Assembly (NCBI GenBank): GCA_014799955.1
Contig: JAAVHB010000026.1
Location: 1-38,173 of the forward strand
Source: Butyrivibrio sp.
GTDB taxonomy: Bacteria > Bacillota > Clostridia > Lachnospirales > Lachnospiraceae
Reading direction: 5' to 3'
DNA: 38,173 nucleotides
Position 1 is the first letter of the stretch. Each line of letters begins with the position of its first letter. Both the position numbers and the translations under genes were made by a program. The notes below the pieces were generated by a model that saw only the letters and a program-made list of their open reading frames with translations, was not told where the DNA came from and did not search any database. Shown here in pieces: positions 1 to 38,173 of this stretch.

Positions 1-448
1 TATCATTTCTCGATACCAGCATCGGAGCCAGTTTCGCAGGAAGCGACAGCAGTTTTGTTTTTATAGATACAAGCATATCTGTCATTACTCGTTCAACATC
101 CTCAGACTTATGTACTTCTCCCGTCATGGTCTTTAGCTTCAGTTCGGATATATGGCGCTTAACCCTTTCGTGTATTGCTTTTTCGGTGTCAAGGTCAAGC
201 TCTCCGTCCGGCGTGTCGGATTCCGCCGCCTCAATCGAAACCCTAAGAGTAAGGATATAATTTGTAATGGATTCCATGAGCTTGTAACGGCCCTTCGCCG
301 CCCGGACGATAATATTTTCTTCTGCAAGCTGTCTTATGCGACGGCCAGATACGCCGATGATTTTTTCAAGCGCCGCGCTGTTTACGGTTATGGCGCTTAT
401 GTCGGTTGTCTTGATGCTGTCTGCCGCATTATCATCAATTTTAGCCAT
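1..448 (-). CDS. Phage terminase small subunit, Nu1-like (3' end beyond window)
   Basis: The leftward reading frame stays open from the ATG at 446-448 to the window edge (149 codons), so the protein is cut at its C-terminus. The N-terminal third resembles a winged-helix DNA-binding domain: residues about 22-55 run from an AALEKIIGVSGRRIRQLAEE segment into a basic turn. The visible end contains LLSLPAKLAPML, a segment typical of the Nu1 family of DNA-packaging small subunits, which recognise phage DNA before the large subunit cuts and pumps it into the capsid. AGGGGGTG lies 7 bases before the ATG. The next gene to the left would be expected to be the large terminase subunit. The family call comes from the order of recognisable segments; no alignment was run. 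Confidence 0.75.
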   Translation of the reverse strand, partial: MAKIDDNAADSIKTTDISAITVNSAALEKIIGVSGRRIRQLAEENIIVRAAKGRYKLMESITNYILTLRVSIEAAESDTPDGELDLDTEKAIHERVKRHISELKLKTMTGEVHKSEDVERVMTDMLVSIKTKLLSLPAKLAPMLVSRND

Positions 449-783
449 GATTTATACACCCCCTTCGGAAATGGCAACTTTCAATAAAATTTTTCTGTGC
501 CTAGAAAATTTTTGCGCCTTTTGCACCCGCAAACGAAAAATAAATCCTGAAAGAACCTATTTTTCTTTGGGAAAATCTGCGAACATATTCACTAATAGTA
601 AATTATTTTTCCTCTATCCTCTTGACATATCTAATATTTTGTAAAATGCGCCCCTGATGCAAATCTACTATTTAATGCACTTAAAAATCATGCCCCGCAT
701 TTGACAGTTTCTTTATATGTCAAGTGCCATGGCAATAAAAAAAGAGCGTTCCGATTCGCTCTTGAATGTCAGGCGCCCAAAAT
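449..783. other. 335-bp AT-rich spacer inside the phage region
   Basis: No coding sequence is convincing here. It holds the terminator listed separately at 735-763 and the ribosome binding site of the terminase gene. A 10-bp sequence CTTGACATAT at 621-630 recurs inverted at 715-724, an inverted pair about 85 bp apart. No clear leftward promoter for the terminase gene was found. Confidence 0.5.
735..763 (-). terminator. Rho-independent terminator after the recombinase remnant
   Basis: Read leftward, the stem AAGAGCG/CGCTCTT (757-763 and 742-748) with an 8-base loop is followed by seven T residues. It lies just after the stop of the truncated recombinase at 784. Confidence 0.8.
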
Positions 784-1212
784 CTACCGCTTAAACGAAA
801 GATTCTTATATGCTTTATCTTTGCAATCTTGGTTGACACCTATATACCGCAGTGTGATATGAATGTCCGAGTGATTAAATATATCCATAAGTAAAGCCGC
901 ATCGTTTGTCTGCTTATACAGATGATAGCCGAATGTCTTTCGGAGCGTATGAGTTCCGATGCTGTCAAGCCCGAACTTCCTCCCTGCATTGGACAGAATG
1001 TTATAAGCCTGCTGTCTTGTGATTGCTTTGTTTGGCTCATGCGGATTTTTAAAGAGATATTCGTAATCTTTCTTATCCCTTATGTAATCCGCGAGAATTT
1101 TCTTAAGTTCCCTGTTAATTGGGAACCGCTTTTCTTTTTTAGTTTTCTTTTCCCGGCACGATATGAAATCCTTGTCCCGGACATCGCGCACACGCAACCG
1201 CTTCGCATACTT
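784..1212 (-). pseudogene. Tyrosine recombinase, N-terminal half missing
   Basis: The frame runs from just after a TAA at 1213-1215 to the stop at 784, about 142 codons. It matches the C-terminal catalytic part of small tyrosine recombinases: THTLRKTFG supplies the H-x-x-R box, FNHSDIHITLRYIG gives the H/W-box region and the active-site tyrosine, and KTKKEKRFPIN is the beta-hairpin with the catalytic lysine. The first catalytic arginine and the N-terminal DNA-binding part are absent. The frame starts around LRVRDVRDKDF, which normally follows the first arginine box. No ATG or ribosome binding site fits this frame; the only start is TTG at 1197. It is probably non-functional. Such short recombinases often sit next to the small terminase in Firmicutes phages, so it need not be the integrase that inserted the prophage. 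Confidence 0.7.
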
Positions 1213-1225
1213 TTAACTAATACAT

Positions 1226-1231
1226 ATTATA
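1226..1231 (-). promoter_or_regulatory. Extended -10 promoter element facing the recombinase remnant
   Basis: Read leftward the sequence TGCTATAAT gives a perfect extended -10 box. No -35 hexamer is visible at the usual distance. Instead the upstream side holds the iterons at 1242-1284, which suggests a promoter that depends on an activator. Confidence 0.45.
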
Positions 1232-1241
1232 GCACTCTCAA

Positions 1242-1284
1242 CACGACATTTCCACGACATATTTCACGACATATTTCACGACAT
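1242..1284 (-). repeat. Four tandem 12-bp iterons (ATGTCGTGAAAT)
   Basis: On the leftward strand the unit ATGTCGTG occurs four times, at 1277-1284, 1265-1272, 1253-1260 and 1242-1249, spaced 12, 12 and 11 bases. The first two share the full unit ATGTCGTGAAAT. The array ends 10 bases before an extended -10 box, about one helical turn per unit, as expected for a cooperative activator or recombination accessory protein. The RinA/ArpU-like protein encoded just upstream is a candidate ligand; this is inference. Confidence 0.7.
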
Positions 1285-1329
1285 CCCATTTTGACTGAAA
1301 GCCTTGATTTTACTTGATTTCTTGTTGAA

Positions 1330-1349
1330 TTGTACTCAAAAAAGTACAA
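1330..1349. repeat. Inverted repeat TTGTACT/AGTACAA
   Basis: Perfect 7-bp arms at 1330-1336 and 1343-1349 separated by six bases, shortly after the stop of the late regulator. There is no T-run on either side, so it is a weak terminator candidate and more likely a protein site. Confidence 0.4.
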
Positions 1350-1377
1350 CAAAAAGTGAATCAAAAAAATTGACTTT

Positions 1378-1845
1378 TTACAGTTCAAAAACTCTCGACG
1401 CTTCCTTCATCTGCTTCTCTATCCGCTGAAGCTGACGCTCAGATATTCCGATAGTTTCAGCCGCCTTATATTGCGTCATGGAAAAGATAACGCGATAAAT
1501 AAATATAAGCTGCTCCAATCCCCCCAAGGCCTCAGCAGCCCTCAACAAGTTGCATCGGCGGCGGCGCAATGATTTTATAGTCGCCCATTCCCGCTCAATG
1601 TATTCTTTGTCTTTGGCTATCGCCTGTACTGCGTCCGGGAATTCCATATGAGAAAAGCCGGCCTTTGGCATATCCGAATATCTTATGCCTCCGATACCTG
1701 ACGGTCCATACATACCGGACATTCTTTTAACTTTTTCAATACTCTTTTTGTGGTTCCTTATTTTCTCTTTGCTCATGAGGATTTGAAAATCAATATCCTT
1801 TATAAGTTTTCCTTCCTGTAAGTTTGGTATTCTTGGCGCTGACAT
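1378..1845 (-). CDS. RinA/ArpU-like phage late transcriptional regulator
   Basis: 155 residues from the ATG at 1843-1845, chosen because AGGGGG lies 7 bases upstream; the frame extends further upstream without a ribosome binding site. The N-terminal half is helical and charged, with a central RRRRCN basic stretch. The C-terminal 40 residues form a sigma-70 region 4-like helix-turn-helix (MTQYKAAETIGISERQLQRI). That layout and its place upstream of terminase are typical of RinA/ArpU-type activators of phage packaging and late genes. It probably drives the leftward late operon that begins with the recombinase remnant and terminase genes. The match is by pattern, and a DUF1492-type label is equally possible. 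Confidence 0.65.
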   Translation of the reverse strand: MSAPRIPNLQEGKLIKDIDFQILMSKEKIRNHKKSIEKVKRMSGMYGPSGIGGIRYSDMPKAGFSHMEFPDAVQAIAKDKEYIEREWATIKSLRRRRCNLLRAAEALGGLEQLIFIYRVIFSMTQYKAAETIGISERQLQRIEKQMKEASRVFEL

Positions 1846-1857
1846 CTTACAGCCCCC

Positions 1858-1886
1858 TTGATTTATAGCTAGAAATTTGCTATAAT
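1858..1886 (+). promoter_or_regulatory. Sigma-A type promoter, rightward
   Basis: TTGATT at 1858-1863, a 17-base spacer and TATAAT at 1881-1886. Transcription would start near 1893 and run away from the late regulator, antisense to its leader. Confidence 0.6.
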
Positions 1887-1892
1887 TATTAA

Positions 1893-1949
1893 AGGTTCTA
1901 AAATAAATTATCTTAACGAAGGAAAGCGGATGGCAGCCGCTTTTTTTCG
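1893..1949 (+). ncRNA. Candidate short terminated transcript
   Basis: A strong promoter ends at 1886 and a terminator hairpin follows almost at once. The arms at 1917-1929 and 1937-1949 pair over 13 positions with two G-U pairs around a 7-base loop, and the 3' arm carries seven T residues at 1941-1947. The product would be about 55 nt, antisense to the 5' leader of the late regulator. It may be a regulatory RNA or an attenuated leader. Existence is inferred from sequence alone. Confidence 0.4.
1917..1949 (+). terminator. Rho-independent terminator, rightward
   Basis: Core stem AAGCGG/CCGCTT with loop 1930-1936 and a T7 run. On the opposite strand the T-run becomes an A-run before the stem, so it acts only rightward. 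Confidence 0.65.
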
Positions 1950-2078
1950 TTTTCACCTTTTAATGTTTGGTGTCTGTAATTGTCCAACTTCCAAGATTGC
2001 TTACCATATCAAAGCCCTAATCCAGTTGTATTAATTACACCATTTCTACACCAATTTCGCATTCGTTTATATACCAAC

Positions 2079-2154
2079 ATATCCGATTATATCTTTGACA
2101 CTCGTTCAAACTCCTTGATTATAAAGGATTCCATGCTAATATATCCGATTATAT
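2079..2154. repeat. Direct repeat ATATCCGATTATAT, two copies 62 bp apart
   Basis: Identical 14-bp copies at 2079-2092 and 2141-2154. The second copy forms the core of the palindrome at 2136-2157. The spacing suggests a looped or paired protein site, or arm sites left from an integrated element. Confidence 0.55.
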
Positions 2155-2171
2155 TAGTTTATATAAACTAA
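2136..2171. promoter_or_regulatory. Two overlapping palindromes, candidate operators
   Basis: The first has perfect 8-bp arms CTAATATA/TATATTAG around TCCGAT (2136-2157). The second is the perfect 18-bp palindrome TTAGTTTATATAAACTAA at 2154-2171. They share four bases. They sit about 90 bp before the promoter of the membrane protein/XRE gene pair. Confidence 0.5.
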
Positions 2172-2256
2172 GTTTTTCATTTTAAAACAAAACAGAGAAC
2201 GCTGTCAACTGCGCGGTATGTTCCTACATTTATTTTTGACAAAATGTAAAATATAC

Positions 2257-2285
2257 TTGACATTAATTTTTGCGGATGTTAGTAT
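2257..2285 (+). promoter_or_regulatory. Promoter of the membrane protein/XRE/ABC genes
   Basis: TTGACA at 2257-2262, 17-base spacer, TAGTAT at 2280-2285. Start of transcription is expected near 2292, about 35 bases before the ATG at 2326. Confidence 0.75.
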
Positions 2286-2325
2286 AAACCCAGACAGAAA
2301 TTTATCAAGTAAAGGAGCAAAGATT

Positions 2326-2847
2326 ATGGGAGATTTTAAACCCGGCATTTTTTTGGTATTATTCTTAATATTTTTCGCCCTTCTCTGGATTGTATTTGTA
2401 AAGCTCGGACGTCAGCAGGACAGATATGACGAAAGACAGGAGCTCAACAGGGGAAAGGCGTACAAGGCAGCCTTCGCCACGGTCTGCATATGGGAGCTGC
2501 TTTACTACGCCGTTAAAAGCGGCGGGATAAATATTCCGGCGGAGGACAGCCTGATGGCAATTGCCGGGGTTCTCGTAAGTATATGCGTTTATGCGGTCCT
2601 CTGTATTTTTACGGACGCGTACTTTCCGATTAACCGCAGCAGCAACGGAATCATTGCATTATGGATTACCATCGCGGTAATGAATATAGCAATCGGAATA
2701 CGGAACATAGCCGACGGAAAGATGATTACGGACGGAAGACTGAATTTCCGTGCGTCGGGAATGTTAGGAGGCGTAATTATTTTAATTGTTGCAATAGCGT
2801 GCATTGTAAGAAAAATTGTCCTCAAAGACATCGAAACCGAGGATTAA
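2326..2847 (+). CDS. Small integral membrane protein of unknown function
   Basis: 173 residues from the ATG at 2326, preceded by AAAGGAG; the open frame starts earlier but without a ribosome binding site. Four hydrophobic segments are visible at about residues 7-24, 44-60, 72-91 and 109-124, with another near 144-162. A short charged stretch (RQQDRYDERQELNRGKAYK) after the first segment resembles the DUF2178/DUF3796-type membrane proteins that are usually paired with a small XRE regulator, as here. The XRE gene starts 12 bases after its stop, so the two are almost certainly co-transcribed. Function is unknown; a sensing or self-regulating partner of the XRE protein is a guess from pairing alone. 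Confidence 0.75.
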   Translation: MGDFKPGIFLVLFLIFFALLWIVFVKLGRQQDRYDERQELNRGKAYKAAFATVCIWELLYYAVKSGGINIPAEDSLMAIAGVLVSICVYAVLCIFTDAYFPINRSSNGIIALWITIAVMNIAIGIRNIADGKMITDGRLNFRASGMLGGVIILIVAIACIVRKIVLKDIETED

Positions 2848-2859
2848 GGTGAGTGTAGC

Positions 2860-3054
2860 ATGAAAAATCTTAAGCTGAAATCGGCGCGTGCCGCTCTCGA
2901 TATGTCCCAACAGGAGCTCGCCGATGCGGTCGGCGTATCAAGGCAGACCGTAAACGCAATCGAACGCGGGGATTACAACCCCACCATCAGGCTTTGCCTT
3001 GCCATATGCAAAAAGCTCGGCAAGTCCCTCGACGAATTATTCTGGGAGGATTAG
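2860..3054 (+). CDS. Small XRE-family transcriptional regulator
   Basis: 64 residues, essentially a single helix-turn-helix of the Cro/C1 type: MSQQELADAVGVSRQTVNAIE is the HTH core at about residues 14-34, and the end LGKSLDELFWED is typical of the YozG-like one-domain regulators. It has no ligand domain. GGTGAG precedes the ATG. It follows the membrane protein by 12 bases and precedes an ABC transporter by 136 bases. Proteins of this type commonly repress their own operon; the paired hairpins at 3098-3168 or the palindromes near 2150 could be its sites, but this is inference. Confidence 0.85.
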   Translation: MKNLKLKSARAALDMSQQELADAVGVSRQTVNAIERGDYNPTIRLCLAICKKLGKSLDELFWED

Positions 3055-3097
3055 GAAGATATTGAAAAAAATATCTCTTACCTATATAATATCATTA

Positions 3098-3168
3098 TGC
3101 GCCGAAATACGGCGCAATATCAATGAAACACCATTCGGGTATACCACTATGCGCTGAAAAACGGCGCA
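3098..3168 (+). repeat. Two copies of a GC-rich hairpin in an AT-rich spacer
   Basis: TGCGCCG-aaata-CGGCGCA at 3098-3116 and TGCGCTG-aaaaa-CGGCGCA at 3150-3168 are 52 bases apart and are each followed by a similar tail (AATATCAATGAA, AAAATCAAGGAA). They lie between the XRE gene and the ABC genes. No T-run follows, so they are not terminators. They may be operators or RNA elements adjusting the level of the transporter. Confidence 0.55.
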
Positions 3169-3190
3169 AAATCAAGGAAAGGAACACATC

Positions 3191-4111
3191 ATGGATTATA
3201 TTTTAACCTCTGATAATATCAGCAAGCAGTATAAGCATGTCAAAGCTGTCGATTCTGTGAGCCTGCACGTCCCCAAAGGCGCGATTTACGGCTTCATAGG
3301 GCGGAACGGAGCCGGAAAAACCACAACTCTTAAAATTTTCAGCGGTCTTGCCTCTCCGACCTCGGGCAGCTTTACGGTATTCGGCTGTAACGGCGACGAA
3401 CTGAGAAGAAAAAATATGTTTTCGCGTATCGGCATTCTCATTGAAAATCCGGGACTTTATCTCGATATGAGCGCCTACGACAATCTCAGAATGAAATGCC
3501 TTTATGCCGGAATAAAGGACAAAAACTATATAAACGAACTGCTTTCGCTCGTCGGGCTTGACGGCGCGGGACGCCGTCCGACCAGAAACTTTTCGCTCGG
3601 AATGAAGCAGCGTCTCGGTATCGCCATAGCGCTCGTGGGAAATCCCGAAATTCTTTTCCTGGACGAGCCGATTAACGGTCTTGACCCTCAGGGAATCGCG
3701 GAAATACGCGAGACAATCGTCCGTCTAAACAAGGAAAAGGGGCTTACGATTATTATCTCCAGCCATATTCTTGAAGAGCTTTCAAAGGTTGCAACAAATT
3801 ACGGAATCATAAACAACGGAAAGCTCATCGCGGAGCTGACCGCCGAGGAGCTTTCCTCAAGATGCGAGTCAAGAATCGTTTTCAAGCTTTTTGACGTACA
3901 GTCCGCCTGCAATATGCTCAACAGCATGGGAATCACGCGTTTTAAGGTTGTTGACCCGGGTACTGTTCACGTATTCGAAAGGCTTGACCAAATCGCCCAG
4001 ATAGGTATGGCGCTTGCCAAGGCGGACATACTTATATCCGGTATGTGGATAGAGTCCGCAGGAATCGAGGAATTTTTCTTCAACATGACAGGAGGTGTTC
4101 ACAATGCTTAA
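3191..4111 (+). CDS. ABC transporter ATP-binding protein, BcrA/CcmA type
   Basis: 306 residues. Walker A GRNGAGKTT at about 37-45, signature NFSLGMKQRLG near 138-148, Walker B ILFLDEPINGLDP near 160-172 and the switch histidine in ISSHILEE. The C-terminal extension of about 90 residues is usual for the bacitracin/lantibiotic-export type. It would power the membrane protein encoded just after it; the two genes overlap by 8 bases. GGAAAGGAA lies upstream of the ATG. Substrates of this class include peptide antibiotics, but nothing in the sequence fixes the substrate. The upstream XRE gene suggests regulated expression. Confidence 0.9.
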   Translation: MDYILTSDNISKQYKHVKAVDSVSLHVPKGAIYGFIGRNGAGKTTTLKIFSGLASPTSGSFTVFGCNGDELRRKNMFSRIGILIENPGLYLDMSAYDNLRMKCLYAGIKDKNYINELLSLVGLDGAGRRPTRNFSLGMKQRLGIAIALVGNPEILFLDEPINGLDPQGIAEIRETIVRLNKEKGLTIIISSHILEELSKVATNYGIINNGKLIAELTAEELSSRCESRIVFKLFDVQSACNMLNSMGITRFKVVDPGTVHVFERLDQIAQIGMALAKADILISGMWIESAGIEEFFFNMTGGVHNA

Positions 4112-4904
4112 CGCGCTTAAAATGGATTTTTACAGATTCAGGAAAACAAAGAGCCTCTACATAATACTGGCTGCCGCCGTCGCCATGTGCGCCTTTACCA
4201 TATGGAGTATGTACCTTATGTCCAGCCCCGCCATAACGGAAAGCGGAATTCCCCTGCCCGACGGCTTTGACGCCTTGGTTCCCAAGACCGTTGACGGCTA
4301 TGTTGATTCGTTTTTTCAGGGAAATTTCGTGGTTCTTTTTACCGTGATTTTCGCCGTGATTTTCTGTAATACGGAGCACCGCGGAGGCTTTATAAAAAAC
4401 ATCGCCTCAGTCACCTCCAACAGAATCGGACTTGTTTTATCAAGAACGGTAGTTATACTTGCCGCCGACATTCTGATTCATATTGTGACTTCCGCCTGCG
4501 TTTTCATCGCCTGCTTCGGGATTATGGGTATAAACGAAATCGTAAATCCGTCCGGAATCGCGCTCACAATTCTTATCAGCATTGTTATGAATCTGGCTCT
4601 CGGCGCGCTCTCGATGATGCTTTTCATGCTGTGCCGCAAAATTATACTGCCCCTGATTTCCGGCATCGTGTATGTGCTTATGGGCGGCACCGTATATTCC
4701 CTTGTGGATTTGATTTTCAACAAGCTCATAGGGCTGTCCGAATTCAGGGTTGAAAAGTACACGACCTTGGGCAATATGCTTTATTATGTCAATACAAGCG
4801 CCTCCGGCAAAGATTATATTCGAGCTGTGCTTGTGTCTCTTATCGTGCTTGTGATAAGCGTAATTGTTTCATGGCAGTCGCTTAACCGCAAGGACATTAA
4901 GTAA
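4104..4904 (+). CDS. ABC transporter permease, ABC-2 type
   Basis: 266 residues from the ATG at 4104, chosen because GGAGG lies 8 bases upstream; a GTG at 4095 in the same frame overlaps that site and is less likely. Six hydrophobic segments are visible, starting with LYIILAAAVAMCAFTIW near residue 20, followed by a short extracellular loop and five more down to VLVSLIVLVISVIVSW at the end. This is the usual ABC-2 fold partner of the ATPase encoded upstream. The overlapping genes imply a 1:1 complex in the membrane. Substrate unknown. Confidence 0.88.
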   Translation: MLNALKMDFYRFRKTKSLYIILAAAVAMCAFTIWSMYLMSSPAITESGIPLPDGFDALVPKTVDGYVDSFFQGNFVVLFTVIFAVIFCNTEHRGGFIKNIASVTSNRIGLVLSRTVVILAADILIHIVTSACVFIACFGIMGINEIVNPSGIALTILISIVMNLALGALSMMLFMLCRKIILPLISGIVYVLMGGTVYSLVDLIFNKLIGLSEFRVEKYTTLGNMLYYVNTSASGKDYIRAVLVSLIVLVISVIVSWQSLNRKDIK

Positions 4905-4910
4905 AATAAT

Positions 4911-4967
4911 ACCGCCCGTCCTGAGGTCAGCAGCATTGCTGTCCGCAGGATGGGCGGTTCTTTTTCA
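4911..4967. terminator. Bidirectional terminator between the ABC genes and gltX
   Basis: Long stem ACCGCCCGTCCTG/CAGGATGGGCGGT with an internal loop, followed rightward by TTCTTTTTC and leftward by TATTATTTT. The convergent ABC operon and gltX both end here. Confidence 0.85.
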
Positions 4968-4974
4968 AATAACT

Positions 4975-6630
4975 CTATCCGATTACACCGTTAATCTTCT
5001 CTCTCATGGCATCTTCTCCGATAATGTGGATGATGCTCCACAAATCGGGCGTGTTGGCTGTTTTCGTCACCGCAATCCTGACAACCTCAGCCACATCGGA
5101 AATACTGCCCTTGAAAGCGTCGGGCTGTGCCTTATATGCCTTCATATCCGAAGCAAAGCCGTGCCTGTCGGCAATACCCTTAAGCTTGTCAAACCACGCC
5201 TGATTGTCGTCCTCATGGCTGTAGCCCTCAAGATAATCCCTAAGAATCGCCGAGACCTCGTCCTTATCCAGTCTGAATCCGTCCTTTGCCTCGCTTTTTT
5301 CCGTGTCGAAAAAATATCCGATAAGCTCAAAAATCTGCCTCGCGTAAACAAAATCCTTGCGTCTTCTTTTCATGCCGATTCCCATGTAAAGTCTCAGAAT
5401 CGCGAGCAGCTTTTCTCTGTCGTCAAACCATACCTTTGCATTATCAGGCTCATTTTCCTCCGCCCACGATTTAAGGAAATCATACATTTCCTCCTCGGAA
5501 AGCTTTGCAAGCTCGTTTTTGCAGATATTGTGCAGCTTGTCCTTGTCAAAAAGTGCACCCGACTGGCTCATTTTTTCAACGGTGAAAGGAAATTCGCTTA
5601 TATCCTTGTCCGGAAATTTCTCGTACCACTCCTCAAAATTGGAGTTCAGAAGCGTCATGAGATATACCTTCATTGCGCGCGGATGATATCCGTCCTTACG
5701 GTAATAATCGAGCGAAAGCTCGGGGTCCTTTCTCTTGGAAAGCTTACGCTTTCCTCCCGTTTCCTCGTCAAATTTCATAAGATGCGCCGTATGCCCGTAC
5801 GCCGGCATCTTAAAGCCGAGCACATGGAAAAGCTCATAGTGCGTAGGCACGGACGCAAGCCACTCTCCGCCCCTTATGACCATTGTTGTTCTCATTAAGT
5901 GGTCGTCAACCGCATGCGCAAAATGATACGTCGGCACGCCGTCCCGCTTCAGAAGCACAATGTCGTGAATGTTTTCGGGGAGCTTTATTTCACCCATAAT
6001 ACTGTCGTTAAAGGTAATCTCCCTGCCCTGCTGTCCCTGTGAGCGCAGACGGAGCACATAGCTTTCACCTGCCGCAAGCTTCGCCTCTATCTCCTCAAGC
6101 GTGAGGCTGCGGCAAAGCGCGTATTCTCCGTAATATCCGGTCAGAACCTTTGCCTCCTCCTGTCGCACTCTCACCTTTTCAAGCTCCTCCTCGCCGCAGA
6201 AGCACGGGTAAGCAAGCCCCCGCTCCACCAGGCTTTTGGCATATGCATGATATATTTCCACACGCTGACGCTGAAAATACGGTCCGTACGCGTTCTGCGG
6301 AGCGTCATCGTCAAATCCTGCTCCCTCGTCAAATTCTATATCAAAATATCTGAGCACGTTTATGATGGTTTCCACAGCGCCGTCCACCTTGCGCTTCTCG
6401 TCCGTATCCTCAATCCTCAGATAAAAAACGCCGCCGTTTCTGTGCGCAATCCGCTCGTCCGCAAGCGCGCTGTAAAGATTTCCCAGATGAATGAAGCCCG
6501 TGGGACTGGGCGCCATTCTCGTAACCTGCGCCTTGGCGGGAAGCTTTCTATACGGGAATTTTTCCTCATAATAATCCGGCGTGTTCACCACGTCGGGAAA
6601 GAGGAGCTTTGCTAATTTTGCGTTATCCAT
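4975..6630 (-). CDS. gltX: Glutamate--tRNA ligase
   Basis: 551 residues from the ATG at 6628-6630, which has GGAGGG 7 bases upstream; the frame is open further upstream but without a start signal. The class I synthetase HIGH motif appears as PSPTGFIHLGN at residues 41-51 and the KMSKS loop as RKLSKRKDPE near residue 300. The protein charges tRNA(Glu) with glutamate using ATP. The long C-terminal anticodon-binding region (from about residue 370) is charged and helical. Length and motif spacing fit the longer GluRS form of Clostridia. Whether it also charges tRNA(Gln) cannot be read from the sequence. It has its own promoter (6673-6701) and terminator, so it is a single-gene unit. Confidence 0.93.
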   Translation of the reverse strand: MDNAKLAKLLFPDVVNTPDYYEEKFPYRKLPAKAQVTRMAPSPTGFIHLGNLYSALADERIAHRNGGVFYLRIEDTDEKRKVDGAVETIINVLRYFDIEFDEGAGFDDDAPQNAYGPYFQRQRVEIYHAYAKSLVERGLAYPCFCGEEELEKVRVRQEEAKVLTGYYGEYALCRSLTLEEIEAKLAAGESYVLRLRSQGQQGREITFNDSIMGEIKLPENIHDIVLLKRDGVPTYHFAHAVDDHLMRTTMVIRGGEWLASVPTHYELFHVLGFKMPAYGHTAHLMKFDEETGGKRKLSKRKDPELSLDYYRKDGYHPRAMKVYLMTLLNSNFEEWYEKFPDKDISEFPFTVEKMSQSGALFDKDKLHNICKNELAKLSEEEMYDFLKSWAEENEPDNAKVWFDDREKLLAILRLYMGIGMKRRRKDFVYARQIFELIGYFFDTEKSEAKDGFRLDKDEVSAILRDYLEGYSHEDDNQAWFDKLKGIADRHGFASDMKAYKAQPDAFKGSISDVAEVVRIAVTKTANTPDLWSIIHIIGEDAMREKINGVIG

Positions 6631-6672
6631 ATAACCCTCCGAATGTATTATATTCCTGACATCAACGCTTAT

Positions 6673-6701
6673 ATTATAATAAATGGGGAATAAAGTTACA
6701 A
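6673..6701 (-). promoter_or_regulatory. gltX promoter
   Basis: Read leftward: TTGTAA (6696-6701), 17-base spacer, TATAAT (6673-6678). It lies 43 bases upstream of the gltX ATG and just before the end of the GTPase gene. No T-box structure is visible in the short leader. Confidence 0.7.
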
Positions 6702-6712
6702 GTGCGAATTTT

Positions 6713-9340
6713 CTATTGTCCCGGCATATATTCTCCCAGATAGTTTTTCCCCGAATCGCCTGCCGTCCGGCTCTCCCCATACTCCCTCACAAGTCTTTCA
6801 CACGCCTCCCGCACAACATTCTCAAATTCTCTTGAGGATATGAGCGCGCAGCCCTCGCCGCGTATGATTATCTGCTCAAGCCCGTCCGAGGTCACAACCG
6901 TGATGTCGTAGCGCACGCCGTTTTCATGCGCGAACTGCTCAATATAGCTGTCGGCGGTCTGCGCCTCCCTCGTGTATACGACATGGATATTATGATAGTC
7001 AAGAAATTCCGTGTCATGCCCTTTAACCCTGTACGCGTCAAAAACAACTATCAATTCCGCCCCCGCGGTTGCCTGATAACCGCACATTATGTCAAGAAGT
7101 CTTCCTCTTGCGCCGTCAATATTATCTTTTGCAAGAGCATTAAGCTCATCCCACGCAAAAATAACATTATAGCCGTCCACGAGAATGTATTTGTCGCGGC
7201 GCGGTTTGGACTTGAAGGTTCTTACGACTGACTGCTCTCCTTTGGAACGCCTGCCGTAAAGCCCGCGGTGCTGTGCCGATTTGGCGCTTCGGTTCGCTCC
7301 GCCGAGCCTTGCGATAATTTCGTCTATCTCCTCCACCCCAAGCGCCTCGTCAAGCCTTGAAAGCATATCTGCGCTATTGGCTGACTTTTCTTCGTCAGAT
7401 GCGCTTTCGGAAAACTCAAAGCGCTTCGGAAGATGCATATACTCCTGCACCTCATACCACGGAACGGCAAAACCCGCGCCTTGTGCGCAGAAAACCGAAT
7501 CCGCCGTATTTTCAGTGTCCGCTTCCGGATTGTATTCCGAAGCTTCAATTACCTCCGCTTCATTGTGACAGGGCTTGTAGCCCGCAAAGCTAAGCGACAG
7601 GCTTCCGAGCCCATGCGAATATGCCGCGACAGCTCTGTTATACTCGTACATCTCCGAGACCGGAGCGGTTCCGGTTATCACGGTCATTTCACCCTCCGAA
7701 ACGGGAGTATCGAAATTTCCTCCCATTCGCTGTATGTCGTTTATCGCGCGTCCGGTGCCGTCGGACGGAATGCAAAGCCTGAATGAGTATACCGGCTCAA
7801 GCAGTCTGCTGTTTGCCTGCATAAGCCCCTGCCGTATCGCGCGGTAAACCGCCTGCCTGAAATCTCCTCCCTCAGTATGCTTAAGGTGCGCCTTTCCGGC
7901 GGCAAGCGTGATTTTTACGTCCGTAAGCTCCGCGCCCGTGAGAACGCCCCTGTGCGCCCTTTCGGTTATATGGGTGAGTATAAGTCTTTGCCAGTTTCTG
8001 TCAAGCTCGTCCTCGGGACAGTCCGATACCGCCGCGGTGCCGCTGCCCGGCTCTCCCGGCTCAATAATAAGGTGCACCTCCGCGTAATGGCGAAGAGGCT
8101 CAAAATGCCCGACTCCGTAAACCGTGTCGGTTATGGTTTCCTTGTATACTATTTTTCCCCTGCCAAGCTCAATATCAACTCCGAGGCGCTCCTTTGCCTG
8201 TCTTTTCAGAATATCCGTCTGCACCTCGCCCATAACGCGCGCAAAAATGCCGCCTCCGGCGCTCCGGGATATTCCAAGCTCAGGATTCTCCTCGCCGATT
8301 GCCTTAAGCCCCTCGTATACCGTCTGCTCATTACAGTCCGGTGGCAGAATAATACCGTATGAGACGACGGGTTCAAGAATCGGTTTAGGTCCCTCAGTTT
8401 CAAATCCGAGGCCTTCTCCGGCAAAGGTTTTGTCAAGTCCAGAAACGGCGCACACCGTGCCTGCCGCAGCCTCATCAAGCGTCCTGTATTTACTGCCCGA
8501 ATAAATTCTTATCGCGTTGACCTTGCCGCTCCACTCCGCTCCGTTTCTATCTCTTCCCGTAAGCAACGCGCGAACCTTTAAGCCTCCTCCCGTTATTTTC
8601 ATAAAGGTAAGTCTTTCGCCCTTATCCCTTGATATTTTGAAAACGCGCGCGCCAAACTCACCTGGATATAACGGCTCAGTCACCAATTCCGAAATAAGGC
8701 GCATAAGAGTGTCCACTCCGTCAAGCTTAAGCGCCGAGCCGTAGACGCACGGAAAAACACTCCGCTTTGCCACGGCGCGCGCAAGTGAATCTCTGCTTAT
8801 TTTTCCGGTTTCAAGATACTCGTCAAGAAGCTCCTCGTCGCACAGCGAGAGCTCCTCGTCCGTATTCTCTGCCTCAAAATCAATACAGCCGCCGTCAAGC
8901 CCCTCCTGCAACGCCTTCGTAATTTCCGCGCGCTGTGCGTGCTCCCTGTCCATTTTGTTTACAAAAACAAATACGGGAACGCCGTACTCGGCTAAAAGCC
9001 GCCATACCGTACGGGTGTGGCTTTGCACGCCGTCGGCGGCGTTTATAACCAGAACCGCGTAATCCAGAACACGGAGAACCCTCTCGGTTTCCGCCGAGAA
9101 ATCTACATGTCCGGGGGTATCAACAAGCGTAACGCTCAGACCGTCCCATTCAAGCTCCGCCTGCTTTGCAAAAACAGTGATGCCCCTTTCCTTTTCCACC
9201 TCATAGGTGTCAAGGAAGGCATCACCGTTATCAACCCTTCCGGGCTGTTCTATTACTCCGCTCTTGTACAAAAGCGCCTCTGTCAAAGTTGTTTTTCCGG
9301 CGTCCACATGCGCCAGAATTCCCATAACAATATGTCCCAT
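6713..9340 (-). CDS. TetM-like translational GTPase fused to a YacP/Rae1-type NYN nuclease domain
   Basis: 875 residues. Residues 1-640 follow the EF-G/TetM plan: P-loop AHVDAGKTT (10-18), DTPGH (74-78), NKMD (128-131), GSALK (201-205), then domains II-V ending near a TetM-like RLLEPVYSFRL segment (512-522). Residues about 600-715 are a low-complexity linker. Residues 717-855 form a NYN/PIN-like domain close to YacP (Rae1): VDGYNVI with Asp722 and Asn725, Asp768 in VVFDAY, QTADSYIE with Asp797, and TSD (817-819), so the acidic metal-binding set is present. Rae1 cuts mRNA in the ribosomal A site; TetM binds the same factor site and removes tetracycline. In the tip of domain IV the TetM-type SPVST loop is replaced by AGKAHLKHTEGG, so tetracycline protection is not assured. 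The gene begins 1 base after the stop of the FGGY kinase. Nuclease activity and target are inferred. Confidence 0.88.
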   Translation of the reverse strand: MGHIVMGILAHVDAGKTTLTEALLYKSGVIEQPGRVDNGDAFLDTYEVEKERGITVFAKQAELEWDGLSVTLVDTPGHVDFSAETERVLRVLDYAVLVINAADGVQSHTRTVWRLLAEYGVPVFVFVNKMDREHAQRAEITKALQEGLDGGCIDFEAENTDEELSLCDEELLDEYLETGKISRDSLARAVAKRSVFPCVYGSALKLDGVDTLMRLISELVTEPLYPGEFGARVFKISRDKGERLTFMKITGGGLKVRALLTGRDRNGAEWSGKVNAIRIYSGSKYRTLDEAAAGTVCAVSGLDKTFAGEGLGFETEGPKPILEPVVSYGIILPPDCNEQTVYEGLKAIGEENPELGISRSAGGGIFARVMGEVQTDILKRQAKERLGVDIELGRGKIVYKETITDTVYGVGHFEPLRHYAEVHLIIEPGEPGSGTAAVSDCPEDELDRNWQRLILTHITERAHRGVLTGAELTDVKITLAAGKAHLKHTEGGDFRQAVYRAIRQGLMQANSRLLEPVYSFRLCIPSDGTGRAINDIQRMGGNFDTPVSEGEMTVITGTAPVSEMYEYNRAVAAYSHGLGSLSLSFAGYKPCHNEAEVIEASEYNPEADTENTADSVFCAQGAGFAVPWYEVQEYMHLPKRFEFSESASDEEKSANSADMLSRLDEALGVEEIDEIIARLGGANRSAKSAQHRGLYGRRSKGEQSVVRTFKSKPRRDKYILVDGYNVIFAWDELNALAKDNIDGARGRLLDIMCGYQATAGAELIVVFDAYRVKGHDTEFLDYHNIHVVYTREAQTADSYIEQFAHENGVRYDITVVTSDGLEQIIIRGEGCALISSREFENVVREACERLVREYGESRTAGDSGKNYLGEYMPGQ

Positions 9341-9341
9341 A

Positions 9342-10937
9342 TCAGTGAACGCTGTCTACGGCAGCCCTTTCCACGGGCAGCGCCGCCCTGTATCTTTCCA
9401 TAAACGAGTCAAAGCCCGCAACGTCTTTTGCATCCGGCTCAAGCGATGTCCCCTTCATTCCCGCAAAAACCGCACGCTCCAGAAAAGCGCCAAGCGGCTC
9501 GTTCTCTTTTCTGCTCACCATATACGAGGCAAGCAGCGCGATGCCCCACGCGCCCCCCTCTCCCGCAGTTTCAAGCACCGTCACGGGCGCGTTCATTGCG
9601 GCGGCAAGAATTTTCTGTCCGGCAACGGGCGTCTTGAAAAGACCTCCGTGCCCCGTAATGCGGCGTACACAGACCTTTTCCTCCTTAAGAAGTATATCAA
9701 GTCCGACCTTCAGCGCTCCGAGCGACGCATACAGATGGGTCCTCATGAAATCGGCAAGACTTAAGCGGCTGTCGGGCGTCCTTACGAAAAGAGGTCTGCC
9801 CTCCTCAAAGCCCGTTATATGCTCTCCCGAAAAATAATTGAACGCCATCATTTTGCCGCAGTCCTTTTCGCCCTCGAGAGCCTTATTGTAAAGTATCTCA
9901 AAAAGCCTGTCCGCGGACAGCTCGATTCCGGCGGCTTTGGCAAATTCACCGAAAAGCCCCGCCCACGCGTTTAAATCCGACGTACAGTTGTTGCAGTGCA
10001 CCATTGCCACGCCGCTTCCGTCGGGAGTCGTAACAAGGTCAAGCTCGCCGTGAACCTTTTCAAGCTCCTTTTCAAGCACAACCATCGCAAATACCGAGGT
10101 ACCGGCGGACACGTTTCCGGTTCCCCTCTCCACGGAATCGGTTGCGGTCATTCCGGTTCCGGCATCGCCCTCGGGCGGGCAGAGCCTTACTCCGCTTTCA
10201 AGTTTCCCGCTTATATCAAGCAGCGCCGCACCCTCATTCGTAAGCGCTCCCGCGTCGTCGCCTGCGGTGAGTACCTTGGGCAGTATGTCCCGGATATCAA
10301 TCTTAAAGCCCTTTGAAGCGGCAAGTACGTTAAATTTTGCAAGCATGGCGGCATTATAGTCGAGCGCAGCGGAATCTATCGGAAACATACCGGACGCCTC
10401 GCCCACGCCCATAACCTTCATTCCGGTAAGGCGGTAATGGATATAGCCCGCAAGCGTCGTCAGATATTTTATCCTTCCGACATGCTCTTCCCCGTTAAGG
10501 ATTGCCTGATACAGATGTGCGATACTCCAACGCTGAGGTATGTTGAATCCGAACTCCCCCGTAAGAATCTCAGACGCCTCCTTTGTTACCGTGTTGCGCC
10601 AGGTCCTAAACGGCACAAGCAGCCTATCGTTTTCGTCAAGCGCGATATATCCGTGCATCATTCCGCTGACACCCATAGCCGCAAGAGAGGTTATCTCCAC
10701 ACCGTATCTGCTTCTCACGTCGTACGCCATTGAAGCGTACGCAGAGCGAAGCCCCGTGATTATATCCTCCTCGCCGTATGTCCATATTCCGTTCTCAAGA
10801 CGGTTTTCCCATTCGTGACTGCCTGAGGCAATGGGATTATTTGAGCCGTCTATAAGAACCGCCTTTATTCTGGTAGAACCGAACTCAATTCCGAGAACGG
10901 CTTTTCCGTCCCTGATAAACTCACCCGCAGCGCTCAT
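9342..10937 (-). CDS. FGGY-family carbohydrate kinase
   Basis: 531 residues. The N-terminal ATPase lobe starts with [17 protein letters not shown] (about 15-31), the first phosphate loop of FGGY kinases; the second lobe has the [13 protein letters not shown] region (about 275) and the adenosine loop [15 protein letters not shown] (about 430). The family phosphorylates sugars such as xylulose, ribulose or glycerol with ATP; the large size and [10 protein letters not shown] segment are closest to xylulokinase- or ribulokinase-like members, but the substrate cannot be set. GGGAGG lies 8 bases before the ATG. No sugar isomerase or transporter is nearby. It is followed after 1 base by the GTPase/nuclease gene, so the two are probably translationally coupled. 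A response-regulator-like direct repeat lies upstream at 10992-11007. Confidence 0.88.
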
Positions 10938-10991
10938 ATATATCCTCCCGATTTTTCAAAATAATGCTTATAGGAAATATATCGGCAGTAC

Positions 10992-11007
10992 TTAAGCGCT
11001 TGTTAAG
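10992..11007 (-). promoter_or_regulatory. CTTAA-N6-CTTAA direct repeat upstream of the FGGY kinase
   Basis: Read leftward, CTTAA at 11003-11007 and again at 10992-10996, 11 bases apart, followed after 19 bases by TATAAG. The geometry matches the repeat before the ABC exporter at 14195-14210 and is typical of OmpR-family sites. It lies just after the permease stop, with no terminator between. Confidence 0.5.
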
Positions 11008-11020
11008 AGCTTTTTTCCAT

Positions 11021-13372
11021 TTATTCCGAAACAAGCTCTCTCACCTCGACTCTGCGTACCTTTTTCGAGCTGAGATAAGCAAAAACAAAATAGCACAAAC
11101 CAATCGCAAGCACAGGAATAATCACCGACATTGCCGTGTATTCCAGCACCACCCTTGAAATTCCCATAACCCTTAAGAGCGCGCTGAGAACTCTCGCCGA
11201 AAGCATAAAGCTTAACGCCATACCTATAAGGGCTCCGATAAACGACACAGTAAGGTACCTGACGGCAAAGCCAAACCTTAATCCCCGCGAAGTAAAGCCG
11301 ATAGCCTTATAAATCCCTATGTCTGCCCGCTCCTGCGCAAAAGCCTTTGAGCAGGCCATCCTGATTACAACGAAAGCGAACACAACGGAAAAAACATAAA
11401 TTATGAGCTTTAACATGTCAATAATCTCCCCGTACTCCGCCTCAACCAGATTTTCCTCGGAATCGTACACATAAATCCGAAGCGCCTCGCCGTATTTTTC
11501 TTCTATGTCGTCCGCAATCCCGTTAAGCTTTGATTTATCTTCCAGAACAAAATATTTGCACGCCAAGGACGTATCTATTCCGATTTTTTCGGCTACAAGA
11601 AAATTTGTCAAAAAGCACATTCCGCTGTCCAGGGTTGACTGAATAATGCCCGTAATTACGCACTCCGTCTCGTTGCCCCCGTGCGAAACCGTAACCTTAT
11701 CTCCCATGCCGAGCTCAAGCGCCTCCGCGACCATTTTGGTTATTACGATTTCGTTTTCATACTCCGGCACCCTTCCCTTAAGAAGCCCCGAAATATATTC
11801 CGTTTTCTCAAACATTTGACACAGAAGATTTTCGCCGTTAACGGAAACATACATTTGAATCCGTCTGTTTGACTCCCGTATTTCAGAATGCGCCGCCACC
11901 GTTTCGTCGATTTCCGACATATATTCAACCCCCTCTTCTCTCGGATAAATCTCCAGATCCGACAAGGGCACTCCCATTGCCCGAAGCGCGTTTTCCGACG
12001 CCATAGCGGCACCGAAAAGATTTACCGTAATCATAAAAAACGTCAGTATCGCGGCAATCATAACCGTTCCCGCATATCGCTTTTTGTTTGAGGTAAACTG
12101 CCTGAACGCGAGACTTGCGGACAAGGGCTTGGAGGCTATCGGCGCATTGAGCCTGCTGTCGAAATAAATCTCGCTCCTGCCTCCCGAAATTGCCCTCACC
12201 GGTGAAATTTTTGTCACCCTGCGCGTCTTCAACAGGATAATGAGCGCGGAGCAGATTATAATAAACAACGCGTACAGAACACTCCTGACCGCCGAAAATC
12301 CGAAAGCGGGTAAAACTCCGGTTACCGACTGGCAGGCGGAGCTCACCGCCCTTTCAAGAGGTATCGCCGCCGCGCTGCCCGCAACTATCCCCGCAAGCTC
12401 CGCAAACACATACTGCAGCATGAACAAAAGTCTTATTTTACGGTTTTCAAAGCCCTGCGCCTTAAGTATCCCGAGCGTCGTATAATCGATTTCAATCTCC
12501 GTACCTATGCTGTGTCCCATAACAATAAGCACGATTACAAATAAAAACACGCAAAACACAAGGACACAGTTGATAATAATATCCGGCATAAGCGTACTGT
12601 AGCGTTCGGACTGCTCAAGCGTAAGCGCGCCCACCGAAATATCAACTATTTCCGTTGCAAGATTAAGAGCGCGCTGAAATTTAACGGAAGAAAGCTTACT
12701 GCCCTCTGCCTGATGAACGGAAACAACAGTCGCTTTCAGAGTGATATTTTCCGTCTTTAACGGCTCACACTCAACGTAAATGCTTTCCAGATCGTCGGCG
12801 TTTACAAAGCACTGCTTCCAGCCGATCACCATCGAACCCTGTACAGGCTCCTGAACAAAGCCCTTTACCGTAAAATCGGCAGTAACTCCGAATATAACAT
12901 CTACGGTAATTTTATCACCGACATCGCACGAAAGCTTTGCCTTAAGTCCCAGCGGAAGATATATTTCGCCCCTGTCAAGCGGAGGAATTTCGCTTTCAAA
13001 ACCGTCCTGACTGTCATTAAAAAGACGTATGCCGTCGCGTATTTCACCCAGAAAATAAGAGTTGCCGTCATAATATTCCCCGCAATGTGCGCCGTTAGCG
13101 CAGATTGTCTCATAATAATCGACACGTCCTGTCAACTCGTTTTCCTCAAGCTTTCTGCGTACCTCGTCGGTAAGCCTCTCGGTTCTTATTATTATATTGG
13201 TGTCGCCGCAATCCGCCTCCTCAAACGCCGCTTCAAGACCCTTTTCGTAATTGTCGCGGACACCCGCAATCGCGGACACAACCGTAATTATAATTGTTGT
13301 TAATATAAAAATGCTTATAAACGCGCCTTTCTTTTTGCGTATATTCGCCTTTAAAAGTGTAAGAATCTCCAT
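11021..13372 (-). CDS. ABC transporter permease, MacB/FtsX type (two FtsX repeats)
   Basis: 783 residues from the ATG at 13370-13372, preceded by AGGTGG; a GTG 9 bases upstream abuts the ATPase stop and is less likely. One membrane segment near residue 20-40 precedes a large extracellular domain; three more follow near 265-370; a fifth near 430 starts a second copy of the same plan with another external domain and three final segments. This is the doubled FtsX arrangement of LolC/MacB-type mechanotransmission permeases, which act on substrates at the outer face and not by classical import. The ATPase gene is directly upstream and the two-component system before that, a layout common for antimicrobial-peptide or envelope-stress exporters in Firmicutes. 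Confidence 0.87.
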   Translation of the reverse strand: MEILTLLKANIRKKKGAFISIFILTTIIITVVSAIAGVRDNYEKGLEAAFEEADCGDTNIIIRTERLTDEVRRKLEENELTGRVDYYETICANGAHCGEYYDGNSYFLGEIRDGIRLFNDSQDGFESEIPPLDRGEIYLPLGLKAKLSCDVGDKITVDVIFGVTADFTVKGFVQEPVQGSMVIGWKQCFVNADDLESIYVECEPLKTENITLKATVVSVHQAEGSKLSSVKFQRALNLATEIVDISVGALTLEQSERYSTLMPDIIINCVLVFCVFLFVIVLIVMGHSIGTEIEIDYTTLGILKAQGFENRKIRLLFMLQYVFAELAGIVAGSAAAIPLERAVSSACQSVTGVLPAFGFSAVRSVLYALFIIICSALIILLKTRRVTKISPVRAISGGRSEIYFDSRLNAPIASKPLSASLAFRQFTSNKKRYAGTVMIAAILTFFMITVNLFGAAMASENALRAMGVPLSDLEIYPREEGVEYMSEIDETVAAHSEIRESNRRIQMYVSVNGENLLCQMFEKTEYISGLLKGRVPEYENEIVITKMVAEALELGMGDKVTVSHGGNETECVITGIIQSTLDSGMCFLTNFLVAEKIGIDTSLACKYFVLEDKSKLNGIADDIEEKYGEALRIYVYDSEENLVEAEYGEIIDMLKLIIYVFSVVFAFVVIRMACSKAFAQERADIGIYKAIGFTSRGLRFGFAVRYLTVSFIGALIGMALSFMLSARVLSALLRVMGISRVVLEYTAMSVIIPVLAIGLCYFVFAYLSSKKVRRVEVRELVSE

Positions 13373-13381
13373 GCCGCCCAC

Positions 13382-14143
13382 CTACCATTCCATTGAGGTA
13401 AGCCATGCGTTTACCTGTGTTTCACGGCTCTTTTCTTCCTGCGCGTCATACGGAGGGAGCGTAAGCTCACCGGTTATTTTGCCGTCCTCAAGATACAGAA
13501 GCCTAGTCGCCCGGAGCGCCGCCTTCAGATCGTGCGTAACCATAAGAATACTCTGTCCTCCTGCGTTAAGTCCGGTAAGAAGACCCAGCACCTCCGCCGT
13601 GTTGGCGCGGTTGAGCGCTCCCGTCGGCTCGTCGGCAAAAAGTACCTTGGGGCTGTTTATAACCGCTCTGGCGATTGCGCAGCGCTGCTGCTCGCCTCCC
13701 GAAACCTGCGACGGCAGATGATTTTTCACATCGGATATGTTCATCTGCTCCATAAGCTCTCCCACCCGCTCCTTAACATGGGACGGAGAATTTTTCTTAT
13801 TGAGATAGCCGGAAACCGCAATATTTTCAAATAAGGTTAAATTGCCGACAAGATGCATCTGCTGGAAAATAAAACCGAAATCGGTATGCCTCAGCTTTGC
13901 AAGCTCCTTTTCCTTCATTGCCACAAGCTCCGAGTCTTTGTAGAAAACCTGCCCCGCAGTCGCCCTGTCCATACCGGAGAGCGCATAGAGCAGCGTGGTT
14001 TTTCCCGAGCCGGAGGCTCCCATAATAACGGTAAAATCTCCCTCGTAAAGCTCAAAATCAATATGGGACAGAATATGGATTTGTCCGCCGTTGTGAGCAA
14101 AGCTCTTGCACAGACCCTTTGCTGACAGAATCGTATTTTTCAT
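13382..14143 (-). CDS. ABC transporter ATP-binding protein, MacB/LolD type
   Basis: 253 residues. Walker A GASGSGKTT near 42-50, Q-loop in FIFQQMHLV, signature VSGGEQQR, Walker B VLFADEPTGALNRAN and the switch histidine in MVTHDLKAA. The DEPTGALNRAN form and length are those of the LolD/MacB/BceA class that works with FtsX-type permeases. It ends 9 bases before the ATG of the permease. The promoter region upstream carries a CTTAA direct repeat overlapping the stop of the histidine kinase gene, so expression is likely controlled by the neighbouring two-component system. Confidence 0.92.
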   Translation of the reverse strand: MKNTILSAKGLCKSFAHNGGQIHILSHIDFELYEGDFTVIMGASGSGKTTLLYALSGMDRATAGQVFYKDSELVAMKEKELAKLRHTDFGFIFQQMHLVGNLTLFENIAVSGYLNKKNSPSHVKERVGELMEQMNISDVKNHLPSQVSGGEQQRCAIARAVINSPKVLFADEPTGALNRANTAEVLGLLTGLNAGGQSILMVTHDLKAALRATRLLYLEDGKITGELTLPPYDAQEEKSRETQVNAWLTSMEW

Positions 14144-14194
14144 TGAATTTAATTCCTCTTTCTTTATGATAAAACCACTCTATCAGAAAAGTTA

Positions 14195-14210
14195 TTAAGA
14201 AATCTTTAAG
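14195..14210 (-). promoter_or_regulatory. CTTAA-N6-CTTAA operator of the ABC exporter
   Basis: Read leftward, CTTAA at 14206-14210 and 14195-14199, 11 bases apart, overlapping the TAA stop of the histidine kinase. A TATCAT -10 candidate follows after 23 bases. This is the layout of OmpR/PhoB-type activator sites that replace a -35 box. Confidence 0.6.
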
Positions 14211-15342
14211 AGCTTTGAATAACCGAAGGAAGAGCGATTACTGCCTCAAGACCGTCCGCGTGGTTGTGCAGTAGGATTTTTCCGTTCATCTGCTCCGTAA
14301 TGTATCTGACTATATAAAGTCCGAGCCCCGAACCGTACTCGCCTCCCGAGTTTCTTCCCCTGTAAAATTTATCGAAAATAAACGGCATATCCTCGTCGGG
14401 AATTCCCGCGCCGAAATCACGGAAATGAATCAAAACATCGCCGTCGCTTTGAGTGATATACACCCTGACTTGGGTTTTCGCGTATTTTCTTGCGTTGTTT
14501 ATCAGATTTTCCGCAAGCTGCACAAGCCTGTTTTTGTCTGCGGATACCTCCGCCGTAAAATCGGGCTTTACAAATTCAATATCGTCCTGCTCACCCGCGA
14601 TTTCCGAAACCGTATCTTCGATAAAGCCGCAAAGCTCGAATTTTTCGGGAATTATTCTGAGCTTTTCAAGGTCGGCGAGGGAATGCAGGAACAAGTCGTC
14701 CGTAAGCCTTGAAACCTCGTCGCATTTTTTCATAAGCACGCCGAGATATTTCGCGCGCTTTTCGGGCGTCGCGTCAAGATTTGCCTCAAGCCCCTCCGCA
14801 TATGCCCTGATTGAAGCAATCGGCGTTTTGATATCGTGTGAAAGCGTGGCAATAACGGTTTTGTTGTTGTCTATCGCCTCTTTTTCGCACGCCCTTGCCT
14901 TAGTGATTTCCCTGCGCATACAGTCAAACGCCCATGTGAATTCGCCGAAATAATCCGAGCGCTCATAATTAAGCGGCACGTCGAAATTTCCCCTTGCGAT
15001 AAGTCCCGCAAAGCCTTTCATTTTTTCAAAGGGACGCAGAATCCTGAAATATACATATACAAAAACTGACGCAAGAAAAAGAACGCTTACGCCGCAAAGA
15101 TACCACAAAAAGCTTTTGCCGCCCGGTGCAGTCTGCAGGCTTTCCCTCAACGCCTCTGCCTTCACCGAGAGTTTTTCAAGCTCTCCCGCCCTTGCCAGCT
15201 GCTCGATTTCGTTGAGCGCCACAAGCTGCTCCTGTCTTGCCTCCCGGCTGTCCGACTTTCTTTCCGCAAAATAAAAAAGCAGCGTCACCGCACAGATTAT
15301 CAGTGTAAATACCGCCGCTGCCGAAATAAGCCTGCGTTTCAT
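14206..15342 (-). CDS. Sensor histidine kinase
   Basis: 378 residues. A membrane segment at about 7-25, a short external part (about 27-77) and a second segment at 79-100 are followed by a HAMP-like stretch. The HisKA box ATLSHDIKTPIASIRAYAEG places the phosphorylated residue at His169. The ATPase has ENLINNARKYA, DFGAGIPDEDMPFIF and GSGLGLYIVRYI. The external part of about 50 residues is too small for a typical ligand domain, as in kinases that sense through a partner transporter. Its ATG overlaps the stop of the response regulator by 4 bases. It probably passes phosphate to that regulator. Confidence 0.93.
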   Translation of the reverse strand: MKRRLISAAAVFTLIICAVTLLFYFAERKSDSREARQEQLVALNEIEQLARAGELEKLSVKAEALRESLQTAPGGKSFLWYLCGVSVLFLASVFVYVYFRILRPFEKMKGFAGLIARGNFDVPLNYERSDYFGEFTWAFDCMRREITKARACEKEAIDNNKTVIATLSHDIKTPIASIRAYAEGLEANLDATPEKRAKYLGVLMKKCDEVSRLTDDLFLHSLADLEKLRIIPEKFELCGFIEDTVSEIAGEQDDIEFVKPDFTAEVSADKNRLVQLAENLINNARKYAKTQVRVYITQSDGDVLIHFRDFGAGIPDEDMPFIFDKFYRGRNSGGEYGSGLGLYIVRYITEQMNGKILLHNHADGLEAVIALPSVIQSS

Positions 15343-16028
15343 TCCTTCACCTCCAGCATATATCCCACCTTAAAAACCGTTTTGATATACTTCGGTTTGG
15401 CCGGATTGTCCTCCAGCTTTTCGCGCAGCCATCGGATATGCACCGCAAGCGTCGAGGGCTCCACCGCGGAAAAGGCACCCCACACCTGCGAGAGCAGCTT
15501 TTCTTTTGACATCGCCGTATTGATATTTTCACAAAAACACGCAAGCAAATCAAATTCCCTGAGCGAAAGCGAAACCGGCTCCCCGTTTTTTGTCACGCGC
15601 CTTGACACCGTATCGACGCTTATATTCCCGAAGGTTACAGGCTTTTCCTGCTCCGTAAAGCCGTAGGTTCTGCGCATAAGCGCGTTTATCCTCGAAAGCA
15701 GCTCCTTCATGGAATAGGGTTTGGGAATATAGTCGTCGCCTCCCGCGTCAAATCCCGTTATCCTGTCGTCCTCATTTGTCCTTGCGCTTGCGAAAATCAC
15801 CGGAACGGTGGAAACCGTGCGCAGCTCCCTGCACATTTCAAAGCCGGAATCCCCCGGCAGATTTATGTCAAGCAGAATAAGATGATATGTATCCTCCGAC
15901 AGCATTTCAAAGGCGGCGTCGCAGTTTACGGCGCAGGCGACCGAATATCCGTAGCTTTCAAGCATATCTGAAATTATAAGCGATAAATCCTCATCGTCGT
16001 CAATAATAAGAATCCTCTTTTTGTTCAT
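15339..16028 (-). CDS. OmpR-family response regulator
   Basis: 229 residues from the ATG at 16026-16028, with GGAAGG 6 bases upstream; the frame is open further but overlaps the preceding gene. The receiver domain has IIDDDED near the start, phospho-acceptor Asp54 in LLDINLPG and Lys in YIPKPYSMKELL. The C-terminal winged helix (about 130-229) ends with the usual WLREKLEDNP and TVFKVGYML segments. It likely binds the CTTAA direct repeats at 14195-14210 and possibly 10992-11007. It lies 11 bases after a DUF3793 gene, so the two may share a transcript. Confidence 0.93.
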   Translation of the reverse strand: MNKKRILIIDDDEDLSLIISDMLESYGYSVACAVNCDAAFEMLSEDTYHLILLDINLPGDSGFEMCRELRTVSTVPVIFASARTNEDDRITGFDAGGDDYIPKPYSMKELLSRINALMRRTYGFTEQEKPVTFGNISVDTVSRRVTKNGEPVSLSLREFDLLACFCENINTAMSKEKLLSQVWGAFSAVEPSTLAVHIRWLREKLEDNPAKPKYIKTVFKVGYMLEVKE

Positions 16029-16039
16029 ATTAACCTTCC

Positions 16040-16642
16040 TTACGGCTCCGTAACCTGTCCGGAGCAAATTATTTCCCTTATGCTTCTGCCCTCCCAAAGC
16101 ATTTTTAAAAGCGCAAGCTGCGCGTTCTCATAGCTTTTGAACACGGAAAGTTTTGCCGGAAGGTCGGCGTACACCTTCCAGTATCCGGCGTAAAGGCAGT
16201 TTTTCCCGCCGTTTTCTATAAAGCCCGCCACGTCCTCAATCGGATAACCGAGAAATATTCCCAATTCATGCGGAAAGCCCTCTCCCTCCGACGCATACTG
16301 CCTGTATCTGAGTCTGCATTTTTTCAGAAGCTCCTTAAGCCCCAGATTGTAATATCCGGTTTTCCTTAACAGAAATGCCGCTTTGCCGTCGGATACATAT
16401 TCTCCGAGCGCCCCCTCGTCATAGAGCAGAAATACCGTCTTAAGCTTTGTTTTCAGCATAACGAAGTATGAGAATCCTGCCTGCTCAAAGAGCCTGACCG
16501 CGCCGTCAAGGTTACGGTTTCCCGTAATAAAAAGGTTCGAGGGCTTAAGCCTTCCGATAAAGGGCGCGCACTGAAGCGCAAGCTGTATCTCCAAGCTGTT
16601 TATATCCGATTTTTGTAAAATTCCAAGCGCCTGACGGTTCAT
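16040..16642 (-). CDS. DUF3793 family protein
   Basis: 200 residues, soluble. The hallmark is the segment GFPHELGIFLGYPIEDVAGFI at about 125-145, with a following GKNCLYAGYWKVY stretch; these are typical of the DUF3793 family of Clostridia. Function is unknown. Family members are often found near iron uptake or flavodoxin genes; here the feo locus is about 4 kb away, not adjacent. AGAGAGG lies 6 bases before the ATG. The response regulator gene starts 11 bases after its stop, so co-transcription is likely, but a shared function is not shown. Confidence 0.85.
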   Translation of the reverse strand: MNRQALGILQKSDINSLEIQLALQCAPFIGRLKPSNLFITGNRNLDGAVRLFEQAGFSYFVMLKTKLKTVFLLYDEGALGEYVSDGKAAFLLRKTGYYNLGLKELLKKCRLRYRQYASEGEGFPHELGIFLGYPIEDVAGFIENGGKNCLYAGYWKVYADLPAKLSVFKSYENAQLALLKMLWEGRSIREIICSGQVTEP

Positions 16643-16719
16643 TTTATGCCTCTCTTACATTCCGGGAGTTTCCACTAACATTACAGGCATATTGTCCGCC
16701 AAACGAAGGAATTATATTC

Positions 16720-17841
16720 TTATTTCAGGAGTTGTCCCTCGCTGTTATTGAGTACCTGCGCGCTGTATAAAAACAGCACGTCCGCGTCATCAAAACTCAC
16801 AAACCTTCCGACAAACGCGGGTGAAATATACCTTATATCCACAAGCGTTATTCTGGCATAGCCTCCCGCGAGCAGAGGCGCAAGGCTGCTTGCGAAAGAA
16901 TCCCTGAAAATCACCAGCTCCTTACCGTTATCGGCGAGAGTGTTTTCAAGAGTAATAAGCGCCCTTGAGCCGGACAGAAAGATTTCGTAAGAGTCCCTCC
17001 CGAAGGCCTTTTCCATATCGTATACCGAAAGCTCCTCCGGCTCCTCGCCGTCAAGGCAGCGCACAACGGCGCTCTCCAGAACATCCGAGGTAAGATAATC
17101 AAGCGAATCCGGCTCCATTGGAAGCGCAAGCTGCCCGTAATATACGCCGTAAAACGGCTTTTCCAAGGTGTTTGTTCTGTATTCTCCGTAAAATTCCGCG
17201 CCCATGCGCGCGGCAATATACTCTGCCACTGGAAATATTTTTTCCTGCCGCCAGTGCGTGTCCGTCCGATAATAGCTGTCCGTATCCAAAAAATCCGTTA
17301 TATCAATATATTCCGCATATTCCTTTGTTCCTTCCCTCACTCTCTCAAACAGCCGCTCATAATCAAGCGACGGACATCCTCCGCTCTTCGCCAGATAATA
17401 GCCCTTGTCCGGAATCACGGCAATATACGCCCGCCGCCCGTCAAGATAACGCTCTGCAATATCCTCAAAGCGCCCCAAAGCCCAGTCAAGCGAGCTTTCG
17501 TTCAGGGTACGCTCAAGCTTCGCGGCGTATCCGTCATGAATATAAACGCCGTTGATTTCATTTTTGCCGAGGCAGTAACGGTCAAAAACGGAATTAAGCC
17601 GCCTGAAGCTCTCCCTCATGGGAAACTGGTCCGCCGCGTATTTTTCAAATTCCATCATAAAGCTGCCGTCGCCTTTTTCAAGGAAAATATTCCGCGCCGA
17701 TACCTCGGGCATTTTTGCCAGCCCTCTTCTTTCGCTTTCGGAAAATTCCGAATCGGGCTTTATTATTCCCCAAAGCGAGAAACCTAAAATAATCAGAACG
17801 GCGACAGCCGTCACCGCGAGATTTTTTATTTTTTCACCCAT
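16720..17841 (-). CDS. DHHW family protein, AlgX/AlgJ-like
   Basis: 373 residues with one N-terminal membrane anchor at about 9-27 and the rest outside. The motif YRTDTHW at 191-197 (Asp194, His196) is the signature of the DHHW/AlgX-AlgJ group of SGNH-like proteins that work with MBOAT acyltransferases to acetylate extracellular polysaccharides. Later segments (VIFRDSFASSLAPLL near 310) fit the serine block of this fold. AAGGAG precedes the ATG. The MBOAT gene ends 90 bases upstream with the repeats at 17853-17931 between. It probably carries or transfers acyl groups outside the membrane; the polymer is unknown. Confidence 0.82.
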   Translation of the reverse strand: MGEKIKNLAVTAVAVLIILGFSLWGIIKPDSEFSESERRGLAKMPEVSARNIFLEKGDGSFMMEFEKYAADQFPMRESFRRLNSVFDRYCLGKNEINGVYIHDGYAAKLERTLNESSLDWALGRFEDIAERYLDGRRAYIAVIPDKGYYLAKSGGCPSLDYERLFERVREGTKEYAEYIDITDFLDTDSYYRTDTHWRQEKIFPVAEYIAARMGAEFYGEYRTNTLEKPFYGVYYGQLALPMEPDSLDYLTSDVLESAVVRCLDGEEPEELSVYDMEKAFGRDSYEIFLSGSRALITLENTLADNGKELVIFRDSFASSLAPLLAGGYARITLVDIRYISPAFVGRFVSFDDADVLFLYSAQVLNNSEGQLLK

Positions 17842-17852
17842 ACGCGATCTCC

Positions 17853-17931
17853 TTTAACATTCCCACAGTGTGGCAAACGGGACTTTCATTTAACATTCCC
17901 GCGAGGCGCTATGCGCCGAACGGGACTTTCA
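17853..17931 (-). repeat. Two tandem copies of a hairpin-bearing intergenic repeat
   Basis: Both copies are bounded by the same flanks (ATGAAAGTCCCGTT and GGGAATGTTAAA on the leftward strand) but have different centres: one a CCAC/GTGG hairpin, the other a longer GGCGC/GCGCC hairpin. The copies abut and fill the gap between the MBOAT and DHHW genes. Each begins with ATG and a short in-frame peptide start (MKVPF). They may be mRNA structures that tune DHHW translation. Confidence 0.6.
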
Positions 17932-19329
17932 TTAAAATCTGAAATACAGAAACGGATTGTAGGAACCGTTCACCAGAAACGCAACGCACACAAGAAGCAA
18001 CGCCGCAAGCATAAAAGGCTCCAGAATATTGAGCGCCCTCTCCCCCGCCGCTTTAGAGCGGACAAACGCGCACAGCTTCGCCGCCGCGGGCGTTGCCCCG
18101 ATTAACGCGATAAGCAGGACTCCCGCATATCCTCTCAGATAAAAAAAGCTTTCCGCCGTCGCAAGCGGTACGCTGTTCCCGAAAAGAAGCGAGATATTTT
18201 TCAATGCCTGCGCCGCCGTGTCCGCGTTAAAAATAACGAAGCTTATTCCCGTGAAAAAAATAAGATAAATATGCCCGAGTACCCTGCTTTTTTCAAGGTA
18301 TCTTCCGAGCCACAGCTTTTCGATTATTAGAAACAGCGCGAAATACAGCCCCCATATGACAAAATTCCATGCTGCCCCGTGCCATAGCCCCGTCGCAATC
18401 CAGACAATAAGTATGTTCATTATCTGCCTTGCCCTCCCGACTCTGTTTCCGCCGAGAGGTATATACAGATAATCCCTAAACCAGCCGCCAAGCGTCATAT
18501 GCCATCTGCGCCAGAATCCGGTTATGCTTTTCGATATGAACGGATAGTTGAAATTTTCCGGAAAATCAAAGCCGAGTACGCGCCCGAGACCGATTGCCAT
18601 ATCGCTGTAGCCAGAAAAGTCAAAATATATCTGAAGGGCACAGGCGATAAGATACAGCCACGCAAACATGACCGACTGCTCCCGTGAAACCTGAAATTTT
18701 TCACAGAGCTCACCGAGCGTATTAGCTATGATTACCTTTTTGGCGAGTCCCAGCACAAAACGCCTGATTCCCAGTGCACTCCCGCCAAGCGTGTGCCTAC
18801 GCTCCCCAAGCTGTGCGGCTATATCCGAATAGCGTACAATCGGTCCCGCAATCAGCTGCGGGAACATCGCGATATATGCCGCCAGATTTATGAAATTGCG
18901 CTGCGCCCTTACCTGTCCGCGCCCGACGTCTATTGTATAGCTTAGCATCTGGAAGGTGTAAAAGCTTATTCCTATCGGAAGAGCGATTTTTAACAGCGGT
19001 ACTGACAGTCCCGTAACTCCGTTAAAGCTTTCTACAAAGAAATCCGCGTACTTAAAATACGCGAGGAGTCCCACGCCCGAAACAACCGAAAGGACGGTGA
19101 ACACCCTACCGGAGCTTCTCTCCCTGTTTTTTTCTATCAGTATGCCGAAAACATATCCGATAACTATTACCGCCGCCATCAGAAGGATATACCTCGGCTC
19201 TCCCCATGCGTAAAAAAACAGGCTACCCAAGAGCAGAACCGCATTTTTTGCCCGCTTAGGCGCTATGAAATATACCGACATCATTGCCGGAAGAAAATAA
19301 AACAAAAACGGTATACCTGAAAATAACAT
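17932..19329 (-). CDS. MBOAT family O-acyltransferase, AlgI/DltB-like
   Basis: 465 residues with about ten membrane segments. The MBOAT core is clear: FWRRWHMTLGGWFRDYLYIPLGG at about 272-294 with His277, and IATGLWHGAAWNFVIWG at 311-327 with the catalytic His317. The family moves acyl groups across the membrane for transfer to polymers such as alginate or teichoic acid. The DHHW protein encoded next is the expected extracellular partner. The start codon follows the DUF4358 lipoprotein stop by 5 bases, so the three genes form an operon. No dlt genes are near, so polysaccharide acetylation is more likely than D-alanylation. Confidence 0.92.
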   Translation of the reverse strand: MLFSGIPFLFYFLPAMMSVYFIAPKRAKNAVLLLGSLFFYAWGEPRYILLMAAVIVIGYVFGILIEKNRERSSGRVFTVLSVVSGVGLLAYFKYADFFVESFNGVTGLSVPLLKIALPIGISFYTFQMLSYTIDVGRGQVRAQRNFINLAAYIAMFPQLIAGPIVRYSDIAAQLGERRHTLGGSALGIRRFVLGLAKKVIIANTLGELCEKFQVSREQSVMFAWLYLIACALQIYFDFSGYSDMAIGLGRVLGFDFPENFNYPFISKSITGFWRRWHMTLGGWFRDYLYIPLGGNRVGRARQIMNILIVWIATGLWHGAAWNFVIWGLYFALFLIIEKLWLGRYLEKSRVLGHIYLIFFTGISFVIFNADTAAQALKNISLLFGNSVPLATAESFFYLRGYAGVLLIALIGATPAAAKLCAFVRSKAAGERALNILEPFMLAALLLVCVAFLVNGSYNPFLYFRF

Positions 19330-19334
19330 AAACC

Positions 19335-19961
19335 CTATTCCATACGCTGTTCGCAGACAATCTTCGCGCCCTCAAGCTTTTTCTGTGCCGCTTCCTTAAA
19401 TCCGTTCACGGTATTTTCAAGCCCGAAAGCATAAATCACATAGTCTCCGGCTGTAATGACCACAATCTTTTCCGGAAATCCGCACATAAACTGATTGCCT
19501 GTAACTGACTTTTTAATCTCCTCTGCTGCTGCCGACGGTTCCGTCCCTTTAACGCGGATTGCCGCCCCGGTAAAATTATTTGCGTTCATCATATTGATAA
19601 GCGACGCTGCGTCGTCAATACTGTCATGAAGCGACTTCGGAACAATAAGCGTGGCAGTCAGCGCGTCCGTATCGCTCACATCAAAACCTCCCGGAGCGTT
19701 CATTACGGGATTCTCAAGGTCGCTCCCTCCGTAGCTCGGAAATTTATCCTCCTCGTCAATTTCGTCCCAAATGAGCTTCATAACCTCGAGCGAATCGGCG
19801 TAAGAAACACCGCCCTCTTCTGTTTTGCCTGAAGACTCTTGCCCCGACTGACTGTCAGACGGCAGCGTATCCTGCTTTTTGCCGCAGCCCGCCGAAAATA
19901 CCGCCGCAAGAACCAAAACTGCCGCAAGCGCCAAAGCAGACCTGTTTTTTATTTTTTTCAT
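19335..19961 (-). CDS. DUF4358 lipoprotein
   Basis: 208 residues from the ATG at 19959-19961 with AAGGAG upstream. A signal peptide with basic start and hydrophobic core ends in a lipobox FSAGC, making Cys26 the lipidated residue after export. A short Ser/Gly/Glu-rich linker follows. The rest has the DUF4358 pattern, with an alternating helical and beta layout and the end segment VITAGDYVIYAFGLENTV. The domain function is unknown; it is commonly encoded next to MBOAT and DHHW genes in Clostridia, so an accessory role in surface polymer modification is plausible. Confidence 0.85.
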   Translation of the reverse strand: MKKIKNRSALALAAVLVLAAVFSAGCGKKQDTLPSDSQSGQESSGKTEEGGVSYADSLEVMKLIWDEIDEEDKFPSYGGSDLENPVMNAPGGFDVSDTDALTATLIVPKSLHDSIDDAASLINMMNANNFTGAAIRVKGTEPSAAAEEIKKSVTGNQFMCGFPEKIVVITAGDYVIYAFGLENTVNGFKEAAQKKLEGAKIVCEQRME

Positions 19962-20046
19962 TACATCACTCTCCTTTTCCAAAATAAACACCGGTAATAT
20001 TTTCCTTAGTATATCATTATTATTCCTCCATTTCTATATATAATTC

Positions 20047-20079
20047 AAAAGGCTGCCTTTGAATCGTACAAAGGCAGCC
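20047..20079 (-). terminator. Terminator of the feo operon
   Basis: Perfect 11-bp stem GGCTGCCTTTG/CAAAGGCAGCC (20051-20061 and 20069-20079) with a 7-base loop and a leftward TTTTG tail, after the feoB stop at 20114. Confidence 0.88.
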
Positions 20080-20113
20080 CTTTATTGGAAGAAAACATAA
20101 ACTGACGTTATTT

Positions 20114-22525
20114 TTATTTTGAAGCTCCGGCAAGCTTCTTGGAATCAACCTTAAGAACCTTGCTTTCCCTGTAAGGTCTGAACAGCAGGTACAGGAACAG
20201 CGCAACAATTATCAGCGATATAATTACGCCTATAACATTTCCGTTTCCGCTAAACAGCGAGCCGAGCTGGAATACCACGAGTGACACGAGATACGCGAGC
20301 CCTGTCTGATAGCCTACAGCAATCCAGAACCATTTTGCGCTGTTCATTTCCCTCTTTATCGCTCCCATCGCGGCAAAGCAGGGTGCGCAAAGCAGATTGA
20401 AAATCATGAACGCGAATGCCGAAAGCTTTGTAAGTCCCTCGAAATCCAATACTCCGAATACACCGACAACCTCTTCTTTGGCGACAAGTCCCATTATCGT
20501 AGCGACAGTCGCTTTGATATTGCCGAAGCCTAACGGCGCGAAGATTACTTTTATCGCGTTTCCGATATGTCCTAGAATACTTGCCTCAAGCTCAATATCG
20601 GGATTAAATACCATTTTGCCGTTTTCCGTACCGAATACGGAGCCTGCCCAGATAACAATTGATGAGAGAAGGATTATCGTTCCGGCCTTCTTTATGAACG
20701 ACCAGCCGCGCTCCCACATGCTTCTGATAACATTGCCGAATGTGGGCACATGGTATGCGGGAAGCTCCATAACGAAGGGTGCCGGGTCTCCGGCAAACGC
20801 CTTTGTTTTTTTCAGGATAATACCCGAAATAACTACCGCCGCAACTCCTATGAAATAAGCAACCGGAGCAATCCACCATGCGTTACCGAACAATGCCGCC
20901 GCAATCAGGGCTATAATCGGCATTTTAGCTCCGCACGGAATGAATGTCGTAGTCATAATCGTCATCTTGCGGTCCCTGTCGTTTTCAATGGTTCTTGACG
21001 CCATGATTCCGGGAACTCCGCATCCGCTTCCGATAAGCATCGGGATAAAGGATTTGCCCGAAAGTCCGAATCTGCGGAAAATTCTGTCCATGATGAAAGC
21101 AACTCTCGCCATGTAACCGCAGGATTCAAGAATGGCAAGCAATATAAACAGTACAAGCATCTGAGGCACAAAGCCCAGAACCGCGCCCACGCCGGCGACA
21201 ATACCGTCAAGAATCAGGCTCTTAAGCCATTCGACACAGTTTATCGCGTCAAGTCCTCTCTCGACAAGCACCGGAACTCCGGGAACCCAGCCTTTATAGG
21301 TTGACGTATCGGGACAGTCCTCGGCTTCAAGCGCTCCGTCAACTATCTCGGAAATATCAAAGCCTTCCTCCGCGAGTGAATCGGCATATGAGTCGTACGC
21401 CTCTTCAAACGCGCCGAAATCCTCATCCTCTATCGCGCCCTGAAAATCCTCGGCTCCTATTACTCCGGCATCTGCCGCCGCGTCTACCTGCGCGATGAGC
21501 TCTTCGGTCCAGATATTATTCTTATAATATTCGGTCATGTCGTCCTCATACTCTGCGGTTCCGATTCCGAAAATATGGAAGCCGTCACCGAACAGACCGT
21601 CGTTGGTCCAGTCGGTCACCCATGTACCTACCGTCGTTACCGATATAAAATATACCAAAAACATAATAACCGCAAAAATAGGAAGGGCGGCAATTCTGTT
21701 TGTCACTATCCTGTCTATTTTGTCCGAAACGGAAAGCTTCTTCCTGCCGCTTTTGGTCACGCAGTCGCCGATAACGGACGATATGTACACATATCTTTCA
21801 TTTGTAATAATACTTTCCGTATCGTCGTCAAACGCTTCCTCAAGCGCCGCAATCTCAGCCTCAACATTCGGAGCCGACTTCATAAATCCGCTTATTTTAT
21901 CGTCCTTCTCAAGAAGCTTTATCGCGAAAAATCTTTTCTGCTCCTCGGAAACATCATTTCCGAGCTTATCCTCAACCGCCGTTATCACGTCTTCAACGTC
22001 CTTAGCGAATTCATGCACGGGAGCGCTGACTTTCTTTGCAAGCGCAAGCTCGACAGCCTTGTCTGCCGCCTTTTGTATTCCCGTTCCCTTGAGCGCGGAA
22101 ATTTCAACCACCTCGCAGCCGAGCTTTGACGAGAGTTTATCCTTATGTATTTTGTCGCCCGATTTTTCAATAAGGTCGGACATATTCACGGCGAGAACCA
22201 CCGGAATTCCAAGCTCCATAATCTGCGTGGACAGATAGAGATTTCTCTCGATATTGGTACCGTCCACAATGTTTATTATGGCGTCCGGTCTCTCGTTAAT
22301 GAGGTAATTTCTTGCCACAACCTCCTCAAGAGTATACGGAGATAATGAATAAATACCGGGAAGGTCTATTACGGTAACATCCTTACGGTTTTTGAGCCTT
22401 CCTTCCTTTTTTTCAACGGTTACGCCGGGCCAGTTTCCCACAAACTGATTGGAACCGGTCAGCGCGTTAAATAATGTCGTTTTTCCGCAGTTAGGATTTC
22501 CTGCCAATGCAATCTTAATCGCCAT
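20114..22525 (-). CDS. feoB: Ferrous iron transporter FeoB
   Basis: 803 residues. The N-terminal G domain has GNPNCGKTT (9-17), DLPG (54-57) and NMSD (114-117), followed by the helical GDI-like region. The membrane part has the two Gate repeats with the conserved PMLIGSGCGVPGI and PCGAKMPII segments that carry the cysteines of the iron path. It imports Fe2+ across the cytoplasmic membrane. Unusual is an acidic insertion of about 100 residues (about 312-412) after the first membrane segment, rich in Asp, Glu and Ala, which would lie outside. The C-terminus ends in a short basic tail. FeoA genes lie upstream, and a DtxR-type palindrome precedes the start at 22572-22587. Confidence 0.96.
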   Translation of the reverse strand: MAIKIALAGNPNCGKTTLFNALTGSNQFVGNWPGVTVEKKEGRLKNRKDVTVIDLPGIYSLSPYTLEEVVARNYLINERPDAIINIVDGTNIERNLYLSTQIMELGIPVVLAVNMSDLIEKSGDKIHKDKLSSKLGCEVVEISALKGTGIQKAADKAVELALAKKVSAPVHEFAKDVEDVITAVEDKLGNDVSEEQKRFFAIKLLEKDDKISGFMKSAPNVEAEIAALEEAFDDDTESIITNERYVYISSVIGDCVTKSGRKKLSVSDKIDRIVTNRIAALPIFAVIMFLVYFISVTTVGTWVTDWTNDGLFGDGFHIFGIGTAEYEDDMTEYYKNNIWTEELIAQVDAAADAGVIGAEDFQGAIEDEDFGAFEEAYDSYADSLAEEGFDISEIVDGALEAEDCPDTSTYKGWVPGVPVLVERGLDAINCVEWLKSLILDGIVAGVGAVLGFVPQMLVLFILLAILESCGYMARVAFIMDRIFRRFGLSGKSFIPMLIGSGCGVPGIMASRTIENDRDRKMTIMTTTFIPCGAKMPIIALIAAALFGNAWWIAPVAYFIGVAAVVISGIILKKTKAFAGDPAPFVMELPAYHVPTFGNVIRSMWERGWSFIKKAGTIILLSSIVIWAGSVFGTENGKMVFNPDIELEASILGHIGNAIKVIFAPLGFGNIKATVATIMGLVAKEEVVGVFGVLDFEGLTKLSAFAFMIFNLLCAPCFAAMGAIKREMNSAKWFWIAVGYQTGLAYLVSLVVFQLGSLFSGNGNVIGVIISLIIVALFLYLLFRPYRESKVLKVDSKKLAGASK

Positions 22526-22571
22526 TTCTTTTTCCTTTCCAACAAACTTTTGTCATGTATATGTAACTTTT

Positions 22572-22587
22572 GTTAGTATATACTAAC
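22572..22587. promoter_or_regulatory. DtxR-type palindrome upstream of feoB
   Basis: Perfect 16-bp palindrome GTTAGTATATACTAAC. It differs by one base from the copy at 23147-23162. Read leftward it contains a TATACT -10 candidate, though no good -35 box is visible, so feoB may have a weak own promoter or rely on readthrough from feoA. Confidence 0.75.
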
Positions 22588-22604
22588 CTATGAGCAAAAA
22601 AAAT

Positions 22605-22826
22605 TTACTCCACCTCTATCATTGCGGCATCCGCTTTCCTGAGCGAAAGCTCGTAGCCTCTTACGGTAACCTCAACAGGGTCGCCGAGCGGCGCAACCTT
22701 TCTCACATAAACCTCAACGCCCTTGGTTATTCCCATATCCATGATGCGCCTTTTAACCGGACCGTCGCCGGTAAGCTTTGTAACCTTAACGCTCTGTCCG
22801 CACGGTATCTCTCTTAATGTTTTCAT
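22605..22826 (-). CDS. feoA: FeoA family protein
   Basis: 73 residues forming the SH3-like FeoA fold: SVKVTKLTGDGPVKRRIMDMGITKGVEV, then VRKVAPLGDPVEVTVRGYELSLRKADAAMIEV. This is the classic FeoA pattern with the GDPVEV turn. FeoA proteins bind the cytoplasmic G domain of FeoB and modulate ferrous iron uptake. AAAGGAG lies upstream of the ATG. It stands between the second FeoA-like gene (32 bases upstream) and feoB (79 bases downstream). Confidence 0.93.
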   Translation of the reverse strand: MKTLREIPCGQSVKVTKLTGDGPVKRRIMDMGITKGVEVYVRKVAPLGDPVEVTVRGYELSLRKADAAMIEVE

Positions 22827-22858
22827 AAAAGCTCCTTTCTATGTACCCTGAAGTGAAA

Positions 22859-23071
22859 TCATACCAGAATCTTATTCGCCATTTCTTTACCTATGGCTAT
22901 TCGGGAATTTTTCACGTTGACGATAAGATTCCCTCCGGCCTCGCTCACAACAGTCACCGTGCCGCCTACAACAAAGCCCAGATTCTCCAGAAACAGTCTG
23001 GTCTTTTCCTTGCCGCCAACCTTCTTTATTACGTTGGTCACACCTTCCTCAGTCATTGACAATGGCATCAT
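22859..23071 (-). CDS. FeoA domain protein, first gene of the feo operon
   Basis: 70 residues, a divergent FeoA-type domain: VTNVIKKVGGKEKTRLFLENLGFVVGGTVTVVSEAGGNLIVNVKNSRIAIGKEMANKILV. The LGF-x3-G turn and the NSRIAIGKEMA end are typical of the second FeoA copy in Clostridia. Two FeoA proteins are often needed with one FeoB in these bacteria. GGAGGATAAG precedes the ATG; a second in-frame ATG follows at once. Its promoter is the box-covered one at 23150-23178. Confidence 0.9.
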   Translation of the reverse strand: MMPLSMTEEGVTNVIKKVGGKEKTRLFLENLGFVVGGTVTVVSEAGGNLIVNVKNSRIAIGKEMANKILV

Positions 23072-23121
23072 CTTATCCTCCGCCGTAATATTTTTCCTGC
23101 CGTTTTAAACATGGCATTTCT

Positions 23122-23137
23122 TTGACATAAATGTCAA
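23122..23137. repeat. Inverted repeat TTGACAT/ATGTCAA
   Basis: Perfect 7-bp arms at 23122-23128 and 23131-23137 around AA. It lies downstream of the feoA promoter, inside its leader. It could be a second protein site or a small leader hairpin. Confidence 0.35.
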
Positions 23138-23146
23138 TTTCTATTA

Positions 23147-23162
23147 GTTAGTATATTCTAAC
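23147..23162. promoter_or_regulatory. DtxR-type palindrome over the feoA promoter
   Basis: GTTAGTATATTCTAAC, 15 of 16 bases as the feoB copy. It covers the -10 box (23150-23155), the right place for repression by a metal-bound DtxR/MntR-type protein. Confidence 0.75.
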
Positions 23163-23178
23163 CTTCATTAGATGTCAA
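23150..23178 (-). promoter_or_regulatory. Promoter of the feo operon
   Basis: Read leftward: TTGACA (23173-23178), 17-base spacer, TATACT (23150-23155). The -10 lies inside the DtxR-type palindrome. Confidence 0.8.
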
Positions 23179-23266
23179 TAACTTTTTTCGTTTTTTTACA
23201 AAATAAATGTGCGGGCTTCGGATATATTCATACCGGTAATATTGGGCTTTCAAAAAAAAGGAAGGT

Positions 23267-23540
23267 ATGGTATAATAAGTGCAAGCACTTATTATCATTC
23301 CGCGGTCGCCGAATATGCCTTCGGCATGCTCGGCTCGTCGCGTTTATGGTATAATATGAGTACTTAGCGATGTTTTTACGAGCTTAGTACGAATATATAC
23401 CTGACACCTTAGCGAGGCGAAGCCGAGTTTAGTTGTCATGGTATAATATGCGTGAACACAATGAGCCAAGCGGCTGCGAAGCAGACATTTGGCGAATGTG
23501 CGCGAACCATGATTGAGCATAGCGAAATCATGGTATAACC
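23267..23540 (+). repeat. Array of four ATGGTATAA boxes separated by hairpins
   Basis: ATGGTATAATA occurs at 23267, 23346 and 23438, and ATGGTATAAC at 23530; the spacings are 79, 92 and 92. The first three contain the perfect extended -10 box TGGTATAAT. Each interval contains strong hairpins: perfect 11-bp arms around 23272-23295 and GCCGA/TCGGC with an inner ATGCC/GGCAT after it; GTACT/AGTAC and TGACA/TGTCA in the second; GCTGC-gaa-GCAG and CCATGATT/AATCATGG in the third. The array ends 30 bases before the DtxR-type start. It looks like repeated promoter-plus-hairpin units. Confidence 0.65.
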
Positions 23541-23569
23541 TTTTTATATTAATTTAAGAGGTGTCTGGT

Positions 23570-23935
23570 ATGATAGTAAACGAATCCTCCGAGAATTATC
23601 TCGAAACAATACTGATTCTGAGCCGCAAGCTGCCCGTGGTCCGCTCCGTCGATGTGGCTAACGAGCTCGGTTTCAAAAAATCGAGCGTCAGCATTGCCAT
23701 GAAGAACCTGCGTGAGAAAAGCCATATAACCGTTACGGACGCCGGCTTCATTTATCTCACCGACGAGGGGCGCGCGATTGCGGAAAGGACATTGGAGCGG
23801 CATGAATTTTTCTCCGGATGGCTTCAGCGCATGGGCGTAGACAAAAGCATTGCCGACGAGGACGCCTGCAAAATCGAGCATGTCATAAGCGAGGAAAGCT
23901 TTGACGCAATCAAAAATTTCGTAAATAAATCATGA
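23570..23935 (+). CDS. DtxR/MntR-type metal-dependent transcriptional regulator
   Basis: 121 residues from the ATG at 23570, with AGAGGTG 6 bases upstream; a GTG at 23561 is less likely. The N-terminal winged helix (VNESSENYLETILILSRKL, then VDVANELGFKKSSVSIAMKNL) and the metal-binding dimerisation part (ERHEFFSGWLQRMGV, DACKIEHVISEESFDAI) match the short DtxR/MntR form without the SH3 domain. The residues of the first metal site, Glu-Arg-His, Cys and Glu-His, are present. Divergent from the feo genes and with two DtxR-type palindromes there, it is the likely ferrous iron-responsive repressor of feoAB. Manganese as cofactor cannot be excluded. Confidence 0.88.
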   Translation: MIVNESSENYLETILILSRKLPVVRSVDVANELGFKKSSVSIAMKNLREKSHITVTDAGFIYLTDEGRAIAERTLERHEFFSGWLQRMGVDKSIADEDACKIEHVISEESFDAIKNFVNKS

Positions 23936-24001
23936 CCTTTTTCACATATTTTTTGCGTAAAGGCTCACACTAATACCATAGCAAAACATGGAGGTACCAG
24001 T

Positions 24002-24193
24002 ATGATTTACGATGACGATTCCAAGCCTGCCGCCAAGAAATCCCGTGAAAAAACCGTGAATGCCATTGATTCAGAGTGCGATGTGGCAGGAATACGGCAG
24101 ACAAGCCATTACGACAAATACAACAAGCCGCTCCCCGACAACAATATGTTTTTTGAGGAGCGCCATAACCCGTTAAGCAGCAAGGGCAATTAA
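24002..24193 (+). CDS. Small hydrophilic protein of unknown function
   Basis: 63 residues, rich in Asp, Lys, Asn and Ser, with no membrane segment and one cysteine. It starts with MIYDDDSKPAAKKSREK and ends with EERHNPLSSKGN. I do not recognise the family. A real gene is supported by GGAGG 7 bases before the ATG and by a terminator directly after the stop (24195-24230). It lies 66 bases after the DtxR-type gene and could be transcribed with it. The composition suggests a disordered, basic-acidic small protein. Function unknown. Confidence 0.65.
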   Translation: MIYDDDSKPAAKKSREKTVNAIDSECDVAGIRQTSHYDKYNKPLPDNNMFFEERHNPLSSKGN

Positions 24194-24194
24194 A

Positions 24195-24230
24195 AATCCG
24201 GCGGACGTTTCAGGCGTCTGCCGGATTCTT
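24195..24230 (+). terminator. Terminator after the 63-residue protein gene
   Basis: Stem AATCCGGCGGACG/CGTCTGCCGGATT with one mismatched pair and a 7-base loop, followed by CTTTTATG. Confidence 0.8.
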
Positions 24231-24239
24231 TTATGCACA

Positions 24240-24281
24240 GACCCGTGCATAGTGATATGCCGCTGAAGCGGCGCACGGGTC
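24240..24281. repeat. Nested inverted repeat
   Basis: Outer arms GACCCGTGC/GCACGGGTC (24240-24248 and 24273-24281) and inner arms GCCGCT/AGCGGC (24259-24264 and 24267-24272). Neither side has a T-run. It resembles the GC-rich hairpins in the array at 23267-23540. Confidence 0.55.
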
Positions 24282-24323
24282 GCGCGGCGAGTATGAGAAG
24301 ATAAATCTTCCCTACCCGATTAT

Positions 24324-25625
24324 TTATTTCAAAAATAAATCGTCGGTTGCGGGATTGTCGATAAGCTCGCCCGCCTCGGTAAATCGCGAGCCGTGACACG
24401 GGCAGTCCCACGAATGCTCCTGCGGATTCCATTTCAGCGCGCAGCCCAGATGCGGACAGCGTTTTTTGGACGGTGAAAGCAGATTGACGGTCGTTTCAAA
24501 GGCATTGGCAAAAAGCTGCGGTCTCAGGATGCTTCTTGACGGAGAAAAAACCTTTGCCCACGGATTTTCAATTCCTCTGACGGCATCGCTTAAAATCATG
24601 GCAGCAACCATCGAGGAGGTCATTCCCCATTTGTTAAAGCCCGTCGCCACATAAAAGTCCGCAGTCCGTTTTGAGTATTTTCCGATATACGGAACCTTGT
24701 CAAGCGTCATGCAGTCCTGTGCCGCCCAATGAAATTTTTCCTTCGCCTCGGGGTAATATCTTCGCGCGAAATCCCGCAGCTCCTGCCACTTTCCGCCCTT
24801 TTTACCGGTTCGGCAGCCTCCGCCGCCGATAAGCAGCAAATCCCCGTAATTGCGGAAGGACATTCCCTTTTGCGCTTCGTCAACATACATGCCCTCCACG
24901 TTCGGAGCGTTCTCAAGCGCGATGACATACGAGCGGTGCTGGTACTGCTTCAGAAAATAGCTCCCGTGCTTGTTTATAAACGGGAAATGCGTCGCCACAA
25001 TGATTTTGTCGGCGGTGATTATACCGCCTCCGGTGACCGCGCCGCGCTCCGTCAGCTCAAGTATTTTGCTATGCTCGCGTATATTAAGTTCTTCCGAAAC
25101 CGCTTTTACGAATTTCAGGGGATTAAACTGTGCCTGTCTTGAAAACCTGACCGCTCCGGCAATGGGAAACGGCAGGGGAAGTTCGTCCAAAAATTTCGCC
25201 GGATAGCCTATTTTATGAAGAGCCGCCAGCTCCTTTTCGATTTTTTTGCGGTTATATAACGAATATACAGCGGATTCCTTTTCCTCAAAATCACAGTCGA
25301 TTTCGTCGCAAAGCCTACGGAACTCTTTGAGCGCCGCCTCATTTGCCTCAAGATACAGCTTCGCGTATTCCGCGCCGAAGCGCCTGAGCAGACTGCTGTA
25401 TATCAAGCCGTGCTGCGAGGTTATTTTGGCGGTTGTATTCTTCGTTACGCCGCTGCATACCGTATCGGCTTCGACCAGAATGTACGGCACCTCCGCCTGC
25501 GCAAGGCGCAGGGCGCACAAAATCCCCGCCATTCCTCCACCGATAATAAGAACCTCGGTGTGTAAATCTCCTTTTAACGGCTCCCGCTTAGGAAGCTTTA
25601 CCGTATCCGACCAAACCGATTTCAT
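24324..25625 (-). CDS. FAD-dependent oxidoreductase with C-terminal Rieske [2Fe-2S] domain
   Basis: 433 residues. The dinucleotide-binding Rossmann motif LIIGGGMAGILCALRLAQAE is at about 26-45, and the D-amino-acid-oxidase-like FAD fold continues to about 370, with ATGFNKWGMTSS as the second FAD contact. The last 50 residues are a Rieske domain: CPHLGC (Cys390, His392, Cys395) and CPCHGS (Cys408, Cys410, His411), all four cluster ligands plus the disulphide pair. It should oxidise an amine or related substrate and pass electrons through the iron-sulphur centre. GGGGAG lies 8 bases before the ATG. No partner gene is adjacent, and the substrate is unknown. Confidence 0.9.
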   Translation of the reverse strand: MKSVWSDTVKLPKREPLKGDLHTEVLIIGGGMAGILCALRLAQAEVPYILVEADTVCSGVTKNTTAKITSQHGLIYSSLLRRFGAEYAKLYLEANEAALKEFRRLCDEIDCDFEEKESAVYSLYNRKKIEKELAALHKIGYPAKFLDELPLPFPIAGAVRFSRQAQFNPLKFVKAVSEELNIREHSKILELTERGAVTGGGIITADKIIVATHFPFINKHGSYFLKQYQHRSYVIALENAPNVEGMYVDEAQKGMSFRNYGDLLLIGGGGCRTGKKGGKWQELRDFARRYYPEAKEKFHWAAQDCMTLDKVPYIGKYSKRTADFYVATGFNKWGMTSSMVAAMILSDAVRGIENPWAKVFSPSRSILRPQLFANAFETTVNLLSPSKKRCPHLGCALKWNPQEHSWDCPCHGSRFTEAGELIDNPATDDLFLK

Positions 25626-25776
25626 CAGAACATCTCCCCGTTAATGTTTTATAAAATCAGTTTTCTGCAATCCGGAATTTTTTATTCATTGCTTATAACG
25701 GTCTCACTTCCGATAATTTGTTAAACGGCTCCTCTGTTTGCAAAGCGGTAATATGCATTTTGCGCTCCTGCGCGCA

Positions 25777-25806
25777 AAACAAAAAGGCGGTTTGGGTAAA
25801 CCGCCC
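25777..25806 (-). terminator. Terminator of the che operon
   Basis: Stem GGCGGTTT/AAACCGCC (25786-25793 and 25798-25805) with loop GGGT, followed leftward by TTTTTGTTTT. It lies 41 bases after the receptor stop. A second hairpin TTTTGCGC/GCGCAAAA lies just beyond it. Confidence 0.85.
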
Positions 25807-25847
25807 TTTTGAATGTTAATATCCGCTTTGTTACCGCAGAAATTATT

Positions 25848-27626
25848 TTAATACTTGCTGAAATCTCCGTCCAATGAGATTACGGGCTCGCTGCTGTAGC
25901 TGGGTCCGTTATCCATAAAGGAGTTGCCCTTACCTGCACCCGAAAGCAGTTTGTACTGACCGATAAGGCTCTTAAGCGTATTAGCCTGATTTGAAAGCTC
26001 CTCACTGGCAGCAGCACACTGCTCGCTGGTAGCCGCATTTGTCTGTACAACCGTCGAAACCTGAGCAATAGCCTGGTCAATCTGGGAGATTGCCGTTGAC
26101 TGGTCGTTGGAGGATACCGCAATGTTGCTGATTAACGCTACGATTTCATCGATGGACCTTACGATTTCATCAAGAGACTTTGCGGTTTCTTCGGCAATCT
26201 TTGTACCGTTTGCAACCTTGTGGATTGAATCCTCAATTATCTCAGCCGTCTCACCTGCTGCCGAAGCACTCTTTGCGGCAAGACTTCTTACTTCCTCGGC
26301 AACTACCGCGAAGCCCTTGCCGTGAACGCCTGCTCTTGCTGCCTCAACCGCTGCGTTAAGAGCAAGAATATTTGTCTGGAACGAAATATCGTTAATAGTC
26401 TTAATAATTTTGGAAATTGTTTCGGAGGACTCGTTGATGCTGTCCATAGCCTGAATCATGGACTTCATCTGCTCGTTGCCGGAAGTAGCCATTTCCTTAA
26501 CATTGTTTACCAATACGTTAGCCTTGCTTGCCTCCGTAGCGTTCTCCTTAGTACGCTGTGTAACCTCATCCATAGACGCGGTAACCTGCTGGAGCGCGCT
26601 TGCCTGCTCTGTTGAACCCTGTGCGAGAGCCTGGCTCGCATTTGCAACCTGCTCGGAACCTACCGTAATCTGAGCGCCCGCCTCTCTGATATTGCCGAGA
26701 GTTGCGTTCTGGTCCGCAATCATCCTCTGAATTGCCTTGCCGAGAAGGTCTCTGTCTCCTCTCGGAGTAACCTCCATACTCAAATCGCCCTTTGCAATAA
26801 CATCGGCAATTCTCGCCTGCTCCTTGGTTGCGCTGACCATAACGCTGAACTCATCCATCAACTCGCCGAGGTCATCGTCGTTAATCTTCTGACAGTCAAC
26901 ATCAACATCTCCGACAGCAAGCTTCTTAGCTGCAGCAGAGAGCTTCAATACGGGTGCCGTGATTGCTCTGATTAATACAGCGGCATACATAATTGTTATA
27001 ATGAATGCCACTACCGCTATACCGATAAGTACGCCGGTAAGAATGGTATTTTCCAATTTGATACTGTCATTGCGGCTCTGTACGTCCTCCTCTATGAGCT
27101 TTATCAAATCCTCCAAAGCAACTTCGGCCTTGCTGGCTATTTCTCCTCCTCTGCCGTTCATGTCCTCAATCGCTTCCTGAACCTTACCGGCTTCAACCAT
27201 CTCAATCTCAGATTCCATTGAGTCCATCCATTCGTTTATGGTGTCCTCAACCACCTGATACTGAGTAACTACATCAGACTCAAATACACCCATTCTGTTC
27301 TCAAACAAATCAAGATAACTGCGGATACCGGCCTCATATGCTGAAATTGCGCTCTCCTGCTCTTTAATACTAGCAGGGTCATCGGGATACATAAACAGAA
27401 TGTTTCTGATATGTACTCTTACATTGGTGAACTCGCTGAACGCTCCCATCAGATAGAACTCGCCTCTTGCGTAATTCTCATAAAGACTGGTGCGGCTCTT
27501 ATTGATGCGGCTCGATGAAACCAGACCGACAGCCGCTACAATTACCAGCAATACCAGCATTATAGCGCTGAATGTCGTAATTTTTACCCTTACGGTCATA
27601 TTCTTAATTGAAAATTTTTTCTTCAT
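25848..27626 (-). CDS. Methyl-accepting chemotaxis protein
   Basis: 592 residues. A membrane segment at about 17-36 and a second near 198-226 enclose an extracellular helical sensor of about 160 residues, of the four-helix-bundle type. A HAMP domain follows (about 225-280), then a long coiled coil with the conserved hairpin tip DISFQTNILALNAAVEAARAG near 414-434, which binds CheA and CheW. It is the receptor of this operon. The C-terminus (SLDGDFSKY) has no NWETF-like CheR docking pentapeptide. Glutamate/glutamine-rich methylation stretches are present. Signal unknown. Last gene of the operon, 18 bases after cheW. Confidence 0.92.
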   Translation of the reverse strand: MKKKFSIKNMTVRVKITTFSAIMLVLLVIVAAVGLVSSSRINKSRTSLYENYARGEFYLMGAFSEFTNVRVHIRNILFMYPDDPASIKEQESAISAYEAGIRSYLDLFENRMGVFESDVVTQYQVVEDTINEWMDSMESEIEMVEAGKVQEAIEDMNGRGGEIASKAEVALEDLIKLIEEDVQSRNDSIKLENTILTGVLIGIAVVAFIITIMYAAVLIRAITAPVLKLSAAAKKLAVGDVDVDCQKINDDDLGELMDEFSVMVSATKEQARIADVIAKGDLSMEVTPRGDRDLLGKAIQRMIADQNATLGNIREAGAQITVGSEQVANASQALAQGSTEQASALQQVTASMDEVTQRTKENATEASKANVLVNNVKEMATSGNEQMKSMIQAMDSINESSETISKIIKTINDISFQTNILALNAAVEAARAGVHGKGFAVVAEEVRSLAAKSASAAGETAEIIEDSIHKVANGTKIAEETAKSLDEIVRSIDEIVALISNIAVSSNDQSTAISQIDQAIAQVSTVVQTNAATSEQCAAASEELSNQANTLKSLIGQYKLLSGAGKGNSFMDNGPSYSSEPVISLDGDFSKY

Positions 27627-27644
27627 AACAGTAAACTCTCCTTT

Positions 27645-28163
27645 TTATGATTGTTCTTTCTCTTGATTGTCTTCAATTGCATCTAAAGCATCTTGCTTAA
27701 TCAGCTTATCCGGGTCCAACAGCAGTTTCACCGTATCACCCGTTCTTGCCAATCCGTATACATATTTCCTTTGTTCATTATCCTTCTTGCCTAAAGCCGG
27801 CGGAGGAACAATGTCGTCATCCAGTATTGTGTCTACTTCCGCGATTCTCTCGACTATCAGACCAAGCACCGTTGATTTTACGTCAATCACGATAATGCAC
27901 GTTCGGTCGGTATACTCTGTCGGATCCATCTTGAATCTGACGCGGACATCAATTACGGGAATGATTTTACCTCGGAGGTTTATCAGACCTTTTATGTAAT
28001 CTTCTACCTCAGGGATTGCAGTTATAGGCTGCATGGGAATTATTTCCTTTACATAACTGATGCTGATACCGAAGTATTCCTTTCCTGTCTGGAAGGTCAT
28101 GAACTTTCCTGTCTGCGCGTCTTCGCCTTCCTCGACCAGTTCTTCAATCAGTTCTTCGGCCAT
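27645..28163 (-). CDS. cheW: Chemotaxis adaptor CheW
   Basis: 172 residues with the SH3-like CheW fold: FMTFQTGKEYFGISISYVKEI, then INLRGKIIPVIDVRVRF, and ending with a KLIKQ stretch. It links the receptor to CheA in the signalling array. Acidic ends (EELIEELVEEGED at the start, IEDNQEKE at the end) flank the core. AGGAGATAG lies before the ATG. It starts 3 bases after the cheA stop. Confidence 0.92.
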   Translation of the reverse strand: MAEELIEELVEEGEDAQTGKFMTFQTGKEYFGISISYVKEIIPMQPITAIPEVEDYIKGLINLRGKIIPVIDVRVRFKMDPTEYTDRTCIIVIDVKSTVLGLIVERIAEVDTILDDDIVPPPALGKKDNEQRKYVYGLARTGDTVKLLLDPDKLIKQDALDAIEDNQEKEQS

Positions 28164-28166
28164 GTA

Positions 28167-30287
28167 CTATCTCCTTTCCTCGTCAAGAATCAGTCCGGCA
28201 ATGTCCAGAATCAACGCGATACTGCCGTCGCCAAGCTGCGTACAGCCGGAAAGCCCTCTAACCTTCTTGACGTAAGAAGGTATCGGCTTGACTACTATCT
28301 CCTGTTCCTGGAGCAGCTTGTCAATCAAAATACATATCTGCTCGCCCTCATGTTCAAGAACCACGACGATTCCGTCCTCAATATTGCATACCGAGCCCGG
28401 CAGGTCGTACTTCTCATTCAGGCGTATAAACGGATAGCATTCTCCGCGAAGAACAATGTATTCTTCTCCGCTCGGCTCCTGTATGAGTGAATCCTCTCCC
28501 ATTCTGACAAACTGTTTGATTGCAGCTGTTTCAATCACAAACGAAGAGTTTCCTACCTGTACCACTATACCATTTATAATAGCCAATGTCAGCGGTATAA
28601 CAAGAGTCATCTCCGAACCCTCGTTTTCCACGCTCTCTATATCAAGTCTGCCACCGATGGATTGAATATTCTTGACAACAACGTCCATACCGACGCCTCG
28701 TCCCGAATACTCGGTAACCTCCTCCTTGGTGGAAAATCCGGGCAACGTAATAAATCTGAAAATTTCTTTTTCTTTAAATTCGCTTATGGGCTTATTCTCA
28801 ATAAGACCCTTTGACAGCGCTTTGTCGTACAGCTTTTCCTTATTAAGGCCTTTGCCGTCATCCTTTACGCTGATATAAACCTTTCCGCCCTCATTCTTGG
28901 CTTCAAGGGTAATTTTTCCTTTGGCGGACTTACCGTTTGCGGTACGCACCTCGGGATTGTCTTCTATACCGTGGTCCACAGAGTTACGCACAAGGTGCAT
29001 AAGCGGGTCCGTGATATGCTCGATAATATTCTTATCAACCTCGGTATTCTCACCGATTACTTCAAGTTCGATATCCTTGCCGAGCTTTCTCGAAACGTCA
29101 AAGACAATACGCTTCATCTTCTGGAAGGTATTTGTCAGCGGCATCATTCGCATGGACATTATAATGTCCTGAAGCTCCGTGGTATTCTTGGAAAGCTGGG
29201 CCGCAGCCTTAGAAAAATTACTGAGGTCAAGCCCCGGCACTTTTAAGTCGGGATTCTGCAAAACCGTAGCCTCGGCAATTACAAGCTCTCCGATTAAATC
29301 CATAAGAGCGTCCATTTTTTCGACATTTACGCTGATGATCTGCTGCTTCGGCTGATTCTTCGCTAATGTCTTTCCCTTTCCGGTTTCCTTTGTCTTTACG
29401 ACGTAATCACCGGGCATTGGCTGCTGTCCGTCGCTCTTATCGGGCTTTTTCTCGTCATCCAGATTAATGACAATCGGCGCGCTTTCGCGTCCAAGCTCCA
29501 CAAGGGCTTTTCCGTACTGCTCCGAGTTAATCTCTTCAAAATCTATATGCTCTGCCTCGGCGCTGTCAATCAGCTCAAGAATCTCTTCCTTGCTGCTCTT
29601 GGTCTGCAGCAGCATATAGAAGCCTTCCGCAAGAATCGTATCTCCGCTGGCCTCATTGGAAAGAATATCCTCCGGGGTGTACAGAAGGTCCTCCGCAACC
29701 TCTTTGAGCGCGTATGTAGCAGAATATGCGCGGATGTTGCTCATCTGCGTATCGTTTCTGTAATGAATGACAATCTTGTAAAAATGACTGTCCGCCTCTG
29801 CCACGGGCGCAACATAGAACTGGGTCGGCTCCTCTTTCTTATTGGCCTTGGGAAGCCTGATTCCCTGTTTCTTTATTTCTCCCTTGATACGGCTAAGGAA
29901 TTCATCCAAATCCTTGACAAGCTGACTTTCGTCTCCGTCCGGCGAATCTCCGTTTTTGATTTTATCCAGCTCACCGTTAATAAAATCCGATACGGCAAGC
30001 ACTTTTTCCACCAATTCAAGATGGGGTACATTCTCAGGATGCGATTCTCTTAAGTAATAAAAAACATCCTCAAGTTTATGGGAGACTTTGGTGAGGTTTT
30101 CATACATCAAAACTCCCGATGAGCCCTTAATGGTGTGCATACAACGGAAAATCTCATTGATATCGGCATCGTCGAAGCATTCTGCATCTTGTTTCTCTAA
30201 TATTATGCCTTCAAGTTTTTCGAGAAGCTGACCGCTTTCGTACAAAAACATGGCAAGCATACTGTCTGTATTAAATTCTTCTGCCAT
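28167..30287 (-). CDS. cheA: Chemotaxis histidine kinase CheA
   Basis: 706 residues. The phosphotransfer domain has FRCMHTIKGSSG with the phosphorylated His51. A P2-like linker region (about 160-265) with a charged stretch follows, then the dimerisation helices (DALMDLIGELVIAEATV near 325), the ATPase with HLVRNSVDHGIEDN, DDGKGLN and GRGVGMDVV, and the C-terminal CheW-like domain. It receives the receptor signal and passes phosphate to CheY and CheB. GGAGG precedes the ATG. The P2 part is larger and more degenerate than in the Bacillus enzyme but its docking role cannot be judged. Confidence 0.94.
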   Translation of the reverse strand: MAEEFNTDSMLAMFLYESGQLLEKLEGIILEKQDAECFDDADINEIFRCMHTIKGSSGVLMYENLTKVSHKLEDVFYYLRESHPENVPHLELVEKVLAVSDFINGELDKIKNGDSPDGDESQLVKDLDEFLSRIKGEIKKQGIRLPKANKKEEPTQFYVAPVAEADSHFYKIVIHYRNDTQMSNIRAYSATYALKEVAEDLLYTPEDILSNEASGDTILAEGFYMLLQTKSSKEEILELIDSAEAEHIDFEEINSEQYGKALVELGRESAPIVINLDDEKKPDKSDGQQPMPGDYVVKTKETGKGKTLAKNQPKQQIISVNVEKMDALMDLIGELVIAEATVLQNPDLKVPGLDLSNFSKAAAQLSKNTTELQDIIMSMRMMPLTNTFQKMKRIVFDVSRKLGKDIELEVIGENTEVDKNIIEHITDPLMHLVRNSVDHGIEDNPEVRTANGKSAKGKITLEAKNEGGKVYISVKDDGKGLNKEKLYDKALSKGLIENKPISEFKEKEIFRFITLPGFSTKEEVTEYSGRGVGMDVVVKNIQSIGGRLDIESVENEGSEMTLVIPLTLAIINGIVVQVGNSSFVIETAAIKQFVRMGEDSLIQEPSGEEYIVLRGECYPFIRLNEKYDLPGSVCNIEDGIVVVLEHEGEQICILIDKLLQEQEIVVKPIPSYVKKVRGLSGCTQLGDGSIALILDIAGLILDEERR

Positions 30288-30325
30288 ACTTCCTCCAATC
30301 TTCAGAATTTTCTCATACTCCGCCT

Positions 30326-30718
30326 TTAAATCAGCTCAAGTTTTTTGAGTACTTTTTCAAATTTTTCAACATCTATCGGTTTTCCCGCATAGGCTTCACA
30401 CCCAAGCTCGAACGCCATCTTTACATTACGTTCATCGTTTAACGCCGTGGTCATAATGACCTTAACGCGTTCTTCCTTAGGAATACCCTTCTGCGCTTCA
30501 ATTCCGCGGATTGCTTTAAGGACCTGATATCCGTCCATGACAGGCATCATAACATCAAGACATGCCAAATCGTAAGGTTCTCCGTCCTCATGCGCCATCA
30601 TAAAGGCATCCACCGCTTCTTCACCGTCAACCATCACGTCGCATTCTCCGTAGCGTGACAGCATATTGTCCATGAATTTACGGCTGGCGAAGTCATCTTC
30701 TGCCAATAAAATCTTCAT
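30326..30718 (-). CDS. cheY: CheY-type response regulator
   Basis: 130 residues, a single receiver domain. LLAEDDFASR gives the acidic pocket, Asp55 in LACLDVMMPV is the phospho-acceptor, Thr in IMTTALND and Lys in EAYAGKPIDVEKF complete the site. The sequence of the switch region and the place between cheB and cheA mark it as the CheY of this system. Whether it binds a flagellar switch is not shown; no flagellar gene is in the window. GAAAGGAG lies upstream. Confidence 0.88.
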   Translation of the reverse strand: MKILLAEDDFASRKFMDNMLSRYGECDVMVDGEEAVDAFMMAHEDGEPYDLACLDVMMPVMDGYQVLKAIRGIEAQKGIPKEERVKVIMTTALNDERNVKMAFELGCEAYAGKPIDVEKFEKVLKKLELI

Positions 30719-30750
30719 TAAAACCCTGCTCCTTTCTCCTTTGATGTTAT

Positions 30751-31770
30751 CTATTTGCTTAACAGGCTGTATACCTTTCCTGCAATCGCCGAAAGCGGCA
30801 TACGGTTCTGCACCGCGCCTATGTCAAAAGCGACCTTTGGCATTCCGTAGACAACACAGCTTGCCTCGTCCTGACCGATTGTCTGGGCGCCCGCATTGCG
30901 CATTTCCAGAAGTCCCTTGGCGCCGTCGCCGCCCATACCGGTAAGGATAACGCCTACCGCGCTTTTTCCCGCAACCTTGGCAACCGAACTGAACAGTACA
31001 TCCACGGATGGACAGTGACCGCTCACTCTTTCGGTACCGCTGCATTCCACCTGATAAATTCCTCCGACCTTGACAAGCTTCATATGCCTGTCGCCCGGTG
31101 CGATAAGCACCTGTCCCGGAAGAACCTTATCTCCGGTTTCCGCCTCCTTCACGGCAACCTCGCACTGGTTGTTAAGACGGTCCGCATACATCTTGGTAAA
31201 GCCCGGGGGCATATGCTGTACGATGACAACTCCCGGAATGTCTCTTTTGAACCTTCTTACCACCTCATAAATTGCCTCCGTGCCTCCCGTCGAAGCACCT
31301 ATTGCAACAAGGCGGTCCTTCCCTACGGTGATATGCTCGGATATGGAGTTGACTTCAACGCGCTTTAATTTTCCAACCTTTGCGGTGGAAGCGATTTTCA
31401 CCTTGACGGCAAGCTCCTGCGTAAGGAAAATATTGAGCTGTTCCCTGTTCAGGCTGTCAGGCTTATTAACGAAATCGACCGCGCCTGCCTCAAGAGCGTC
31501 AAACACCTTATCGCTCAGAGAGCTTATCATAACGACCGGAAGCGGGTACTGCGGCATAAGTCTTTTCACGAACTCTATTCCGCTCATCCTCGGCATTTCA
31601 ACGTCAAGCGTCATAACGTCGGGCTTATACTTGATAATAGCGTCTCTCGCCTCATAGGCGTCCTGCGCCTGAGCAACGACCTCAATATTGGGGTCGGAAT
31701 TAAGCCCTTTGACAAGCATATTGCGGAACATCACAGAGTCGTCAACTACTAACACTCTAATCGGTCTCAT
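30751..31770 (-). CDS. cheB: Chemotaxis methylesterase CheB
   Basis: 339 residues from the ATG at 31768-31770, with GGGGA 6 bases upstream and 1 base after the cheR stop. The receiver domain has VVDDSVMFR and phospho-acceptor Asp56 in TLDVEMP. The esterase domain has the serine in GASTGGTEAI, histidine in QHMPPGFT and aspartate in TGMGGDGAKG. It removes methyl groups from receptor glutamates and deamidates glutamines, resetting sensitivity together with CheR. Confidence 0.95.
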   Translation of the reverse strand: MRPIRVLVVDDSVMFRNMLVKGLNSDPNIEVVAQAQDAYEARDAIIKYKPDVMTLDVEMPRMSGIEFVKRLMPQYPLPVVMISSLSDKVFDALEAGAVDFVNKPDSLNREQLNIFLTQELAVKVKIASTAKVGKLKRVEVNSISEHITVGKDRLVAIGASTGGTEAIYEVVRRFKRDIPGVVIVQHMPPGFTKMYADRLNNQCEVAVKEAETGDKVLPGQVLIAPGDRHMKLVKVGGIYQVECSGTERVSGHCPSVDVLFSSVAKVAGKSAVGVILTGMGGDGAKGLLEMRNAGAQTIGQDEASCVVYGMPKVAFDIGAVQNRMPLSAIAGKVYSLLSK

Positions 31771-31771
31771 T

Positions 31772-32581
31772 TCAAGTCCCCTGCTTTCTATAAATTGATG
31801 GTTGTACATACTGAAACTGTGTTTTATGCCGGTCAAGGCTTTCGGTTGTCCCTATAAAAAGGAAACCGCCCGGCTCCATAAAATCGTATATTTTTTTGAT
31901 AAGCTGATATTTTACATCGTCCTGAAAATATATCATCACATTGCGCAGAAAAACAATGTGAAATTTTCTTTTGAAGGGAAACGGACTCATCAGATTAAAC
32001 TGCCTGAAAATAAGCTCCTTTTTCAGCTCATCCTTAACCTCATACTCCTCAGCGCTCACTTTTTTGAAATAACGCTGTTTCCATTTAGCCGGAAGCGGCT
32101 CTATATCTTCTTTAAGATAGACACCCTTTGTAGCGTGCTCAAGAACTCTTGTCGATACGTCGGTTGCAAGCACCCTCGTATCCCATGATTTGTGCTCGAT
32201 TCCGAAAAAATCAAGCAGCACCATCGCAAGCGTGTACGGCTCCTCTCCGGTGGAAGATGCTCCGGACAATATACGCAAATCCCTGTCCCTTGCCGCCTTC
32301 GCCTTCGCCCACGGAAGAGCAACGCGCGTCATAAAGTCGAAATGCTCACTCTCCCTCATAAAATAAGTGTGGTTTGTGGTAAGTACATTCACTATATCGG
32401 TTGCCTCTGGGCTGTTGGGGTTTGCCTCAACCTTGGACATATAATCATCATATCCGGAGTAGCCGTTCCGTATGATATAGTTCTCCAATCTTCCGCTTAC
32501 AAGAACTCTTTTCTGACTCAGGTCTATTCCGTAATTCTTCTTCATGTACGCCACAATACGTCTAAATTCATTGTCGTTCAT
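31772..32581 (-). CDS. cheR: Chemotaxis methyltransferase CheR
   Basis: 269 residues. The N-terminal helical part (RIVAYMKKNYGIDLSQKR) is followed by the SAM-dependent fold with TTNHTYFMRE, SGASSTGEEPYTLAM (the nucleotide-binding motif) and FLRNVMIYF. It methylates receptor glutamates. GAGGAGG lies 8 bases before the ATG. It is the first gene of the operon, driven by the promoter at 32683-32711. Confidence 0.95.
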   Translation of the reverse strand: MNDNEFRRIVAYMKKNYGIDLSQKRVLVSGRLENYIIRNGYSGYDDYMSKVEANPNSPEATDIVNVLTTNHTYFMRESEHFDFMTRVALPWAKAKAARDRDLRILSGASSTGEEPYTLAMVLLDFFGIEHKSWDTRVLATDVSTRVLEHATKGVYLKEDIEPLPAKWKQRYFKKVSAEEYEVKDELKKELIFRQFNLMSPFPFKRKFHIVFLRNVMIYFQDDVKYQLIKKIYDFMEPGGFLFIGTTESLDRHKTQFQYVQPSIYRKQGT

Positions 32582-32682
32582 CCTTATGCCTCCTCAGACA
32601 TCATGGCACTGTTTTCTTTTATTTCCATGAGTCTATCTACAATGTAATAAAAGACTAATTATGTAATTATACACCTTTTTCA

Positions 32683-32711
32683 ATGATAACGCTTTTGCGT
32701 ATCTTTGTCAA
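32683..32711 (-). promoter_or_regulatory. Promoter of the che operon
   Basis: Read leftward: TTGACA (32706-32711), 17-base spacer, TATCAT (32683-32688), about 100 bases before cheR. It is of the vegetative sigma-A type; no sigma-28 type flagellar promoter is visible. Confidence 0.8.
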
Positions 32712-32749
32712 CCTTTTTGAAGGCTCAAATTGACTGTGATTTTGATATT

Positions 32750-34444
32750 TTAACTCGGAATACTGTCTCTCAGACAGAGTGCTCCCCATCCGGTTTTTCT
32801 CGACGGCAGTTCCTCTCCGGGCAGCGGCCTTGCGCCTCTTATAAGATAAGCCTTGACTTTTTCGCCGTACAGATACATATCGTTTCCCTTTATTATTCCC
32901 CATTCCATCAGAAGCGCGGCGCTTCCCGTGACAAACGGCGTCGCCATCGAGGTTCCGGTTCTTGCCGTATAGCCTCCTCCCGGAGACGGCGCCGTTATGC
33001 CGACGCCGGGCGCGACCAGATCCGGCTTTATCGTCATCACGTTCCTCGTATAGCCCCTTCCCGAAAAATCCGCGTACGCCTGGAGTCGCGCGTCGTACGC
33101 GCCGACGGTTATGACCTTATATGCCGTCGAGGGAATCGTCAGTGTCACCTCCGGCATCGTTCTTGTAAATCTTGTGTCCGTGCTGACAAAGCTTCCCGCC
33201 GGAAGCCACATATCGTATCTGCCGTCCCTTATACGCATGGGCTGAAATTCAAATCTCCATATTCCCGGCATGATATAATTACTGCTTTTGTCCGCCGCAA
33301 GCTGTATGAAAATCTCCTGGCTTGTGCTGTACGGCGCGGACTCGCCGTAATAAACATAAATTCTCGTATTTCCCGCAAAATAGTGCAGTATCCCGTTTTC
33401 GTTGTATATGGGTCCGATTCTTCTCCCGTCCGGAGCTATTAACGTGACAAGAAAATCGTCGGAATAGCTTTTCCAGAGCTGAACATCAACGGACGGCTCA
33501 AACTGTCCTATGACAAGCTCCTCGGTTACCGTCCGCTCAGCCAGCACGCCGCCGACATGAACGCCCTTTGCCGCCTCGTTTCCCGAACCGACAACAATGA
33601 CGTTCTTCCACATTTCGCTGATTTCGTTGAGATAGGTTTCCAGAAGCGACGTTCCGTTGTGGGAGCCGTAATTGTTCCCGAAGCTTAAATTTACCGCTAT
33701 CGGTCTGCCGAGCGAAGCCGCTTTCCTTATAACGTAATTCACAGCCTCCATAAGACGTGCCGTGCTGAAATACTCGTCGCCGCCGAGCTTTACTATCAGA
33801 AGCTCCGATTTATACGCAACCCCTCTGTAACGTCCGCCCGATGCTCTGCCGTTGCCCGCGGCAATACCCGCTACATGCGTGCCGTGCCCGCTCGCGTCCG
33901 TCACCGGAACTAACTCCAGTCTTTCCTGCCTGCCCGATTTGCCGAGCGCCTCGTTTATAACTGCTCTGCCGTAAACCTTATCCGCCGCCTCGTCAAATAT
34001 CTCGATTATCCTTGTGCTGCCGTCCTCATTGATAAAATCGGGATGCGCGTAATCGATACCGCTGTCGATTACCGCCACGATTACCCCCTCCCCGCTCAGT
34101 CCCTCGGCGCCACGCTGAACCGAGTCGATACAGGATATATCGACACTGTAGTCAAGCTCATAGAAAAGCTTTTTGGGCTTCTCTATGTAAATTACCTCCA
34201 TAAGACGCGAAAACTCCTCAATCCTGCTTTCCTCAACATACGCAAGAGCGTATCCTCCCGACAGGATTTTCAGCTCGGCGCCGAAGCTTTGCGCCGCCGC
34301 CTCTATGTCGCCGCAGTAACGTATTATAAGTTCCCATTTTCTTGTTTTCTCGTCAAAACCCGTATTAAGGTCACTGGTCCGCGAACGCTCATCCTCGGTA
34401 AGCCCAAGCGCAAGATTAAGCTGATTTTCTATTTTCTGGTCCAT
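32750..34444 (-). CDS. S8 family peptidase, Csp-like
   Basis: 564 residues from the ATG at 34442-34444; an upstream TTG in frame is less likely. No signal peptide. The N-terminal prodomain (KWELIIRYCGDIEAAAQSF to about residue 95) is of the CspB type. The catalytic triad is complete: Asp127 in VIDSGIDYAHPDF, His187 in GHGTHVAG and Ser499 in GTSMATP. About 150 residues between the Asn-Phe segment (VNLSFGNN, about 255) and the serine block form an extra beta-rich domain, as in the Csp germination proteases of Clostridia. Such enzymes can cleave cortex-hydrolase zymogens in spores, but many related copies have unknown targets. Confidence 0.87.
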   Translation of the reverse strand: MDQKIENQLNLALGLTEDERSRTSDLNTGFDEKTRKWELIIRYCGDIEAAAQSFGAELKILSGGYALAYVEESRIEEFSRLMEVIYIEKPKKLFYELDYSVDISCIDSVQRGAEGLSGEGVIVAVIDSGIDYAHPDFINEDGSTRIIEIFDEAADKVYGRAVINEALGKSGRQERLELVPVTDASGHGTHVAGIAAGNGRASGGRYRGVAYKSELLIVKLGGDEYFSTARLMEAVNYVIRKAASLGRPIAVNLSFGNNYGSHNGTSLLETYLNEISEMWKNVIVVGSGNEAAKGVHVGGVLAERTVTEELVIGQFEPSVDVQLWKSYSDDFLVTLIAPDGRRIGPIYNENGILHYFAGNTRIYVYYGESAPYSTSQEIFIQLAADKSSNYIMPGIWRFEFQPMRIRDGRYDMWLPAGSFVSTDTRFTRTMPEVTLTIPSTAYKVITVGAYDARLQAYADFSGRGYTRNVMTIKPDLVAPGVGITAPSPGGGYTARTGTSMATPFVTGSAALLMEWGIIKGNDMYLYGEKVKAYLIRGARPLPGEELPSRKTGWGALCLRDSIPS

Positions 34445-34461
34445 TTTTTCACCGCGCAAAA

Positions 34462-34492
34462 TATCCCGGTCATCGTATACAATGCCGGGATA
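34462..34492 (-). repeat. Hairpin upstream of the S8 peptidase
   Basis: Perfect 8-bp arms TATCCCGG/CCGGGATA (34485-34492 and 34462-34469) with a 15-base loop, 18 bases before the peptidase ATG and about 50 after addA. The leftward tail has only a short T-run. It could be a weak terminator for addAB or a leader hairpin. Confidence 0.4.
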
Positions 34493-34540
34493 ATGTTTGG
34501 TTAATTATATGCCGCAAAGCACGTATTAATTACAGACTTC

Positions 34541-37500
34541 TCACACCGCGAGCGCTTTCCCGAGGCTTACCGAATATATATAACAGCCTCCGATTTTTTT
34601 CCCCGTAACCTTCTTTATAGCGTCGCAATAAAGCTCAAGCTGCTTGCGGTAGCGCCCGATTAACACATTTTCGCCGTCCGCGCCGCGAGGCACTCTGTCC
34701 GTCTTGTAATCGACGACAAACACGCTGTCGCCTTCAAAATAAAAGGCGTCAATGATACCCTGCACAAGCACGGTTTCGTCATGCGGGCAGCTTTTGTCTA
34801 TCGCGTCCGCTCCGACCTCCATCGCAAAGGGCTGTTCCCTGTAAAGCTCTCCCCTTGCCGCCGCCGCCTTCATTGCCGTACCTAAAGGCGAGTTGATGAA
34901 GGTTTCAAATTTCCGGCAGTCAATCAGGTTAAAATATTCCTCTCCGATGCGCCCGTTGCGCCTCCACTCCTCAAGCTGCGCGCCGACTGATGAGGCGTCA
35001 TTTGTCCTGCCGTAATCAAGAAGCTCAAAAACCTTGTGGTAGGCGTTGCCCCTTAAGGTTCCGCCCGCGCCCTGCGGCTCCTCGATAAATCGCGGAACAG
35101 GCTTTACGCTGTCCGGCGGAACCACCTTTGCCTCAAGGCTTTCGTTTTCCTCCATCGCCTGATGCTTTAAATCAGAAACCGAATACTTGGTGCGCAGCGA
35201 AAGCACGTTTGCGTACGGATAACGGTACTCAAGAATTTTTCTCACTTTACCGTACACGGCTTCGTCCGGCTTCACCCTCATAAACTCGCCGAGCGCTTCT
35301 CCGAACGAGACGGCGCGCTCTCCGACGGGATTTGCGGCGTTTTCCGTAAGCCTGTCGAGCGGAATGTAATTTACGGCAAAGCGTCCGTTCTTCACGGGCT
35401 GCAAGGTACACGGCATAACTATGTCCAGATAGGATTTGTTTTCGGTTATGTACGCCATGTTCATATGCCCCGTGCCGCATACCCTTTCCCACCGGGCGCC
35501 CGCAGTCTTTAAGCCTGTGATTCCCAGAAGGATAAGCTTTCGCGCGGCTCTTGTCATGGCGACGTAAAGTATGCGCAGCTCCTCTCCGATGCTGTCGCAG
35601 GTCATTCTTCGGGCAAGCATATGCTTATACGGAATTTCCTCCCTCACACGACGCTTTAAATCAACCGACGACATTCCTATGCCGAAGGCGCTGTCGTAAA
35701 TCAGGCTGTCGCTCACGTCGCGGAGATTGTATTTCTGTGCCGCGTCTCCGATTATGACAACCGGAAATTCCAGACCCTTGCTCTTATGTATGCTCATTAT
35801 GCGCACGACGTCGTCCGCTTCGGATACCGTGTGGGCTTCGCCGTAATCCACATCGTATTTCTGTATTTTTTCCACATACCTGAGGAAATTGAAAAGTCCC
35901 GAATAGCTGGTCTGCTCAAACTCCTTCGCCTTCTGCACAAGCATATCCAGATTGGCGCGCCGAAGCGCGGCGGCTCCCATGGTTCCCACATAGTCGTAAT
36001 AACCCGTGCCGTATATAAGCTGCGATATCAAATCCCTGATAGCCGTGATTCTCGATTTTTCTCGGTATTCCGAAAGCCATTCGATAAAACCGCGGCATTT
36101 TGCGGCAAGCTCGCTCTCCCCCTCTGCATAAAGCAGAACACAGTCATAAAATTCCGTTCTCCTGCGCCTTCCCTTTATAAGCGCAAGCTCCTCCGCCGAA
36201 AAATAGGCAAAATACGAGCGCATTACTCCCGCAAGCGCGATTTCCTGCCTCGGATTGTCAATAATCCTAAGCAAATCCATCACGCATTTCACCTCATACG
36301 CGTCAAAATAACCCGTGGAGGACTCGTAAACGCACGGAATGTCATAGCTTTTTAAAACCGACGCGTATACGGGACCGGATTTTTTATCGCTTCGCAGAAG
36401 TATCACAATATCCCTGTATTTAAGTCCGCCGTTTTCCTCCATAAGGCTCTTTATCCTGTCCGCCGCCATATGAGCGTATACCTCGCCCGCCTGCGCGCCG
36501 GCTTCGTCAAGCTCCGCCTTGTCCGCAATCATCAGCTCCGTAACGTCGTCAAGCTCCTCCTCAGAATCCCCTCCGTAATTGAGCTGCACATCTTTAGTAT
36601 ATTCAATGCCTCCCACGCCCTTTTTCATCGCCATAAAAAAAACATCGTTTATACAGTCGAGCACATTGGCGCGGCTTCTGAAATTCCGATGAAGTTCAAC
36701 TCTCGCCAGGCTTCCCCCGTCGGGGCTGTAGGTATCGTATTTTTCCATAAAAAGCTCAGGTCTTGCCATGCGGAATTTGTAAATGCTCTGCTTTACGTCG
36801 CCGACCATGAAGGTGTCCGGGCTGCCGAAGCGCTCCTTTGACACGGCGCCTAAAATATATTCCTGAACAAGATTGCTGTCCTGATACTCATCTATATAAA
36901 TTTCGTCGTACTCCGAAGAAAGCTCGTCCGCGGTTTCGGTATAGAATATTTTTCCGTCCTTACGCTCAATCAGTATGTCCAGCGCGTAATGCTCGATGTC
37001 CGCGAAATCCACAATGTTTTTTTCCGTTTTGGCGTCCCTGTACGCCGCCGCAAACGCCTTTGTAAGCGCAACTATAACCTCCGCGTGTCCGGCGCAGGCG
37101 CAGAGCTTTTCGTACTGGCTTGAAGTATCGGCAAGATATTTTTCACATATTGAGGCGTGGCGTTTCTTAATCGCGTCCCGTATGTTTTTTACTCTCTCCT
37201 TAAGCTCGGCGCAGGCGCCTCTCGCGGCGGGCAGCCGTCCGAAATCAAAGGAAAGCGCCCTTTCAAGTCCATGAAGCGAATCCGCCTTTGCCGCGGCAAG
37301 AAAAAGCTCCTTCTCGGCATAAAACGAATCCTTATAGCAGGCGGGACCCGAGGGCTCGTCGCACAGCCTGAGTATCGCCTCATACTCTTTCGCGCACTCA
37401 AGGCATATCGCCCGTATATATTCCACGGTATCCTTTACAATCGGAAGACTCTCGTATTCGTCCGCAGAGCACACCCGATATACCGAAAGGCATTCGTCAA

Positions 37501-38068
37501 GCCATTCATCGGGCCACGGATTGCTTTGCGCAAAATCGTACAGTCCGAATACCAGCTCCTCAAGCCTGTCGATTCCCTTCCCCGGGGCAAAGCACTCGAC
37601 AAAATTCCTGAAGCCTTCATCCCCGGACGCAAATCCCGCCTCCGCCACCTTTTTGAAGACGTCGCTTTTAAGAAGGCTCAGCTCTCCGCTGTCCGCCACC
37701 CTGAACGCGGGGTCAAATCCGATTGTATTGTAATAATTTCGCAGGATATATGTACAAAAGCTGTCAATCGTCGTTATTTTGGCGCTGTCAATCAATGAAA
37801 GCTGCTTTATGAGATGCCTGTTGTCGGGATTTGATTCCGCAAGCTTTTCAAGCTCCCGTCCGAGCCTCGTTTTCATTTCCTCGGCAGCCGCCCTTGTAAA
37901 TGTAACGACGACAATGGAATCCACCCCTATGGGATTTTCGGAATCGGTGACACGCTTTATTATGCGCTCCACCAGAACCGCCGTTTTGCCGGAACCCGCC
38001 GCCGCGCTGACAAGCAGGTTCCCGTTTCTGAAATCTATAGCTCTCTGCTGTTCGTCGGTCCAGCCCAT
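34541..38068 (-). CDS. addA: AddA, helicase/nuclease subunit of the AddAB recombination complex
   Basis: 1175 residues. UvrD-type helicase: Walker A SAAAGSGKTAVLVERI near 21-36, VVTFTRAAAEEM, DEYQDSNLVQEYIL (Walker B), VGDVKQSIYKFRMARPELF, and VDVVRIMSIHKSKGLEFPVV with LRILYVAMTRAARKLIL near the middle. The C-terminal 200 residues have the RecB-type nuclease core, with the Asp and Lys in VVDYKTDRVP. With AddB it resects double-strand ends and loads recombinase at Chi sites. The ATG overlaps the addB stop (TGATG). Confidence 0.95.
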   Translation of the reverse strand: MGWTDEQQRAIDFRNGNLLVSAAAGSGKTAVLVERIIKRVTDSENPIGVDSIVVVTFTRAAAEEMKTRLGRELEKLAESNPDNRHLIKQLSLIDSAKITTIDSFCTYILRNYYNTIGFDPAFRVADSGELSLLKSDVFKKVAEAGFASGDEGFRNFVECFAPGKGIDRLEELVFGLYDFAQSNPWPDEWLDECLSVYRVCSADEYESLPIVKDTVEYIRAICLECAKEYEAILRLCDEPSGPACYKDSFYAEKELFLAAAKADSLHGLERALSFDFGRLPAARGACAELKERVKNIRDAIKKRHASICEKYLADTSSQYEKLCACAGHAEVIVALTKAFAAAYRDAKTEKNIVDFADIEHYALDILIERKDGKIFYTETADELSSEYDEIYIDEYQDSNLVQEYILGAVSKERFGSPDTFMVGDVKQSIYKFRMARPELFMEKYDTYSPDGGSLARVELHRNFRSRANVLDCINDVFFMAMKKGVGGIEYTKDVQLNYGGDSEEELDDVTELMIADKAELDEAGAQAGEVYAHMAADRIKSLMEENGGLKYRDIVILLRSDKKSGPVYASVLKSYDIPCVYESSTGYFDAYEVKCVMDLLRIIDNPRQEIALAGVMRSYFAYFSAEELALIKGRRRRTEFYDCVLLYAEGESELAAKCRGFIEWLSEYREKSRITAIRDLISQLIYGTGYYDYVGTMGAAALRRANLDMLVQKAKEFEQTSYSGLFNFLRYVEKIQKYDVDYGEAHTVSEADDVVRIMSIHKSKGLEFPVVIIGDAAQKYNLRDVSDSLIYDSAFGIGMSSVDLKRRVREEIPYKHMLARRMTCDSIGEELRILYVAMTRAARKLILLGITGLKTAGARWERVCGTGHMNMAYITENKSYLDIVMPCTLQPVKNGRFAVNYIPLDRLTENAANPVGERAVSFGEALGEFMRVKPDEAVYGKVRKILEYRYPYANVLSLRTKYSVSDLKHQAMEENESLEAKVVPPDSVKPVPRFIEEPQGAGGTLRGNAYHKVFELLDYGRTNDASSVGAQLEEWRRNGRIGEEYFNLIDCRKFETFINSPLGTAMKAAAARGELYREQPFAMEVGADAIDKSCPHDETVLVQGIIDAFYFEGDSVFVVDYKTDRVPRGADGENVLIGRYRKQLELYCDAIKKVTGKKIGGCYIYSVSLGKALAV

Positions 38069-38173
38069 CAGTCTCCCTCCTTAACATTCCCGTATCCGAA
38101 CCTTTGCCACATATCGGGAGCCTTGGTTATTTTCTCGGGTTTCTTGAAGCTTTTTTCTCCGTTTCTGCCGAAA
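38068..38173 (-). CDS. addB: AddB C-terminus (5' part beyond window)
   Basis: 34 codons are visible, ending in the TGA at 38068-38070, which shares its last base with the addA ATG. The residues (FGRNGEKSFKKPEK to NVKEGD) fit the basic C-terminal tail of AddB, and addB lies directly before addA in nearly all Clostridia. The identity rests on position and the coupled start; the visible tail is too short to prove it. Confidence 0.75.
   Translation of the reverse strand, partial: FGRNGEKSFKKPEKITKAPDMWQRFGYGNVKEGD

Follow-up and report, generated by a model that had tools for sequence, protein, structure and literature searches.

A Tet-like translational GTPase joined to a Rae1-type nuclease domain appears to replace free Rae1 in the lineages that carry it

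The window, a stretch of 38,173 nucleotides from Butyrivibrio sp. (GenBank assembly GCA_014799955.1, contig JAAVHB010000026.1), carries on its minus strand at 6713..9340 a gene for an 875-amino acid protein in which a Tet/EF-G-like translational GTPase is followed by a NYN nuclease domain of the YacP/Rae1 type. Judged by sequence comparison across genomes, the fusion appears to have replaced free Rae1 in the lineages carrying it, and its GTPase is on the same basis no canonical tetracycline-protection protein. The reading that we favor, with somewhat better than even confidence, is that the protein would work as a GTPase-borne, ribosome-dependent mRNA nuclease in the role of Rae1, with the GTPase serving as docking module. 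Few bacterial enzymes are known that cut mRNA inside translating ribosomes, and Rae1 belongs to them; a natural fusion replacing it, minus the C-terminal ending, would make the recruiting part, the cutting part, and the gating by GTP testable. The fusion occurs in many gut Clostridia, and surveys of gut resistomes should test genes of this type before counting them as tetracycline resistance.

The ATG of the fusion lies at 9340 and the frame is unbroken to the stop; on the plus strand, frame 1 of 6713-9340 contains many stops. Pfam places GTP_EFTU at residues 3-220 (E 4.8e-55), EFG_IV at 395-510, and EFG_C at 512-594, with matches to domains II and III that are weak and under the cut-offs, and NYN_YacP (PF05991) at 719-859 (E 1.7e-45, 155.5 bits against a cut-off of 24.6). 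The NYN part is similar to B. subtilis YacP of known structure (PDB code 5mq8, E 1.8e-22) and the GTPase part matches structures of EF-G and TetM. From the N to the C terminus, all on the minus strand, the protein is composed of the GTPase body from the G domain to domain V (residues 1-594, 7559..9340), a conserved extension (595-640, 7421..7558), a poorly conserved linker (641-717, 7190..7420), the nuclease domain (719-859, 6764..7186) with Asp-722, Asn-725, Asp-768, Asp-797, Glu-801, and Asp-819, and a short tail (860-875, 6716..6763). The sequence-only reading had drawn the complete GTPase as residues 1-640; the GTPase itself is complete, but its canonical part ends near residue 594 and the remainder is the extension.

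Conservation is assessed in an alignment of 81 fusions, formed by the window protein and the best 80 of 353 confirmed relatives, which lean toward close kin because the query was the fusion itself. A two-part open reading frame is recovered at 80 of 80 named loci of like architecture, with lengths of 844-980 amino acids; in three of these the frame stops 4-8 codons short of the end of the tblastn match. The unbroken frame, the 80 loci, and long NYN frames in 139 of 294 genomes of the order together rule out a chimeric contig or a frameshift joining two genes, the latter a danger that had been raised from the sequence; the joining of a GTPase and a Rae1-type NYN domain in one protein is borne out and the architecture is widely conserved in other Clostridia. 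As anticipated, its database name is a general one, "translation factor GTPase family protein."

In the GTPase part the AHVD.GKTT, DTPGH.DF, and NKMD motifs are invariant (alignment A1, 56 rows), and the window protein has the G1, switch II, and G4 motifs together with domains IV and V that define the EF2 family. Its best match among the NCBI curated models is tet_protect (NF012153), with a score of 384.5 bits that lies below the cut-off of 775; the fusions of Monoglobus and R. bicirculans score 397.1 and 410.0 bits and two unfused relatives 421.1 and 426.6, compared with 873.9 for a real Tet(M) used as control. The score against the EF-G model TIGR00484 (272.7 bits) also falls below its cut-off of 659.4, and an EF-G-like frame of 715 amino acids is present elsewhere in the window genome, at C133. 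Loop III of domain IV (residues 483-495, KAHLKHTEGGDFR; 7856..7894, minus strand), located by alignment to the TetM loop with Leu-505 and Ser-508-Pro-509-Val-510, has the same length as that of TetM and another sequence, Leu-486-Lys-487-His-488 standing in place of Ser-508-Pro-509-Val-510. The fusions read x-K-H-T-E-G-G-D-F-R here almost without variation: Lys-487 is conserved in 79 of the 81 and His-488, Thr-489, Gly-491, Gly-492, Asp-493, and Arg-495 in all, with no SPV. Passages of PMC4750697 hold that loop III of TetM displaces tetracycline and report that Tet(M) with S508A or the triple substitution S508A/P509A/V510A can be active, and the argument from loop III sequence against a tetracycline role is therefore not conclusive. 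In the extension Tyr-603, Asp-608, Ser-615, Phe-617, Cys-618, Gly-621, and Trp-628 are present in 81 of 81 fusions, as is Cys-591 just before it. The label TetM-like, given by the sequence-only reading, thus describes the fold well and, with the score below cut-off and loop III changed, does not extend to tetracycline protection.

The nuclease domain has Asp-722, Asn-725, Asp-768, Asp-797, Glu-801, Ser-818, and Asp-819 invariant in all 81 fusions. The four aspartates had been predicted to be catalytic, with their loss in homologues as the sign to look for; all four are kept in every aligned fusion, and the same columns hold Asp in all 30 standalone proteins compared. Asn-725 and Glu-801 are assumed to belong to the active site as well. 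A regular expression for the active-site motifs failed on 6 of 113 fusions, of which five sit among the 81 aligned rows with the residues present and the sixth (L172) is a 788-amino acid frame with a cut NYN end.

NYN_YacP is found in 268 of the 294 order genomes and is missing from 26, one of which (G076) has a GTPase that a contig end seems to truncate. Frame length, taken for every genome with the domain, divides the 268 into 139 with a long frame (500 amino acids or more; fusion), 128 with a short one (240 or less; standalone), and one with a split copy (G094). Four of the long frames (516-645 amino acids) are probably cut. A profile made from the GTPase part of the fusion itself (A2, 12 rows) matches 139 of 139 long-frame genomes at E 1e-90 or better, the weakest being G033 (2e-91, short frame) and G216 (2.8e-104); NYN and GTPase are seen directly in one frame among the matches listed, the other genomes being classed by frame length. 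The class sample (147 genomes) gives 53 fusions, 46 standalone proteins, one split copy (G336), and 47 genomes with neither, and no genome in it has two NYN matches above the cut-off. In the phylum sample (149 genomes, some shared among the three samples) 85 match, each once and one of them (G465) below the cut-off, with 11 long frames that include families f78, f82, f125, and f136. Over the order and class samples together, 26 family groups contain fusion frames. The function is dispensable, since neither form is found in 26 of 294 order and 47 of 147 class genomes.

The two forms largely exclude each other. The window genome contains one NYN_YacP in total, the fusion, and among the 268 order genomes with the domain only G108 and G126 keep the free gene intact in addition to a fusion. 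Two NYN matches were obtained in these two and in G044, G017, and G137, the last being one frame matched in two pieces; a second match in G409 of the class sample is below the cut-off and was discarded, lying inside another open reading frame. We take that frame to be Lrp/AsnC-like. The copies of G094 and G336 are split by a frame change. In family f1 the fusion is present in 105 of 112 genomes with the domain, nine more of the f1 genomes listed lacking the domain. The alternation of fusion and free gene clusters by lineage, which weakens these counts, and they are uncorrected for phylogeny. Alternation is also seen within genera, g134 having a fusion in G130 and a free gene in G135, and g166 a free gene in G343 and fusions in G315 and G409.

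The place of the free gene between rlmB and sigH shows what has become of it. RlmB was searched in 31 hand-picked genomes and the site was fetched in 20 (16 with a fusion, 4 with free Rae1). All four fetched free-Rae1 genomes have rae1 between rlmB and sigH. In 12 of the 16 fetched fusion genomes rlmB and sigH are present and rae1 is missing; in three others the fetched stretch lacks sigH as well as rae1. Over the 20 fusion genomes whose site was examined, rae1 is absent (no tblastn match at E <= 1e-3) in 15, a remnant in three (G044, G017, and G315), and intact in two. The window genome, counted among the 15, has mrnC-rlmB-sigH without rae1 (L197). In G044, of the same genus as G108 and G126, what is left matches Rae1 residues 2-114 and 140-173, some of the sequence being lost and the frame interrupted by a stop, in G017 only residues 3-30 are matched, and in G315 the remnant is riddled with stops. 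Genus g166 thereby presents three stages, the free gene (G343), a fusion with a remnant (G315), and a fusion without trace (G409). The remnants come from three family groups (f2, f17, and f42). Within-genus alternation and remnants in three family groups are separate evidence for replacement, beside the lineage-clustered counts. In G108 and G126 the free gene lies within cysS-mrnC-...-rlmB-rae1-sigH, with a small open reading frame between rlmB and rae1 in G108; these gene names are our presumption, helped by similarity. Apart from RlmB/YacO, the names and rRNA-related roles of mrnC and rlmB near rae1 are likewise assumed. RlmB/YacO is taken from PMC6613710. The site is not fixed: by coordinates in 11 standalone genomes, rae1 directly follows rlmB in seven (G135, G343, G020, G384, G198, G263, and G107), is separated from it by about 1.8-1.9 kb in two (G146 and G363), and is on a different contig in two of the window's family (G247 and G270), so that the rule suggested by the first four of four, that free rae1 always sits at rlmB-sigH, was dropped with 2 of 11 elsewhere.

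A further difference between the fused and free forms is at the C terminus. The match to PF05991 extends to position 160 or beyond (of 166) for 124 of 126 standalone genomes compared with 59 of 139 fusion genomes, a count without the split G094 and without G137 and G162, whose matches are fragmented or short. Free Rae1 ends in most cases in a basic stretch. An E.xR ending, a pattern defined after viewing the free Rae1 tails, is present in 29 of 30 free proteins and 11 of 113 fusions, and a first, stricter pattern ([ED]K.R[RK]) in 17 of 30 and 1 of 113; mean net tail charge is +2.3 for the 30 free proteins compared with -1.7 for the 81 fusions. The window protein lacks the E.(M/L)RR-like C terminus that free Rae1 has. 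In B. subtilis Rae1 the second arginine of this ending is Arg-166, which, according to passages of PMC6613710, is changed to proline in a suppressor allele of rae1 that was counted as loss of function. Since a residue mutated in a loss-of-function allele lies in an ending that is mostly lost from the fusions, the comparison suggests that a function of the Rae1 tail, putatively docking, has passed to the GTPase. The 59 long-tailed fusions speak against a simple reading of the tail.

The GTPase subfamily also occurs unfused as proteins of about 650 amino acids (L154-L166). The A2 profile scores full-frame fusions at about 714-1059 bits among the matches listed, 13 unfused relatives at 620-805, TetM at 356, and TetO at 354; the ranges of fusions and unfused relatives overlap, and weaker unfused ones exist. 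In a GTPase tree of 59 rows, a quick search with SH-aLRT support only, the 43 sampled fusions form one clade (SH-aLRT 100) inside the unfused group, the nearest unfused row being the protein of G050 (SH-aLRT 80). Fusions from six family groups (f2, f17, f37, f38, f42, and f65) are placed close together, which suggests lateral spread of the fusion. In the NYN tree (89 rows, 155 columns) the label of fusion or free changes three times: 23 of 30 free rows cluster and the other seven, which include at least four from the window's family and two of genus g100 (G108/G126), fall among the 59 fusion rows, at forks with weak SH-aLRT values of 65-92. More than one fusion event, some re-splitting, or poor resolution of the 155 columns would explain the displaced rows, and a single origin of the NYN part was dropped as a conclusion because of them. 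With a threshold of E <= 1e-160 the unfused GTPase is present, among standalone genomes, in 28 of 128 from the order and 3 of 46 from the class sample, and also in 4 of 47 class genomes without a NYN domain; it does not track Rae1, and there is thus no general sign of a partnership between GTPase and Rae1 before the fusion. In 63 hand-picked genomes an unfused GTPase above 400 bits is found in 17 of 36 with standalone Rae1 and 0 of 20 without NYN, but the rule that it occurs only where Rae1 is present has four counter-examples in the class sample (G317, G345, G320, and G359).

An FGGY-family kinase gene (9342..10937, minus strand) lies upstream of the fusion with its stop codon 1 nucleotide before the ATG, likely in one transcription unit with it, and a class I (Glu/Gln) tRNA synthetase gene (4975..6630, minus strand, ATG at 6630) lies downstream. 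These neighbors say little on function, because the kinase recurs in only 2 of the 80 named loci, paired in close kin only, and the synthetase in 1 of 80.

The sequence-only reading knew of no described function for such a fusion. The architecture has in fact been in print since Atkinson 2015 (PMC4342817), with a suggested role: that paper states that in ten Clostridiales species the Tet proteins have gained a YacP-like NYN RNase domain, whose RNase activity may serve resistance. Compared by description, the architecture is that of the window fusion, and the subfamily is presumably the same. Our literature search for a published fusion or its function gave this one relevant source, whose EF2 section makes no mention of the replacement of free Rae1; in the literature searched such a replacement was not found described, and Condon 2018, which to judge from its title concerns Rae1 distribution, may mention fusions. 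The architecture is thus already known, and the non-canonical GTPase subfamily, the replacement of free Rae1, and the loss of the tail are new.

A path to the present protein may be proposed in which a Tet-like translational GTPase, also existing unfused, acquired a Rae1-type NYN domain, after which free rae1 would have been redundant in the fusion lineages and usually lost. The apparent replacement of free Rae1 suggests that the NYN domain of the fusion keeps the job of Rae1, which enters or cuts in the ribosomal A site according to parts of PMC6613710, PMC10100781, and PMC12320835. With its motifs intact and a conserved loop III of its own, the GTPase is expected to bind to the factor site of ribosomes. 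By analogy with its family it would dock there with domain IV reading or clearing the A site, and by analogy with Rae1 the NYN domain, on a variable linker of about 75-77 residues, would cut exposed mRNA at or beside the A site and thereby destroy a message that is stalled or specially coded. Domain IV and the NYN domain should not both fit the A site, so the steps would need to be sequential, the nuclease acting either ahead of domain IV or after it and the two being separated by GTP hydrolysis or release. The ribosome action that had been proposed from the sequence gains support from the seeming replacement of free Rae1; nothing was found for its further suggestions of rRNA cleavage and drug-bound ribosomes. 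A bolder version, possible though we regard it as doubtful, is a GTP-controlled factor in which the GTPase picks ribosomes by the state of the A site and hands the codon to the tethered nuclease, such that about half of the sampled species of the order (139/294) would use it rather than the free enzyme for Rae1-type decay or ribosome rescue.

Three other explanations have been weighed. The two halves may have been joined neutrally, the NYN domain working like free Rae1 and merely carried by a GTPase with a separate job, e.g. freeing paused ribosomes. The unfused relatives, which share loop III and a like C-terminal extension, are consistent with this, as are the variable linker, the free NYN domains among those of fusions in the tree, by which the parts may separate again, and the two copies split by a frame change. 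We consider it rather unlikely in view of the spread of fusion frames over 26 family groups and of the free ending being mostly lost, which points to dependence on the GTPase.

A tetracycline ribosomal protection protein to which the NYN domain adds an RNase step, as suggested by Atkinson 2015, is less likely still and in our judgment improbable. The classing of such proteins as Tet in passages of that paper (PMC4342817) agrees with tet_protect being the best curated model, but the three fusions scored fall below its cut-off where Tet(M) exceeds it, loop III lacks SPV (Tet(M) with alanine at these positions can be active, as noted above), and presence in nearly all f1 genomes with the domain looks resident and not like an acquired resistance gene. 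Action of the NYN domain on rRNA or tRNA, in ribosome maturation or damage, in place of mRNA, was an early proposal for NYN domains cited in Atkinson 2015 (PMC4342817), and free rae1 is often beside rlmB and mrnC, both rRNA-related; we hold it to be very improbable, the characterized homologue Rae1 being described in passages of PMC12320835, PMC10100781, and PMC6613710 as a cutter of mRNA on ribosomes.

The preferred reading, a nuclease in the role of Rae1 that would be docked by its own GTPase, places the fusion between known systems. Like Tet(M) and Tet(O) it has an EF-G-like GTPase with a loop III of equal length. It differs from them in its identity of 26-30% over approximately residues 1-590 among the Tet matches listed, in its score under the curated cut-off, in the sequence of loop III and the C-terminal extension, and in the added NYN domain. 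The unfused sister GTPases are closer, having KHT[E/S]GGDFR as loop III (13 of 13) and a similar C-terminal extension from which the tryptophan is absent in some; unlike the fusion they end soon after the extension with neither linker nor NYN domain. With Rae1/YacP of B. subtilis (PDB codes 5mq8 and 5mq9) the fusion shares the NYN domain, its conserved acidic residues, and the occurrence of nearly always one NYN_YacP per genome, in which it seems to take the place of the free protein. In contrast to Rae1, the NYN domain is placed behind a translational GTPase, the C-terminal ending is mostly lost, and the window gene is not beside rlmB and sigH.

The interval between rlmB and sigH, the usual site of free rae1, contains decayed rae1 remnants in three genomes that also have the fusion (L142, positions 5616-6123; L143, 5786-6023; and L201, 1489-2112). 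The tree places four free Rae1 proteins from the window's own family (loci L017, L022, L025 and L028) amid the NYN domains of fusions, and in two of the genomes behind these loci (G247 and G270) rae1 lies apart from rlmB. These four free proteins are possibly fusions that have been split again. The GTPase and NYN parts also occur in two adjacent frames of one strand in G094 (contig C121) and G336 (contig C2), which are fusions broken by a frame change or an assembly error.

The extension of the fusion protein carries cysteine and histidine positions within residues 591-640 (window 7421-7570). Among 81 aligned fusions, comprising the window protein and the best 80 of 353 confirmed relatives, Cys-591 and Cys-618 are both present in every member, and histidine occupies column 592 in 71 and column 620 in 74, the latter being Gln-620 rather than histidine in the window protein. 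Together these four columns could form a metal site or another conserved contact.

The stop codon of an FGGY-family kinase gene lies 1 nt upstream of the ATG of the fusion (window 9340-9344), a kinase-sized ORF is found in the equivalent position in G237 (L147), and FGGY matches are present in loci L040 and L062. Elsewhere in the window is a chemotaxis cluster (25848-31836; MCP, CheW, CheA-like, response regulator and CheB) followed by a subtilase with a CspB prodomain (32750-34459) and a UvrD-like helicase-nuclease (34541-38068).

The Monoglobus "plasmid 12" record NZ_OY725736.1 (L139) looks like a piece of chromosome because secA and the fusion are both aboard its 518 kb. NYN_YacP-like stretches are seen in MT835514.1 (62.6% identity) and MT835563.1 (48.4% identity), unannotated "Bacteriophage sp." phage records from human faeces, and may be bacterial DNA within a phage record.

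A subfamily of unfused Tet-like GTPases of ~650 amino acids is found at loci L154-L166 (for example L154, 1486-3426). Both members scanned fall under the cut-off of the NCBI tet_protect model (775 bits) and match no NCBI model above its own cut-off; the subfamily has a loop III and a C-terminal extension that are each distinct and conserved.
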